NCBI GenBank assembly: GCA_022984795.1
Contig: JALIHJ010000033.1
Span: forward strand, 62,001-126,000
Origin: Fabrea salina
Lineage: Eukaryota > Ciliophora > Heterotrichea > Heterotrichida > Fabreidae
Length of the DNA stretch: 64,000 nt
Direction: 5' to 3'
The notes under the pieces were generated by a model. The model was not told where the DNA came from. It saw nothing but the letters and a program-made list of their open reading frames with translations, and did not search any database. Positions 1 to 64,000 of this stretch are shown here, in pieces. Every line of letters begins with the position of its first letter. The stretch's first letter is position 1. Position numbers and translations under genes: made by a program.

Positions 1-2645
1 CCTCCTGAAACTCCTGTGGTTATAGAAGTTGTAGTTTTTGCAGTATCTTGAGATTGTTGAGTGGTTTGGTCGTCTGGATTGAAGAAACTGAGTTGAGTTT
101 GCATAGTTTGGGACTCAAGTAGGAAGTTAGACTCACTCAGTAGTTGGGACCTAAACTCCAGAAGTATGACTTCTCCCTCTGTTACGTATGAGTTCAAGTC
201 TAGGTCGAGTTCATACTTAGCAGTGTTTAGAGTATTCATGGTGAACTCAAACCCAATGGACTTGTTCTGAGTGTAAAGGTCGAAGTCACTCAGTTTTAGA
301 GTTTGGTTGAGATTCTCCGAGAATTCCAGTGTGAGAGTGTTGTCTTCGTTTGTGAGGTTGGCTGAGAATGCTCCTCTGTTGCAGAACCCTTGGTCTTCAA
401 TATATCCCTGATTGCATTTGCAAGTGCTCGAAGAAGCGTTTCCAACACAACTAGTGCATACTTCTGATGAATCACAAGTTATGCAAAGCCTAGGGCAAGT
501 TAAACAACTGCCTGACTCCAAGTAAGTTCCTTCATGGCAACTAGTGCATACTTCTGCTGAGTCACAAGTTGTGCAGAGACTAGGACAAGTTAAACAAGTG
601 CCAGAATAGAAATAGGCTCCTTCAGCACAAAAAGTGCAGTCTCCTTCAAACAGGTTGTACCCAATATTACATTGTAAACATTCATCTAGAAAGCACCTAA
701 AGCAGTTATCAGGGCAGGTCAAATAAATGTAATAGTCAATGCTTGGATCCATACGCACAGTGTAAGTGCCTTGGTAAGTTATCTGGGGTTGGTAATCCCC
801 TTCAGCGTAAGAATCTAATTGGCACTGTATTGAAGAAGTCGAAGCAGACAAGATTCTGCATACATTAGAGCCTAGCTTGACTTCTAGCTTAGAAATATCA
901 GTTGGAAAGTTCTCTCCAGTAATGGTTACTAGTCCTGAACTCTCGGAGAAGCTTTTGATTACAGGCAAGTATTGGTCAGTGAAGGAACAGTCTCCCCTGC
1001 ATATAGTGAGTCTGTTGTCTATCCAGACTCTGAGTTGAGGCTTAGTTTGATAGGTCCTTAAAAAGTCAGAAGGGATCACAAACCAGAACTGAGAGTCTGT
1101 GGAGGCTTCTCGCAGAGTTTCTCCTTCAACTTCATCGCCATTGCTGAGTTTGAACTTCAAGTCAGAGGAACTGGGATTCATGTAGCTTGGAAGCAGAGCG
1201 TAGAGGTAGTGACTGCTGAAGTAGGCGTACAGGTTGAAGTAAGTTCTGCTTAGACGAGATTGACATCTGTAATTTTGTGAAGCGCAATCTGCAGGGTTGA
1301 ATCCGTTACCACTTATTTCCTTGTTTTCTCCCTTGTAAACAAAGGGATAGTTGTTAGTATCAAGACTACCGAAGTTCAAATCCAACCTCTTGATCATAGG
1401 AAATCCGTTTCTCTGACCAATCCCAGGCATTTCTACTCCCAAAGAAAAAGAGTTCCTTCCTCCTGAACTATAGTGCTCCATTTCTAGGTAGTAGGACTCT
1501 CCTTCTTCTAAAGCTATTGAGTTAGACTCATTCTCTCCCCATACAAAGTAGCTATGTTCATCTGACTCCTGACTTGAGTTGATGATTTCTTGCTTGTTGA
1601 GTGGGTTGGAGTCAGTGCTTAGGTAGACTCTAACACTTCCTCTGAAAGAAGTGTAGAATATGTAGTCTCCTGTTCTAGTTGGCTTGAAGAGTCCGTAGAT
1701 AAGGGAGTCGTAGTCATCCATAGTTGTAAGGATAGTTGCTGAAGGGATGATTGTTTTCTCGATTAACTCACTCTGGACTCTGATGTTGCCTGCAGTGTAT
1801 GTTTCTCTCACCAGTCCTGCACTCCCTTCATAATAGTTTCTATTCTTCAAGTCAAAGTAGACTTCACCGCTACATTCGATAGTGTTGAAGGTCGCTTCTG
1901 TTACTTGGCACTGAGACCCATCTACTTCTACCCTAACTCTGGAAGTGTCGCTGAGGAAGGACTTGCCAGTGACTGTAGCCTGAATTCCGTTGTTTGAGTT
2001 GAAGAAGACAGACTCCACAACACCCAGAGTTCTGAACCAGCATTGATCTCCCTCTAGAGTGTAGCCTCCTGTCCAGTAGAATCCTCTTATTCTGCCATTT
2101 AGCTTGTACTCCACATTCTGGTCTCCATGCAAATTGTTACCTATTTTTCCGTTAATAATTAAAGGTCTGGGATTTTCAATAAAGTCATTTTCAAATGTAA
2201 TTTCTAGTCCTTGTATCTTCAAGTAGTTTATATCGTCTTTACGTTCTCTCAAAGCAAGGAAATGAAGACCAATAGTCTCCCCAGCAGCCCCTTCACTTGG
2301 GACTAAGGTCATTATCAAGTTAGCCCAATCCCACTCAAACGCACTACTCTCTGAGTGTACTACTATAGAGTTGTGCAGTACTTTTAAGTCAGGCTTACTT
2401 GCATAACCCGATTCCCAAGGAGGAATAAGGCACTCAATCTCATCTGCCTTAACAGAGAGTATTTCGCAGTCCTTTCCATCTAAAGTCACTTGGTAATTAC
2501 TCTTATCCAAATCACTTGTGAAGTCTCCAAACAAGTGCAGGCTACTCATGCCATAGAAGTATTGGGGATCAGTAATTCCTTTGTTCGGGGTGGCTATTTG
2601 ACTCACGCTAGCAGCTTGGCATAATCCTAGCAACAACACAATCAT
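1..2645 (-). CDS. Large secreted/membrane TIG-PA14-Cys-rich protein, 3' part outside window
   Basis: An open frame runs from an ATG at 2645 to the left edge (about 881 codons) with no stop, so the C-terminus is missing. The start gives a short hydrophobic signal peptide (MIVLLLGLCQA). A repeated 'FYGMSSLHLFGDF' type N-terminal module is followed by TIG/IPT-like stretches, a PA14-like segment (GLFKPTRTGDYIFYTSF, then VYLSTDS), another TIG-like stretch (VTITGENFP) and two furin/TNFR-like Cys-rich repeats (TCPxLCxTCDSxEVCTSC). It ends in the pre-membrane region. It aligns module by module with the plus-strand protein at 42443-47220, so a multi-pass C-terminus probably lies outside the window. 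Related TIG/PA14 architectures occur in fibrocystin-like proteins. A cell-surface role is inferred; ligand and function are unknown. Confidence 0.85.
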   Translation of the reverse strand, partial: MIVLLLGLCQAASVSQIATPNKGITDPQYFYGMSSLHLFGDFTSDLDKSNYQVTLDGKDCEILSVKADEIECLIPPWESGYASKPDLKVLHNSIVVHSESSAFEWDWANLIMTLVPSEGAAGETIGLHFLALRERKDDINYLKIQGLEITFENDFIENPRPLIINGKIGNNLHGDQNVEYKLNGRIRGFYWTGGYTLEGDQCWFRTLGVVESVFFNSNNGIQATVTGKSFLSDTSRVRVEVDGSQCQVTEATFNTIECSGEVYFDLKNRNYYEGSAGLVRETYTAGNIRVQSELIEKTIIPSATILTTMDDYDSLIYGLFKPTRTGDYIFYTSFRGSVRVYLSTDSNPLNKQEIINSSQESDEHSYFVWGENESNSIALEEGESYYLEMEHYSSGGRNSFSLGVEMPGIGQRNGFPMIKRLDLNFGSLDTNNYPFVYKGENKEISGNGFNPADCASQNYRCQSRLSRTYFNLYAYFSSHYLYALLPSYMNPSSSDLKFKLSNGDEVEGETLREASTDSQFWFVIPSDFLRTYQTKPQLRVWIDNRLTICRGDCSFTDQYLPVIKSFSESSGLVTITGENFPTDISKLEVKLGSNVCRILSASTSSIQCQLDSYAEGDYQPQITYQGTYTVRMDPSIDYYIYLTCPDNCFRCFLDECLQCNIGYNLFEGDCTFCAEGAYFYSGTCLTCPSLCTTCDSAEVCTSCHEGTYLESGSCLTCPRLCITCDSSEVCTSCVGNASSSTCKCNQGYIEDQGFCNRGAFSANLTNEDNTLTLEFSENLNQTLKLSDFDLYTQNKSIGFEFTMNTLNTAKYELDLDLNSYVTEGEVILLEFRSQLLSESNFLLESQTMQTQLSFFNPDDQTTQQSQDTAKTTTSITTGVSG

Positions 2646-3179
2646 ATTTATTAACTCTCCACCTTAATTTAACTTTACTTAGTTACTTACTTCTGGATAC
2701 TAAACCAAAGCCAAACACCACTTAGAATTGGTTTTAGAGCTCACTTTCTTGGGATACGACAAAAGCAGCCCCTTTAAATTTTTCAACAGTTCATTTATAA
2801 CCCCTAAGAAATGCCTAGCTAAGTCAAGGTTCTTGTAAAGTAATGGGACTTGAGTTCCAATTAACTACAAGTAGTTAATCGCTGTACATCAGGAAGCACA
2901 AAACAACTTCTGTAGCTATATAAGTCTGTTCACACCTTTTGAACAGAAACATGGGTATTCCGAACCCATACTTCTCCTAGAGGTTGCTAACTTTTGATTT
3001 CTATTGCTAGAGTTATCATGAGTAAGTACTAGTTGGTGTTCTGGAGTTTGTCTTAATAGTTTTTAGGAGCATTTCGTGTAACTCGGCAGGTAATATTTTA
3101 TTACTTAGTCACACCAACTGGAGTTCATAGAATGGGAATGGTTTAAGTTAGACACTGTCTAACTAAGTTATGCTTTGTA
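2646..3179. other. 534-nt divergent intergenic region
   Basis: This is the longest gene-free stretch in the window. It lies between the divergent starts at 2645 and 3180 and probably holds both promoters. I see no tRNA, no long ORF and no clear repeat. Two small inverted repeats are visible: a 6-bp stem at 2951-2969 (ATGGGT/ACCCAT) and a 9-bp perfect one at 3146-3164. Confidence 0.5.
3146..3164. promoter_or_regulatory. 19-nt perfect palindrome upstream of the TPR gene
   Basis: AGTTAGACACTGTCTAACT is a 9-bp inverted repeat around a single C. It ends 15 nt before the ATG at 3180. It could be a dimeric transcription-factor site or a hairpin in the 5' UTR. No known ciliate motif is claimed. Confidence 0.3.
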
Positions 3180-4472
3180 ATGGAAAACACCTGCCCTCTT
3201 GGATGCCCAGCTGTTTATAGGTGTAGCTGTGGAAGTATCCTATGTGACCATGTGATGCCTAGTCACTTTAGAATGGGTCATACACCTAGTCTTCTGCCCG
3301 AAGCACAGGTACTTGACATAATTTCCCAAAAGAAGAAAGAAGTCATCCAGATAACCGAAAGGGTTATTTCAGAGGCCCAGAAGCTGGCCTCATACCAACT
3401 TGTCCGATTAGAAGAGCTCAGAAAAAGCAGCATTGAAGAAATTAAAGAAGAACTTAACCAAGTCGAATTCGAGAAGGTACTCACTCAGCTCATCAACCAG
3501 TTGGGCTTTTCGAACCAACTCCAAGAATTAAAGGCTCAAATTGAACAGCAAGAAATGAACTCACTAAGGATTCTAACTGACTTTGATGAATCCAGAAATC
3601 AAGAAGTCCAAAAACTCAGCCAAAGAATTGCTGCCCTCCAAAAGGAGCTCCAAGAAAACCAAAACAAAAAACAACTGAATGAAGACTTCTCGAATCAGCT
3701 CGGAGAAATCATGACTCAAAACGAAGAAACAATTGCGTCACAAGAAGCAATCATTAATGGCCTGAGAGAAGAACTCGAAGAAATCAAAGCAGAATACAAT
3801 AAAGAAAAGAAAGGAGTCCAGGAATTGAAGACCAAAATTGACTCCTTGGTTCAGGAATCCAAAAGAAGGGAGGTCAAGCCAGAAGAAGTCCAGCCACTTG
3901 TGCTAGAATTGAATGAACTTGACCGAAAAAAAGGATTCTGCTTGCATGGGTTGGGCTTTATTTATGAAAAAATGAAAGACTACGCTAGTGCTGAACAGTG
4001 TTATTTAAGAAGTATAGAGATTGAGGAGATTGTAGTTCCTGAGAGTAATGATCTAGCGGTTACATACAACAACTTGGGATTGGTTTATTATAACATGAAT
4101 GACTACTCCAAAGCAGAAGATTACTACCTCAAAGCGATGAGAATCAAAGAGATTTTAGTTCCTGAGAGTAATGATCTAGCGGTTACATACCACAACTTGG
4201 GGAACCTTTACAAAAACATGAATGACTACTCCAAAGCAGAAGACTACTACCTCAAAGCGATCAGAATCAAAGAGATTGTAGTTCCTGAGAGTAATGATCT
4301 AGCGGTTACATACCACAACTTGGGGAACCTTTACAAAAACATGAATGACTACTCCAAAGCAGAAGACTACTACCTCAAAGCGATCAGAATCAAAGAAGCG
4401 ATAAATGCTCCTACAGAAACTATACGCAACAACTTAAGAAAACTTCCTAAAAAAAGATGCATAGTTTTTTAA
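3180..4472 (+). CDS. TPR protein with N-terminal CxC..H..H module and coiled coil
   Basis: A 430-aa protein. Residues 15-33 hold C-x-C-x11-H-x4-H (CSCG ... SHFRMGH), a spacing shared with the WD40 paralogues at 12989-16831. A long charged coiled coil follows (about 45-240). Residues 255-420 are kinesin-light-chain-like TPRs: one diverged unit, then three nearly identical 41-residue units (VPESNDLAVTY[NH]NLG...). The last residues, after an unmatched tail, are KKRCIVF, which ends in a CaaX-like box (CIVF) and could be prenylated. TPRs of this kind bind peptides in other proteins, so a scaffold or adaptor role is inferred. The zinc-binding idea for the N-terminal module rests on Cys/His spacing only. 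Confidence 0.9.
   Translation: MENTCPLGCPAVYRCSCGSILCDHVMPSHFRMGHTPSLLPEAQVLDIISQKKKEVIQITERVISEAQKLASYQLVRLEELRKSSIEEIKEELNQVEFEKVLTQLINQLGFSNQLQELKAQIEQQEMNSLRILTDFDESRNQEVQKLSQRIAALQKELQENQNKKQLNEDFSNQLGEIMTQNEETIASQEAIINGLREELEEIKAEYNKEKKGVQELKTKIDSLVQESKRREVKPEEVQPLVLELNELDRKKGFCLHGLGFIYEKMKDYASAEQCYLRSIEIEEIVVPESNDLAVTYNNLGLVYYNMNDYSKAEDYYLKAMRIKEILVPESNDLAVTYHNLGNLYKNMNDYSKAEDYYLKAIRIKEIVVPESNDLAVTYHNLGNLYKNMNDYSKAEDYYLKAIRIKEAINAPTETIRNNLRKLPKKRCIVF
4035..4403 (+). repeat. Three 123-nt tandem TPR-coding repeats
   Basis: Units begin at 4035, 4158 and 4281, each with GTTCCTGAGAGTAATGATCT. Units 2 and 3 are almost identical over their whole length and unit 1 differs at a handful of bases. 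Each unit encodes one 41-residue TPR, so copy number can change without breaking the frame. Confidence 0.9.
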
Positions 4473-4755
4473 ACTGTAAAAACCATTTTAGAATTTCTTC
4501 AACAACCCTGTTTACCATTTTATTTCAGAACTCAACTCTTGAAAGAGCTTGTGGCGTTGCCAAAACCTAAACTAGCTACAGTATACCTGTGTGCTGAATA
4601 ACTCAAACTTAATTAACTATTAGCTGAATAATACTTATCAAATCAAACTACAGTTTCAAGCTCCTTTTGATTTTAATTCTGTAACTGCAGCTTAAAGCAG
4701 GTGTTAGGTTTTCAACATTCAAATCTTTTGATTAGCCACTGATTTAAGTTTAACC

Positions 4756-7700
4756 TTATTTATTATTTATTGTTTCTAAGGTGTTGTTTTCAGGACTTAG
4801 TACCTCTGGGGCCACTTTTGCTTGGTTTCTCCTTTGAAAGAACAAATGGTTCTGAGTTGAATTAATTTCTGTGACCTCATTTGTTTCCGCCCGTTCTTTT
4901 CTGCAGCACTTTTGGTATATGAAGCAGGAGATTGTAACTAGTGACTGGAAGCCAATTCCACCTACTGCTAAACATATTATTGAGACTTCAATCAGCCATT
5001 CAATGCCTCTAAAGTCAGTTTGCAAGAAGTAGATGACTAGCAGGAACACTAAACTGACAACTACTTCAGCTGAGGCTGAGGCTAGTTGGGTCTTTCTTTC
5101 TTTGTAAGGGCTCACCTTCAATAAGAACACAGTATACCCAATAGCCAAAGCAGTATTGACACCAGCTTGAATGTATGGAAAGTTTCCAAGCAGAACCAGA
5201 CTCATAGACAAAAGCATTCTTCTTAGCATAAACACTGGGTAGGTTAAACTGGGGTTGAAGTTTGAGCTGCAGTTGAACTCGTAGAAGAGTGTTCCCCAGC
5301 TTAAGTAGAAATTGGATTCGTCAGTCAGGTTAACTATCCAGTTCCTGTACTTCTTGCAGAATCCAAACAACACAAAAGGAGTTGCTACTATAGAAAGGGT
5401 AACTAGTAACCCTACTATGAAGTTAACAACTCCAATCGTTTCTAACTCAGGAACTGAAGACACTTGGATGAAGCAAGCCATTGACAGTTCCATGTAGCAC
5501 TGAACCCAGTATCTTATGAACACATTGTACCTGTATTCCCTTAGTATTGGTTTGAGTCTATTCTGTAAACGTGGAATCTTGGAAAGCAACCACACAATAG
5601 GCCAACTCAGAAGTATTAGAAACATGATCACAATGTTTACTCCAGCATTGAACAAAAACATTTCTGAAGTTATTCCGTACTTGTCTTCGTAGTACTTTGA
5701 GTCTTTGCCTGTGACTAACTTAAGTAAGTAGCTAGATAAGTCAGAGGCGTATTGGAACACATCCAGTCCTTCAAACAAACCCCTCAAAGTAGGAGTTAGT
5801 GGGTTGCTGCTCATAGCAAGGTAGGAGAGTAGCTGGATATTGTTCATCATTGACCAGATGTCTGCAGGGTTTCCGTTTATGAGTATTGAGATCCCGCCAA
5901 TGCTTCCTCCCACTGCTCCTGCTGCTTGGGCTGTTGCTTTACCTCTTTCAAATAAAGGTTTATAAATGTCATACTTGGATAGGTTTGTTTCTAGCTGTTT
6001 GATTCCCAAACTAAACCCAGAAGTGCTGTATACTTCTGACAAAAACTCCAAAGTAGCAACTTCTCCTTCTGCTATAAAATAAGTCTTAAAGTCCAGGTCA
6101 ATCTCATACTTGGTTTTGTTTACTTTTTTTAAGAAGTAGGTGTATTCTATACTTTTGTTTTGCAGCTGAATAGCAATGCTTTCTTTAGCGAGTGGAGACA
6201 CTAGTTCCTCTGAAAATTTGAGTGTAAGTAGGTTATTTTTACCACAAGTCAAGTTCGAGTAGAAGTTGGTGCACACTTCATCTCTTATGAATCCTTCTAA
6301 GCACTCACAAGTACTGTTGAATTCGGTGAAGCCTTTATTGCAAGAGCAAGTGCTATTGGAGTTTACGGAAGCATATTCTATGCATCCTGTGCATTCGTAT
6401 TCACTTATGCAAGTTTCACACAACTCGATGCACTCCAAGCATTCAGTGTCTTCTAAGTAAGTTCCATCAGGACAGGGTCCGCAGGTTCTGTCTGGGTAGA
6501 GGTAAAGACCGTCGCATGAAAGACAGTTGTTGTGTTCTGGACCTGAGCAGGTTTCACAAGTAGAGTAACACCTTAAGCACTCTGAAGTGTCTTGGTCTGC
6601 AAAGTATCCTTCTTCACACACGCAGTCTCCAGAGGAACTTTTGAAAGAGTGTTTAGCATCACAGTTGACAGTGTCTAAGTCCAGAAAAGAGCAATTTGCA
6701 GTGCATGGCTGGCAGTCTATTCCAGCTGAGTCAGTGTTGAAGTACCCGTCTGCACAGTAGCATTTATTGTCAACTACTTGTCTTCCAAGAGAAGAATCAC
6801 ACTCAATGCAGGTTAGGTTGAGTCTGTCTAAGCCGTAACCTTCGTTGCACAAGCAGGGGTTTCCAGAGGCATTGGGCTTACACTGAGTGCAGTCTCCTTG
6901 TTCAAAACCTCTACAGATAAAGCACATAGAGTCCTTACACAAGTTGCAGGTATTCTGCCTAGAGCATCCATCAGTACACTCTGAATCACACTCCACACAC
7001 TCATTTCCATTCCAGAAGTCAGTGATTAAGCAGTTGGGTAGGCATTGGTCTTGGTTGTCTATAGGGCAGAAGCTACAAGAGTCACAATTAGAAGACTCCA
7101 ACAAAGTAGTAGGATCCCTGTGTGAGTTGTAAATTCTCACTTCCCAAAGGAACCCAGTGTAGAAGTTGTTGAATGTGGTTTGATCTGAGTGTTCAGCTCC
7201 TATTGAAAACAAGTAAGAGTTTTCTAAGTCCACTAGCCAGTCATTCCTCAGAGTGCCAGAAATCACTTGGGTAGTGTTTAGGTAGGCAGAAACTCTGAAC
7301 TCAGGCACTGCTAGGTTTCGGTGTGTTCCAACTGCCAGAAAGTTCCAGCCTTCTTCTACTGAGTCAGTCGAGGAGTGAGGAGTTGAGGTTAGGTCCAGGT
7401 CTACTTGTGGTTGTTTGGAGTTGAGTGAGACTTTGAACTTGGTGTCTACTCCTGAAGAGTCTCTTTGTTTGGTTATAAGAGTTCCAGAGTTAGCAGTAGG
7501 TCTTATCCACATCGTTACTGTGAACTCAGGGGCTAATGCAAGACTTGGGCTTGCAGCTAGTTGCATGTAGGCTGAACCATCAAAGTAATAGCCTCTGTCT
7601 TTGGCGGGAATAGGATCATGGACACCAGGAGTTGGATAGAAACTGTTGTTATTTCCTGTGAGCACTGGAATGGAGGACTGAGTGTCTGTGACAATGTCTT

Positions 7701-10700
7701 GAATGGCATGAGGTTGTAAGTGGAACACAAAGTCGTCAACTGGATCACATCCACCTGAAGGACAAAAGGGGTAGCAAGCTCCTTGAATAGGGAAGTGAGT
7801 AGGGCTACACTGAGTGCAGTGTGTGAAAAGAGGTGAAGTGCATGCATCACATCCTTTACTGCAGGAATCACAGGTCTCAGTTGACTCATTCCAGTAAAAG
7901 GTCGGGCTGCACTCACAGTCTGAAGGATTAGAAGCATTTGCAATGCAGGTATTGCAACTCCCAACATAATCAGAGCACTCCAAACACTGTTGGTCTTCAC
8001 ACAAGTTACACTGAATGTCATTGCGCACACAACCCTTGGAACTACAAACACTCTCACACAGCACACAGTTAGTTCCATCCCAGTAACTGTCTATTCCACA
8101 GTTGGGCAAGCAGTCTCCTGACAGAGGACACTCACTACAGCCAGAGCAAGTAGTAGACAGTAGTGTGCTTGAGTCCTTTTCTGAATTGAACACTTTGACC
8201 TCCCATAGAAACCCAGTGAAGCCTGAGTTGTTGTCTCCTATTTTGAAGATAAAGGAGTCTTCTAGGTCTTTGAACCAGTCCTGGGCTAAGTTAGTGCTGT
8301 CTTGAAAGTTGGAGTTAGAAAAGACTTTGATGTTGTAGTGGTCATTTTCTATGCGAGTCTGGACACTGATGAAGTTCCAGGAGTCTTGAGTCAGAGGGTC
8401 TGCAGTTGAGTGGGAAACTTGGGAGTTTGTTAGGAAAAGCCTTATGCTGACTTTAGGAGAGTAGTTGTCTAAATAGAGTCTTAGGTAGTTTACAGAGGAG
8501 CTGCTTTGCTTTGATAAAAGAGTTCCACCTGGTGCCAGGGGGTTTATCCACATTGCTATTGTGAATTCAGGTGCCAGAGTAAGTAGTGGTGTAGTAACTG
8601 AATTGTAGGGTGGTAGTTGCATGTAAGAAGTGCCTGTGAAATAATAACCTCTGTCTTTGGCAGGAATGGGGTCAGTGGAGTCTGGAGTTGGGTAAAACTG
8701 ATTGTTATTTCCTGTGAGCACTGGAATGGAGGACTGAGTGTCTGTGACAATGTTTTGAATGGCATGAGGTTGTAAGTGGAACACAAAGTCGTCAAGCGTG
8801 CTGCAATGACCTGAAGGACAAAAGGGATGACAGATTCCTTGTATTGAAAAGTGAGTAGGGCTACACTGAGTGCAGTGTGTGAAGAGTGGTGAAGTGCATC
8901 TATCACACCCTGGAGTGCATGCATGACAAGCTTTAACTGTTTCGTTTTTGTAGTATCCCAAATTACACTCACAGTTATTTCCATTGAAATATGCATTCAA
9001 TTGGCAAAAGGAGCAAGAACCTGAGCTAAAATAGGTGCATAATCTGCAAAGTTCATCAGCACAAAGGTAGCAGTTTTCAGGCCTCACACAGCCTTCAGTG
9101 CACTCAGCTTTGCAAGGAGAGCACCCAGTTCCATCAATGTACTGGTTTAACTCGCAGTCACTAGGACAAATGAGCTCAGTTGGGCAGAACCCAGAGCACT
9201 CGGAAGGACACCCTGTATTAGAAAACCCTTCTGCTTCCATTCCGTGGATATTGTATATTCTGATACTCCAAAAGAACCCTACAAAAGAGTTCCCTGTATT
9301 TCCCAAAGCTAAATTAAACGAAGATTCTTTTTTATCTAAAAAGAACGTTGCCTCTGAAGTAGTATACTCATCTTCCTGAGTGTCACCTACTTTTAGCAAA
9401 AACTTAGTTTTTCCATCACCCAGAATTTCTCCAGAAACAGAGAAGTAAGCCCATGTGTCTTTGAAACTAGAGGTACTTTCCAAAGAAGCTGTTTCCCCTG
9501 ATTCAGTTTTAATGTTGACTTGTAGCTTGTCTGAAGTGAACCTAAGAATATGCTGCCCAGCAGGTTTACTCAGTAAGATTCCATCTTCTTTGAGTTTAAC
9601 CCACCCCAAAAGGGTGAACTGGGGTCCTATAGCGAATCCTGCTCTTGTACCAAAAGAATCTTTAACAAAGTAGTATCCTCTAAGTTTAGACGGATAAGCC
9701 CGATGAGCTTCCCTGAAAAAGAAGAAAAACCTTGATGAAGAAAATTTGTTAAAGTCAAATCTTAAGCCAAGCCTACTATTCATTGCACAGCTTCTATCCT
9801 CAATATTGGCTTCAAAGCCATCAGGGCAGTCCTTTAAACACATAAACCCTTCTAGAAGGAAGAAGCCAGCCATACAACTAGTGCATTGATAGTATTCACT
9901 TCCTGAACATGTTTTGCAGTTATCAAAGCAAATATCGCATCTGGGGATATCAGCCACACATATATACTGATCTCCATCAACACAAGCATTTAGGGTGTCA
10001 GTAAAGCAAGGAGTGAAGATTCCATTCCATGTACAGCTTCCACAATCACTGTAACCAGAAGTGTTTGGAGGTCCGGCAGTTGTTCCCGAAAGATCAACTT
10101 CATTCTGCCACAACTTGAAGTTGTACACAATGCCTTCTCCAAGAAAGTCTCCTATGAAAAAGTGCAGCAAATCAACTTGTCTGAAGACCAAGTTTCCTGT
10201 GGTTTTAGTTCCTGCAGCACTACCATTTTTGTAAGACTTTAGAGTAGTGGTAAAAGAAAACTTACAACTAAAGCCTATTTCAGTCCAGGTATTAGAGGCT
10301 ATGGAGTTTGCAATTCTTATTGAGCTATAAGTGTCATAGATATTTTTGACGTTCAGCCTCATTCCTGAGTTATCAATCACTAAATCAGACTCTTTTTTAA
10401 GGATGTTTCCTGATATGTGGTAAATCCACAACTTAATGCTAAAGGTGTTGTATAGGTAGACTTGGTCCTTGGATTTGAGGAATTTTTCGTAGTTGTAGTA
10501 AGCTCCTCTTCCTTTAAGTGGAACTACATCGTCTTTTTGAGGGTTGGTGCTTGGAAAGCAGGTTGAAGCATCTGATCCGCTCTGGAAGTAAGTGTAAGAG
10601 CAAGGACTTCTGTCGAAGTTTTCTTCTAGCACAGGATCTGTTGGCAGGGATTCCATATGACTGGTACAATCAAACCCAAAAGGACAGTTAAGCATGCAAA

Positions 10701-11613
10701 CTCCCTGGACTGAAGGACCCGACTTGCAACCACCTCCACAAATCCAATGGTCTATAGCATTTCCTTTGCATTGATTGTCATGCCTTCCATTGTAAATATT
10801 GGCCGCCACAGTAAAAGGCTCATCAGTCGCAGAGTTCCTAAAAAGAACCCTGTACAAAAGGCCCACAAACCCATCGGCATCACTTTTGCCTATTACCCAT
10901 TCAACAGGCGTTGAGTCAAACTGAAAGCTAAGCCAACAGTTTTCTATAGTGGTTGTGTTTTTTTGGCTGCCATCGATGAGCCCTTTCAAGGTGCAGGTAT
11001 TCTCATCAACTTGCTGCATCATAATGGTCACCTTTTCCCACTCAGAAGCTTGACCTTGAATACTTAAGTTCCCAGTCTGATAAGTTCCGTCTACAGTGCT
11101 GGTATACTTAGTCGTAAACAAGGTCCAGTTCCCTCCAGACCTGTCAACCTTATAATGGACTGCAGAGTCCACCATAGTTATAACCCTTCCATCCTTCGAA
11201 GGTTTTATCCAATAAATCAAAGCGTTACTGAGCCCAGGGAAGAACTCTTGACTCGACTTGTAAGAAGAATCCTTCGCAAAGTAGTAGCCCCTTTCTTCGG
11301 TAGGACTGGGATCCGTCCTATGAATTAATTCAACACCTGTAAGGTCTGTACTCTGGCTGAAGTCGTTGATAGTTTTGATTTGTATGTCAGTGTTTTCGTA
11401 GAATTTGACGTCAAAAACATCGTTGAGGGTGTCTGGACACACACAAGAAGATGTATTTTGGGTGCAACCGGTGGGGCATGCTTTCAAACAAACACCTTCA
11501 AGTAAGTAGTAGCCTGACCCACAATTAGTGCAGGGGCTTTCGTCTGGATCAAAGCAAAACGGATAAGCAAATCCAGCACCAAGTAAAGCTGCTAAAACAT
11601 AAATCACCATCAT
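4756..11613 (-). CDS. Giant Cys-rich/LamG-like multi-pass membrane protein
   Basis: About 2,285 aa. I place the start at the ATG at 11613, because the frame further upstream opens only with a non-ATG codon and 11613 gives a clear signal peptide (MMVIYVLAALLGAGFA). The ectodomain alternates furin/TNFR-like Cys-rich repeats with five LamG/concanavalin-like modules, each carrying an RGYYF or RGAYY motif. Modules 4 and 5 are recent duplicates. A C-terminal block after the last Cys-rich stretch has several hydrophobic helices (roughly residues 1950-2240) and an Asn-rich cytoplasmic tail. The membrane block is closely similar to that of the 42443-47220 protein (e.g. SNPLTP.LR.LF.GLD). It resembles in outline the TRP-like membrane regions of large protist surface proteins, but I cannot assign it firmly. 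Confidence 0.9.
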   Translation of the reverse strand: MMVIYVLAALLGAGFAYPFCFDPDESPCTNCGSGYYLLEGVCLKACPTGCTQNTSSCVCPDTLNDVFDVKFYENTDIQIKTINDFSQSTDLTGVELIHRTDPSPTEERGYYFAKDSSYKSSQEFFPGLSNALIYWIKPSKDGRVITMVDSAVHYKVDRSGGNWTLFTTKYTSTVDGTYQTGNLSIQGQASEWEKVTIMMQQVDENTCTLKGLIDGSQKNTTTIENCWLSFQFDSTPVEWVIGKSDADGFVGLLYRVLFRNSATDEPFTVAANIYNGRHDNQCKGNAIDHWICGGGCKSGPSVQGVCMLNCPFGFDCTSHMESLPTDPVLEENFDRSPCSYTYFQSGSDASTCFPSTNPQKDDVVPLKGRGAYYNYEKFLKSKDQVYLYNTFSIKLWIYHISGNILKKESDLVIDNSGMRLNVKNIYDTYSSIRIANSIASNTWTEIGFSCKFSFTTTLKSYKNGSAAGTKTTGNLVFRQVDLLHFFIGDFLGEGIVYNFKLWQNEVDLSGTTAGPPNTSGYSDCGSCTWNGIFTPCFTDTLNACVDGDQYICVADIPRCDICFDNCKTCSGSEYYQCTSCMAGFFLLEGFMCLKDCPDGFEANIEDRSCAMNSRLGLRFDFNKFSSSRFFFFFREAHRAYPSKLRGYYFVKDSFGTRAGFAIGPQFTLLGWVKLKEDGILLSKPAGQHILRFTSDKLQVNIKTESGETASLESTSSFKDTWAYFSVSGEILGDGKTKFLLKVGDTQEDEYTTSEATFFLDKKESSFNLALGNTGNSFVGFFWSIRIYNIHGMEAEGFSNTGCPSECSGFCPTELICPSDCELNQYIDGTGCSPCKAECTEGCVRPENCYLCADELCRLCTYFSSGSCSFCQLNAYFNGNNCECNLGYYKNETVKACHACTPGCDRCTSPLFTHCTQCSPTHFSIQGICHPFCPSGHCSTLDDFVFHLQPHAIQNIVTDTQSSIPVLTGNNNQFYPTPDSTDPIPAKDRGYYFTGTSYMQLPPYNSVTTPLLTLAPEFTIAMWINPLAPGGTLLSKQSSSSVNYLRLYLDNYSPKVSIRLFLTNSQVSHSTADPLTQDSWNFISVQTRIENDHYNIKVFSNSNFQDSTNLAQDWFKDLEDSFIFKIGDNNSGFTGFLWEVKVFNSEKDSSTLLSTTCSGCSECPLSGDCLPNCGIDSYWDGTNCVLCESVCSSKGCVRNDIQCNLCEDQQCLECSDYVGSCNTCIANASNPSDCECSPTFYWNESTETCDSCSKGCDACTSPLFTHCTQCSPTHFPIQGACYPFCPSGGCDPVDDFVFHLQPHAIQDIVTDTQSSIPVLTGNNNSFYPTPGVHDPIPAKDRGYYFDGSAYMQLAASPSLALAPEFTVTMWIRPTANSGTLITKQRDSSGVDTKFKVSLNSKQPQVDLDLTSTPHSSTDSVEEGWNFLAVGTHRNLAVPEFRVSAYLNTTQVISGTLRNDWLVDLENSYLFSIGAEHSDQTTFNNFYTGFLWEVRIYNSHRDPTTLLESSNCDSCSFCPIDNQDQCLPNCLITDFWNGNECVECDSECTDGCSRQNTCNLCKDSMCFICRGFEQGDCTQCKPNASGNPCLCNEGYGLDRLNLTCIECDSSLGRQVVDNKCYCADGYFNTDSAGIDCQPCTANCSFLDLDTVNCDAKHSFKSSSGDCVCEEGYFADQDTSECLRCYSTCETCSGPEHNNCLSCDGLYLYPDRTCGPCPDGTYLEDTECLECIELCETCISEYECTGCIEYASVNSNSTCSCNKGFTEFNSTCECLEGFIRDEVCTNFYSNLTCGKNNLLTLKFSEELVSPLAKESIAIQLQNKSIEYTYFLKKVNKTKYEIDLDFKTYFIAEGEVATLEFLSEVYSTSGFSLGIKQLETNLSKYDIYKPLFERGKATAQAAGAVGGSIGGISILINGNPADIWSMMNNIQLLSYLAMSSNPLTPTLRGLFEGLDVFQYASDLSSYLLKLVTGKDSKYYEDKYGITSEMFLFNAGVNIVIMFLILLSWPIVWLLSKIPRLQNRLKPILREYRYNVFIRYWVQCYMELSMACFIQVSSVPELETIGVVNFIVGLLVTLSIVATPFVLFGFCKKYRNWIVNLTDESNFYLSWGTLFYEFNCSSNFNPSLTYPVFMLRRMLLSMSLVLLGNFPYIQAGVNTALAIGYTVFLLKVSPYKERKTQLASASAEVVVSLVFLLVIYFLQTDFRGIEWLIEVSIICLAVGGIGFQSLVTISCFIYQKCCRKERAETNEVTEINSTQNHLFFQRRNQAKVAPEVLSPENNTLETINNK
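7649..8796 (-). repeat. Internal duplication, period 1056 nt (352 codons)
   Basis: A 90-nt stretch at 7649-7740 recurs almost base for base at 8705-8796. A second block at about 7798-7845 recurs at 8854-8901 with the same 1056-nt offset. The offset is a multiple of three, so a whole Cys-rich plus LamG unit was duplicated in frame. Some parts of the two copies have diverged strongly while others are nearly identical. Confidence 0.85.
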
Positions 11614-11827
11614 TGTATTGAATGGTTCTAGAGATTGTCTGAAGACATCGAGAAAAGCGTTCAATTAGAGTTTGGGACCATACCAGTGGTTGATTTAATT
11701 TAAGTTTATTCTACTCATAAGATTGGTTGCAAGAATTGGAATCTTTGGAATGCCACCATATACCAAAACTCCACAACTACACTGAGAATAGGGCGACACT
11801 TTGACAAACAACTCTTCTATTTACAAA

Positions 11828-12973
11828 CTAAACTAACTTAACAGAGTTCACGCTGTAAGTATAGTGTGAAAGTACTCTAGTCTGCTCTCCCGTTTCGAGG
11901 TTCCAGAGTCCAATTGAGCGGCCTCTCCCTCCTCCTACTAGGTACCTATCGTCACTTGACAAGTCAACTGAAAGCACTTCACTGGTATACCACTCCAAAG
12001 TTTGAATTTGGAGTCCACAAAAAAGACTCCACACCTTAATAGTTCTATCTGCACATCCAGAAACTACGAACTTATCGTCACTTGAAATGGCCAGTGAATT
12101 TACCTCAGCATCTTCTTCGAGCACTAAAGTTTGTTGGAGAGAAGCACGTTTCCACACCCTAATTGTGTTGTCTGCACTTCCAGACACGACAAACTTGGCT
12201 TTCCTAGAAAAGACCACTGATCTCACACTGCCAGTGTGTGCTCTAAAAGCTTTGCTTTTTCCAGAACTTAGGTTCCATACTCGAACATTTGTATCTGCAC
12301 TTGCAGATGCTGCAAACTTGGCTTTCTTAGAGATTGCTACTGACAAAACACTGTCAAGGTGCTTTTTCAAAACTTGAATTCGCTCTCCAGTAGTTAAACT
12401 CCATACTCCAATACTCCCATTGTAACTCCCGGAAACCAAAAACTTGTCCTTTCTATCAGTAGCTATTGAGGATATTCTACCAGGGTGACTTTCTATCGTT
12501 CTAACTTGCTCTCCTGTGTAGATATTCCACACTCGAATGATGTCATCTGATCCTCCAGAAACTATGAATTCTTTGTTGTGAGACACAGCTACAGATTTCA
12601 CTTGTGAGCTGCACTCTAGCACTCTAGTTACTCCGTTCTTCCAGATTTCGATGGTTTTATTGGAGCTTCCAGACACAATTACTGGTCTAGGAGAACTGGT
12701 GAGTCTGTTGTTGACGTCTAGTGTATGTATGAGTTTGATGAGTCTATGAACGTATTTTTTGGGTGGTTTGACAGCATCTACTTTCCTTTTGAAATTGTCT
12801 ATAGAAGCTTCATGGAAGTTGAATATTTCTTTTTTGAGTCCTTTAAGTTGAGCTAGTTGATGGGAAATTATTTTTTCCAAATTCGATATAGCAAGTTTGC
12901 CTTCCTGAATCACTTCTTGCTTTCTTAGGGAAATCATGCAAAGCATCGTATTCAGGATCAAAGTGTCTCCCAT
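11828..12973 (-). CDS. WD40 protein, short N-terminus lacking the CxC module
   Basis: A 381-aa protein. After a short helical N-terminus (MISLRKQEVIQEGK...) come seven WD40 repeats, typical units reading VVSGSADNTIRVWK. It is the last of four tandem paralogues. Its N-terminus aligns with its neighbours only from the 'GHS..' position onward, so it lacks the CxC-x11-H-x4-H module that the next three genes carry. The stop of the gene at 12989 lies 15 nt before this ATG. A propeller scaffold is inferred; the partner is unknown. Confidence 0.88.
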   Translation of the reverse strand: MGDTLILNTMLCMISLRKQEVIQEGKLAISNLEKIISHQLAQLKGLKKEIFNFHEASIDNFKRKVDAVKPPKKYVHRLIKLIHTLDVNNRLTSSPRPVIVSGSSNKTIEIWKNGVTRVLECSSQVKSVAVSHNKEFIVSGGSDDIIRVWNIYTGEQVRTIESHPGRISSIATDRKDKFLVSGSYNGSIGVWSLTTGERIQVLKKHLDSVLSVAISKKAKFAASASADTNVRVWNLSSGKSKAFRAHTGSVRSVVFSRKAKFVVSGSADNTIRVWKRASLQQTLVLEEDAEVNSLAISSDDKFVVSGCADRTIKVWSLFCGLQIQTLEWYTSEVLSVDLSSDDRYLVGGGRGRSIGLWNLETGEQTRVLSHYTYSVNSVKLV

Positions 12974-12988
12974 TTAAACTATATGAAA

Positions 12989-14266
12989 TTAAATTAAGCT
13001 AACTGAGCACACCCCACCACTACGGTTTTTGTGTTCCCAAACTTTTTCGCCTGTGAAAAGGTTCCAAAGGATAACTGAGTGATCCGAACCTCCTGAAACC
13101 AAGTACCTATTGTCGCTCGACAACTTAACTGAGTTCACTTTCAAAGTATGGCCTTTAAGTTCCTTGATCTTTTCTCCTGATTTAAAGCTCCAAATCGCAA
13201 TGGAACTTTCTGCGCTTCCAGAAACTAAAAAGTCTTCATTGCTTGAGATTGCCACTGAATAAAAAGAACTGCTTCCTTCAAGAACTTTAGTTTGCTCTCC
13301 AGTAGATATGCTCCAAACTCTGATTGTTTTATCACAACTTGCTGAAACCACAAACTCATCAGTACTTGAAACAGCTACTGACCTAATGTCACTGTTGTGT
13401 CCTCTGAATACCTGGGTCTTATGACCTGAAGCAAGACTCCATATAATGATTCTTTGATCTGAGCTTCCAGAAACGATGAACTCGTCTTCGCTAGAGATTG
13501 CTACAGACCAAACTGTATCGGTGTGTTCGCGCAAAACCAATACTTGCTTTTTTGAGGCAATGTTCCACACTCTGACTGTTTTGTCTTCACTTCCAGAAAC
13601 TACAAGTTCGTCGCTTTTGGAAATGTCTACTGAGTGCACTTTATCATCATGAATACCTAGTTCTTGGTTTTCTTTAGTACGCAGGTTCCAGATTCTAACT
13701 GTATGATCGTTGCTTCCAGAAACAAGGAAGTCTTTGCTGTGAGAAATAGCCACAGAGTTGACTGAATTGCTATGTTCATTTAGCACCATAGTTCGGTTCT
13801 TTACCCAGACCCTAATGGCTTTATCAGTGTTTCCAGATACAATAATAGGGTCTGCTGCTGCAATAGGTCCCTCAACACCTAGTTTTTGTATTAACTTATT
13901 GAGCCAGTTAAGTTTCCTTTTAGATGGTGCAACAGTAATTACCTCAGCTTTGATTCTACCAATCGTTTCTGTATCATCATCGCTATCATCGTAGAGTTCA
14001 GTCACTCTTTTCTGGAGTTGACTAAGCTTTGTAAATTGATTACTCATTATCTTCTTGAACTCTTGAATGATGGTTTCACTTGCATCCTTAGTTTGCTGTT
14101 CTTTTTTGGTAATCATATCCTTAATTTCGTCTAGCTTGACTCTTTTGGGAAGGGGACTAATGGAGTGGCCAAGCATAATGTGTCTGTTGAGCTGTATGGC
14201 AGAAACTAGTTCTTCGCAGCTACACTGAGCAACAGGCTTACGCTTCTGAGGAACAAAGTCTTCCAT
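12989..14266 (-). CDS. WD40 protein with N-terminal CxC..H..H module
   Basis: A 425-aa protein. It starts MEDFVPQKRKPVAQ, then the CSC-x11-H-IMLG-H module, a coiled coil (about 45-100) and seven WD40 repeats to the C-terminus (VCSVSLI). Each blade shows the S-V-A/D-I-S ... VSGS ... D.T.RVW pattern. The N-terminus, coiled coil and C-terminal end match the genes at 14278 and 15569, marking a tandem duplication. Only 11 nt separate it from the stop of the upstream gene. Confidence 0.9.
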   Translation of the reverse strand: MEDFVPQKRKPVAQCSCEELVSAIQLNRHIMLGHSISPLPKRVKLDEIKDMITKKEQQTKDASETIIQEFKKIMSNQFTKLSQLQKRVTELYDDSDDDTETIGRIKAEVITVAPSKRKLNWLNKLIQKLGVEGPIAAADPIIVSGNTDKAIRVWVKNRTMVLNEHSNSVNSVAISHSKDFLVSGSNDHTVRIWNLRTKENQELGIHDDKVHSVDISKSDELVVSGSEDKTVRVWNIASKKQVLVLREHTDTVWSVAISSEDEFIVSGSSDQRIIIWSLASGHKTQVFRGHNSDIRSVAVSSTDEFVVSASCDKTIRVWSISTGEQTKVLEGSSSFYSVAISSNEDFLVSGSAESSIAIWSFKSGEKIKELKGHTLKVNSVKLSSDNRYLVSGGSDHSVILWNLFTGEKVWEHKNRSGGVCSVSLI

Positions 14267-14277
14267 TTAACAAATGA

Positions 14278-15551
14278 TTAAATTAAGCTAACCGAACACA
14301 CATTTGCGCCGTGGCTTTTTAGTTTCTGAACTTTTTCGCCTGTGAAAAGGTTCCAAATGATAACTGACCAATCCAAGCTTCCAGAAACCAAGTACTTGCT
14401 GTCGCTTGACAACTTAACTGAGTTCACTTCTGAACTATGGCCTCTAAGAGTTCTAATCTTCTTGCCTGAAGATAGACTCCAGATAATAATGCTGTTTTCT
14501 CCACTTCCAGAAACTAAAAAGTCACCCCCATTTGAAATGTCCACTGAATAAACAGGGCTGCTATGCCCTCTCAACACTCTAGTCTGTTGCCCTGTGGCTA
14601 AGCACCAAACTATGATATTTTTATCATAGCTTCCAGAAACCACAAGCTCATCATTACTCGAAATAGCTACTGATTTAACACTACCACTGTGGCCCTTAAA
14701 TATCTGAATTCTTTCGCCTGAAGCAAGACTCCAAACCATAACTCTTTTGTCAGCACTTCCAGAAACGATGAACTCGTCTTCACTAGAGATTGCTACAGAC
14801 CAAACTCTATCAGTGTGGCCCCGCAAAACCATTGTTTCTTGCCCAGAGTTAACATTCCACACTCTAACTGTTTTGTCTTTACTTCCAGAAACCGCAAGTT
14901 CGTCGCTCTTGGAGATGGCCACTGAGTATACCCAGTCAGTGTGCCCCTCTAAGACTTGGTCCTGCTCATCTGTGGATAAGTTCCATATTCTAACTGTGTT
15001 ATCGTTGCTTCCAGACACAACAAAGTCTTTTTCATAAGAAACAGCCACAGAGTTGACTGAGTCAGTATGCCCTTTAAGCACTCTAGTTTCGTCATCTTTG
15101 CATACTCTGATGGTCTCATCAAGGCTTCCGGATATAACTCCTGGGTGAGCTGCTTTGATAGGTACTTCAAACCCTAGTTTTTGTACTAAGTCTCTGAGTT
15201 CGTTAAAGCTTTTCTTAGATGGGCCGACTGCATTTATTTTGTCTTTAAAAAGGTCAATAGCATTGTTGTCAGCATCGTAGAGGTCATCTGTTTTTTTCTG
15301 AGTGCTTTGAGTTTTTTGAGTTGGTTAGATATTATTTTGTTGACTTCTGAAACAATAGCTTCTTTTAAAGCATTGGTTTCTTCTTCCTTTTTAGAGATCA
15401 TACTCAGTATTTCCTCAACTCTCATCTTTTGAGGAAGTGGGTGAATTGAGTGGCCTTGCACAAGGTGCTTATTCACATCTATAGCACATATCAGTGCTCC
15501 GCAGCTGCACTGGGCAATAGGGCGGCGTTTTTGAGGACGAGACTCTTCCAT
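14278..15551 (-). CDS. WD40 paralogue with CxC..H..H module, one frame break at an A7 run
   Basis: The ATG at 15551 opens MEESRPQKRRPIAQ with CSC-x11-H-LVQG-H and a coiled coil. The frame is lost at 15291-15297 (seven T on the plus strand, seven A in the gene). Beyond it, another frame carries the expected linker (LYDADNNAIDLF...) and seven WD40 repeats down to VCSVSLI and TAA at 14278. One extra A in the run would align it with the paralogue at 12989. Sequencing or assembly error, a young pseudogene, or frameshifting are all possible. The WD40 part shows no further damage, which favours error or a recent change. Confidence 0.75.
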
Positions 15552-15568
15552 TTAAGCTTCAAATAAAT

Positions 15569-16831
15569 CTAAGTAACAATTAAACTAGCTGAAGTTACTT
15601 CTGCTTCAGAGAAATTTAACACTTGAATCTGCTTGTTAGTTTCAAGGTCCCAAACTCTAACTGAGTTGCCTGCAGAAACTAGGTACCTATTGTCGCTTGA
15701 CAGGTTGACTGAAAGCACTGGGCTATCATAATCTCTAAAAACCTGAGTTTGTTTTCCAGAAACTAATTTCCATACTACAACACTGCCATCCGCGCTTCCT
15801 GAAACAACAAACTCGTCATTGCTTGAAATAACTACTGAGTTGACCCAACCAGTATGGAAGTCAATGAGTTGAGTTTGTGTTTCAGAAGCAAGATTCCAAA
15901 CTCTAATTGTTCTGTCTTCACTTCCAGACACAATAAACTTATCTTGACTTGAAACAGCCACTGACTTAACACAGTCTTGATGTCCTTGAAAAACTTTAGT
16001 TTGCTCTCCAGAATCTAAACTCCACACCCAAATAGTTTTGTCCCTGCTTCCAGACACAACGAACTCGTCCTTCTTGGAAATAGCCACACACAAAACACTG
16101 CTTTCGTGGCCTTTAAACACCTGAGTTTCTTTTCTAGAGCGCAAACTCCACACCCGAACAGTTTTGTCTCTGCTTCCAGACACGATAAACTCATCCTTGC
16201 TTGAAATGGCCACAGACCTAATCCAGCCAGTGTGACCGTCTAGAACTAAGCTTTGAAGTCCTGTAAAAAGGTCCCAAACCCTGATTGTTTTGTCGTCGCT
16301 ACTGGAAACTAAAAACTTCTTGTCCTTGGAAACAGCTACTGACCTCACTCCGCCAATGTGGCCTCTGAGTACTTTGAGATGGCCGTCTTCCCAAACCTTA
16401 ACTGTGTTGTCATCAACTCCACAAATGATCTTGGTTTTGGAACTTTCTTTGTCAAGTTGCCGAACTAAGTTTTTGAGTTCTTGTAAGTGTTCTTCTGATC
16501 CCCATGTCCTGGCGATTTCTTGTTTGAACCAGTCAATGGTGGCTGGGTCGGCTTCGTAGAACTCACAGATTCTTTCTTCAAGACTCTTGAGCTCAGTAAG
16601 TTGGTAAGAGGTTATCTTTTCAACTTCTGACATGATAAATGCGCTCATGTTAATGATTTCTTGTTTCTTTTTGGAAATCATAGTGAGTGTTTCCTCTAGT
16701 TTTGTTGTTTCAAGGATGGGCGAAGTGGAGTGGCCTTCCGCAAGATGTTCAGCCAAAGAACTAGCAGTTAGTAAAGTTCCGCAGTCACAACGGGCAATAG
16801 CTCGGCGCTTTTGAGGAATAGAGTCCTCCAT
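15569..16831 (-). CDS. WD40 protein with N-terminal CxC..H..H module
   Basis: A 420-aa protein, the upstream-most of the four-gene tandem array. It starts MEDSIPQKRRAIAR, then CDC-x11-H-LAEG-H, a coiled coil (about 45-130) and seven WD40 repeats. Its end (SASLIVT) differs slightly from its neighbours. The ATG at 16831 faces the divergent gene starting at 16883, leaving 51 nt for both promoters. A repeat-scaffold function is inferred from family knowledge only. Confidence 0.9.
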   Translation of the reverse strand: MEDSIPQKRRAIARCDCGTLLTASSLAEHLAEGHSTSPILETTKLEETLTMISKKKQEIINMSAFIMSEVEKITSYQLTELKSLEERICEFYEADPATIDWFKQEIARTWGSEEHLQELKNLVRQLDKESSKTKIICGVDDNTVKVWEDGHLKVLRGHIGGVRSVAVSKDKKFLVSSSDDKTIRVWDLFTGLQSLVLDGHTGWIRSVAISSKDEFIVSGSRDKTVRVWSLRSRKETQVFKGHESSVLCVAISKKDEFVVSGSRDKTIWVWSLDSGEQTKVFQGHQDCVKSVAVSSQDKFIVSGSEDRTIRVWNLASETQTQLIDFHTGWVNSVVISSNDEFVVSGSADGSVVVWKLVSGKQTQVFRDYDSPVLSVNLSSDNRYLVSAGNSVRVWDLETNKQIQVLNFSEAEVTSASLIVT

Positions 16832-16882
16832 TTAATTGTGGGTTAAAGACTTGCATGCTATGAGGCCATTCATGCTTAGTAA

Positions 16883-17917
16883 ATGGAACCCGGGTTGATT
16901 GTCAGTGGAAGTGATGACGGGAGAATTATAGTTCGAAGAGTCTTCAGAAAAATATTGAATTTTCAAAGAGTAGGGAACCTCAGACACGTTCTGGAGGTGT
17001 TTAAATTCCTGAACTTCAAAGAGGTAGTTGGAGTTGCAAGGGTCAACAAGAAGTTCTATGAAGCTTCTTTCCACCCTGAAGCACCAAAGCCCCATCTCAT
17101 AGAAACCAAAGTTCTAGAAGGCCATAGTTCTGGAGTCTTATCAGTTGCTGTGTCTCCAAAAAAAAGGATACTAGTTTCTGGCAGTTGGGATTCTACCGTT
17201 AGAGTATGGAGTTTAGCTACTGGAGAAGAGATCAAAGAACTGCAGGGTCATCGTTGTGCAGTGTACTCTGTAGCTATCTCTAGCAGGGGTGAATTCTTAG
17301 TTTCAGGAAGTTATGACAACACACTTAGGGTATGGAGTTTAGCTTACCAAAAAGAAACTTTAGTGCTTGAAGGCCATAAAGACACTGTTAGTTCAGTAGC
17401 AATTTCAACCAAGGACTTATTCTTTGTCTCTGGTAGTTACGACTGTACAGTTAGAGTGTGGAGTATAACTGGTAAAGAACTTAGAGTCCTTAAAGGGCAT
17501 ACTGGCTACGTTAGGTCAGTGGCCATTCCTAAGAGCGACTCGTATGTTGTCTCAGGAAGTAGTGACTCCACTGTTAGGGTGTGGAGTCTAGCTTCTGGAG
17601 AAGCAATTAAAGTACTCCAAGGACATAAAGGAATTGTGTTTTCAGTTGCTATTTCAAGTGACGAGCAGTTTGTAGTATCAGGAAGTGCAGACAAAACTAT
17701 TAGAGTGTGGAGTCTTTCTTCTGGAGAAACTACTCAAGTTCTAGAAGGACACACTGGAGAAGTGCTTTCAGTCAATTTATTCAGTGACGACAAGCACTTG
17801 GTGTCTGGAAGTGGTTTTGGAGACAAGTCAGTGAGAGTTTGGAGCCTCTCTACAGGTAAACAAACTCGACTACTACAAGATCATACTGATGACGTATGGT
17901 CAGTTAAGATAATTTAA
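16883..17917 (+). CDS. F-box-like plus WD40 protein
   Basis: A 344-aa protein. Residues about 25-65 (HVLEVFKFLNFKEVVGVARVNKKFYEAS) look like an F-box. Seven WD40 repeats follow, beginning VLEGHSSGVLSVAVS, with highly regular blades. F-box/WD40 proteins usually act as substrate receptors of SCF ubiquitin ligases; whether this one binds Skp1 is inference. It lacks the CxC..H..H module of the divergent array next to it, yet its blades are very similar to theirs, suggesting shared origin or exchange. The next gene starts 10 nt after its stop. Confidence 0.85.
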   Translation: MEPGLIVSGSDDGRIIVRRVFRKILNFQRVGNLRHVLEVFKFLNFKEVVGVARVNKKFYEASFHPEAPKPHLIETKVLEGHSSGVLSVAVSPKKRILVSGSWDSTVRVWSLATGEEIKELQGHRCAVYSVAISSRGEFLVSGSYDNTLRVWSLAYQKETLVLEGHKDTVSSVAISTKDLFFVSGSYDCTVRVWSITGKELRVLKGHTGYVRSVAIPKSDSYVVSGSSDSTVRVWSLASGEAIKVLQGHKGIVFSVAISSDEQFVVSGSADKTIRVWSLSSGETTQVLEGHTGEVLSVNLFSDDKHLVSGSGFGDKSVRVWSLSTGKQTRLLQDHTDDVWSVKII

Positions 17918-17927
17918 CTAAAAATAA

Positions 17928-19058
17928 ATGGAGAACATTTGTAACAAGCACTGCTCCAGAGACTGCAGGGACTGCCAAGAAACCTTTTCAAGTGTGTCAC
18001 AACTAGCCTTAGAAAACCAAAACTTCAAAAAAGAAATCAAAAACACCAACCAACGCATTGAACAACTCCAACAAAAACTTACCCACCTCAAAAAGCAGTA
18101 CTCAGAACTAAGCAGAACTCAAAGCATCCAACTGCCTCTAGCCTTTTTAAAAACTAAGTCTCCAAAAGACTACTTCATGAACCTAAAACTCCCCAGTAAC
18201 TTTTTTTCACTTCTAACAGAGCCAGAATACTCACTAAGTTTACTTTTCCAAACAGGAACTTTTGACTCAGAAAGCCTTTGCAGCTGTGGAAGAGTCATGA
18301 GCATCAAGTGGAAAGAAGGAATGGACGCAAGTTTTCAGTGTGTTTGTGGCAAAACCAAACCTTTGCTTGAAGAAAGCTTTTGGAAAGGACTTGAAATGGA
18401 GCAAAGCAAGATACTTGCTTACTTGTTTCTGTGGACAATGGACCTTAGACCGAGAGAAATAGCTAACTTCTTGGACATATCTCAAAACCAAAGCCGAAAG
18501 GTTTCTGAAAAGCTTAGAAAAGTAGTAGGAATGCACTTTTTAGACACTTTGCCTTGTTTTTCTGGGATTGTAGAAATTGACGAAAGTTGTTTCAGAAGCA
18601 AAGGCAAAAGTGACCAGAAGTGGGTGTTTGGACTTTACGAAAGATCAAGTAAGTTAGTCTACATGGAAGTAGTGCCTAAAAGAACAGCTGCACAGTTACT
18701 ACCTATAATCACTAAAAGGTGCGAACCAGGCACTACAATCATATCTGACCAATGGGCAGCTTACAACCAACTAGAAAAAACAGGCTTCAAACACCACACA
18801 GTAAACCACTCCAAGTACTTTTTGCACCCTGAGAACCCAGAGATCCACACACAACACATCGAAGTTTCCTGGTGCTGGGCCAAATACCACATTAAAAAGA
18901 AAAACAGACAAATGACCCACCTTCAAGAGCACCTTCACGAGTACTGCTGGAAAACCCAGTTCCGAAACAACTCTAAACTCCACGAACTAGGAAACACCAT
19001 GAAGAGCCTGTTCGAAGTCCTCAAAAACTACTCCAAGAGCAGCTTAAGTAAGTGTTAA
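17928..19058 (+). CDS. Merlin/ISXO2-like DDE transposase, probably host-retained
   Basis: A 376-aa protein. A Cys-rich N-terminus (CNKHCSRDCRDC) and a coiled coil precede a zinc-ribbon-like pair (CSCG at 118-121, CVCG at 138-141), a helix-turn-helix-like stretch (PREIANFLDISQNQSRKVSEKL) and the catalytic core. The acidic triad fits D218 (EIDES), D274 (ISDQWAAY) and E312 (HIEVSW), as in IS1016/Merlin and ISXO2-like transposases. The frame is intact. It sits 10 nt after one gene and 24 nt before the next, which leaves no room for terminal inverted repeats. That argues for a domesticated gene rather than a mobile copy, perhaps in DNA elimination or as a retained remnant; this is inference. Confidence 0.85.
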   Translation: MENICNKHCSRDCRDCQETFSSVSQLALENQNFKKEIKNTNQRIEQLQQKLTHLKKQYSELSRTQSIQLPLAFLKTKSPKDYFMNLKLPSNFFSLLTEPEYSLSLLFQTGTFDSESLCSCGRVMSIKWKEGMDASFQCVCGKTKPLLEESFWKGLEMEQSKILAYLFLWTMDLRPREIANFLDISQNQSRKVSEKLRKVVGMHFLDTLPCFSGIVEIDESCFRSKGKSDQKWVFGLYERSSKLVYMEVVPKRTAAQLLPIITKRCEPGTTIISDQWAAYNQLEKTGFKHHTVNHSKYFLHPENPEIHTQHIEVSWCWAKYHIKKKNRQMTHLQEHLHEYCWKTQFRNNSKLHELGNTMKSLFEVLKNYSKSSLSKC

Positions 19059-19082
19059 ACTAAGACATTTATAGTTATTCAA

Positions 19083-20264
19083 ATGCTGGAAGAAAGACTT
19101 GCTGGCGAGTTGCAAAGAAGACAGTTAGAACAAGAAAAGCAAAAAAGAGAAGTCCAGCGGATCTGCGCCGAAAGCGAAGAACTCAGAGACCTCCGCCAAA
19201 AACTCATGACTGCTTATATTAACAAAGAACGGACCGCGCAGTTACAAGAACAACAATCTAGAAAAGAAGACGAAGTCTACAAGGACGCCTTAATGGAACG
19301 AGACATGCTCAGACAGGCCGAGAACCAGTTAAAGGCACAAGCCAGACAAGAACAAGAAAGGAAACAACAACAACTAATGAGCAAACAAGTACTGCAACAG
19401 CAAATGGAAGAACGCGAACGACTACGCCAACAAGCTTACGAAGAGTACCTGAAAGAAAAGAACCAAGTAGACCAACTAGTAGACCAACTAGTCCAAGAAG
19501 ACCAACAAGTTCTTCTCAAAGAACAGCAAAAACGCCAACAAGCCATCCGCGACATGCAAGAGTCGTTTTATCTACGCGAGCAACAAAAAGAAGAAGCACG
19601 CCAAAAAGAACTTAGACAGGCCGAAGAACTCAGAAGGTACCAAGAAGAACAAGAACGCCGCGAAAGAGAACAAGCACTTCTGAGGGCCAAAAAAGAAGAA
19701 GAACGCAACATCATATTTGAAAAACTCCAAGCAGAAGAAGCAGCCAGAAGAGCCCAACAAGAGTACGTAGAAAAACTCAGAACTGACCTCTACTATGAAG
19801 AGTCTGAGTACAACGAACGCATACGCGAACAACAAGAAGCCGAAAAAATGCGCAAAATGAAAGAAGAACTCATGGCTGCCAACGAAGAACAAAAACGCAT
19901 TAAAGAAGAAAGGAAACGCCAAGATGAACTCATGGAACAAGAATTCAAAAAGGAAATGATGCGCAAGTTCGCTGAAGATGACCGAATTGAACAAATGAAT
20001 GCCCAAAAAAGAAGGATGAAAGAACTAGAGCACAAGCGCCAAGCTGACACTTTGTGGAAGCAAAAACAACAAATGATCGAAGCTGAAAGACAGCGTGAAG
20101 AAGAAGAGCTCCGCAAACACGAGTCTGAAGAACAACGCAAAAAAGACATCATTGAACGTGAAAGACAAAGACTGCTGGCTGAGTATGCTGCGAGTGTGGG
20201 TGAGTTCCTGCCTAAAGGAACTTTGCGTTCTGAAGAAGAAAAACAATATTTCTTTAAAAGATAA
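19083..20264 (+). CDS. MNS1: MNS1-like ciliary microtubule inner protein (TPH domain)
   Basis: A 393-aa, almost wholly helical protein rich in E, R, Q and K. The stretch ESEELRDLRQKLMTAYINKE is close to the signature of animal MNS1, and the C-terminal LLAEYAASVGEFLPKG matches the conserved MNS1 ending. MNS1 belongs to the trichohyalin-plectin-homology family and binds inside doublet microtubules of motile cilia. Human MNS1 is about 495 aa, so this version is shorter. It converges on the minus-strand gene ending at 20275 with 10 nt between stops. Confidence 0.85.
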   Translation: MLEERLAGELQRRQLEQEKQKREVQRICAESEELRDLRQKLMTAYINKERTAQLQEQQSRKEDEVYKDALMERDMLRQAENQLKAQARQEQERKQQQLMSKQVLQQQMEERERLRQQAYEEYLKEKNQVDQLVDQLVQEDQQVLLKEQQKRQQAIRDMQESFYLREQQKEEARQKELRQAEELRRYQEEQERREREQALLRAKKEEERNIIFEKLQAEEAARRAQQEYVEKLRTDLYYEESEYNERIREQQEAEKMRKMKEELMAANEEQKRIKEERKRQDELMEQEFKKEMMRKFAEDDRIEQMNAQKRRMKELEHKRQADTLWKQKQQMIEAERQREEEELRKHESEEQRKKDIIERERQRLLAEYAASVGEFLPKGTLRSEEEKQYFFKR

Positions 20265-20274
20265 CTTGAGTTAG

Positions 20275-21048
20275 TTAGATGCACTGCGACTTGACTATCT
20301 TTTCTGAGAAGTTGTTGAAAAGTTTAGTGACTTGTAAAGCTTGCTCAGCCTGAGTCATTTCTTCTTTTTCTTCATTGAAAATCAAAGAGTCCACTAAGAA
20401 CTCAGCAATGTCAATTGAGCACCAGTTGTCGTAGTAAATGTCTCCTTTTTGAACTGACTGCAAGAACCAGCCGTCGTCTTCTTCTTCTTTGACTTTTCTG
20501 ATCAGTTCCATTATGTCATGGTAGGAGTTGATTCCTACCTCGATCTTTTCTTTAGTCATGAAACTAAACACTAAATTAGCCAAAACTCTAATGCTTCCAG
20601 AGGCTATTTCAGTGTTTTTTTCAAAGTCCACTCCATTGAGACTTAAGTATTTCATAGCATCTTCTAGTGCTCCAGTGAAGTAGTACAGCTTAGCGCTGCT
20701 ATGGCAGTGTCCCAAGAAATCGCTGATTAGTTTGTTTTCTACACATTGTTTTCCTGTGCAGTTTCCCTCTTCGTCGTGGCTTGTGCAGGTTTCTTTGATG
20801 CAGATAGATTCTTCTTTGCACACGTCTCTCATAGTGAAGAACTGAACAGTGTTGATTAAGGAACTAGCAGCGTAGAGTCCTGCTTTGAACTCTTCACTTC
20901 CTGACTTGGGGAACAGAGAAACCACTTCTTTGCAGTTGTGGAGCCAGTTAGTTGAGTCCGTTTGCTGGTTGAGCAAAGCCATTGTTGATTGGAGGCAGTT
21001 TGCACTGCTGAGTGCAACTAGCACTGAGATAACCACAGCCAATTTCAT
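20275..21048 (-). CDS. Secreted protein of unknown function
   Basis: About 257 aa from the ATG at 21048, which gives a clean signal peptide (MKLAVVISVLVALSSANC). An upstream in-frame ATG at 21072 would add eight residues before it. The mature part has a Cys cluster near the middle (CKEESICIKETCTSHDEEGNC) and ends SQC plus two residues. The rest is mostly helical without a transmembrane segment. I do not recognise the family. Its start faces the pseudokinase-WD40 gene 35 nt away. Confidence 0.8.
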   Translation of the reverse strand: MKLAVVISVLVALSSANCLQSTMALLNQQTDSTNWLHNCKEVVSLFPKSGSEEFKAGLYAASSLINTVQFFTMRDVCKEESICIKETCTSHDEEGNCTGKQCVENKLISDFLGHCHSSAKLYYFTGALEDAMKYLSLNGVDFEKNTEIASGSIRVLANLVFSFMTKEKIEVGINSYHDIMELIRKVKEEEDDGWFLQSVQKGDIYYDNWCSIDIAEFLVDSLIFNEEKEEMTQAEQALQVTKLFNNFSEKIVKSQCI

Positions 21049-21083
21049 ATTTATAATTTCTTCACCATGCATTCTTAATAAAA

Positions 21084-23096
21084 ATGAGTTGTGACTGCTC
21101 TCAAAAATTACTAGAGTGCTTTTGTAGAGGCAGCTCTACTGAGCTTTGTGCTCACCAAGTGCTTCACCACGGACCTTCTAAGTGTGGAGAAAGGCCTTCG
21201 CAACTCTTGAGGCTTCCAGAAGGCTATGAAAAGCTGAAGTACATTGGTAAAGGCAAGTCTTCCAGGTGCTACTTAGCAAAGTACCCGCCTAACCGCAGAC
21301 TAGTAGTTAAGGTGTCAGAGACTTCTCAGCAGCAAAAAGTTATAGAAAGAGCTAAGGCAGAAGTTGACTTGTACAAAAGCTTGTCGCACGTAAACATAGT
21401 AAAGCTTATAGACATTACTTCTAACCCTGACAGTCACTTGTGCATAGTAACTAACTACACACCTGGCGGGAACTTAAAAGACAAACTAAAAACTAAAAGA
21501 ACTGAAACAGATGTAGTTAACTGGTGTTACCAAATATCAGGCGCACTACAGTACCTGCACAACCAGTCTATTCCTGTAGTAGGTTTTGGTTCTAGCAACG
21601 TGCTATTCGGTCAGGCTGGCAACGTTAAGATATCAGTGTTTAACTTAAACTTGTTAACCAGAGACAGTGATTACTTAGGCCGAGTCAAGCAAGAAAGCGC
21701 GTACTTTAAAAAACTAAGCTCAGTAATTCGCAAAATAAACACTGACAAAGAGTCAAGAAAGTTCATTTCACAAGAAATCAGAAAGTTTTGTTCAGAACTC
21801 GACAGTGAAGTCTTTGATAGCATACTAAGCATCAGAAAAAGACTTAAAAGTCTCAAAGAAAACTTACTTGACCACGAAGAAGTCGTTAACTGTCTTAAAA
21901 AGCTTAAAAAAGACTGTGAGAACAGTACCAAAGTCATTGTGAAGCGGTCTGAGTCTCTCATTAAAAGAATAAAAACTATCCGTGACAGCCAGTTGAACTC
22001 AGTTAGCCAAGTAGAAAGCCAACTAGAAGCTTTTATACAAAGTGACTTTTCTTCAAGTGAGTCTGCTTTTAGAAAGCACTTCAAAAACATTCCTTCTGAA
22101 AAAGCAGCTGTCCAGAACTACGTGGCAAGCAAAATCAAACTTCCAGAACTACCTGACATCTTTGAGCTCGTCAACCAAGAAGAGATAGCCAAAGAACCAG
22201 ACCTCTCTGAACTAGCTGGCAAGCTGCTGCTTACGTGCAGTGAAGACAGAACAATTGGAATCTGGGACCTCAAAACTACTCAAAGAATTCAGTTAATATC
22301 TGAAAACCTTTCAGCAATAACTGCAATTGCAGTCTCTAAGGACAGGCAGTCAATAGTTTCTGCCAGCAAAGACAAAACACTTGGAGTTTGGGATACTAAA
22401 ACAGGTAGCAAGTTACTAACTATATTAACAGGCAGCAACTGCTGGATAAACTCTGTGGACATTCACGGAGAAACTATAGTGGCAGGGCTCTGGAACTCAA
22501 CTGTAGTGGCTTTCAACTCAAAAGTAGGGAAAAAAACTATGACTCTCAGAGGACACTTTGAGTCGGTTAACTGTGTGAAGATATCTGAGTCTGGGTCGTT
22601 TGTAGCTTCTGGAGGCAAAGACGCTTCAATACAAATCTGGGACCTTAGCAATGGTACTCACACCAGGGCACTTAAAGGCCACAAAGCTTCTGTTAATTCA
22701 GTTAGAATATCCAAAACTGAGAACTTTTTAGTTTCAGGCAGTAGTGACAACACTATCGGAGTCTGGGAACTCTACGAAGGAACTCAGATATACAGCTTAG
22801 AAGGCCACATTTCAAACGTGTTGTCAGTAATAATTTTCGATAACTCTGAGCTTATAGCCTCTGCAAGCAAAGACTCAATTAGAGTCTGGAACTTGAAGTC
22901 GGGAGAACTAGTTAAGGAATTAATTAGGATTTCAGGTTCAATTACTTGCATTGCGGCTACAGAAGATATGAAGTACTTGGTTTCTTCAGATGTAGAGGGT
23001 TTTTGCAAGCTAACTGATCTTAGGTCGTTTTCAACTATTAAAACCCTTAACCTACACTCAGAGTGCATAAACGAAGTAGAAATCATAGGTTCTTAA
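21084..23096 (+). CDS. Pseudokinase-coiled coil-WD40 fusion
   Basis: A 670-aa protein. The first 40 residues are Cys/His-rich (CDCSQ ... CFC ... CAHQVLHHG). Residues 48-190 are a protein-kinase N-lobe and part of the C-lobe: Gly loop GKGKSSRCYLAK and the ATP-anchoring Lys in LVVKV (K76). The HRD motif is VVG (165-167), the catalytic-loop Lys is Gly169 and DFG is replaced by VFN (185-187), so phosphotransfer is very unlikely. The C-lobe stops early and is followed by a coiled coil (about 205-375) and about seven WD40 blades (about 385-665). It presumably acts as a scaffold. The WD40 part is more diverged than the array at 11.8-17.9 kb. Confidence 0.88.
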   Translation: MSCDCSQKLLECFCRGSSTELCAHQVLHHGPSKCGERPSQLLRLPEGYEKLKYIGKGKSSRCYLAKYPPNRRLVVKVSETSQQQKVIERAKAEVDLYKSLSHVNIVKLIDITSNPDSHLCIVTNYTPGGNLKDKLKTKRTETDVVNWCYQISGALQYLHNQSIPVVGFGSSNVLFGQAGNVKISVFNLNLLTRDSDYLGRVKQESAYFKKLSSVIRKINTDKESRKFISQEIRKFCSELDSEVFDSILSIRKRLKSLKENLLDHEEVVNCLKKLKKDCENSTKVIVKRSESLIKRIKTIRDSQLNSVSQVESQLEAFIQSDFSSSESAFRKHFKNIPSEKAAVQNYVASKIKLPELPDIFELVNQEEIAKEPDLSELAGKLLLTCSEDRTIGIWDLKTTQRIQLISENLSAITAIAVSKDRQSIVSASKDKTLGVWDTKTGSKLLTILTGSNCWINSVDIHGETIVAGLWNSTVVAFNSKVGKKTMTLRGHFESVNCVKISESGSFVASGGKDASIQIWDLSNGTHTRALKGHKASVNSVRISKTENFLVSGSSDNTIGVWELYEGTQIYSLEGHISNVLSVIIFDNSELIASASKDSIRVWNLKSGELVKELIRISGSITCIAATEDMKYLVSSDVEGFCKLTDLRSFSTIKTLNLHSECINEVEIIGS

Positions 23097-23150
23097 ATAA
23101 GCTTCAAAATGGAATTTATTCAACAACTCAAAAAAACTTTATAATATAAA

Positions 23151-23894
23151 ATGGACCAAACTACCGACGAAATCGCTGATCAAAGAAAGAGTTATAAACC
23201 CGCAGTTTATGACCCTTACATGCATGGACCTACTGAAGAGCAACCGGTAGACTACGGTCCTCCTAACGCTTTCCGGGAAATGATTGTTCCAGACAGGGAC
23301 AACTATGGAGGCGAAATAATTATAAGAGACCTTGAACTTCCCAAACAAACTCCAGAGTGTGTGCTGGTTTTTAATGACTTTTCTGAGTACCAAATAAAAG
23401 ACCAGCACAGAATTCCTTTCATCAAAAAATTCAAATTTGAGATTTCTGCTTTCAGAGGAACCTTTTTAGAAGACTTAATTGAGTTTAATGACTTCAAAAA
23501 CTACATATTCTACATAAACAAGCGCCTCAAAGAAGAAGTGAGGTACAAACTAGGAACCTGCAAGCTCAGGTGCTACTTGGTTCTTTTATCAATTATGATG
23601 TTTTTATGCTTTGTGTGCTGTACGTACCTTTTCCCAGCAAGCATAGAGTTTGGTAAAGAGTATCCCATTACAATAGTCCTTTTGGTGTTGTTTATGCTTG
23701 TCGGTTCAGGGTTTGGGTACATGTTTCTGAATGTTGAGAAGAAACTTAATGGTGCGATAGAACTATACAGAGAGGAAGGGTACAGGTCACTAGTGGAAAT
23801 TGTCAACCAAACAAAAGACCAGTTCTCTAGCAAGGGCATCTTAGTTAGGCCTGGAAATTATGGAATCTTCATTATGTTTGTTCCTATGGATTAA
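23151..23894 (+). CDS. GPP-family two-TM membrane protein, member 1
   Basis: A 247-aa protein. It has a DYGPPN motif in the N-terminal cytosolic part, a conserved middle (FRGTFLEDLIEFNDFKNYIFYI), a hairpin of two transmembrane helices (about 145-195) and a C-terminus reading IVNQTKDQFSSKGILVRPGN then FIMFVPMD. The same order of motifs occurs at 41082-41711 and 41754-42362. I know no named family for it. Its stop TAA shares the bases TTAA with the stop of the convergent gene. Confidence 0.85.
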   Translation: MDQTTDEIADQRKSYKPAVYDPYMHGPTEEQPVDYGPPNAFREMIVPDRDNYGGEIIIRDLELPKQTPECVLVFNDFSEYQIKDQHRIPFIKKFKFEISAFRGTFLEDLIEFNDFKNYIFYINKRLKEEVRYKLGTCKLRCYLVLLSIMMFLCFVCCTYLFPASIEFGKEYPITIVLLVLFMLVGSGFGYMFLNVEKKLNGAIELYREEGYRSLVEIVNQTKDQFSSKGILVRPGNYGIFIMFVPMD

Positions 23895-25357
23895 AAGTAG
23901 TAATCTTGTTTAGCCTTCATGTGGTTTTTAACTATATTCATCACAGTTATGTTATCTAGTTCTGACTTCTTTTGGTGTTCTATTTGTTTGCGTTTGGACA
24001 ACAAGAAGTTGGGAGGAGGACCTCTTCTGTGTATAATCAGTTTTCTGGGTTTGTGCTTTTTAGGTCTTTCTGGTGAGTTCTTTAGACTGCGAGTTAGCGA
24101 GAGTACTTTTTTCATAGGAGAAATGGTTTTTGAAGGGTTAAGGTGCAACTTAGTTTTAGGCCTTTTTAGAACTGGAGTAAGTGAACTCGGTAAAAGTTCT
24201 CTTTTTGTTTTAATTGTTTTTTGAGTTTTGCTTAGTTTCTCGCAGATTAAGGAGTTGTCTACTTTAGCACTTTCAACTAAAGCCTCGATTTTAGCTCTTA
24301 GGCTAAAACGTGAAGTGTTGAGTTGGTTTCTTTCTTGTACTTTTGTGTTAGTGAGTTTGACTCTTTCTATGAAATCCTAAATAAACCTTACTTTTTTTGA
24401 GATGCAGTACACTTCAGCTTTAGTTGAAAAGCACACACAGTTGCTTTGTCTTGTAGAGTTTCCAGAGATAACTTCTTCAGAGCCTATCATTTCGTTTTTG
24501 CCTTTAATGGCTAAATTAAGTTCTTTCAGAATTTTCTTCTTTTTCATGTGGTTGGTTTTGAGTAAGTAACGCTTTTTAAACTCAGAGTGACTAGAAAACT
24601 CAACTAAGTCTTTTTCTTGGTGCATCTTTTGAGAGATCTAAGTAAGGATTACTTTAAATTCTCCTTCTTTAACGAAATATACCCACTCAACAGGGTCTCC
24701 TTCTTGGTAAAGAACTTGTTTTCTTTTTAAAATTCGATTTTTGAGGAAAAAACTTAGTTTGAAGACTCCTATTCTAGTCCAGTCTCTGAAAAAAGGCATT
24801 GAGTACAAGAACTCTATTTTTTCGTTGGCTCTTTTCCTTGAAATGCTTCCTAGGACTCTTTGAAAGTCTTCTTTAGCTAGAACTGCTAAATAGGTGACTT
24901 CTTTAGTTATCACTGTTGCTGAGCGTGGCTTGTCATAGAGCAGTGCAAAGGCTCCAAAAGAACTACCTTGTTCCAGTTCAGCTACTTCAATGTAGCCCGC
25001 GCATACAGAACTTTTGCTTGACTCACTAGAAAAGCAGCTTTCTGGAGTTTGTGGTTCTTCAGGTTCTGTTGGCATTCGAGTTTGAGGGTCAGGAATGTTA
25101 ACTGAAACCTTTCCTTGAAGAATCACATAGAACTTCTCGCCTTTTTCTCCTATTTTAGTGATAACTGAACCTGGAGGGTGCTTTTCAAGGGTCATTACTT
25201 CGCAACACAACTCGTGAGCAGTGCTTCCTTCTTCTCGAGTTAACTCAGCAAAAAACTCAATGTCTTTAGTAGCCTTTAAAACAACACTTAGTTCTTGACT
25301 GCTCCTGAGTCTCTGAGGTATCTGAAGAACTCTTATGATTTCTTCTATGAATTCCAT
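23891..25357 (-). CDS. Cyclic-nucleotide-binding-domain protein, paralogue 1 (two introns)
   Basis: Three exons: 25357-24653, 24637-24392 and 24376-23891; about 478 aa. The first CNB domain has GEKFYVILQGKVSV and a phosphate-cassette-like SFGAFALLYDKPRSATV. The Glu that normally contacts the ribose (FGE) is Ala here, while the Arg is kept. A second, diverged CNB follows (QVLYQEGDPVEWVYFVKEGEFK across intron 1). The C-terminal about 150 residues are basic and disordered. Both introns sit at the same codons as in the next paralogue. Regulation by cAMP or cGMP is doubtful given the changed cassette. Its last bases overlap the plus-strand gene's stop. Confidence 0.88.
24377..24391 (-). other. 15-nt intron 2 of CNB paralogue 1
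   Basis: GTAAGGTTTATTTAG; its TAG would otherwise be an in-frame stop. Removal joins ISKK to DFIERV, matching the paralogue's ISKE-DFLTK. Confidence 0.93.
24638..24652 (-). other. 15-nt intron 1 of CNB paralogue 1
   Basis: GTAATCCTTACTTAG after GEFK; phase 0, and removal restores the CNB frame (GEFK-ISQK). Confidence 0.93.
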
Positions 25358-25363
25358 GAAACT

Positions 25364-27025
25364 CTATAAGGATGAATTTAAGTTTAGGTTAACGCCTTTG
25401 GAAAGCAGCTTTACAGCGTTGATTGGAAAATCGTTTACAAGGTCGTCTCTAAGTAGCTGTTTGTTGTTTGAAGCAAACTTGGATTTGTACAAAAAGTTAG
25501 GAGGAACTCCTCTGTAAGTGCCGAGTCTATAAGGCGAAATAGGAGTTTTGGGGTGCTGCTGAGGTCTTGGTTTGATTTTAGGAGATTCTGAAAACCGAAG
25601 GTACGAAGTCCGGAGCTTGCCTTCGAAAACTCTTGGTTTCTTTTTAGGTTCTTCTTCTAAAGACCGTTTAGGTTTGATGACTTTTGGCGTGCTAAAAGTC
25701 CTCTTGGCAGAGTTACTAGAAACTTCGGGACTTTTGAAGTAAGAGTCAAAGTCAGTTTTGGCTCTTTCGACGTAAGTTTGTCTGGTTTCGATTTCTTGAA
25801 GTCTGCTGGTTTCGCTTCCTTGGAACTCTTTTAGGAGGTCTGCTGAGTTGTGGTGGGATATTTTGGTTAGAAAGTCCTAAGTAGTAGTTACTTCTTTAGA
25901 GATGTGCAGAACCTCAGCAGTTTCTGAAATGCATACACAAGACTTTTCTCTAAGGTCTTTTTGGTAAATGACTTCGTCAGCACCTAGCATCTCGTTAGAG
26001 CCTTTTATTAAGAGCTGGATTTCTTTGCTTGTGCTCTGTTTTCTGATGTTTTTAAACCGCATGACTGAAGTGTTTCCGAATTTGTTAGAGGGTTCTTCAA
26101 CTACACTTTTTCTTTGCTTGAATTTTTTGGAGAGCTAATTATCTAGTACCTTAAACTCGCCGCTTTTCACAAAAAACACTCCGTTGGTTTTTTCGCCTTC
26201 TTTGAAGAGTAATTGATGCTTTTTAAATGTTTTTTCAGAGAAATAGTAACTGAGTTTCTGCATAGTCATTCGAGTCCAGTCTTTGAAGAAAGGAAGTGAG
26301 TAAAGGAAACTGACTTTTAAGTTGTTTCTTTTTTCTTCAAATCTTCCTAAGATCCTTTTGAAGTCTTTTTTGTTCAGCACAGCTAAGTAACAGTCTTCTT
26401 TGGCCACTATAGTAGCTGCTCGGGGCTTTTCGCTGATCAAAGATAACTCTCCGAAGCCTGAGCCTTGATAGAGTTCGGCTACTTCTTGGAAGTCTTCTAC
26501 TTCTACTTCAAAGGAGTTCTTTCTGTTCTTTCTGGCTTTTTCTAGGATTTGGTCTCTGTACTTCAGTAGAATGTTTTTAGACTTAGCAGGCACAACTGTT
26601 TTTTCGTGCTCTTGAGGAACTGATGCAGTGTTTACGAACTGTCCTAGACGCCTGCCTTTGGAGTCTTTTTCTGAACCTTTGAGGTTAACTGCTGTGTTTG
26701 ACTGGGTTTTTTGAGTAGTTAAGAATTTGATTGCCAGTGAACTTATCCTAAAAGGCTTTTTCAAAGGAACCCAGACTCCAACTTTGCCTCTCAGAATTAT
26801 ATAAAAACTATCACCTTGTTCCCCAAAACTTATAACGGATGAGTCTTTGGGAGTCATTTGGAGAGTCATTGCTTGGCAACAGTTTTTGTGAATGTTTTCG
26901 TCTTTTTGTTCTTCAGTAAGTTTCCGGAAAAATGCTATTTCTTTGGTGCTTTCGAATAAAATTTCTGCTTCTTGCTGAGTTCTTTGTTCTGGTGTTTTGC
27001 TCAAGATTTCAATAATAGAATTCAT
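25364..27025 (-). CDS. Cyclic-nucleotide-binding-domain protein, paralogue 2 (two introns)
   Basis: Three exons: 27025-26150, 26134-25892 and 25876-25364; about 543 aa. The first CNB has GDSFYIILRGKVGVWVP, an inserted basic loop of roughly 80 residues, then a complete cassette GFGELSLISEKPRAATI with both Glu and Arg. This copy could therefore bind a cyclic nucleotide, unlike its neighbour. A diverged second CNB spans intron 1, and the C-terminal about 170 residues are basic and Pro-rich. The spliced third exon stays open for 170 codons to TAG at 25364. Only 6 nt separate that stop from the ATG of paralogue 1. Confidence 0.88.
25877..25891 (-). other. 15-nt intron 2 of CNB paralogue 2
   Basis: GTAACTACTACTTAG between ISKE and DFLTK; phase 0, same place as intron 2 of paralogue 1. 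Confidence 0.93.
26135..26149 (-). other. 15-nt intron 1 of CNB paralogue 2
   Basis: GTACTAGATAATTAG after GEFK; phase 0, same place as intron 1 of paralogue 1. Confidence 0.92.
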
Positions 27026-27144
27026 TTATTACAGAAGTCTAGATTTACTAAGTCTTACTCGGAATTGTTGCAATTCAGTAAGATCTACAGTACCAGTTAT
27101 TATATCGGATGAACAAAAATCCTTTAAAACACCGGTTAAATAAA

Positions 27145-27591
27145 CTAAAGCAATCTAAGGTGCGAAGTAACTTTAGAAAGGTGGTCTTCTGAAGCAGGGC
27201 CAACTGCCAATACTGTTTTCGATCCTGGAGAGATTTGAGTCAGACCAGCGTCACAAACTAAGTAGTAACCAAGCTGTTCGTTCCTTGCAGCCTCGGCTAT
27301 TTCCATGAGCTCATTTTCATCCTTACACTTTAGAACTACTTTTTTGCAGTGGTCTCTTTTCCAAGCAGCGATGGCTTCGACGTTATGTTTTCCTTGTCTT
27401 TCAAAAAGTCCTATTGCTGCGTGGCAGCATTGAGCTGCTATCTTCCCTTTGCCCATTTTAAGGTCCATTCTAACTACCAGAACCATCTTCATATCAGCTC
27501 CAACGCCTTTAAGTATCCTGATTCTTTTTGTGTACGGAAATATTAGAAACAGAGCTAATATTCCTAGGGCTAAACAAATGACTAGTTCCAT
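27145..27591 (-). CDS. PTRH2: Peptidyl-tRNA hydrolase 2, membrane-anchored
   Basis: A 148-aa protein. PTH2 hallmarks are plain: KMVLVVRMDLKMGKGKIAAQ, QCCHAAIGLF, a middle WKRDHCKKVVLK and the C-terminal DAGLTQISPGSKTVLAVGP. The enzyme cleaves peptidyl-tRNA and releases peptide and tRNA. The ATG at 27591 gives an N-terminal membrane helix (LVICLALGILALFLIF), as in the mitochondrial-outer-membrane PTRH2 of animals; sequence upstream in frame opens only with GTG. The location in this cell is inferred. Confidence 0.93.
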   Translation of the reverse strand: MELVICLALGILALFLIFPYTKRIRILKGVGADMKMVLVVRMDLKMGKGKIAAQCCHAAIGLFERQGKHNVEAIAAWKRDHCKKVVLKCKDENELMEIAEAARNEQLGYYLVCDAGLTQISPGSKTVLAVGPASEDHLSKVTSHLRLL

Positions 27592-27703
27592 TATTAAGTA
27601 TTGTTTGGAAAGACAGGACCACACAGCCAGGAAGTAACTGGAAAGTCACACATGAAGAAACTATAAAGAAGCACTGTTTTCATTAATTATGTATTTAAAG
27701 CAA

Positions 27704-28519
27704 TTATTTAAAATAGTGTATAGTAGTATGAGTTCCAATTACTCTTTCCCAGGATTTAGCACATAAAAGACCAAGTTGCTCTTCCCTCAAACCCCTGTTT
27801 TCACTCAGAAACAAGTAAAAACAACTATTTTCAACACGGATAAAAGTCCCTTCGTCAAGTTCAGCAGGAATGAACATGTCGTACTTACTGCTGTACTTGT
27901 AAACTCCAGTTTGGTAGAAGCCTTGAGTTAAGATCCTCAGCTGGCAAATAAACCCAAAGTTAGGGTTGGCTGAAGGAAGTACTGACCTTACTCTGTTGAT
28001 TGCCTGGTCCTCAGAAAAGCCTTCTTTGAGCATCAAGTAAGCGGCAGCTAGAGTAGGAGCTCTAGAAGTTCCCTTGAGACAGTGCACCAGAACCTTGCCT
28101 CCTTCTTCAAGAGCTTCGGTGATGAAGTCCACTCCGCAGCATGCGAAGAACAATATGTTGACTTTAGGGTTGTCGGGCATACAAAAGGATGTGTACTTAA
28201 AGTGTTCTGGAAAAACGTTGGAGAACTTGTTTTCTCCCACTAGGTTTAAAATATGAGTGATTCCAGACTTTTTGAGAAGTTCGAAATCCTGGGCAACTTT
28301 GCACCCTGATATGTAAAAGGAGTCATGGATGCGGGCCAGGTTGTAGGAAATAGTTTCAGTGGGGGTTTCTAAAGTTGGAACAGTAGGTAACTTTAAAGCT
28401 GGAGGAGGCCCTCTGCGCTTTTTTCGTTCTAGTGGCTTGGCTTCTGATATAATGGCACTTGAAGACATTAAATTATTAGTATGCATACTTTTGACTGCTA
28501 TTAGTTTACTCATCTCCAT
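27704..28519 (-). CDS. Dual-specificity protein phosphatase
   Basis: A 271-aa protein. A basic N-terminus (KKRRGPPPALKLP) precedes a DSP domain (about 60-205) with ITHILNLVGE and the active-site loop VLVHCLKGTSRAPTLAAAYL, i.e. HCxxGxxR with nucleophile Cys around 147. An extra about 60-residue C-terminal tail follows. DSPs remove phosphate from Tyr and Ser/Thr; the substrate is unknown. In-frame ATGs at 28519 and 28513 are both possible starts. It lies 9 nt downstream of the R-SNARE gene on the same strand. Confidence 0.9.
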   Translation of the reverse strand: MEMSKLIAVKSMHTNNLMSSSAIISEAKPLERKKRRGPPPALKLPTVPTLETPTETISYNLARIHDSFYISGCKVAQDFELLKKSGITHILNLVGENKFSNVFPEHFKYTSFCMPDNPKVNILFFACCGVDFITEALEEGGKVLVHCLKGTSRAPTLAAAYLMLKEGFSEDQAINRVRSVLPSANPNFGFICQLRILTQGFYQTGVYKYSSKYDMFIPAELDEGTFIRVENSCFYLFLSENRGLREEQLGLLCAKSWERVIGTHTTIHYFK

Positions 28520-28528
28520 GTTTACTTA

Positions 28529-29167
28529 TTAGCTCAGCACTAAGTAAATAATAGCTCCTCCTAGTAACGAAAACAAGAAGCTAACTATGCCTATAATGAG
28601 CTTTTTGTACTTCTTGCACCAGCGGGCACACATGAATTTTCTTTTAAGCTGCACAGCGTCTTTTTTGAACACAGCAGCACGTGTTTCCATGTCTGTGGCT
28701 TTCTCGGTGAGGGCTTCTAGCCTTAGTCCTCTGTCAAGTACTTTGTTGATGTTCTGGACTACTATCTGGTTGACTTCTTCGATCTGGAGTTGGACTTTCC
28801 TGAGGTTGTCTTGGCTGTAGCCGGTGTTTAGCTTCTCAACTGAGTTTTTTAGGTCCTTTTTGGTTTTGCGTGGGTTCATTGTGTAGTTGGCTTTCAGGTT
28901 TTCTAGGAACTCAAAAACTGACTTAGCTGAAAAGGAACTGTGGCAGATTGCAGCGAACTCAAAAGGTTCGTCGAAAACAATGTGCAAATGGTAAACGTTT
29001 TCATAGTTGTAAGAAACCCTTTTTTGCGAGTAGTCAAGCTTAGACACTACATTGAGGACTACTTCTGAGGCGCTTTCTAGTTCAGAGTGTTCTGACTCGA
29101 TTGTAGTGCCCTTGGCGATGCACACATAAAGAACTCTGTTTCCTTCATTGTGGAGTCTTTGGTACAT
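28529..29167 (-). CDS. Longin-type R-SNARE (VAMP7-like)
   Basis: A 212-aa protein. An N-terminal longin domain (VLYVCIAKGT ... YENVYHLHIVFDEPFEFAAIC) leads into an R-SNARE motif (about 115-175; VNQIVVQNINKVLDRGLRLEA, with the zero-layer Arg in LDRG) and a single C-terminal membrane anchor (KLIIGIVSFLFSLLGGAIIY). The layout is that of VAMP7/VAMP72 vesicle SNAREs that drive fusion at endolysosomal or plasma membranes. Assignment to the family is firm; the trafficking step is not. Confidence 0.92.
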   Translation of the reverse strand: MYQRLHNEGNRVLYVCIAKGTTIESEHSELESASEVVLNVVSKLDYSQKRVSYNYENVYHLHIVFDEPFEFAAICHSSFSAKSVFEFLENLKANYTMNPRKTKKDLKNSVEKLNTGYSQDNLRKVQLQIEEVNQIVVQNINKVLDRGLRLEALTEKATDMETRAAVFKKDAVQLKRKFMCARWCKKYKKLIIGIVSFLFSLLGGAIIYLVLS

Positions 29168-29300
29168 ATTGATTCGCCAAGTGTTAATGTTATTAGTAAA
29201 ACAACTGCTTATTTCTGAAGGTGCCTTAAGGCTAGTGCTTAGTTGTGTTCATATTTAAAGATAACTAGACACAGGAGCTGCCTGAAATATTAACTATGCT

Positions 29301-30374
29301 ATGGAAAAAATAATACTTGAAGACGGTTGCAAATACACAGGTGCACTAAAAAACAAAGTACCTGAAGACTACGGAATTCTTGAGTACAAAGACAAAAGCA
29401 CCTATAAAGGCCACTTCAAAAGCGGACAGCGGCAAGGAAACGGAACTTTAAGTCTTCCAAACGGAGAGTCCTACAGCGGGTCTTGGGACCAGGACCTAAA
29501 GCATGGCTACGGAATAGAACGGTTAGTTTGTGGAAGCGTTTACAAAGGCCAATTTTTCAAAGGCACCAAGCAAGGAAGAGGGTGCATTTACTGGGCAAAC
29601 GGAGAAGAATACTCAGGTGAGTGGCACAACAACCTTCCTCAGGGCAGAGGCAAGTTAAAAAGAAGCCAGTACCTGTGTAAAGGCAAGTTTTTCGCTGGGA
29701 AGCCCCAAGGAGTCTGCGAAATTCACTGGAAAAAAGGAGCTGTGTTTAAAGGAGAACTGAGTCAAGGCAAGTTAGTAAAAGGAACCTATACCTACAGAGG
29801 AGGTTCCTGGTACAAAGGCAGCTTTGAAGAAGACTTGCCTGAGGGCCAAGGTGAACTATTTACTTCTAAGTGGACTTACAAAGGTAGCTTTAAAATGGGC
29901 AAAAGGGAAGGCCAAGGAGTAATGACTCTTAACTCAGGAGTTACCTACGAAGGCAGCTGGCAAAACAACTCTTTAAAAGGACAGGCCAAAATAGTGTACT
30001 CAGACCAGTCTTACTACGAAGGCGAAGTTGACAACTTCAAACCAGTAGGCCAAGGAACTATGTGGTACAGTAATGGGGACTTTTACGAAGGAAACTGGCA
30101 CCAAGGGAAAAAACACGGCAAAGGGAGCTTTATGAGCTTAGAAGGGTGGAAGTACTACGGAGAGTGGGAGAACGACGAGAAGCAGGGCTTTGGGCACTTC
30201 TTACTTAACAAGACTCCAGAGGAGTTTGAAGTTTACGAAGGAGAGTGGAAACATAACGCTAAAGACGGCTTTGGGAAAGTGACTTACTACGAGAAAGGAA
30301 AGAAACTTTACTCAGTAAGTGGAGAGTGGCAAAATGGAGATCTAGTTAAACAAGACAAAATATTTGATATTTAA
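29301..30374 (+). CDS. MORN-repeat protein
   Basis: A 357-aa protein made almost entirely of MORN repeats (about 14; typical unit YEGSWQNNSLKGQAKI, YEGNWHQGKKHGKGSF). No kinase, SET or other catalytic part is attached. MORN proteins bind lipids or act as rigid scaffolds at cortical and ciliary structures in protists; the role here is inferred. It is followed after 10 nt by the EF-hand/ARM gene on the same strand. Confidence 0.93.
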   Translation: MEKIILEDGCKYTGALKNKVPEDYGILEYKDKSTYKGHFKSGQRQGNGTLSLPNGESYSGSWDQDLKHGYGIERLVCGSVYKGQFFKGTKQGRGCIYWANGEEYSGEWHNNLPQGRGKLKRSQYLCKGKFFAGKPQGVCEIHWKKGAVFKGELSQGKLVKGTYTYRGGSWYKGSFEEDLPEGQGELFTSKWTYKGSFKMGKREGQGVMTLNSGVTYEGSWQNNSLKGQAKIVYSDQSYYEGEVDNFKPVGQGTMWYSNGDFYEGNWHQGKKHGKGSFMSLEGWKYYGEWENDEKQGFGHFLLNKTPEEFEVYEGEWKHNAKDGFGKVTYYEKGKKLYSVSGEWQNGDLVKQDKIFDI

Positions 30375-30384
30375 TTATAATATA

Positions 30385-33300
30385 ATGGCAGAACAGGCAA
30401 TATTAAGCCAGGGGCTTTTGTCTCGCGACGAAATAGAAGAAATCCACCGAATATTTGTTATGGTGGACGTCGACGGCTCAGGAGTGCTCACCACTGAAAA
30501 AATCAGACAAATTGCAATGAACCTCACTCAGAACCCCCACATCGCCTCTGAAGAGGCTTACCACTTGCAGACCCAACTAGATGTGAACCGTGACGGACAA
30601 GTGTACTGGGAAGACTTTTTGGAGTACGTTTGTAAGTGGTTGCATGAGCAAGGAGCAGTGAGACCTAAGCCTCGTACCGACGTTCCAGCTTCTAGTGGGG
30701 AAAAAGAAGCCCTGCACCAGGCTCTTGCGCAGCTTTTTTCTATGTCACACCTGAACTACGAAGTGCATTCAACTCTAAGAGAAACCCTTGAGGACCGTCT
30801 GGAAACTTGGGATTACTTAGGAGAGTCAAACGAGTACTCGGAGCAAGAAAAAGACATTTACTACTCTCGAGTGTTTTCTAACTTGTTTGACGAAAACGCT
30901 TTTCAAAAGATTGTGGAGCAGTTGTTTCACAGCGACGTGAATGTAGTTCTGAGCGCTTTGGAAAGGATCAGGGACATGCTTGGAGTTTTGGAGGTATTCC
31001 AAAGCACCAACGAACACATCCGAATAAGCGGGTACCTGATTAAGCTGTTTGAAACTTTAATAAACCAAAACTTGATTAACCGAATTTTGCAATGCTTAGG
31101 AGCAGACAATTCTAAAAGCATTCAGTGGGAAACCCTTAAAATCATAACATTTTTCGCACCTGGTCCTCGGATTCCTGAGATTCCAGAAAGTTACTTTCTG
31201 CACCCTTCTCAGAAGTTCACTAAACAAGTGCTTATGCAAACAGGCACCATTCAAAAGATACTTGAGCTTTGTGAAAACGAGTGCATTGAAGTGCGTGACC
31301 AAGCTTTGCTAGCTCTGGGTTTCATTGCTAGGCACGACCTTGAAAGCAAGAACTACTTGCTGGCTTTGGGCTGCATGCAAGTAAGTTTGAGGATTTTGAG
31401 GAGAGGAGCTGATAAAGTGCTACTTGACACAAGTAGTTTGATAAGAACTGCTTGGTTGCTTTCGATTCTGTGTGGAGCTACTATGCCTAGAGACTATTCC
31501 AAACCCAACTCCAACCAAACTGAGCTTAAAGAAATCACTGAAATAGTAGTAAGCTTGTTTAGAGTTTCTGAAGACGAAAACTTACTTGTGAACTTACTTA
31601 TTGTGTTGAGTTACGTGCTGCCTTACTTAGCAATGGACGACTTCAACAGATGGATTCTAAACCAACTCGTAGTACTTTTGGGCCACGACAATGAGTCAGT
31701 TAAAAGAGCAGCTTTGCAAACTGTGAGGAACTTAATTTGGCTGAACAGTTCTCAGTGCCAAGTGCTTACTGAAGTGGGGTTGTTTGGAAGAATCACAGAG
31801 TTACTGTTGAACTCCGGAAACTCTATGATTAAGCTAGACACTCTGAGTATTTTGCGTTACTTGGTTCAAAGAGGTTACACCTGGGAACTTGTAAACATCA
31901 CAAAAATCAACCAGCACCTGCAGTACCTAATAGCTTCAGATGCAGAAACCCGCTGGGAAGTAGTTAAGCTTTTGGTGTTTATAGTGGACTCAAACTCAAA
32001 AATAGCAATAGAGTAAGACTTATACAGCGACTTAGCAAGAACCGGAATGATCAAAACACTGTTTATGCACCTCATGCAGTTCCGAGAGATCTCTCCTCTT
32101 ATTTCTAAGATCTACAGACTTAACTGCTACACCTACAACTTTGCTTACTTACACGACTGTGTAAAGGCTCTAGAAAAGTTTATACTCCAAGGCTGGCCTA
32201 CAGGCGACTTGAACCTAGCAAACACTTACTTAAGCTTTTTTGGACAAGAAGAAGCAGTTAAAATTTTCGATGTAGTTAAAGTACTGGTTGAAGAGGTTAA
32301 AAAAGGCAGTCACGATTTGTACCAAGTCAACCACGGTGAAGTCAACTTAGAGCAAAGTTTAACTGGGCTTATTGAAAAGTTCATAAAAGTCCACTCTGGA
32401 CTGCTGAACGAATCCAGCGCTATGATTTGCAGTTACCTGTCCCAAGTTTTGGAGTACTTCAGAGCCCACCTTCACGAAGCTAACTACAACTTGTTAGTTC
32501 AGGGGCAAGTAAACGCTGATACCATTATGGATTGCGTTCAGGTTTTTAACATCAAGTGCATGGACGCCCTTAACTACCCAAACGGAGACAACAAGTTACT
32601 TAGCAATATAAAAAAACAAGACATGAATTTTATTTACATCAAAAGAATGGTAACTCTTACTTAGGTGTCCAACGCTTACGGAGTAGACAAGAACTTGGAG
32701 TTCATAGACACTAAAGGCGACAAACTAGGCATCAGCAACCAAGGAGACCTCCAATACGCAGTGTTTCTGCACACTCAAGCAGCACTTGAAGACTTTTTAA
32801 GGAACCTACAAACCTTAGGCAAGCCAGTACCCCACCCTCTTGTACTGCCTAACGTAGAAGTTCGTTTGGTAGTTTCGAATACAGGCTACAGTTACACACC
32901 CTTTACCCTCGGGACAAGTTTAAGTCAGGTCGACAGAAACCTTTTCAAAGACCTCAACACCAACTACAACATTTCTTTTAGCGAACTGCAAAGACTCAAC
33001 AACGAGTACTTAAAAAGCGGAAAACCACCCCATGAGCCAATATCCTACCTGGAGTTCGAACAAATAATGCTGGGAACTATTCCTGACAGGAACCTTATAG
33101 GGCACATCTTCAATGCACTTGACGTGCACAAAGCAGGCATGATTGACTTCAGTGCGTTTGCTGTAGGAATGTCTTTACTGCAAACAGGCAACCCAGAACA
33201 AAGGCTTTGGTTTGCGTTCAGAGCTTACGACTCAGAAAACATGGGCGCTATCAAAAAGAACGATGTGTTCGAGATGATGAAGACTGCTAACTACTTCAAA

Positions 33301-33618
33301 AACATCCAAGTGCCTGACTCACAACTCAGAAACAGCGTAGAAGGAATATTTAGTTACTATGACAGAGACAAAGATGGTAAACTGCAGTATGAAGAGTTCC
33401 GCGAAGCAGTTATGAGCAACTACATTACTTTAAACCCTTTTTGGACTCAGAACGTGTTTCCCAAACAGAACTTTGCTGGGTTCGTAGACACAGTGCCTTG
33501 CTTCCAGTGTGGTAAGAAGTTTATGCCTAAGTCTCCTATTTCGCGTTCAGCAGGTGCGCGTTGTGACGAGTGCATAATTTCTTCGCCTTCTAAACCTACA
33601 TACTTTAGGTCTGCATAA
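30385..33618 (+). CDS. EF-hand / armadillo / PB1 / EF-hand protein (two introns)
   Basis: Exons 30385-32012, 32028-32649 and 32665-33618; 1,067 aa. N-terminal EF-hands (DVDGSGVLTTEKI; DVNRDGQVYWEDF) occupy residues about 15-90. Importin-alpha-like ARM repeats (about 160-690) include AALQTVRNLIWLNSSQC. Residues about 715-790 look like PB1, with a type-II-like Lys (FNIKCM) and an OPCA motif (FIDTKGDKLGISNQGDLQYA); intron 2 falls inside it. Neuronal-calcium-sensor-like EF-hands follow (about 865-1010; YDRDKDGKLQYEEF), then a CxxC..CxxC ribbon (CFQCG ... CDEC). An in-frame ATG at 30364 lies inside the preceding gene, so 30385 is preferred. A Ca2+-responsive scaffold is inferred. Confidence 0.9.
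32013..32027 (+). other. 15-nt intron 1 of EF/ARM gene
   Basis: GTAAGACTTATACAG; splits a codon after its second base (GA|C). Removal turns a TAA stop into IDDLARTG. Confidence 0.94.
32650..32664 (+). other. 15-nt intron 2 of EF/ARM gene
   Basis: GTAACTCTTACTTAG; phase 0. Removal joins IKRM to VSNAYG and completes the PB1-like fold. Confidence 0.94.
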
Positions 33619-33630
33619 TCTAATATTAAT

Positions 33631-34068
33631 TTAATCTTCTTCAACTCCTACTTGCAACTCCAGTTCTGAAATCCTGCGTTGCAAGGCCATGAGTTGCTGC
33701 TGCAAGTTAGCTTTTTCTTCTTTGAGGTTCACGAGTTGGTTTTGGAGTCTGCTGTTTTCAGCCTTTTGTTGAGAAAAGTGCTTCTTCATGTCTTCTTCAA
33801 CTCGGTTGATTTCGTTCATGAGGTTTTTGCGCACGTCTGAGATTTTCATGTGAAGTACGTTTTCTAGAGTGTCTTTTTCAGAACGAAGCACCTGTACTTC
33901 TTTTTTGTGCTGGTTCATTTCTTCAGTTATCGAACGAACAAGTTCTTCGAGTGAAAGCAGTTTGCCCTTGAGGGACCCTGAGCCTGTTTGAGTTAGTGAA
34001 CTTATAGAGCCCATACTATGGAGACTCCTTCCATTTCCAGTGTTTTCCGGAGCATAACTACTGTTCAT
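33631..34068 (-). CDS. Small coiled-coil protein
   Basis: A 145-aa protein. The first 35 residues are Ser/Gly-rich and disordered; the rest is one continuous coiled coil with heptads (LEELVRSITEEMNQHKKEVQ ... LQQQLMALQRRISELELQV). No family is recognised. It lies 15 nt after the SIAH-type gene on the same strand and converges on the EF/ARM gene with 12 nt between stops. Confidence 0.85.
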   Translation of the reverse strand: MNSSYAPENTGNGRSLHSMGSISSLTQTGSGSLKGKLLSLEELVRSITEEMNQHKKEVQVLRSEKDTLENVLHMKISDVRKNLMNEINRVEEDMKKHFSQQKAENSRLQNQLVNLKEEKANLQQQLMALQRRISELELQVGVEED

Positions 34069-34083
34069 TTTTCTTATATTATA

Positions 34084-34842
34084 TTACTTTGTAAGCTTCC
34101 GCTTGACGTTAACCCACAAGCGCAGGATTTCTTCGTCTTCATCATGCACTTTTACAAAGTTGTTGAGTAATACACTTACATCACAGTTTAAATGAGGAGC
34201 GTTTTTTTTGTTTTCATCGCTTATAAAAGGCACTTGTCCTTTGAAAACTACTGCGAACTCTTCGTTCTCTACTTCTAGTGAAATATAAAGGGGCTTTTTG
34301 TTGATCCTGAACAAGTACACATGGAACACACCTGACGTGCTTTTAGCGTGGACTATAATAGGCTCTTTTCCGAACCTCCAAACTCCTTTGGGCCACTCTG
34401 TGTCCCTGCCCCAGGACTCCAAAGGCCCTGAAAAGGACCTGAGTCCTCCTTCTTCTTCCATAGCTATTTCTTTGTAGTCGTGTTGTGAAATCAAGTGCCT
34501 TACTAGGTCTTCTTCGCTACTTCCGCACTCAATGCACAGAGTAAAGTTATTGTAAGGGCAGACTTTGTAGTGAGCAGACCGAGAAGCCAAAGTAATGACT
34601 TCTTGGCAACCTTGGAACTTGCAAGGCACCGATATTTGCTCCAGCATCTTCTCAAGCACGATGTTACGAGATGTTTTAGAAAGTTGGGCGCGGCAGACAG
34701 GACATGTTTTGGATGTTGTGCCACAAATGTTACAGATTGAGTGTCCGTTCGGGCATAGAATCACAGGCGAAGTGAAATAGTCATAGCAGATGGGACACTC
34801 TAAAGTTTCTGTGAAATTGGTAGTTAGTATGACTTTATCCAT
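34084..34842 (-). CDS. SIAH-type RING E3 ubiquitin ligase
   Basis: A 252-aa protein. The RING is at about 15-57 (CPICYDYFTSPVILCPNGHSIC ... CPVCRAQL). SIAH-type zinc fingers follow (CKFQGCQEVI ... HYKVCPYNNFTLC ... LVRHLISQHDY). The C-terminal half (about 140-245) fits the SIAH substrate-binding TRAF-like domain. SIAH proteins ubiquitinate targets for proteasomal breakdown; the target here is unknown. Its ATG is only 5 nt from the stop of the upstream gene. Confidence 0.9.
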   Translation of the reverse strand: MDKVILTTNFTETLECPICYDYFTSPVILCPNGHSICNICGTTSKTCPVCRAQLSKTSRNIVLEKMLEQISVPCKFQGCQEVITLASRSAHYKVCPYNNFTLCIECGSSEEDLVRHLISQHDYKEIAMEEEGGLRSFSGPLESWGRDTEWPKGVWRFGKEPIIVHAKSTSGVFHVYLFRINKKPLYISLEVENEEFAVVFKGQVPFISDENKKNAPHLNCDVSVLLNNFVKVHDEDEEILRLWVNVKRKLTK

Positions 34843-34847
34843 ATTTA

Positions 34848-37352
34848 TTATGATTCTTGAGTGTCTGACTTATAAGGAGGTTGGAAAATGTACGAGTTGC
34901 TTAGTTCAGGAATGCGCGACTGTGCTTGGAAAATATTGCCTTTGGTGTGGAAGTAACTGTCCCCTCTCAGTCCAAATACGTTGTTGGGGTTGAAAGGCAT
35001 GAAGTAGACGTAACTTTCTTCAGTTTCTTTTTCAGAAGTTTCATGAGGAGACTCCCAGTTGTATTGGATGCCTCGACTTATAGTAGTGGACTTGTCTGTG
35101 CTTACGCTTCTGTCAGCCATTTCAACCTGGGCAGCTTCTCTTGTCCTTATGAACGACTTTGGCTCTTCTGGAGAGCTAATCAACCTCCCAGAGGAGTCTA
35201 AGTAGTCTTCCAAGTGGTTAGTTACTTCTTCGGACTCTTCTGAGACTTCACGGAAGTGTTGGATTCTTTGCTGATTGGGCTTGTTGTGGCTGGTGGCTTT
35301 GGTAGGTTTAGTGCTGTTGGCAGGTTTGGTTGAGTTCTCAGGCTTTCTGTTTGTATAAGAAGTTTTAGGTTGGACAGAAGGAGGTTTAGGGTGTTTAGGA
35401 CTTTTAGGGTTTTCAGGGCTTTTGAGTGAAGCTTCAGTCCTTTTTTTAGATCCTTTTTTAACGGGTTGGGGCGAGCTTTCGTGACAAGTTTCCTGGACAG
35501 TAGAAAGGGGCTCAGTTACAGCAGTGTCAATTCTGTTTTTAGAGTGGTCTTGTTTTTTTGGCTTTTTGGTGTCTGAAGGTTCCTCTGAAGAGCTTTCTTC
35601 TTCGTAACTACTTGAATGAGGACGGCTATCTTTAGCTGAGTCTCGATAGCTGCTTCTGAGTGACTCTGAGTTGCCTTCGTTGGCTGTGTCCCGCCGGCTG
35701 TCCTTAATTGTTTCCCGGCTTGCAGAGGGACTAAGTCCTCTTTGGGAGGGTTGTGACTGGTCTGTTTTGATTTTGCGCATGTTTCTTTTGGGTCGGTCAG
35801 TGTCAATTACTTCAATGTGGACATTGTTTTCAGGCAACCTTTCACTTTGGGCGTTAGGATTGGGGTTGTTCCCGAGTAGTTGTTTGGACTTTTTCCCAGA
35901 CAACTTGGCTTTAGGAGTGTTTTCTCGACTTGTAGTGTTAGGTGACTTAGGGTTGGTTTCTAAGTTGGGGACTTCTTTAGGTTTGCTTTCAGTAGTTAGG
36001 TTTTTGTTTGACTGATTTGCTTGTTGAGTTTCAAGTTTAGACTGTAGTCTTTTGATTTCTCTAGTTTGAGAGTCTTTTTCTTTTAGAAGAGTTTCCTGTT
36101 TAGAAGCTAGTTTATCACATTCCCTTTTGTAGGAGATGGCATCTTGGTTGCTTCTGTCTAGTTCTTTTTGAATGCGTTGGTTTTCTTCCCTAAGGAACTG
36201 CTTTTCTTTTTCAGCTCCAAAAACTAAGTCTGACTTTTGCTTGATTTGGTTAGTTGCTCTTTCAAGTTCAGAGTTAGTTTTGATTTGGATTTCTTTAAGG
36301 CTTTCGAGTTCTTTGTTAAGTTCATCGTAAACTTCAGGTTCTATGAACTCATTGTAAGTTTGGGTAGAAACAGCCTGCCTGGTAGACCTGTTCATCATTA
36401 AGGAAAATATTTTGTTAGCTGTATTTTTTTGGATAAGTTTGAAGTTGTTTCTGAGTCCTAGTTCTAGGTCTTCAGGGTTCATGGCAGAAATGTCTCCAGT
36501 TCTGTACTCAGGAATGTCTCTTTCTTTGCTCATCTCGTCGTAAAGGCTCTTCAGCAACTCTGCTGTTCCAGGCAACCCAGAACTAGCGTAATTCAAAGCT
36601 CTTCGCTTAAGCTTTTGGAAGTCAGTGTCGTCGTACTCAAAGAGTTCTTCAATTTCTTTTCTTATTTGTTCGTCTTCAAGCCGTTTGACTTTTAGAAGCT
36701 CTTCAGAAGCTCCTTGAAGTTCCAGAACTTTTTGTTCAAGCTCGTTGGACTGTTTTTTGAGCCAAAGCACTTTTTCAGAGCACTGGTGCTTTTCTTGTTT
36801 GTAGATGTTTAAAAAGTCGTTAAATAAAGCACTTACTTGGTTGTTCATCTTGGAAATTGCACTTGCCATCTCCCCTGAGTGCTTTTTAATCAGAGGCAGT
36901 AATTCACTGTAGCAGTTTTGCCAGTGCTCAAACTGTTCTACGGTGCTTTCAATGGTTTTAGTGGTGCTGGCTATTGAATGCTTGCGCATTTGGTAGGAAT
37001 CCACTCTTTCAGTAATTTCCCAAATGATGTGCTTACTGACTGATTTAAATGACTTGTCTATGCACCTTTCAGGAGTCACGTCCCGCATAGGTCCGTAAAA
37101 AGACTTGGTTTCTTTGTGACGCATTAGAGTTGCAGGGGTTTCTTCTGACTGCTTTTTTGGAGTGGAGAAAAACTTCTGGGCTGAGTAAGGCTTTTTGGAG
37201 GAAGTTAGGGGTTCGGTGAAGTTAGGGTAAATAGACAGGTTGTAGTCTTCTTGGAACTTTGGTTCGCAGCTGCTTTGGGAGTTTAAAGGAGGCAGGGTAG
37301 GTTTCCCAGGAGTTCTTGTCTTGCGTTCGCTTGAAAAAAATCGTTTACTCAT
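34848..37352 (-). CDS. Long coiled-coil protein with disordered C-terminal half
   Basis: An 834-aa protein. Residues about 95-470 are largely coiled coil (e.g. ELEQKVLELQGASEELLKVK; EKQFLREENQRIQKELDRSN). Residues about 475-740 are low-complexity, rich in Ser, Pro, Lys and Thr (KSPENPKSPKHPKPPS). The last 60 contain aromatic segments (YVYFMPFNPNNVFGLRG). I do not recognise a family. The layout is usual for basal-body or cortical cytoskeleton proteins, but that is a guess. It starts 68 nt from a divergent gene. Confidence 0.85.
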   Translation of the reverse strand: MSKRFFSSERKTRTPGKPTLPPLNSQSSCEPKFQEDYNLSIYPNFTEPLTSSKKPYSAQKFFSTPKKQSEETPATLMRHKETKSFYGPMRDVTPERCIDKSFKSVSKHIIWEITERVDSYQMRKHSIASTTKTIESTVEQFEHWQNCYSELLPLIKKHSGEMASAISKMNNQVSALFNDFLNIYKQEKHQCSEKVLWLKKQSNELEQKVLELQGASEELLKVKRLEDEQIRKEIEELFEYDDTDFQKLKRRALNYASSGLPGTAELLKSLYDEMSKERDIPEYRTGDISAMNPEDLELGLRNNFKLIQKNTANKIFSLMMNRSTRQAVSTQTYNEFIEPEVYDELNKELESLKEIQIKTNSELERATNQIKQKSDLVFGAEKEKQFLREENQRIQKELDRSNQDAISYKRECDKLASKQETLLKEKDSQTREIKRLQSKLETQQANQSNKNLTTESKPKEVPNLETNPKSPNTTSRENTPKAKLSGKKSKQLLGNNPNPNAQSERLPENNVHIEVIDTDRPKRNMRKIKTDQSQPSQRGLSPSASRETIKDSRRDTANEGNSESLRSSYRDSAKDSRPHSSSYEEESSSEEPSDTKKPKKQDHSKNRIDTAVTEPLSTVQETCHESSPQPVKKGSKKRTEASLKSPENPKSPKHPKPPSVQPKTSYTNRKPENSTKPANSTKPTKATSHNKPNQQRIQHFREVSEESEEVTNHLEDYLDSSGRLISSPEEPKSFIRTREAAQVEMADRSVSTDKSTTISRGIQYNWESPHETSEKETEESYVYFMPFNPNNVFGLRGDSYFHTKGNIFQAQSRIPELSNSYIFQPPYKSDTQES

Positions 37353-37420
37353 TTTTATTATAACTTGTGCTTCTCAAGCAGCATTTGACTTGCAAAGCTT
37401 CTGATAATCATTATTAGTCT

Positions 37421-38008
37421 ATGGAAAATAGTCCAGACTTACTTGAAAACACCCAAACTAACTGCCTCATAACTCAAGTAGACAACTCTATTCAGTGCAA
37501 CTCTACAGAGTTCCTCCACGCTAACGAAATCACCACTCCAAAGGAAATCAGCGTTTTGAACAAAACCAAAAACACTTACAAAAAGCAATCCACCAAAATT
37601 TACTCACGACTTAGAGAACTCCCACTTAACAAGCCCAAGATTCAGCTCCCCGGGAAACTTTCTCCACAAAGCACAACTAAGACTTCTTCTGAGTCTCCTA
37701 AAAGACCTAGAAAAGGCAGATGCATATCTTGCATCCCTACGAAACCCAACGAAGCATTCAGAAGAACCTTTGCAAGCTTCACAGAGGAACTACCCAAACC
37801 TCTGTGCAAAAAGATAGATACTCCTTCGCAGTTAACTCCACCATTCGTACTTAAAAGGTCTCCCCATACTCCTTATAGAAAGATGAGGATTTCTACCCTA
37901 ACTACCCCTAAGCTTTCTAGGAGCTTTTATAGAGATTTCCTAAGAAACAAATTCCGCCCAAAATACCCCTCTATTGATTTGTCACTAGTAGGGATTCCAC
38001 CTATTTAA
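37421..38008 (+). CDS. Basic protein of unknown function
   Basis: A 195-aa, Lys/Thr/Pro-rich and mostly disordered protein. A short Cys pair lies in the middle (RCISCIPTK) and the C-terminus is aromatic (FYRDFLRNKFRPKYPSIDL). There is no domain I can name. The frame is complete, and the next gene follows after 14 nt. Confidence 0.8.
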   Translation: MENSPDLLENTQTNCLITQVDNSIQCNSTEFLHANEITTPKEISVLNKTKNTYKKQSTKIYSRLRELPLNKPKIQLPGKLSPQSTTKTSSESPKRPRKGRCISCIPTKPNEAFRRTFASFTEELPKPLCKKIDTPSQLTPPFVLKRSPHTPYRKMRISTLTTPKLSRSFYRDFLRNKFRPKYPSIDLSLVGIPPI

Positions 38009-38022
38009 GTTAATAATAACCC

Positions 38023-38724
38023 ATGCAAAAACCGCACCAAAGAAGACTAAACAACTTAACTGAAGTGCACAAGCTAACTACTGAAACTATGATGCAGCAG
38101 TTCAAACAAGAAATCGAAGACCTAAAACAATCCCACAGAACCCACACAAACCAACTCTTAGAAGAGTCCAAGACCAAACAAGAACACCTAGAACTCCAAA
38201 TAATCAAACAAAAAGAAACACACTCACAAGAAATCCAAAACCTTGAGGAACACTACCGCTCTAAAATCCACAAACTCAAAGAAAACATCCACTCTGAAGT
38301 CCAACGCAAACTCAGCAAAAAAGTCCCTAAAATCAAAGCTGAAGTCCAACAAGAACAAGAACAAAGCCTTAAAGAAGTTATTGGCAAAGTTTACGATGAA
38401 AGCAGACAACAAACCAAACAAACTGAAGAAACCCTTAAGAAAGAAGTTAAACGCCTCAATTCACTTGTAAAACAACCCTCAGAGCATAAACAAGTCCAGT
38501 GCGCACAAACACTTGCAACTCAAGAAACCCAAACTAAAAGAACCCAAAACGAACTAAAACTACTAGAGTCCAAACACGCCTCTGAAATCTCAGAAATCGA
38601 AAACAGAGTTAAGCACGTCATAGAGAACAAAAACCAAGTCATCCACAACTTAGAACTCCAACTCTACCGAGCCACCCAAAAAGTCTCTGAACTGGAGTCC
38701 ATCATCAAAGTTATGAATTCTTAA
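38023..38724 (+). CDS. Coiled-coil protein
   Basis: A 233-aa protein, coiled coil throughout, rich in E, Q, K and H (HSQEIQNLEEHYRSKIHKLK; EIENRVKHVIENKNQVIHNL). No family is recognised. Its stop and that of the convergent KIFBP-like gene are separated by one base. Confidence 0.82.
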   Translation: MQKPHQRRLNNLTEVHKLTTETMMQQFKQEIEDLKQSHRTHTNQLLEESKTKQEHLELQIIKQKETHSQEIQNLEEHYRSKIHKLKENIHSEVQRKLSKKVPKIKAEVQQEQEQSLKEVIGKVYDESRQQTKQTEETLKKEVKRLNSLVKQPSEHKQVQCAQTLATQETQTKRTQNELKLLESKHASEISEIENRVKHVIENKNQVIHNLELQLYRATQKVSELESIIKVMNS

Positions 38725-38725
38725 T

Positions 38726-40364
38726 TTATTCAGCATTGACCTGACTGATCCTTATAGGCATCAAGCCTACCATTTCTTCGCAGATCCTCAGCTGCTCGTT
38801 AAGGTCAGAAACCTTTTCAGCATACTGGCCTTTTTTGACTTCTTGCAAGTACTCCTGGATTCTTTCATACCAAAGCAAACTTTTTTTCATATACTCTACC
38901 TTTTCGGGACTTGTCTGGGTGTTCAAGTCTTGAGTAAATCCTTGCCACTCCAAACATTATGTTTAAACGTGACTGAATCAAGTCTTTAGCAGTGTCTTCG
39001 TTGACTTCAAAAGTTTTGATGAACTCCAGAAGTTCTTGTTGCTTTTCAATAGAAACCATTGCGAAGTCGTTAGTTTTGTCATACAAGTCCTTTTTCTTTT
39101 TGCCCTTGCTTGCAAGTGTGTCGTTTTTGAGGTCGTAAATGTCAAGGTAAAGCTGTGCAACTTCGTTCATGAGTTGTTGCCACAAAGCTGAGTAAGCTTG
39201 GCTGTTGAGTTCTTTTGTGTAGGGTTCGATTAACTCAAGCCTTCTTTGGACCATTGCTAGAACTCTTCTTTTGTCTTGTTCGAAGTAAGCTAAGTACCTG
39301 TATAAAGCACTTATGTCTCTTTTCATCTCTATGTGCTCAGTTACGTACCCGTCTATCAAAAAGAACTTTAAGGCTTCGTTGAAGTGGTAGTTGGACATTT
39401 TAAAGGTGCTTTTGGCTGCTTCTAGGTCTAAAGGAGGAGTGTAGCTCGGAAAAGGCACTTCTAAGTTAAACTCTACTGACTTTTCATGGACTTCTCTAGG
39501 GATTTCTGAACCTAACTCGTGGAGTTCGATTCCTGTTTGCAAAAAGGCTTCGAAGCATCTAGCAATCTGCATGTGTAGGGTGCTTCTTAGCTTGCGCTTC
39601 GAGTCTGTGGGTAAGAGCTTCATTGCGCACTGCAAAGTATAAAGAGCCATGTTGAGGTACTTAGTTTCTTGGTAGTACTCAGCCATACTGATAGCATTTA
39701 CAGCCCAGTCCTTGATTTCATAGTCACCAGTTTCCATTTGTCTCTGCATGGTTTCTGCACAGTACATAGCAGCTTTTTGCTTGTCTCCTAGTTTTTCGTA
39801 ACACTGAGCCATGTAAAACAAACTCAGGGTGTAGTTCTGTTCTGCCTTCTGTATGTTAATTCCTCCGTCTATAATAAACCTAAAGTCGTCGATCCCCGCC
39901 AGGTAGTCCATTAAGTTGTGTGAGAACTTGTCGCCGCCTGCAGTCTTCATTCCTTGGTAAAGCAAGGTGGCTTTGTTAAAATAGTCCAGGCCTGGTTGGT
40001 TTTCGCCTCTGTTGCAGTAAAGAATCCCTAAAGCATTGTAGAGGTCCTGGAAAGCATTTAAGTACCTTGTCTGTTCTTCGTGTGGCAGAGAGTGCAGAAG
40101 TTCCAGTGCTTGTGAGTAGTGCTTGTCGCTTTGTGTGATTTCTTCTGTTTCGAAGTGGTTGACTCCTAGCATGTAGTAAACAATAGCCTTTGCTGAGGTT
40201 GATATGGAAGATTCCTCTTGCAAAGAAGGGTGTTCAAGGAGTTTCTGAAGGACTTCCCTTGCTTCGTACTTAAACTCGTAAGGCTTGCTGGGGTCTGCTT
40301 GTTTGCCCATTAGAAAGTCAACCCTTTCTAGCTCACTTTGAAATTCCGAGTAGAAAAATTCCAT
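38726..40364 (-). CDS. KIFBP: KIFBP-like kinesin-binding TPR protein, one frame break near the 3' end
   Basis: The main frame opens at 40364 (VDFLMGKQADPSKPYEFKYE) and carries TPR-like helices through AKDLIQSRLNIMFGVARIYS. The expected KIFBP ending (SPEKVEYMKKSLLWYERIQE ... CEEMVGLMPIRISQ) is present but in another frame, the two overlapping at 38865-38953. No 16-nt GT..AG intron fits the shift; dropping one base around 38901-38915 would. Together about 545 aa. KIFBP binds kinesin motor domains and blocks microtubule binding. Identification rests on the C-terminal motif and overall length, close to the animal protein. Confidence 0.78.
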
Positions 40365-40382
40365 AGTTGTCTTAAATATAAT

Positions 40383-41093
40383 ATGCAGGGTTATACTCCA
40401 GTAAGAGAGGGTCCTTCTGCGAAAAGGATTATGTTTTTGATTTATATTGCAGCGTCTGGAACCTTACTTCTGCTTACTGGCATTGATATGTTTTTTCTTA
40501 CTTGGTTTAAGTACTGCGAATTTGACTTCCACTTGTTTTATGCTAAGTCAAATGAGGATTTGCCTGACTGCAAAGACAGTGATCTTGGCAAAGCTTATTA
40601 CTATGAATCTGGAAGCAGTTGGACTTATTCAGGACTCAAAAGCGACTTTTGCGATTATGCTGGATGTAAGCAGCTGATGGAGCATATCTGTCCAGACTTT
40701 TGCGACAATCGAAACAAAATGTCAACTGGAACAACTCTTATGATTATTGCAGGGTTTATTACAATCATTTCGAACGGTCTTTTGTCTTCAGCGAACTTTA
40801 CTGTTTTAAGGAGGGGAGGAATAAATGCACCTTTTCTAAATTTTGTTTTAGGATTTCCTGCAGCTGCATTTACTTTAGGCCTGATACTTCTAGCTGGTGT
40901 AGGAGGCATGGATGGGTACAAGTCCACAAACGACGAGACCACCTTGAATTTCAGCTTTAATCCAGTTGACTACAAAATGAGCGGAGGAATGGTTCTTGCA
41001 ATCATTCTGGTGATGTTCCAAGCAGGACTAGCGGTGTTTGGGTTTCTATTCTTAAGAAAAGCTTACCAAGGACCCATAAGTTTAATTAGTTAA
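40383..41093 (+). CDS. Four-TM membrane protein of unknown function
   Basis: A 236-aa protein from the ATG at 40383 (upstream in-frame sequence opens only with TTG). TM1 is at about 15-40. A Cys-rich loop follows (FCDYAGCKQLMEHICPDFCDN). TM2 to TM4 are at about 118-140, 155-180 and 202-225. The topology recalls tetraspanin- or claudin-like proteins, but no signature (e.g. CCG) is present. Its final 12 nt overlap the convergent gene, and its start lies 18 nt from the KIFBP-like start. Confidence 0.85.
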   Translation: MQGYTPVREGPSAKRIMFLIYIAASGTLLLLTGIDMFFLTWFKYCEFDFHLFYAKSNEDLPDCKDSDLGKAYYYESGSSWTYSGLKSDFCDYAGCKQLMEHICPDFCDNRNKMSTGTTLMIIAGFITIISNGLLSSANFTVLRRGGINAPFLNFVLGFPAAAFTLGLILLAGVGGMDGYKSTNDETTLNFSFNPVDYKMSGGMVLAIILVMFQAGLAVFGFLFLRKAYQGPISLIS

Positions 41094-41711
41094 AGGAAGG
41101 AACATTAAGAAAGCTCCGTAGTTGCCAGGACGAACTAGAATTCCTCTGGCAGTTAAAAAATGCTTAGTTTGATGCACAATTTGGGGAAGTCTAGTAGACA
41201 CCGCTTTTATAAGGTTTTTCTCGTTGTTTCTAGACTTGCAAATAAAAACCACTGAAAGGAAAAACAATAATAGAGTCATAGTGAGAGTTAGCACCATGAA
41301 ATATGGAGAAACTAACAGCTTCAGAATCAGCCCAATCATCAATGACAAGTCACTGAGGAGAAAAGCAACAAGTGCATAAAAAGTGTAAGGGTTTTCTGTT
41401 TGGGAAATGCTTTTTTGCATTGCTTCGCTCACTGAGTTTAAGTAAGTCTGGAGTTCGTCTTCTTCAATTGAAGTAAACAGAAAGGAGTTGTGGTAACTAC
41501 TCACTGTGTAGTTAAACTTCTCTACAACAGGAATTTTTCTGTTGTAGTATACCTCACTTAAACAGTAAGGAGTTGCTGCCAGTACACAGTAGTAGTTTTC
41601 TTCAGGGAACTGAAGCTCTTGAAGTGGTTCCGAATAGTAATTAGGGGGACCGTAGTCCACTTCGTTCTCGTAGTTCGAGTTAGGTTCTTCAATTAGCTTC
41701 CTTTTCAACAT
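41082..41711 (-). CDS. GPP-family two-TM membrane protein, member 2
   Basis: A 209-aa protein. It shows VDYGPPN, a central YHNSFLFTSIEEDELQTYL, a two-helix hairpin (about 110-155) and the C-terminus IVHQTKHFLTARGILVRPGN then FLMFLPL. The C-terminal RGILVRPGNYG is almost identical to member 1. Function is unknown. Confidence 0.85.
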   Translation of the reverse strand: MLKRKLIEEPNSNYENEVDYGPPNYYSEPLQELQFPEENYYCVLAATPYCLSEVYYNRKIPVVEKFNYTVSSYHNSFLFTSIEEDELQTYLNSVSEAMQKSISQTENPYTFYALVAFLLSDLSLMIGLILKLLVSPYFMVLTLTMTLLLFFLSVVFICKSRNNEKNLIKAVSTRLPQIVHQTKHFLTARGILVRPGNYGAFLMFLPLTN

Positions 41712-41753
41712 AATTCGAATAATTGTGCCATGTTTGCCATGATTCCTATTAAA

Positions 41754-42362
41754 TTAACTTAAAGGAACAAACTTAATAAAGTTCCCTTTTCTTTTGCTTG
41801 CAGTAACTTTGATTCCCTTGGCTTCTAGGCGGTGTCTGGTTTTCTTTACCTTTAAGTTTAGCCTGTAGCCGTGGCTATTTAGTATCCTGGCTTTTGTCAT
41901 GTAGTAGTCGTAGAAACCAGAAGCTATTACAAGGTAAAAGAGCCAAAAAGTAAAGAAGTAAGCATAAAAATTAGAAAAGTAAGTATACACACCAAAGGAT
42001 ATGATCAGCGAAACAAAAAGAATTCCTAGACTACCAAAAAGCAAGAACCTCGCCTTTTTAGCATTGCTTTTGTCTAATAACTCGCGCGTTCTCCTCATCT
42101 CTGATGCAATCAAGTCTACGTACTCACGGAGTTCGTTGTAAGACACTTTATCGACTAAAAAAGACTCGTTGTACTCTCCTATTTGGTAGTCAAAGTCTTT
42201 GCGTGAACTTCTCTTTGCTAATACACAATTGTAGTTTTCCCTTTTGTCTGGAAGTCGGTTAGAGGGAGGCCCAAGGTCAAAAACTCTTTGGGGAAGACCT
42301 TGAGGCTGGTTTTCTTCTAGAGTTTTAGAGGAGTCTTGGAAATTTATTATTTCTGGGTGCAT
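41754..42362 (-). CDS. GPP-family two-TM membrane protein, member 3
   Basis: About 202 aa from the ATG at 42362 (an in-frame ATG at 42386 would add eight residues). It shows FDLGPPSN, YNESFLVDKVSYNELREYV, a two-helix hairpin (about 105-155) and a C-terminus reading HRLEAKGIKVTASKRKGNFI then KFVPLS. It is the most diverged of the three members and lies 42 nt upstream of member 2 on the same strand. Confidence 0.82.
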   Translation of the reverse strand: MHPEIINFQDSSKTLEENQPQGLPQRVFDLGPPSNRLPDKRENYNCVLAKRSSRKDFDYQIGEYNESFLVDKVSYNELREYVDLIASEMRRTRELLDKSNAKKARFLLFGSLGILFVSLIISFGVYTYFSNFYAYFFTFWLFYLVIASGFYDYYMTKARILNSHGYRLNLKVKKTRHRLEAKGIKVTASKRKGNFIKFVPLS

Positions 42363-42442
42363 TGAATAAATATTAATACAAATCATGGTTAAAAGTGTGA
42401 ATGGTTGAACTATTTAACTTAATATTTTCTGGTGTAATAATT

Positions 42443-45400
42443 ATGTTGGGGTGTTTTATCCTTATGCAACTTTGCTATGCATTAAACTTCATTACCTCTA
42501 ATCCTTACCGTGGAAGGAAGGCAGACACATTCTACGGGCTGAGTAGCTTGTTCATATCAGGCGAGTTTAACCCTCAAACCTCCAGCTATAGCGTTACAAT
42601 TGGAGCCCGGGACTGCAGAGTAATTGAAATATCGGACAAAGAAATAGAATGCTTAATACCTCCTTGGGATGAAAACGATCCAGCCAGCCCCCAGTTAGAG
42701 GTTATACGCGATTCAGTTTCTGTTTTTACTAAGACACTTAATTACGCAGGAAAGAATCCTCTTTTTTTGACAGCCAACACTGCTGAAGCAGTCGATGGTC
42801 AAAGAGTTTACTTTCTTAATTTAGTGAGTGGCGATGCGACTGCATTCCAATGCTCTGTCGAAGATAAAAGGATGACAGTATCTGATGATTACCACCACTG
42901 TATAGACTATTGGGCTTTTTATTCAACTATGAGTGGAATTGAATATGGAAGTAAAAGTTTGCACATAAACATAGATGGCTCTCCAAGAACCCTTTTATGG
43001 GTAGATGAGCAGTACACTCCAGACGAACAAAGGTACAACTTCAGAACTACAGCTTCTATAAGCAGCATTTCAGCTCATGAAGGAGACTCTTGGGGGGGTT
43101 TGGAATTAACCATTTCTGGGAAGTCCTTTGTGAGTAATCCAAGCAGAATAACAGTAGAAGCTGATGGAGTTGAATGCAATGTTCAAACTTCAAGTTTCGG
43201 TTCAATTACTTGCATTACAGGGCCTTCTTACTCTGAATCAGACTCTAAGTTTTATGAAGGCAGCACTGGAGTTAAATTATATGACTTCATCACTGACAAT
43301 TTTAAGGGCACTCAGCTATCTTTGAGTGTAAGCATCAATTCTGGGGAGAAAAGCAAGAAGTTCAAAGGATTTTTCAAAGCACCCAGAACAGGGCAATATA
43401 CTTTTTACTTAGTAAACGATGATTTTGGGAAGTTATACTTGAGCACAGACAGCACCACTGGAAATATGAAGTTAGTTTTGAATTGCAATAGATACTCATT
43501 TATCAGACTTCACTTTTACAACCCTGACTGTGAGTCATCGCCAATAAAATTAACTGAAAATAGTCTATACTACTTCGAGTTTCACTTTACACACGATGGA
43601 ATAGCTCAAAACCTACACCTAGGAGTAGAGATACCAAGTGAGAGTGGTAAAGTCCATAGAAACAGACTGCCTTTAGTTAAGAAAATAGAACTTTCTAAGG
43701 TAGACAAGAGCAAGCCTTTAGTCTATAAAGGTGAAGTAAAAGCTATTTCAAATGACTTGACTTCATCTCATCCCGGGTACGGCGAATTATACTCTAGCAA
43801 CATCAATGCTCAGTATTATAGCATTCACAGTTACTATATTGACACTTACTTGTATGCTATGATTCCAAGCTACATCTATCAAAGCTCAGATGACTTAAAG
43901 TTCAATTTAGCTAGCGGTGGAGAAGACCCTGGAGTGGTTGTTAAAGAACCTTCCGACTCCCAGTTTTGGTTTTCAGTTCCCTCTGAATTTTTGAGGACCT
44001 ACGAAACTACTCCTCAGTTGAGAGTATGGATTGATGGCAGACTCGCCATGTGCGCAGGAGACTGCTCTTTTACTTATAAGTTCCCTAAGATTCAAGGCTT
44101 CTCCAAAAACATCAATGAATTCACTATCACTGGAGTAAACTTTCCAGAAGACAAGTCTATATTAGTGTCAGCATTGGGCCTAGCACCTGTGAAGTGACTG
44201 CAAACTCAAAAACTTCAATAGTATGCCAGTTAGGATCATATGAGCAAGGAGAGTTTCAGGTTGAAATTCAAATCCAAGGCTATGGGTCGATCAAGTCTGA
44301 GGAATACACTGCTTTAACTTGTCCTAATAACTGCAAAGTCTGCACACTACCTACCCAGTGCACAGAGTGTTTTAGTGGCTGGAACTTATACAAAGCGAGC
44401 TGCACAAAAATCCAGAATCTTTCAATCGAAAAGAGCCAACTAACTGTCACTGGAGTAAACTTTCCGGAAGATAATACTCTGCTTAAAGTTTTTATCGGTC
44501 CTTACAACTGTGAAGTGACTGCAAACTCAAAAACTTCAATAGTATGCCAGTTAGGATCATATGAGCAAGGAGAGTTTCAGGTTGAAATTCAAATCCAAGG
44601 CTATGAACCGATCAAGTCTGAGGAATACACCACTTTAACTTGTCCTAATAACTGCAAGGTCTGCACACTACCTATCCAGTGCACAGAGTGTTTTAGTGGC
44701 TGGAACTTATACAAAGCGAGCTGCACAAAAATATGCCCTACAGGATTCAAGTGTTCTGAAACCTCTTATAAAGCTCAAGACCCTGACACCGTCTTTGAGT
44801 TCAGACCTCAAGGAATTCAAAAGGTAGTAACGGACCCCTACAACTCCATTCCAGTCAAAGCTGGAACTGGGGACCAGTTCTATCCCTTTTTTAGCGTAAG
44901 TGATCCTTACCCTGCAAAAGGAAGAGGTTACTACTTCAAGGGATCTTCCTATATGAAACTACCTCCATACGAATCAGTTCAATCACCAATACTAGTTTTT
45001 GCTCAAGAATTCAGTCTCAGTGTGTGGTTTAAATCAGAGACTCTTCAAGGAACTATTCTTTCAAAGGCTTCTAATCAAACCAAAGTTGAAATTAGTTTGC
45101 AAAGCAGAGTTTACTCTACGATTGAAGGAATTACTTACTACTCAAGCAGCACTTTAGACAACAACTGGAACTTAGCAATGGTTACAGTGAGCGCATCTAG
45201 TAACTCCAGAAGACTGCAACAAGGAGTTTCTAGTGTTTTCTGCCAAACTGAGTTTGAAGACACTGACAGGGACTTTAACTTTGTGATAGGAGCTGATACC
45301 ACTTTTCAGGAATTCTTCCAAGGGTTCATTTGGGAAATAAAAGTTTACAAGTCTCCTAGAAGCACTCCAGAGTTCAGTTCAAACTGCAGAGACTGTAATT

Positions 45401-47220
45401 TATGTCCTTCAGGATTGAGTGACTGCCTGCCTGAATGTGGAATCCTTCAGTTCTGGAACGGCCAGCACTGTGAAGAGTGCCTAGAAAACTGCAGAAATGG
45501 ATGCATAAACAACTCTACCTGCAGTTTATGTGGTAACTTGCTTTGCACAGAATGCAACTTTGAAGTTTGTACTAAGTGTGTAGAAAACGCAACCCTTAAC
45601 TCCAATAAAACCTGCCAGTGCCTAGAAGGGTATTACAGTGAATACGGATTTTGTGTGAGGGGAGAGTTTTACGCTGAGTTGTACTCCAACTCCAACAACA
45701 CAGTCACTTTAAAATTTTCAGAACCTCTGAATTCAGAACTCTTGTCCAGTGATTACTCGATTCGCCTCCAAAACGATTCTATATACTTTGAGTACACTCT
45801 TGTAGAGGTCTCAAACTCTACTTACAACTTTGAACTGGAATTCAATCAAAGTGTTTCTGCTGGCGAAGTTCTTCTCATAAACTTTAACCAAAGCTCTGAA
45901 ATAGAGTCACAGTCCAAGTTTGCACTTTCTACTAAAAGCCTTCAAACCCAACTTAGTGAGTATCAACTACCAGAGCCAGATGCAGTCAAGCAAGCTAGGT
46001 CAACTGGGCAAGTATTAGCAGGAGCTGCAGTTACTTCAGGTGTTATTAGTAGCGCTTTCAACCCTAACCCAGCGGCCTTATGGGCAATGCTCAATACTAT
46101 CCAGATACTTGCTTATATTCCTTTATCTGCCAACCCTTTGACACCTAGCTTAAGGGCACTTTTCAATGGACTTGACATTCTAGAAGTAGTGATTCCTAAT
46201 CCCTTTGAATATGTATTTGACCCAGGCATCAGTCCTAACTACAACGAAGCTTTTAAAAACTTTGGGCTTGAGTCAAGTTCCTTTGTGATAAATGCTGGGA
46301 AACAAATTACCATCATAAGCTTCATAGTGCTTCTATGGCCATTAACTTGGCTACTTTCTAAAACAGCAATTCCCTTTGTGGCTAAGAAGTGCGGAGCTTT
46401 TTTATTAGAGTACAAACATAACATCTTCCTCAGGAACTGGATCCAGTTTTATCTTGACCTAGCAATATACTGCTTGATCCAACTTTTAACAATCTCCTCA
46501 AGCACATTTGTGCTAGTTAGTTTCTGCTTAGGAGTCTTTTGCGGACTACTGATTTTATTGACTCCTTTGGCACTGGTATTATTCTACACCAAAAACAAAA
46601 GCAGAATCTCTTCCCTTGGTGAAGAGTCAATTTTTTACAGATACTGGGGAACTCTGATGTACGAGTATAGGTGCCAAGAAAAGTTTGCGGCCTGCTATAC
46701 ACACTTGGTTTTTGTTTTGAAAAGACTGTTGTTTGCTGGAAGTTTAGTGTTTCTGGGCAGTTACTCTTTTATCCAACATAGCATCAACCTTGCACTTGTA
46801 GTTGCATATACAGCTTTTATTATTGCTGTGAAGCCCTTTAAAGACAGTATTGCACAGGTAACTACATTGATTACTGAAATAGGCATTTGCTTTGTACTTA
46901 TAGGATGTTACTACTTTTTACAAGACTCTTGGCGAAGCCACGATGGGTTAATAGAAACCTTATTGATTTACCTTACGCTAAGTTTGGTTATAGTTCAGTC
47001 ACTGGCAGGAGTGCTACCCCTTACTATAACCATAGTTGAACTACTTAAAAAGAAGTGCACAAGAAGTTCTAGTTCAGAAGTAGTTCCGATTCAAAACTCC
47101 GGCGTCCTAGCTTTCTTCAGAAGAAACCAATCCCAAGAACAAGATTCCCAAGTGCTTGAAGTGCAGCCTACAGCAAACCACAAACAATTTGACGAAACCC
47201 ATTCATTGTTTATTAACTAG
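42443..47220 (+). CDS. Giant TIG/PA14/LamG Cys-rich multi-pass membrane protein, one frame break in a repeat
   Basis: About 1,590 codons. The ATG at 42443 gives a signal peptide (MLGCFILMQLCYA); an in-frame ATG at 42401 is possible. In order: N-terminal FYGLSSLFISGEF module, TIG-like stretches, PA14-like GFFKAPRTGQYTFYL, two tandem TIG-plus-Cys units (ITGVNFPED ... CEVTANS ... CKVCTLP), a LamG-like module (RGYYFKGSSYMKLPP), Cys-rich repeats, then a multi-TM C-terminus (about 1,290-1,530) and a polar tail. The first frame stops at 44197 and the rest continues in another frame. The direct repeat shows copy 1 is one base short near 44164-44168. Apart from this, it looks like a working gene. Confidence 0.82.
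44131..44732 (+). repeat. Tandem direct repeat of a TIG/Cys unit, about 281-282 nt copies
   Basis: Copy 1 is at 44131-44411 and copy 2 at 44451-44732. Stretches such as GAAGTGACTGCAAACTCAAA and the following 100 bases are identical. The offset is 320 nt before the break and 321 nt after it, which localises a one-base difference to about 44164-44168. Confidence 0.9.
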
Positions 47221-47245
47221 TAACTTACTATTAAACAAATTAACA

Positions 47246-47707
47246 CTACCCCAATAAACATCCCACACTAGTGCAAGTTTTGGCTGCGCACATTAAAGAA
47301 CTCTGTATGAGCAGATTCCAGTAAATCTTTAAGTACTCGCTATTGTCTTCTACTTGCAAATACACGTAAAAGTTAATTCCGAGGATGAAAGCTAAGAATA
47401 TAAGCATTATACACTGAGCCCTAACCTGAAGTTTAGCAGCTTGGCCTGAAGTCGGGATTTGCATGCACACATGGAGGAAGTTAGAACAAGTAAATAAAGC
47501 ACAAACTATCAGAAACAAAGCTAAAAAGGTAACTGGCCATGTGTAAGTGGTCCCTGCAAACTCCCCGTGGATGTTCAAAGCAAGCAGTGACAGGTACAGC
47601 GACCCGAACATCCACAGCAAAGGGGAAGCGAAGTGACACACTCTACAGACCCTTTGTTGGTTTTCCTGTGACAAGAACGAGAGTATCTCGCGGCCTAGTG
47701 ATCCCAT
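47246..47707 (-). CDS. Small four-TM membrane protein
   Basis: A 153-aa protein. Hydrophobic helices lie at about 27-47, 57-78, 93-115 and 130-150 (LLWMFGSLYLSLLALNI; TFLALFLIVCALFTC; CIMLIFLAFILGINFYVYL), with several Cys near the ends. No family is recognised. It converges on the giant-protein gene, 25 nt apart. Confidence 0.8.
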   Translation of the reverse strand: MGSLGREILSFLSQENQQRVCRVCHFASPLLWMFGSLYLSLLALNIHGEFAGTTYTWPVTFLALFLIVCALFTCSNFLHVCMQIPTSGQAAKLQVRAQCIMLIFLAFILGINFYVYLQVEDNSEYLKIYWNLLIQSSLMCAAKTCTSVGCLLG

Positions 47708-47794
47708 TAGTATTATTTTAGTGCACTCACTCCATTTTGAGGTTTAAGGCAATAGTTTTGGTAAGTACTTAATAACTGTTATTTACACAGTAAC

Positions 47795-48064
47795 TTAACA
47801 GACTTGAAAGTTGTAGAGGTAGTTGAGAAGCTTGAAGGCACTGTCCTTTTCAAGAGGGTTAGTAACATGCCTCTCTGGGATGCTTTGCCCTATGCAAAAA
47901 TCCAATTTGTGTCTAGGTGCCTTGTAAGGTCTGTTCAAAATATTCACAACTTCAGTATGTACAGTGTCTTCTTTGGCTTGATTAGGGCTCAAAGAAGAAG
48001 GAGACTCAGAAGCACTAAGCTTTTTAGGCACTGGGGAACATAAACTTGTGTTGGTTTTTGTCAT
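47795..48064 (-). CDS. Small hypothetical protein
   Basis: An 89-aa protein. The Ser/Pro-rich N-terminal half (SESPSSLSPNQAK) and C-terminal LEKDSAFKLLNYLYNFQ have no recognised domain. I prefer this strand to a competing 79-codon frame on the other strand because the start context (AACGATGAC) and composition resemble neighbouring genes. The call is tentative. Confidence 0.5.
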   Translation of the reverse strand: MTKTNTSLCSPVPKKLSASESPSSLSPNQAKEDTVHTEVVNILNRPYKAPRHKLDFCIGQSIPERHVTNPLEKDSAFKLLNYLYNFQVC

Positions 48065-48215
48065 CGTTTATTAAATTTTTATGAATATAATGGCCTGAGT
48101 GTTTTCTTAATTTTTTAACCTGATCTAAACATCAGCCTGAACTTACTAAGAGCTAACAGAAAAAAGCTACTTAGTAAAAGTAGTGTCAAATTAATAAAGA
48201 AAGTTAGTTATCTGT

Positions 48216-48716
48216 TTAGGCACCAAGAGCTCCTTTAGGCACAGCCTCAGGCTTTTCAGCACAAATGAGTTCAACGTGGCAGTTCTGGCTCAAGTAAGGC
48301 TTGATGCCTCCGTGTGCCTTGTAAGTCCTCCTTCTGCCCTTCATAGCTCTGTTTACTTGGATGTGCCAAACTACTAAACTAGATACGTCGAGTGCTTTGT
48401 TGTCGGCATTAGCCTCTACGTTCTTGAGGAGGTTCAACAAGAAGCGGCAGCTCTTCTCGGGGTAGCGGCCTTGGTTGATGCCGTATTTTTTGGCTTGTGC
48501 TTTCCTTCCAACTCCACCGTAGAACCTCCTAAAAGGTACGCATTCTTTGTGCTCCATGACAGCGTTTAAGTAGTCTTGTGCGTGCTTGAGGGTCATTCCT
48601 CTAATTGCGGCTGCAGTCTCGAAGGTGTTTTTGAAGGACACTCTTAAGTCGTCTCCGCGTGCTTTGCAGCTTTTGACTGGGACAGGTGCCTCTCGTGAGT
48701 ATGTGCTTTTTACCAT
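48216..48716 (-). CDS. RPL17: Large-subunit ribosomal protein uL22 (RPL17)
   Basis: A 166-aa protein, complete and intronless. Conserved segments: [70 protein letters not shown] and [14 protein letters not shown]. It lines the peptide exit tunnel of the 60S subunit. Length fits the eukaryotic family (usually 160-185 aa). Confidence 0.97.
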
Positions 48717-48874
48717 TTATTATGGACCAGACTTTGTTGAGTCATTCTTTGAAGAGCTTTACTATGGAACTTAGCTTTATAAATGGAAGTTTCTGGACAA
48801 GGAGTGGCTAAACTCCTAGTTTGAGTTGGAGGGTTCTAGCAATATATGCCAAAGAGTATTTCAAGAACCAGGAA

Positions 48875-48954
48875 GACAGTTTGGCCGAGTGGTCTAAGGC
48901 GGTAGCTTCAGGCGCTATTCCGAAAGGGCGTGGGTTCGAATCCCACAGCTGTCA
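48875..48954 (+). tRNA. tRNA-Leu (anticodon CAG)
   Basis: An 80-nt class II tRNA without an intron. Acceptor GACAGTT pairs with AGCTGTC (one T-G pair), with discriminator A at 48954. The D arm has GGCCGAGTGGTCTAAGGC. The anticodon loop TTCAGGC puts CAG at 48909-48911. A long variable arm follows, then GTGGGTTCGAATCCCAC as T arm. The body is close to eukaryotic tRNA-Leu. CCA is not encoded. Confidence 0.96.
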
Positions 48955-48959
48955 TTTTT
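48955..48959 (+). terminator. Pol III T5 terminator overlapping a convergent stop codon
   Basis: Five T directly follow the tRNA. The last two are part of the TTA that forms the minus-strand gene's stop at 48958-48960. Confidence 0.8.
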
Positions 48960-51144
48960 ACCTTATAAATCTTTTAAATATTCGGTGAGGAGCACCAATG
49001 GAAGACTCTTTTTTCTTGACAAAGTCTCTGGAAGCAGGTCTGTCTTCACTTCTCTCGTAAGACTTTATCAGAAAGGTGTTAAAAGAGTTGAATTCCCTTT
49101 CTTTTTTAAAGTTAACTTTGAACCCTCCTGAAACTTGCGTGACTTTAATTTGGGGGCTGGCGTTTCTATGGTCTTGGAAAGTGGTTTCCATGTGGATGGT
49201 TGGCTTTATAGGAGTTAGGTTGCGTGTTTGGGGCTTCTTTGAGTACTGGAGTCTGTAAAACTGAGAGACTTTAGGAGGTTTGCGACTGGAGTCTTCAGAG
49301 AAATCTCTGGGCTTTTCAAGAACTTTGGGACGTGAAAGAGGTGTAGTAGACTTCGCAGAGTTCTGGGCGTTGGCTTTTAGTGTGGAAAATTCAGGCGAGC
49401 TGACTTTTTCAAAGGGCTTTATGATCTTTTTGAAGTACTTAGAAGTGGGGGTTTGGTTTTTGTTGGTTTTAGGCTTGACTTCTATTACTTCTTCTTCAGA
49501 GTTTGAGTTTTCTGATCCTCCACTGTCAGAGTCAGATTCGTCTACTATTTGAGTGAAGTCAAAGCCTTTGAGTTCCTTACTTAAGTCTACAGACTTCTCA
49601 CTATACTCTAAGTCTTCCTCAAAGTCCTTTTCAAAGTCGCTTTCTTGTGTAACTAAGTTTTCTTTTTTCATCTGGGCAACTGCAGTTTTTTTGTCACAGT
49701 TGAAAAAGCTAATCACAAACTGCAGTCTGTTACGGAAGATTCTAGGGTTGACGAAGCAGACAAGTAGTTTACAAAGATCCCTGCCTACAGACATGTAGTG
49801 GTGTTTCTGCATGTGGACGTTTTGAGGAGTTTCTTCAGGCTCAGGTTTTCTATTTTCAAGTGCAGAGTGGTGTGAGGGTCCTAAAAAAGAAGCTTCAAGT
49901 GTATAACTGCACAAAATGCCTAGTTGCTTGTAAATAACAATCCGAGCAGTGCTTTCTTTACTTTTTTCCATCCGGAACTTACAGTCATTGAAGTTCAGGA
50001 TTCTGTTTTTGTGCGCAAGCAGCACAGGAATCATCTTGGTTATTATGTTGCTTCTGACGTTTTCGACGAAATTGCCTTTTTGTCTGCACCCGTAAAAGAA
50101 AACATTCTTTTTGATGGAGTGACCGTGCATGTCACAGAACATAACTATTTCTCTTTCCTCGCCCAGAACTTGCGTGACCTTTTTAGTGTAGTATATAGTG
50201 GGATGCAGAACTTTGTTGGGGTTGATCCACCTCCGGTTAAGGTCTATGCCGAGGAGGGAGGTTCTATAGTTACCGTAAACCACTCCGTCTGGGTTGAGCA
50301 TAGGGACTATTTTAAATACAAAGTTCTTTCTTAAGTATCTGGCCATCCGAGTCTCTCCTAACAAAAACTCGATAGCGCCCTTCATCATGAGTGAACCTAC
50401 AGTTTCTCCTGGATGCACTCGAGCTGTAAGTACAACTCCTTTTTTCTTTTTGTGTTCTTCTTTTTTGCGTTCTTTCATTCTGATCATGCGGCGGCCTCCC
50501 CCAGACTTTTCTAGCTTAATTGCTTCTTGCGCAGCAGTGTAGTAAGTGGACATCTGAGAAGTTATGGTTAAGATCGGACAGGAGTTTCCGCCTAAGGTGT
50601 AGCATAAGTTGTCCACTCTGCAGATGTTTTTTTGGGAAGAGTAACTCTGGAGTTGCTGGATAAGTTCTGAGTAGGTGTAGGGGTAGCTGTGTGCGAAGTA
50701 AACTGTGTCCTCTGCATGCTCGAAAGTGTAACTAAAACTAAGTGTGTACAAACTCTTTTCGCCTTCAGAGTAGGAGTTTTTGAAGTAGCTTACTTCGCTG
50801 CAAGTCCTTTCCCAGGTTTTTCCAGCGTCTTGAGCTTTCTTGGTTGAGTACACTAGAGGCTTGAGGCCTTTGTTGTAGAGACTCTCGAACTTTAGCAAGT
50901 TTATAATACTAAACTTAACTGTATGGCCAGCTTTGTAGTTAGTGACTGAAAAGTAGTACCACTGGGTGTTGCCTTGAGTGTTAGTGTCATTTTCTAGAAT
51001 TAAGTTGTACTCGTCCTCGCCTAATTTAACAGCCTTTCTCAAGTTTCCGCTTTCAAAACTCGAGTTGAATCTTAGAACGCCTTCGCTAGGAATGATGAGT
51101 GTGTAAGTTTTGGCAAAAGACTTTTCCTTTGAGTACTCTTGCAT
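48958..51144 (-). CDS. Cytosolic carboxypeptidase (CCP/AGBL, M14)
   Basis: A 728-aa protein. The N-terminal CCP domain (about 20-160; NDTNTQGNTQWYYFSVTNY) is followed by the M14 catalytic domain. Zinc ligands fit H244 and E247 (RVHPGETVGS) and the His in CDMHGHSIKKNVFFYGC. The substrate loop has GIDLNRRWINP and the catalytic Glu is in YTLEASFLG. CCPs remove glutamates from tubulin side chains or C-termini in cilia and cortical microtubules. The C-terminal about 230 residues are acidic then basic and disordered. Which CCP subtype it is cannot be settled by eye. Confidence 0.93.
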   Translation of the reverse strand: MQEYSKEKSFAKTYTLIIPSEGVLRFNSSFESGNLRKAVKLGEDEYNLILENDTNTQGNTQWYYFSVTNYKAGHTVKFSIINLLKFESLYNKGLKPLVYSTKKAQDAGKTWERTCSEVSYFKNSYSEGEKSLYTLSFSYTFEHAEDTVYFAHSYPYTYSELIQQLQSYSSQKNICRVDNLCYTLGGNSCPILTITSQMSTYYTAAQEAIKLEKSGGGRRMIRMKERKKEEHKKKKGVVLTARVHPGETVGSLMMKGAIEFLLGETRMARYLRKNFVFKIVPMLNPDGVVYGNYRTSLLGIDLNRRWINPNKVLHPTIYYTKKVTQVLGEEREIVMFCDMHGHSIKKNVFFYGCRQKGNFVENVRSNIITKMIPVLLAHKNRILNFNDCKFRMEKSKESTARIVIYKQLGILCSYTLEASFLGPSHHSALENRKPEPEETPQNVHMQKHHYMSVGRDLCKLLVCFVNPRIFRNRLQFVISFFNCDKKTAVAQMKKENLVTQESDFEKDFEEDLEYSEKSVDLSKELKGFDFTQIVDESDSDSGGSENSNSEEEVIEVKPKTNKNQTPTSKYFKKIIKPFEKVSSPEFSTLKANAQNSAKSTTPLSRPKVLEKPRDFSEDSSRKPPKVSQFYRLQYSKKPQTRNLTPIKPTIHMETTFQDHRNASPQIKVTQVSGGFKVNFKKEREFNSFNTFLIKSYERSEDRPASRDFVKKKESSIGAPHRIFKRFIR

Positions 51145-51168
51145 CTTGTAAAATTGCTGAATGTCTAT

Positions 51169-51477
51169 TTAAATCTCACCTTGCTGAGAAGCTGTAAGGA
51201 TTTCGCGTTTTTTTCTTTGGGAAAGTAGTTGTTGTCTAGCAGCTGAGTTTTTACGAGGCGGTTCAGGGTGGTGTGATATTTCTGCGTGTGAGTCGTAAAC
51301 AGTCAGTCCTGAGTATTCGTAACAGTAGAATTCCGAGTAGATGTCATAAGCACGTGAGTGTTTTTGCTTTGGCCTAGTTATTTTGTTTTGGGAAACTTCT
51401 ACGTAGTTGTTCAGGATTTCTTGGGCTGTTAGGTTTGTTTTGTATTTTTCCTCTGTACTATTTAGAAAATGCTTCAT
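51169..51477 (-). CDS. Small unknown protein
   Basis: A 102-aa protein. A Tyr-rich centre (YDIYSEFYCYEYSGLTVYD) is flanked by a basic C-terminal helix (ARQQLLSQRKKREIL). No family is recognised. It sits 24 nt upstream of the CCP gene on the same strand. Confidence 0.72.
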   Translation of the reverse strand: MKHFLNSTEEKYKTNLTAQEILNNYVEVSQNKITRPKQKHSRAYDIYSEFYCYEYSGLTVYDSHAEISHHPEPPRKNSAARQQLLSQRKKREILTASQQGEI

Positions 51478-51509
51478 AACAAAATATAATATTTAAAGCC
51501 AGTTTATTA

Positions 51510-52217
51510 TTAACTCTGAAAATCAGTAACTATGGGCAGAGAGTCGACGTTGGTGTCTAGTTTTGAAAGAGTCTCCTTAAAGGTGTCTTCAAACCACTCA
51601 CGGTCTAAGTTTAGGAAGTCCCTAAGCATGCCTTCGTTGCCTTCAGAAGCCTCTGGCAATGTGGGTTCCCATTTGAACTGGACTGGCTCTAGTCTGGCTG
51701 AGTACTCTTGTTTCTTCGTGTCTGCGTCTTCTGGCTCTATTGGGTTGGGTTGCACAGACAAGTCAATGAAGTTGTTGGTGATGTCGTCTACTATTTTGTC
51801 AAGTTTAGACTTGAGTTCTTTGGAAATGTGGTCAAGGTGAGGAGAAGCCACTTTAGCTGCTGGTTGGGCAGTTTGCAAGGTTGAAGACAAAGGCACTTTG
51901 TCAAGTGGCGAAAAGAATTCTTTAAAGTATGAGTTTGAAGAGATGTCTGGAATGTTCACTAGGGCTGAAAGGTACTCTTGGAGTTGATTCTTGCGTGACT
52001 CTATGAAAGCTGGGTTTTTGTTGCCAAATAGTTTTTTGGGTGGAAAGTGGGGAAGGTTTTTGAGGGTTCGTTTGAGTTGTTCGTGGAGACCCCGCAGAGA
52101 AGAGTATCTTCTTTGGAACTTAAAGGAGTCCCCTGTTTTAATGTCTTTGACTACTATGGTGTACTCAACGTGGGACTTTGAGGTGTCGTATTCTGTAATA
52201 GTAATAGACATAGACAT
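51510..52217 (-). CDS. PX-domain protein (sorting-nexin-like)
   Basis: A 235-aa protein. The PX domain is at about 5-115: the phosphoinositide-binding RRYSSLRGLHEQL and LPHFPPKKLFGN, then RKNQLQEYLSALVNIPDI. A disordered acidic linker and a short C-terminal helical part follow; there is no BAR domain. PX domains bind PI3P on endosomes, so an endosomal role is inferred. Its ATG is 28 nt from the divergent F-box gene. Confidence 0.9.
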   Translation of the reverse strand: MSMSITITEYDTSKSHVEYTIVVKDIKTGDSFKFQRRYSSLRGLHEQLKRTLKNLPHFPPKKLFGNKNPAFIESRKNQLQEYLSALVNIPDISSNSYFKEFFSPLDKVPLSSTLQTAQPAAKVASPHLDHISKELKSKLDKIVDDITNNFIDLSVQPNPIEPEDADTKKQEYSARLEPVQFKWEPTLPEASEGNEGMLRDFLNLDREWFEDTFKETLSKLDTNVDSLPIVTDFQS

Positions 52218-52245
52218 TTTTATAGTTCATTGTAATAAATAACTG

Positions 52246-52899
52246 ATGGAAACCCTCAGAGTTTCGATCTTAGCCGAAAGAATCCTGCCCTACTTAAGCA
52301 CTCAAGACATGCAAAGTGTGTGCTTGGTTTCTAAAGCTTGGAATTCTAAATTCAGAGAAGCTTTAAGTCTCTACTACTCGTTAATGAATAAAAGAATACA
52401 AGCGTTAGAAAAAGAACAGCTCAAAAGAAAAGAGTTCTTTGCTAAGCACCAAAAAGAAAGTGAGTCAGACCGAATGCAACTAGAATCCATCGAAAAGCGT
52501 TCTCTTACTGAGTTAAGGGCCTTTAGCAAACCTCCACAAGCTGTGAAGCTAATTATTGAATTAGTCACTGTTTTGGTGACTGGGAAAAAGTGCACTGAGT
52601 GGTCAAAGACTCTTTTGAGAACCGAGCACCGTCTTTTGGACAAGCTTAGTAACTTCGATATCACCCAAGCCAACCCTAAAGCTGTAAGGGAGGTTCGGAA
52701 AGTCCTTAAGCAAAGTGACCTAACCGAACAAGCAGTGCGACGTTTCAGTTTAGCATGCAGTCACATTTTTGCTTGGCTTGATTCTACGAGTTACCTATGC
52801 GAAATTTTCCACTACGCCAACCAATTCAACCAGAAGATTGAGGACTTGCGTACTAAAAAGTCTGAAATAGGCAGGCTTCTAAAGCTATCTAACCCTTAA
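52246..52899 (+). CDS. F-box protein with dynein-stalk/MTBD-like C-terminus
   Basis: A 217-aa protein. Residues 8-42 are an F-box (ILAERILPYLSTQDMQSVCL, VSKAW). A basic helix (45-85) leads to a segment that follows the dynein heavy-chain stalk in order. TELRAFSKPPQAVKLIIELV parallels the end of coiled-coil 1 (KSLKNPPEAVRLVMEAV). WSKTLLRTEHRLLDKLSNFD parallels the microtubule-binding domain. AVRRFSLACSHIFAWLDS parallels SACEGLCKWVRAM. IFHYANQFNQKIEDL sits where coiled-coil 2 begins. The dynein comparison is from memory of the family. There is no AAA motor. Confidence 0.8.
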   Translation: METLRVSILAERILPYLSTQDMQSVCLVSKAWNSKFREALSLYYSLMNKRIQALEKEQLKRKEFFAKHQKESESDRMQLESIEKRSLTELRAFSKPPQAVKLIIELVTVLVTGKKCTEWSKTLLRTEHRLLDKLSNFDITQANPKAVREVRKVLKQSDLTEQAVRRFSLACSHIFAWLDSTSYLCEIFHYANQFNQKIEDLRTKKSEIGRLLKLSNP

Positions 52900-53225
52900 T
52901 TGCTTAGTGTTGTTCTTGGACTATTTAGAAAAGAACATATTGAGTCGTAGGCTTTCCAGTAAATTCTAGAGCTAATCTAAGCCCAATTGCTAGCTTAATT
53001 AACTTAATAATGAGTTGCAAGCATGAATGAAGTTATTACTGCTAAGACTAACTCTAGCTTTATGTGGCTTGGGTTCAATGTAATTCGGTCAATATTCCGG
53101 TTTTTTCGGTTAGCCCTTTAAAACCTTTATTCACCACTTATTTGATAAACTTTTTGTTCAAAAAGACATTTAAGTCGAATATAACTAACTTACTGAATAA
53201 CTGATATGGCTTCACAATGTTATAA
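52900..53225. other. 326-nt intergenic region
   Basis: This lies between two plus-strand genes. It is AT-rich, and I see no tRNA, hairpin of note or ORF. It presumably holds the PUF gene promoter. Confidence 0.4.
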
Positions 53226-54365
53226 ATGGATTATTCTCGGGTCAGTTTAAGCTGTGGCAACTCTATGGAAAACTTCTCACTTGAAGTTTTGTCCAAAGAA
53301 AAGTCGGACGCTAGCCTGAACATCTCTGCCTCAACTACAGCTGAGTACCTCCCCGAAACAGTGCGGCAAAGCATCAGCGGGGTCTTTGAGGATTTTGAGG
53401 GCTCTAAAGCCAGCAAGCCTGCCGAAGCCTCTTCCAACTTTATAAAAAACATACCTACTCTTTCCAGAAGCAAAGACGGCAGCAAAAAGGTACAACAGTA
53501 CATTGCTAAAGCTTCACCAGAAGACATTAAACTCGTTGTAGAAATCATTTTACCAATAATAAATGATTTGATGGTTGACGTCTACGGTAACTACATGTGC
53601 CAGACTCTGTTTAAGAGCTGCTCACCTTTCCACCGCTTAGACATATTGAGAGCTTTGAGTGGAAGGCTTCTGGCAACATCCAAGCACGGAAGAGGAACTC
53701 ACGCCTTACAGACTTTAGTGAGCCTGACGAGCTTGCCCGAAGAAGAGTTCATTTATAAAACTTCTTTCACGGGATACATTCTTGAAATGGCTTTGCATCC
53801 CAATGCTTCTTACGTACTCCAGAAGCTTTTGCAGAGCCTAAAAAACCGTTTTTTCATAATTGAGGAACTCAGAGACCACGTTACGGCCTTAGTCATAGAC
53901 AAGCAAGGTTTGTGTGTCCTCAAAAAGTGTATTTCGAACTACGATATTTTCGAAAGAATAGCGTCTAACGCTAGTACTTTTATGCAAGACCCTTACGGTA
54001 ACTACGCTGTACAAATTGTTATAGACTTCTGGAAATCTGAAAGTGTAAAGTTCATAGCTCCCCAGATTTCCGGAAAAGTGCCTCAGCTCTGTATTCAAAA
54101 GTTTTCTTCAAACGTAATTGAAAAGTGCTTACAAGTAGAAGAAATGAAACCCTTCGTACTTCAAGAAATGCACTCCGAAGAAAACCTCAAAATCATTCTC
54201 AACTCCAACTTTGGCTGCTTCGTTGCAAGAACTGCTATCAGAAGTGCACCTAAGAACTTCGTCGAAGACTTCCGTGCTAGTTTCAGAAAGGTTAAGCCTT
54301 ATCTCCACACCAAGAGTTTGAAAAACAGGTGGGAAGAAATTGAGCAAATACTTAACTCTAAGTAA
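53226..54365 (+). CDS. Pumilio/PUF-family RNA-binding protein
   Basis: A 379-aa protein. A Ser-rich N-terminus (about 90 residues) precedes eight PUF-like repeats: DVYGNYMCQTLFKSCS, HGRGTHALQTLVSL, HPNASYVLQKLLQSL, DKQGLCVLKKCISNY, DPYGNYAVQIVIDFW, QKFSSNVIEKCLQ, NSNFGCFVARTAI. PUF proteins bind 3'UTR motifs and repress or localise mRNA. The base-reading residues of several repeats (e.g. N-Y-x-x-Q) are present. The stop abuts the convergent MARS1 stop directly. Confidence 0.92.
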   Translation: MDYSRVSLSCGNSMENFSLEVLSKEKSDASLNISASTTAEYLPETVRQSISGVFEDFEGSKASKPAEASSNFIKNIPTLSRSKDGSKKVQQYIAKASPEDIKLVVEIILPIINDLMVDVYGNYMCQTLFKSCSPFHRLDILRALSGRLLATSKHGRGTHALQTLVSLTSLPEEEFIYKTSFTGYILEMALHPNASYVLQKLLQSLKNRFFIIEELRDHVTALVIDKQGLCVLKKCISNYDIFERIASNASTFMQDPYGNYAVQIVIDFWKSESVKFIAPQISGKVPQLCIQKFSSNVIEKCLQVEEMKPFVLQEMHSEENLKIILNSNFGCFVARTAIRSAPKNFVEDFRASFRKVKPYLHTKSLKNRWEEIEQILNSK

Positions 54366-56684
54366 CTAATTATTACTCCCTGCAAACTTCTCTTTGAAAG
54401 TGTTCACTTGTTCTGCCGAAATAGCTCTGATAATGGGAGCTGGGTTCACTACTTTGGTTGAAGGCTCCAAAAGAGTCAGCAGTACTTTAGGATCAGAAGT
54501 CTGTAGCAAGTACTCCAGTAGTTTCTCGTCCCTTTCAGACCTGTGAATTCCTAACTGCGAGTAAAGTTTAGCTGAGAAAGAAGGAATAAAGGGTTCTAAA
54601 AGAGCACCTGTAGCCCTGAGTAAGTTCACAGCCACTATAAGAGTGGTGTTGAACTTCTGGGGGTCTTGCTTCTTTAGTTCCCAAAGCTTGGAGTCTTGGA
54701 GGTACTTGTTGACGCTTGCTGAAACTTCCATGGCTGTTTTAAGGGCTTCTCTTATTTTGAGTTCTTCCATCTCTTCGCAGTACCTTTTGATAGTTTCGTA
54801 AATCGAAGTCAGAGTTTCGTAGTCGTGGTCCGAAATATCTCCTAACTCACCTAGCTCCCTGTCTAGTTTGCCCATGAACTGCAAAACTCTGTTGCACAAG
54901 TTGCCTAAGTTAGGCAGCAGTTCGTTGTTGGTTCTTTCTGCTAAGTCACTCCACTTGAAAATAGTGTCTGAAGTTTCGGGTCTGTTAGATAGCAGATAGT
55001 ACCTGTAGATCTCGCAAGGAATACCTGTTTCAATGGCATCGTCTCCAAACACACCTGATCCCCTTGACTTAGAGAACTTCCCAGCTTCGTAGTTCAGGTA
55101 CTCGGTTGTAGATATTTTGTTAAGGAGTTTGTAGGGCTCGTCTGTGGCTATTAAGGTAGAAGGGAATATCACAGTGTGGAAAGGAACGTTGTCTTTGCCC
55201 ATAAACATCACTAAGTCCACGTCAGAGCTAGGATCCTTCCACCACCTTTCCCAGTCTCTTGTGTAGTTAGCTGTAATAGACAAGTAACCTATGGGTGCGT
55301 CAAACCACACGTAAAACACCTTTTCTGCAAACTCAGCCAGGGGCACAGGAGTCCCCCACTTAAGATCCCTAGTTATGCACCTAGGTTTGAGTCCGTCCCT
55401 GATCCACCCAAAAGTAGTTTTGAGACAGTTGCTGCTCCACCTTCCTTTCTGAGAGCTTTCTTGTATCCAGTTTTCGAGTCTATCCTTTATATTAGGCAGG
55501 TTCAAGAAAACGTGTCTAGAAGTTCTTCTTTCAGGAGTGCTGTTGCAAACGTAGCACCTGGGAGAAACTAGTTCTTCAGGGGTTACAAGTTTTCCACAAG
55601 AGTCGCACTGGTCTCCTCGGGCATCTTCATAGTTGCAAAAAGGACAGTTGCCCCTAACGAACCTGTCAGCTAAAAACTTACTGCAAGAAGTGCAGTAGCT
55701 TTGTTCCACGTCCTCTTCAAACAGTTGTTTGTTGTGGTACAACTTCATAAAAATGTCCTGGGCAATTTCAGTTTGTTGTTGTGTTGTGGTTCTTCCAAAG
55801 TAGTCAAAGTCTATGTCAAACCAGTCGTATATTCTTTTGTGGATTTCGTGGTACTTGTCACAGATCTCTTTGGGAGTAAGTCCTTCTTGCAAAGCTTTAG
55901 TTTCAGTGGCAGTTCCGTACTCGTCAGTTCCGCAGATATAAACAGTGTTGTAGCCTCTAAGTCTGCAGTACCTTGCGTACACATCTGCACTTAAAACACA
56001 CCCTATGATGTTGCCTAGGTGTGGAACGTTGTTTACGTAAGGAAGTGCACTGGTGATTAGCACGTTTCTTTTGCCAGACTCAGGCAGAACTACTTTGGAC
56101 TTGTCCCTAGCTATTTTAACGTTTTCAGAGAAAAACTTAACTTCTTGCTTTTTCTTAGCAGAAGCCACTTTTTGGCCTAGGTCTTCTTGGACGAGGTTGT
56201 AGGTTTCTGCTAGGGCTTTAAAAGACTCCCCTAGTTTAGGGAACTTCTTAAGCATCCAGGCATTGCCCGAAAAAAGGTGGTACAGGTAGGCAAAACTCAG
56301 CAAGTCAGATGAACAAGGGTGGTTTCCTCCTATGAACTTGCCTGAAACATTGGACTCTACCTGGGCAATAGATTCTAGTACAGATTGGTTGTTTTTAACT
56401 TGAGACTTTGAGACAGACTCAGTCATGGGTTTAAGCGTGTAAAGCATCCACTCGTCTAGACTTAATAAGTCTGGGGTGGGCCAAGCACACTGACTCATCA
56501 AGTACCTGCATATACTCATTTCGCCCATGATTTCCACAGGGTTGGCGCACTTGTCTACTTCGTCTAGTTGGAGTATTGGAACCAGGGATGCGTTTTGTTG
56601 GTGAACAGCTTTAAGTTCAGCAAGTCTCAGACCCATGAAGCATGCTTTAATTGGTTCTTTCAAAGTGCCATACATGAACCTCAT
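54366..56684 (-). CDS. MARS1: Cytoplasmic methionyl-tRNA synthetase with GST-like N-terminus
   Basis: A 772-aa class I synthetase. The N-terminal about 190 residues are GST-like (FIGGNHPCSSDLLSFAYLYH). The catalytic core has the HIGH-type PHLGNIIGCVLSADVYARY, a CP/zinc region with CxxC pairs (CTSCSKFLA ... CPFC ... CDSC ... CYVC) and the KMSKS-type GKFSKSRGSGVFGDD. The anticodon-binding helical domain follows. It attaches methionine to tRNA-Met, including the initiator. The GST part suggests assembly with other synthetases, as in yeast and animals. Confidence 0.95.
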   Translation of the reverse strand: MRFMYGTLKEPIKACFMGLRLAELKAVHQQNASLVPILQLDEVDKCANPVEIMGEMSICRYLMSQCAWPTPDLLSLDEWMLYTLKPMTESVSKSQVKNNQSVLESIAQVESNVSGKFIGGNHPCSSDLLSFAYLYHLFSGNAWMLKKFPKLGESFKALAETYNLVQEDLGQKVASAKKKQEVKFFSENVKIARDKSKVVLPESGKRNVLITSALPYVNNVPHLGNIIGCVLSADVYARYCRLRGYNTVYICGTDEYGTATETKALQEGLTPKEICDKYHEIHKRIYDWFDIDFDYFGRTTTQQQTEIAQDIFMKLYHNKQLFEEDVEQSYCTSCSKFLADRFVRGNCPFCNYEDARGDQCDSCGKLVTPEELVSPRCYVCNSTPERRTSRHVFLNLPNIKDRLENWIQESSQKGRWSSNCLKTTFGWIRDGLKPRCITRDLKWGTPVPLAEFAEKVFYVWFDAPIGYLSITANYTRDWERWWKDPSSDVDLVMFMGKDNVPFHTVIFPSTLIATDEPYKLLNKISTTEYLNYEAGKFSKSRGSGVFGDDAIETGIPCEIYRYYLLSNRPETSDTIFKWSDLAERTNNELLPNLGNLCNRVLQFMGKLDRELGELGDISDHDYETLTSIYETIKRYCEEMEELKIREALKTAMEVSASVNKYLQDSKLWELKKQDPQKFNTTLIVAVNLLRATGALLEPFIPSFSAKLYSQLGIHRSERDEKLLEYLLQTSDPKVLLTLLEPSTKVVNPAPIIRAISAEQVNTFKEKFAGSNN

Positions 56685-56699
56685 TTTTATAGTTTTACA

Positions 56700-57758
56700 T
56701 TAAATTAGTTTTTGTGCAGGGCTGACTGAGTGGGGAGAGTGACTTATAGACTTCAAAGAGCCCTCTAAGTGTTTAACTGCAAACAACGAGTGAGAAAACT
56801 GTATTCTGGGGTTGTCTTTGGAGTAAACAGCGCGGGTGAAGAACCTCTGAGGCTTTTGTGGAGTGCAAAACTGCTTGAGTCCTCTGAAGTAAGGGTTGTA
56901 GTGCCAGTTTTTCTTTACAAACTCGTTTGTAGTTAAGTTTTTTAAGGATAAGTATACATGGAAGCCTGTAAGTCCGTACACGAACCAAGCCATCTAAGTA
57001 AGTCTTACGATTCCAGAGTACACAGTTAAGAATAGAGCCCCTCCAGCCTTTTCTAGCAGTTCCAAAAAGAACTCCTGGTCAGTGTAGTCTTCTTCTTTAT
57101 CTTGGATGCTTTGACTCGTTTCTACTAAGTAAGCAACACTCACATAAGTTATCAAGCCAATAAGCACACACAAACAAACTAAAAACACAAAAAAGAACCT
57201 GTAGTTCCTTTGACCAACGCAGTTGCCTAGCCAAGGACAGTGGTGGTCAAACTCTTCTACACACACGTCACACTCGGAACAGTGCGAACTCCGAGGCGGT
57301 CTTAAAATCATGCCTTTATAGAAGTTACAAGTTTGGCAGTACTTCATCTTAAACAACCCTCCTTTGAAAGGAACCAAAAAGTAACCCTTTTCGAGAGCAC
57401 TGCTTTTACTCGGTTCTTCTTGTAACGCTGAAGAAAAAGTAAGGGCGTTAACAGGACCTACAGCAAAGGGGTTGACTTGTTTAGGAATGTAGCCTGGGTT
57501 AGTTGTGAGTGCCCTGTACATGAAAAGCATACTTAAACAGAAAAACACGTTAATCAGCACTACTCCTGGCAAGTAATCATCCAAAATGTAGGGCAATTCT
57601 GTTGCGTAGAATACACTGATCGGAATTATTATTAAGAGCAGTGTTAAAACTGCCTTGTCAAGTTCTTTTCTGTGTAAGAGTTACCCAGTGATGACTCTTC
57701 CATTGCAAAAGAACCTATTGTTTCCAGCCCACTCTTTGTAAAGGTTCTTAGTTTCCAT
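56700..57758 (-). CDS. DHHC palmitoyltransferase (two introns)
   Basis: Exons 57758-57685, 57669-57009 and 56993-56700; about 342 aa. The N-terminus (GNNRFFCNGRVITGKE) matches the conserved start of plant and protist DHHC enzymes. TM1 and TM2 are at about 30-75. The Cys-rich domain is CxxC...PPRSSHCSECDVCVEEFDHHCPW with catalytic DHHC. TM3 and TM4 follow, and a TTxE motif (LTTNE) lies just after intron 2. It S-acylates proteins at membranes. Without splicing, the gene falls into three frames. Confidence 0.93.
56994..57008 (-). other. 15-nt intron 2 of DHHC gene
   Basis: GTAAGACTTACTTAG; phase 0. Removal joins YSGI to MAWFVYGLTGFH, completing TM4 and the TTxE region. Confidence 0.94.
57670..57684 (-). 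other. 15-nt intron 1 of DHHC gene
   Basis: GTAACTCTTACACAG; codon split GG|A. Removal joins GRVITG to KELDKAVLTLLL. Confidence 0.93.
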
Positions 57759-57862
57759 TCTTATATTTACTCATTAAACCACCACCAAAGGCCCAGCAGC
57801 CAACTCCGACTTTGCCCTTAGGCATTAAAGTTCTAACATTAGAAATAAATAAGGTCCATAAG

Positions 57863-58345
57863 ATGGTGAGATATAAGTAGAGTTCAATCGTAGTAGCAAG
57901 CCCAGGCGAATTTAATCACATCCTCCGTGTCCTCAATACAAACCTCAACGGAAAAGAGAAGGTGGCCTTTGCCATCACAAAAATCAAAGGAATTGGACGC
58001 CGCTTTTCCCACATCGTCTGCAAGCGCGCAGGAATAGATCTCAACAAACGTGCTGGCGAACTCAGCGAGGAAGAGATTGAGAAGATAGTCACTATCCTTT
58101 CCAACCCCAAAGACTACGACATCCCTAACTGGTTCCTCAATAGGAGAAGAGATGTAGTGAACGGCACAGACTCGCAGTTGGTGGCTAACTGGTTGGACGC
58201 CAAAATGAGAGAAGACTTGGAGCGCATGAAGAAAATGATGAGCAACAGAGGTCTTAGGAACTGGTGGGGCATCAAAGTCCGTGGTCAAAAAACCAAATCC
58301 ACTGGCAGAAGAGGAAGAACTATGGGAGTCACCAAGAAGAAGTAA
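57863..58345 (+). CDS. RPS18: Small-subunit ribosomal protein uS13 (RPS18), intron after the ATG
   Basis: ATG at 57863-57865, 15-nt intron, then exon 57881-58345; 155 aa. The spliced start is [20 protein letters not shown]. Diagnostic segments follow: [68 protein letters not shown] and the tail [16 protein letters not shown]. It sits at the head of the 40S subunit. Length matches the family (about 152-155 aa). Confidence 0.96.
57866..57880 (+). other. 15-nt intron directly after the RPS18 start codon
   Basis: GTGAGATATAAGTAG. It is the only one of the nine with GTG rather than GTA. Removal puts ATG in frame with [15 protein letters not shown]. Confidence 0.92.
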
Positions 58346-58472
58346 CTTTAATAACTTCTCTCTTACACAAAGCTTAGTTCTTGGAACTGCACAAGGGATT
58401 ACCCTTCAACTTTCCAAACTCATTTAAACTCTAGGCTTAGTCCATACAAAATCTCGTTAAAATTAACTCTAA

Positions 58473-60542
58473 ATGGAAAACTCGCCCTCAACGCCTTTAT
58501 TCCAGAGTCCAAAAAGCATAGATTCCCGGGGCTACAGTCCAATAGTTCAACTACTCAAATCGCCAGAGCCTCCTAAGAACTCAGCTTCTCATTTCATGCA
58601 CTACGTCTATGAAGTTCTTTCAAATCTTAGCACTCACTCAAAGGCCTACTTTAAGTTTGAGGAGTTCACTCCAGCCCTAGCTAGCTTTGCAAACTCATGG
58701 TTAGAGTCTGCAGGGACTGGAAGTTTTTGCTTAACTTTTAACACTTCAAACGATCAGTACTGTACTGACTGCAGTGAACTCAGAGCTGAAATAGACAGAA
58801 TAGAGTCTATTCACATGGCTGAAATTGAAAACTTTTACAAAAACCTACAGGAAAAGAACCTAGAGATTCTTAACTTAAAAAAAGAAATCCAAAAACTCCA
58901 AAACAGGGTTAAAGTAGGTAGTTACGAAAGAATATACTCTAAGTACATATCCAAAATAAGAACTGAAATCCAAAACTTACTAGACATTGCACTTCCTCAA
59001 GTAGGCGAGGAAGTAGAACTAGACCTGCACAACTTTTTAAAAGCTTTAAGAAGGAACCTATCCCAACTGCCTAACAAGTTCATAAGAAAACTAGGCTACA
59101 AACCCCAAGGAAAAAACATTGCTAACTGCAACCTTTTGGACATCCAAACAACTATAGACAGACTTAACGAAGTCCACAAACAAGTAACTGAAACCTTTGA
59201 GCAAAACTTCAGAGTGAACATTGGGAATTTTGAACTGACCCTAGTAGTAACAAGGGACTCTGCCAAAGAAAGCTTAGTGAAGAGGAGAAGAAGAAGACTG
59301 CTCACAAAGAAGAACTTCACTGAACAAGACCAGCTCCAAGACTTTCTAGACTCCTTTTCAAAAAACATGAAAGCAGCTTACTATAACGAACTCTCGCAAA
59401 TGGAAAACATGTTGTGTGGGTTGCACGAAGAAATTGAAGAGTCGAAGTATCTTCAAGGGAACCATAAAGGGGTTTCTTTCGAAGTCAACAAAGAACTTTA
59501 CAGAGAAATCAGAGCTAAAGAAGAAGAAATTTCTGTTCTGACTCACAACCTTAACAAAGCCCAGTTAAAAACAGAGTCACTTGTTAAGAGACTCAAAGAA
59601 GAAGAAGAAAAGAGTTACAAAGTTTCTGAAGAAAACCAAAGGATCAAACAAAACCTCAACCTGTTTAAAAAAGAGGTTGGTGAAGTCTTTGAAACTCAAG
59701 ACATAAAAACCACAGACACCAGATTCAGAAAACTAACTCCTAGACTGCTAACTAAGAAAGTCATAGAAGACTCCAACGCAATCACCAGAAAGGTCCAAAG
59801 GAGCTTAGCTTGTATAGAAAAAGAATGGATTTACAGAGAAGAAAAGTCCTTGATCAAGTCCCAAAGAGACCGAACTCCAACACCAACTCCTCTAGTATCC
59901 TTGAACTCCTCACTAACTAGAGGCTTTAAGCTTTCAAGGTCAGTGTCTCCTATTTCAGACGTTCCAAACCTTTCCTTCAAGTCAATCTCTTGGATATCCC
60001 AAGACAGGTCACAAAGAACTCAGAGACAAGAAGAAGTAGACTACTTGCGGAAAGAACTTGACTCTTGTTTAGAAGAAAAATCTAAACTAGAACACAGACT
60101 CAAAGAACTCGAAGAACAAGGAGCTTCCACTAAACTCGAAAACATCAAAGCTAAAGAAAAAGAAGCCTCCAAACTCTTAGAAATGAGACTTGAGGAGTAC
60201 AACAAAGTCCTAGAACTCAAAAACCACCACCAAAAACAATCTGAAGAAATTAAAAATCAACAAAAAAGACTTTTGGAACAAAAACACCAACTAGAAAGCA
60301 AGTCTGAGTACCTACAGCAAGACTTAGAAAACTTAAAAAAAGTTGAGTCGAGTATTAGCAAAATGCTAAGTGGCAACGCAAAAGGCTGTTTAGAGTTGCT
60401 GAGAAACCAAAGAAAAGAACTCTGCAAAGAAAGAGACCAACTAGCTTCTGTTAAGTTTGAATACCAATTAAAGATTCAAAAACTCAAAGAAAGTTTCCAG
60501 GAGTTCTTGGATGTCACAGTTAATAATGGAGTTAATAAATGA
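58473..60542 (+). CDS. Long coiled-coil protein
   Basis: A 689-aa protein. N-terminal folded-looking part to about 90; coiled coils at about 95-150, 350-420 and 520-670 (EQKHQLESKSEYLQQDLENL); a basic patch near 270 (KRRRRRLLTKK); a Ser/Thr-rich gap at about 460-520. No family is recognised. The final TGA overlaps the ATG of the next gene, giving the four-base sequence ATGA. Confidence 0.87.
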   Translation: MENSPSTPLFQSPKSIDSRGYSPIVQLLKSPEPPKNSASHFMHYVYEVLSNLSTHSKAYFKFEEFTPALASFANSWLESAGTGSFCLTFNTSNDQYCTDCSELRAEIDRIESIHMAEIENFYKNLQEKNLEILNLKKEIQKLQNRVKVGSYERIYSKYISKIRTEIQNLLDIALPQVGEEVELDLHNFLKALRRNLSQLPNKFIRKLGYKPQGKNIANCNLLDIQTTIDRLNEVHKQVTETFEQNFRVNIGNFELTLVVTRDSAKESLVKRRRRRLLTKKNFTEQDQLQDFLDSFSKNMKAAYYNELSQMENMLCGLHEEIEESKYLQGNHKGVSFEVNKELYREIRAKEEEISVLTHNLNKAQLKTESLVKRLKEEEEKSYKVSEENQRIKQNLNLFKKEVGEVFETQDIKTTDTRFRKLTPRLLTKKVIEDSNAITRKVQRSLACIEKEWIYREEKSLIKSQRDRTPTPTPLVSLNSSLTRGFKLSRSVSPISDVPNLSFKSISWISQDRSQRTQRQEEVDYLRKELDSCLEEKSKLEHRLKELEEQGASTKLENIKAKEKEASKLLEMRLEEYNKVLELKNHHQKQSEEIKNQQKRLLEQKHQLESKSEYLQQDLENLKKVESSISKMLSGNAKGCLELLRNQRKELCKERDQLASVKFEYQLKIQKLKESFQEFLDVTVNNGVNK

Positions 60543-62065
60543 TAGGTCAGGACTTAAAAAAGCTATTACTAGTGGTCTTATGCTTAAACATAAGCTTACT
60601 GTACCTATACTTTCCCACGGACACAAGCACCTTTTTAAGAGAGTACGTAGTTTTAGCTCCTGCCTACGAAGACTCGCCTTTTTCTCACTGGGAAGAGTCC
60701 CAACCCTGGAAAACCTACTTAGACTCGCTTAACTTAAACAAAGACCACCAAAACATACTCAACGACCCTGATTACTGCGAAAAGGTTAAAGAGTACCAGA
60801 GAGCCGCTAAATTGAGTTTCGACTCTAGAGGACTGCCTCTTAAAAAAAGCAAAGTAGTGTACTCTGACTACTCGCCAGGACTCTTAGTTAAGAAGATCCT
60901 TAAGAACTACACCACGCCTGTACTTCTAAACCACTTCGGAGGCATGAGCAAAGGAAAGACTCCTTATGACAACTTGCCTCAGTCAGTAAACATGTTTTTC
61001 GAACTCCAGCCTTCCTGGCACATCTACCACCAAATAGGCGTCAACTTTTTGTGTGAAGGGCAGATTTACAACCACATTCCAGGGAACTCTTGGCTTAACT
61101 ACAAAGACGTAACTGCTAACACCATGAGGGATTACTCCAAGTACTACGTTGGAAGGGAGTACTGCTTTGACCCCTGGAAAGTAATGCCTTACAGTTTAGA
61201 CCTAACAATAGAAAGCGACTGCAAAGAGTTCACTAGTGAACTTGAAGAGAACCTTAACTCCAAAGAAATCAAGTGGATGACTAAAAAAAGCAGGTTTTCT
61301 CACAACGGACAAGGAGTCTTTATAGTTGACCAGAAAAAAGCAAAAGAGCTGCTTAAAAACAAGTGCCCCTGGGAAGAAAAGTGGCAAGCCCAAAGGTACA
61401 TACCTAACCCTATGCTTATCATGAACCGGAAGTTCGACTTTAGAGCTTACATGTTTATTGCAAGCATGGATCCTTTGATGATCCTTTACCACGACGGATT
61501 TGTTAAAATTAGTTTGGTTGAGTACGAAGCTGAGTCTTCAGACTTAGCTTCACACCTAACCAACACCAAAATTGCTGAAAAAAGCCTCAAGAACAAAAAC
61601 ATAACTTCTGAAGAAACTAAAGCTTTGTTGGAAGACCAAAGTTGGAGTTTCGAACACTTCGAAAGTCACATGTTGAGCCAGAACTTGATTTCTGAGAACT
61701 GGATGGACAACACTTTAAGGAAGCACATTAAAAAAGTAATGTTTCACTTGGTAAGGATGAACTTAGACAAACTGCTTAGACACCCACGCGTGTTTGAGTT
61801 GTTTGGACTGGACTTTTTGATAGACACAGACTTAAACATTTGGTACATCGAAACTAACTTAACGCCAAGCATCGGAAGTACTTCAGAAGAAAAAAAGAAA
61901 GTAAACACTAAGTTAGTGACTGACATCATTGACTTAGAGTACTCATTGTTATACGGAGCTGACTTTGACTCTTTGTTGAAAAAAACTAATTTTGAGTGGG
62001 TTTTTGATGGAAGGAAAGTAGGAGTTCAAAGGTACCACGGGCTTCTGGAAGAAGACTGTGTTTAA
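60539..62065 (+). CDS. TTLL-family tubulin ligase with N-terminal membrane anchor
   Basis: A 508-aa protein. An N-terminal hydrophobic helix (LLLVVLCLNISLLYLYF) is followed by a TTL domain (about 115-480): KWMTKKSRFSHNGQGVFIV, WQAQRYIPNPMLIMNRKFDF with RAYMFI, and FELFGLDFLIDTDLNIWYIE with TNLTPSI. The Mg-binding E-x-N of the last motif is kept. TTLLs add Tyr, Glu or Gly to tubulin or other proteins; most are cytosolic, so the anchor is unusual. TAA codons directly precede the ATG in frame, so the start cannot lie upstream without splicing. Confidence 0.88.
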   Translation: MIGQDLKKLLLVVLCLNISLLYLYFPTDTSTFLREYVVLAPAYEDSPFSHWEESQPWKTYLDSLNLNKDHQNILNDPDYCEKVKEYQRAAKLSFDSRGLPLKKSKVVYSDYSPGLLVKKILKNYTTPVLLNHFGGMSKGKTPYDNLPQSVNMFFELQPSWHIYHQIGVNFLCEGQIYNHIPGNSWLNYKDVTANTMRDYSKYYVGREYCFDPWKVMPYSLDLTIESDCKEFTSELEENLNSKEIKWMTKKSRFSHNGQGVFIVDQKKAKELLKNKCPWEEKWQAQRYIPNPMLIMNRKFDFRAYMFIASMDPLMILYHDGFVKISLVEYEAESSDLASHLTNTKIAEKSLKNKNITSEETKALLEDQSWSFEHFESHMLSQNLISENWMDNTLRKHIKKVMFHLVRMNLDKLLRHPRVFELFGLDFLIDTDLNIWYIETNLTPSIGSTSEEKKKVNTKLVTDIIDLEYSLLYGADFDSLLKKTNFEWVFDGRKVGVQRYHGLLEEDCV

Positions 62066-62442
62066 GAAAAGATGCTTTTGATTTTAGTTCTGTAGTTAGC
62101 TTTTAGTTGGTCTTTTTGTTGCTGGATTTCTTTTTTGTAGTTTTGTTTTTCTTGTATTAAGTTGTTTTTTTGAGTTTCAAAAGTTTTTAAGTTTTGGTTG
62201 CATTTAGTTTCTAGAGAGTTTATGAAAGACTTCATTTTAAGCAAAGCTTCTGAGTAGTTTTCCGAAGGAGGTGTTTCTCTGTGCTTCATTGCTTGTAAGT
62301 TGCTTTTAAGAGAAGTTGTTTCTGAGAAGCATTTTTCGTCTGACTTAAACTTACAGGTTTTTTGGGACTTGGTGTAGGTGTTAATGCAATTCAGAATTTC
62401 TTGGTTGATTGAGTTAAGTTCAGAGTTAAGTTTTTCTTCCAT
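62062..62442 (-). CDS. Small coiled-coil protein
   Basis: A 126-aa protein, two helical stretches with a C-terminal coiled coil (KNNLIQEKQNYKKEIQQQKD). No family is recognised. Its TAA shares TTAA with the TTLL stop, and its ATG is 14 nt from the divergent calpain start. Confidence 0.8.
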   Translation of the reverse strand: MEEKLNSELNSINQEILNCINTYTKSQKTCKFKSDEKCFSETTSLKSNLQAMKHRETPPSENYSEALLKMKSFINSLETKCNQNLKTFETQKNNLIQEKQNYKKEIQQQKDQLKANYRTKIKSIFS

Positions 62443-62456
62443 TACAAAACGAACAA
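62443..62456. promoter_or_regulatory. 14-nt spacer between divergent starts
   Basis: The ATGs at 62442 (minus) and 62457 (plus) leave only 14 AT-rich bases. Promoter elements for at least one gene must therefore lie inside coding sequence, or the annotated starts lie in unusually short leaders. Confidence 0.4.
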
Positions 62457-64000
62457 ATGGAGTGGTGGGAAGATGATGACGATATTTTCATGTCGGATGA
62501 AGAATTCGACGCACTAGAAGACTTTGAAGATGACCTTGACTTTGAAGACGGACTGGTCTTTAAAAACAGGGACGAATTAGCCCAAATGGGGCATAGTCTT
62601 TACTCAGACATGATCCACGACACTTCAAACAAGGGCGAAAAAGCCAGAATTGTTGAAAACTACCAAAAAAGTAAGGAAAAATACACTGATAAGCAGTTCC
62701 CTCCTGACTCTACAAGTCTTGTAAAGGACTGGGGGCTCCTAGACTTCCACACCCAAAAAGAATGGCGTAGGTTCGTATGGAAACGTTCTGACGAAATCTT
62801 TAAGCACCCCATTAAAGTATTTGACGAAATCAGTCCTAACGACATCAACCAAGGACAGCTAGGAGACTGTTACTTTTTGTCAACTCTGTCTGCCATAGCT
62901 GAGTTTCCTGCCAGGATCAAAAAGCTTTTTGACACTCAAGAACATCAGCCTTCAGGGTGCTATACTGTGAACATCTGTGACATGGGAGTTTGGTGTGACG
63001 TTGTAGTAGACGACTTCTTCCCCTGCACTCCTGACGGACAAATAGCTTTTTCAGGTCCTGAGTACACCTCAGGAACTACTGAACTTTGGGTGCTTCTGCT
63101 AGAAAAAGCTTGGGCTAAGCGTTTTGGAAGTTACTGGGCAATAGACGCAGGACTTACTGAAGAAGCTTTGAGAGACCTCACAGGTGGACCTTGTTTTACT
63201 GTGAACTCAGACGAAGAAGACTTATGGGACAAAATCTACGACGCTAACAAAAAGAACTTTATTATAACGGCTGCAAGTGCAGGGGACGACGGATGCGGAG
63301 ACATGGTGAACGATGTAGGACTTGTAGCACTGCACGCTTACGCTGTAATAGACGCGAGAGAAGTCAAAACCCGAGCTGGACTTGAAAGGATTCTAGAAAT
63401 CAGGAACCCTTGGGGCGAACAAGAGTGGACTGGGGACTGGTCAGACAAGTCTGACAAGTGGACTCCTGAACTCAAAAAAGAACTTGGCTGGGAGAACTCT
63501 GATGATGGAAGGTTCTGGATGCCTATTGAAGACTTTGTGAACTTTTTTTCTAACGTAACTATTTGCTGCGTGCACGACAACTACCAATACCAAGGAATCC
63601 AGAAGAACCAACCTCAAGACGGTTCGAGTATATTCAAGGTGTCCTTGGAAGAAGGAGGCATGACCTACTTCATGGTGACTCAAATGGATGCTAGAAGATT
63701 TGACGAGGACTGTGAGTACGACTACTCGCCTGTAAGAATAATCCTAGCTAGAATTGAGGACGGCGAGTTGCTTTTTTTGAAAGGCTACGCCAACGCATTT
63801 GAAAGGGACGTTTGGATAAGTGAAGAAGTTGAGGCAGGCGAATACTTAGTGTACGTTCAGATTGACTGGACAGGTGACTTTACAGACCAGTTTGGGTTTT
63901 CAGTGTACTCAGGCTCTAAAGTTAAACTTTCAGACGTGTCTTTCCAAGAAGTTAACTTTCTACAAAGAGTCTTCAGCGTTGAAACAGCTGAAAGCGAAGG
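62457..64000 (+). CDS. Calpain-family cysteine protease, cut by window edge
   Basis: At least 514 codons, open to the right edge. An acidic N-terminus (WWEDDDDIFMSDEEFDALED) precedes the CysPc domain. The catalytic triad is visible as C138 (QGQLGDCYFLS), H293 (LHAYAVIDA) and N317 (EIRNPWGEQEW). A domain-III/C2L-like part begins about residue 375 (GGMTYFMVTQMDARRFDEDC). Calpains make limited Ca2+-dependent cuts in proteins. There is no penta-EF-hand in the visible part; the C-terminus is missing. Confidence 0.93.
   Translation, partial: MEWWEDDDDIFMSDEEFDALEDFEDDLDFEDGLVFKNRDELAQMGHSLYSDMIHDTSNKGEKARIVENYQKSKEKYTDKQFPPDSTSLVKDWGLLDFHTQKEWRRFVWKRSDEIFKHPIKVFDEISPNDINQGQLGDCYFLSTLSAIAEFPARIKKLFDTQEHQPSGCYTVNICDMGVWCDVVVDDFFPCTPDGQIAFSGPEYTSGTTELWVLLLEKAWAKRFGSYWAIDAGLTEEALRDLTGGPCFTVNSDEEDLWDKIYDANKKNFIITAASAGDDGCGDMVNDVGLVALHAYAVIDAREVKTRAGLERILEIRNPWGEQEWTGDWSDKSDKWTPELKKELGWENSDDGRFWMPIEDFVNFFSNVTICCVHDNYQYQGIQKNQPQDGSSIFKVSLEEGGMTYFMVTQMDARRFDEDCEYDYSPVRIILARIEDGELLFLKGYANAFERDVWISEEVEAGEYLVYVQIDWTGDFTDQFGFSVYSGSKVKLSDVSFQEVNFLQRVFSVETAESE

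Follow-up and report, generated by a model that had tools for sequence, protein, structure and literature searches.

The locus described here lies in a 64,000-nt window, the term used below for the whole stretch of DNA that was analysed, and comprises a short gene whose product joins an F-box-like N-terminus to a region resembling the stalk and tip of dynein, together with its two close neighbours:

52246..52899, + strand: whole gene, 217 aa, single-exon reading, with a TAA stop at 52897-52899
52267..52377, + strand: F-box-like region, residues 8-44 (Pfam match 12-44 to PF12937, under the curated cut-off)
52384..52497, + strand: CC1-like outgoing arm of the stalk hairpin, residues 47-84 (PF12777 match from residue 58)
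52495..52518, + strand: H1 stretch with K84, E89 and R91, which align with mouse K3299, E3304 and R3306
52498..52785, + strand: tip resembling the dynein microtubule-binding domain (MTBD), residues 85-180 (PF12777, PDB matches and dynein alignment)
52741..52743, + strand: R166 (H6), which aligns with mouse R3382, an alpha-tubulin contact
52786..52896, + strand: CC2-like returning arm, residues 181-217 (PF12777 match stops at residue 200)
51510-52217, divergent: PX-domain gene, lying 28 bp upstream of the F-box/MTBD gene and head to head with it
53226 onwards: PUF gene, beginning 326 bp downstream of the F-box/MTBD gene

The frame runs from ATG to TAA with exactly the coordinates and the 217 aa of the original prediction, and another in-frame TAA (at 52240) stands one codon ahead of the ATG. 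In codon usage it reaches +0.218 bits per codon, the remaining five frames being negative; training was done with 14 other window genes, which also served as the scored comparison genes and range from 0.207 to 0.477, so that the F-box/MTBD gene falls at the low end. Short introns together with standard stop codons are a mark of heterotrich ciliates, and on that basis the gene would appear to come from a ciliate of this type: introns of 15 nt with GT..AG borders, many of the form GTAA....TTAG, do occur in the window (for example at 32013 and 32650 on the + strand, and at 57008 and 24652 on the - strand). Scanning both strands yielded 48 candidate joins, of which some overlap and 11 measure 15 nt, against none of the 20 candidates from a control on one reversed strand; the stops of 23 listed ORFs are TAA (15), TAG (5) and TGA (3). 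Around the F-box/MTBD gene (52151-53000), 14 GT..AG stretches of 14-17 bases were listed, none with the GTAA..TTAG form, and excision of the nearest intron candidate (52512-52526) would delete part of the dynein-conserved segment; this listing revealed no convincing intron of the 15-nt type within 52246-52899.

The arrangement of the neighbours has two consequences. Being head to head and 28 bp apart, the PX and F-box/MTBD genes may share a promoter; and with the PX gene so close upstream and the PUF gene 326 bp downstream, there is no room for an AAA ring. The absence of AAA modules that had been noted from the sequence is indeed borne out: searched against Pfam up to E 10 (with filters that remove most matches above 0.1), the 217-aa ORF matches the MT model and two F-box models only, and its flanks are occupied by the PX and PUF genes.

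At the level of sequence, homology of the arm and tip to the dynein stalk is not in doubt. Pfam PF12777 (dynein stalk) matches residues 58-200 over profile positions 77-225 with an E-value of 7.9e-7, and the whole-protein score of 28.9 bits passes the curated cut-off of 24. Residues 86-200 alone, for which the original prediction had anticipated a significant profile hit, are significant by E-value (2.2e-4) but their 20.8 bits fall under the Pfam threshold. The reversed protein and three shuffles (tested out of six generated) gave neither an MT/dynein nor an F-box match in Pfam at E<=1. In a phmmer search of the PDB, the best matches were Dictyostelium cytoplasmic dynein (1.1e-9; entries 27pt/3vkh, which we take to be this protein), a cytoplasmic dynein-1 chimera (2e-9) and DNAH6 (3.6e-9), cytoplasmic and axonemal dyneins thus scoring alike. 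The whole protein has 56 PDB matches at E<=10, the sole non-dynein among them being Cdc4, while residues 86-200 match 42 distinct PDB sequences at E<=0.1, of which 41 can be recognised as dyneins by their name or a length above 4000 aa, the last one, a short construct (6rzb_C, 'MKIAA0325 protein'), presumably being dynein as well. Finally, a profile built from three dyneins, with the window protein left out, retrieved a single one of the 1284 six-frame pieces of the window, namely this ORF, with an E-value of 5.6e-18 that is flattering since these three dyneins were the best matches of the protein; this test is not independent of the phmmer search, and the Pfam model is. The likeness to the dynein stalk tip, first proposed by eye, is therefore well founded in PF12777, the PDB matches and the dynein profile, and the blocks on which it had been based (PP-x-AVKL, WSKTLL..LLDKLSNFD and SLACSHIFAWLD) are all present as described; the observation as a whole is confirmed, with the F-box as its weaker part.

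With the dynein stalk and MTBD (PF12777), the window protein shares the order of distal stalk and tip (arm, tip, returning arm), the K-E-R...R contacts, the KPP hinge and the lack of a flap insert, which is absent from the tip by comparison with three aligned dyneins. Unlike a dynein heavy chain, it lacks the AAA ring, the linker, the tail and the proximal stalk, and counts 217 aa instead of more than 4000. A gapless extension of the alignment by hand places residues 47-217 opposite about mouse 3262-3433, residues beyond 200 lying outside the PF12777 match; if this extension holds, the returning arm would reach back to the F-box. The SRS-MTBD construct used to decorate microtubules covers nearly the same stretch, 3260-3427 (PMC6629372, excerpt).

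How much of the tubulin-binding surface is kept? The contacts given for yeast dynein in the available part of PMC7042235 are K3117, E3122 and R3124 in H1, R3152 and R3159 in H3, and R3201 in H6. Their H1 and H6 equivalents in mouse, as mapped in the present analysis, are K3299, E3304, R3306 and R3382 (sources, each seen in part: PMC7042235 and PMC6629372 for the H1 contacts, PMC7042235 and PMC4987762 for R3382). All four are identical in the window protein, against an overall identity to mouse dynein of 30/97 aligned positions; such agreement would have a chance of 0.008 if sites were equivalent, an assumption that fails because dyneins tend to conserve contact sites, and with two H3 sites added, 4/6 contacts are kept (chance about 0.07). 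None of the basic residues of H3, for which the same excerpt of PMC7042235 names R3334 and R3342, is identical in either alignment: R3337/R3342 stand opposite a gap and T in the HMMER-based alignment and opposite K and E in the MAFFT one, and position 3334 (K by our own count) is S in both. According to the portion of PMC7042235 at hand, these H3 residues are not conserved in Dictyostelium dynein, where basic residues nearby can serve.

Three further positions set the window protein apart from dynein. Mouse K3298 is replaced by the acidic E83, a site at which a change in yeast (K3116, which corresponds to mouse K3298 by our mapping) did not much alter affinity, as stated in the accessible text of PMC7042235. 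Conversely, the acidic E3289 and E3378 are replaced by the neutral S74 and Q162, E being found in 3/3 aligned dyneins at the E3378 position and in 2/3 at the E3289 position. Mutation of E3289 and E3378 to lysine is reported to give longer runs and slower movement of mouse dynein (PMC4987762, in part), which could suggest a stronger grip; this reading of S74 and Q162 is uncertain, since the salt bridges invoked for these two residues were not seen in the simulations of the same partial source. The substitutions point both ways and affinity is thus not predictable from them. Within the tip, basic residues outnumber acidic ones (17 K+R vs 10 D+E).

Structure prediction is compatible with this picture without establishing the fold. 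AlphaFold2 models made without an alignment have a mean pLDDT of 49.4 for the full protein and 52.7 for residues 72-196; the outgoing arm is modelled as helical with a break at 68-72, and the N-terminal helices are followed in the full model by helices at 73-94, 98-112, 118-126, 128-135, 144-154, 161-180 and 183-215, an order that, in models of low confidence, is consistent with an arm, the tip helices and a returning arm. Foldseek ranks a dynein stalk first for both models (3wuq and 5ayh, with E-values of 0.17 and 1.4 and TM-scores of at most 0.25), closely followed in both searches by BAR domains and other helical proteins, and neither low-confidence model has a match at E<=0.001. The antiparallel coil with six helices that had been expected is thus matched in helix order and top-ranking neighbour, but not by a confident fold. 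Heptad periodicity gives a mixed result: the moment of CC2 is reached by 71/5000 shuffles at 102.9 degrees and by 905/5000 at 100 degrees, that of H6/CC2 by 217/5000 and 4978/5000, respectively, and the pattern of CC1 is no better than that of shuffles (1729/5000 and 2376/5000).

Towards the N-terminus, the family assignment is less firm. The usual F-box motif starts with Leu-Pro, and here the F-box-like Pfam match covers the profile from position 11 onwards, with the Leu-Pro start seemingly missing. PF12937 (F-box-like) matches the whole protein with an E-value of 9.7e-5 and 22.5 bits, and residues 1-46 alone with 6.1e-5 and 23.1 bits, for a cut-off of 24.3; PF00646 (F-box) gives 16.1 and 17.2 bits, respectively, for a cut-off of 20.5. 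Residues 1-55 taken alone have no PDB match at E<=10, and Cdc4, itself an F-box protein, is a weak whole-protein match (E 1.1). Since the PF12937 match lies just under the Pfam cut-off, the F-box is probable rather than certain: E-values of 6e-5 to 1e-4 speak for homology of the N-terminus to F-boxes, membership of the family is not settled, and there is some doubt whether Skp1 binding would be retained. The F-box originally placed at residues 8-42 is thereby recovered as an F-box-like match, albeit below threshold.

What could such a protein do? The most economical explanation is that an F-box protein took over a dynein tip as its recognition arm. We tentatively favour an F-box protein, probably an SCF adaptor, whose ring-less dynein tip would hold on to microtubules passively. 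Skp1 and Cul1 would be engaged through the F-box, the stalk hairpin would keep the tip at a distance from the ligase, and the tip would bind the tubulin groove used by dynein. As there is no AAA ring, and hence no ATP-driven release or helix sliding, binding would be passive and the arm would serve as a microtubule tether, bringing an SCF ligase to its target proteins on microtubules of the cytoplasm, cortex or cilia, and competing with dynein for its binding site. A more specific version, in which the tip is the microtubule arm of an SCF ligase, the loss of acidic grip-limiting residues makes binding steady and ubiquitination is localised on the site of dynein, is possible but somewhat more doubtful. 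An SCF adaptor directed to microtubules or axonemes, or a decoy of the dynein tip, had already been envisaged on first inspection; that interpretation as a whole is supported in part, for the stalk-tip homology and the missing ring, while the predicted fold is not confident and the F-box stays below threshold.

Several known systems offer points of comparison. An F-box placed N-terminal to its partner domain is the usual order in F-box proteins, and the window protein resembles SCF substrate-recognition proteins in having an F-box-like N-terminus followed by another domain; it differs from them in that its F-box is below the Pfam cut-off and its partner domain is a dynein tip, and we know of no dynein tip in any F-box protein. 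An architectural parallel is found in the SRS-MTBD chimeras (3ERR, 3J1T; PMC6629372, excerpt), whose PDB entries also matched the window protein by sequence in the phmmer search: they share the tip, short arms of roughly equal length and an unrelated base, but were engineered on seryl-tRNA synthetase, whereas the base here would be a probable F-box, with one end of the arm free.

A somewhat unlikely alternative is that of a structural microtubule-associated protein rather than a ligase adaptor, the F-box-like part docking in an assembly of the cilium or cortex, with the tip as a passive cross-link or brake on a neighbouring microtubule, in the manner proposed for DRC6. FBXL13 is an F-box/LRR protein and the LRR defines DRC6, while the window protein shows no leucine-rich repeat family in Pfam to E 10, which speaks against this possibility; none of its 56 PDB matches bears the name DRC6. 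On the other hand, F-box proteins do occur in axonemes, as exemplified by Tetrahymena DRC6C, described as a component of the nexin-dynein regulatory complex (N-DRC) with an F-box domain, and a braking role has been suggested for the contact that DRC6 makes with the adjacent doublet (PMC10504270, in part). DRC6/FBXL13 and the window protein would have in common an F-box, probable in the latter, and a proposed contact with a neighbouring doublet or microtubule. A weak F-box, apparently devoid of Leu-Pro, would also fit a lost ligase function.

It is less likely still that the tip, although of dynein descent, has lost microtubule binding and now recognises another protein, for example a MAP, a regulator of dynein or some unrelated substrate. 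The identity of only 30/97 to mouse, the replacement of K3298 by E83 and the disappearance of the H3 basic contacts would agree with this, but the equivalents of K3299, E3304, R3306 and R3382 are all retained, and the H3 residues are reportedly no better conserved in Dictyostelium dynein (PMC7042235, excerpt). Quite improbable, in turn, is a spurious F-box, in which case the protein would be a detached dynein stalk tip, preceded by a short helical stretch and competing for dynein sites or acting as a decoy: the missed curated cut-off and the lack of PDB matches for residues 1-55 would agree with it, while the E-value of 6.1e-5 for residues 1-46 and the failure of reversed and shuffled sequences to match any F-box do not. 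Lastly, a chance ORF or a remnant of a dynein heavy chain gene, left as a pseudogene or through misassembly, is very improbable, and the heavy-chain fragment was rejected: although no ortholog was found in the viral and prokaryote contigs and the codon score is at the low end, the frame is intact and coding-like in composition, it starts right after an in-frame stop, no second tip-like piece exists among the 1284 six-frame pieces by a profile that spans the tip and not the AAA modules, and the gaps to the neighbouring genes measure 28 and 326 bp.

To our knowledge, the dynein tip occurs solely within the giant motor and in engineered chimeras, and its combination with an F-box is, provisionally, new. 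Nothing on an F-box joined with a dynein stalk or PF12777 appeared in the literature searched, a corpus that excludes most subscription papers, and no title among the dynein-tip matches listed describes a ring-less tip attached to an F-box; PMC10105768, on cilia, refers to the dynein MTBD but was, as far as its available part goes, not relevant. Pattern matches in viral contigs (1) and prokaryote contigs (39) did not pass tblastn, which says little about ciliates. Should the favoured reading of a ligase adaptor with a microtubule arm hold, a natural stand-alone tip would separate what microtubule binding requires from features of the motor cycle, and its fusion to an F-box would offer a direct route by which ubiquitin ligases could be brought to microtubules, a point of interest in ciliates and other cells that are rich in stable microtubules.

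In the window as a whole, the Pfam search covered 15 of the 37 ORFs of at least 200 aa, and for 4 of these 15 the best 25 families were considered. WD40-repeat ORFs cluster on the two strands, together with a kinase-WD40 ORF, over 11828-17917 and 21084-23096 (Pfam on 4 of them); in one of these ORFs (16883-17917), a stretch that looks F-box-like by eye precedes the WD40 repeats, no F-box being among the best 25 of 48 families. An IS1595/ISXO2-like DDE transposase domain (17928-19058, E 1.6e-19) lies between protein-coding genes, and a tRNA-Leu (CAG) gene is found at 48875-48954. Two further genes, one cytosolic-carboxypeptidase-like (48958-51144) and one of the tubulin-tyrosine-ligase family (60539-62065), may encode tubulin modifiers.
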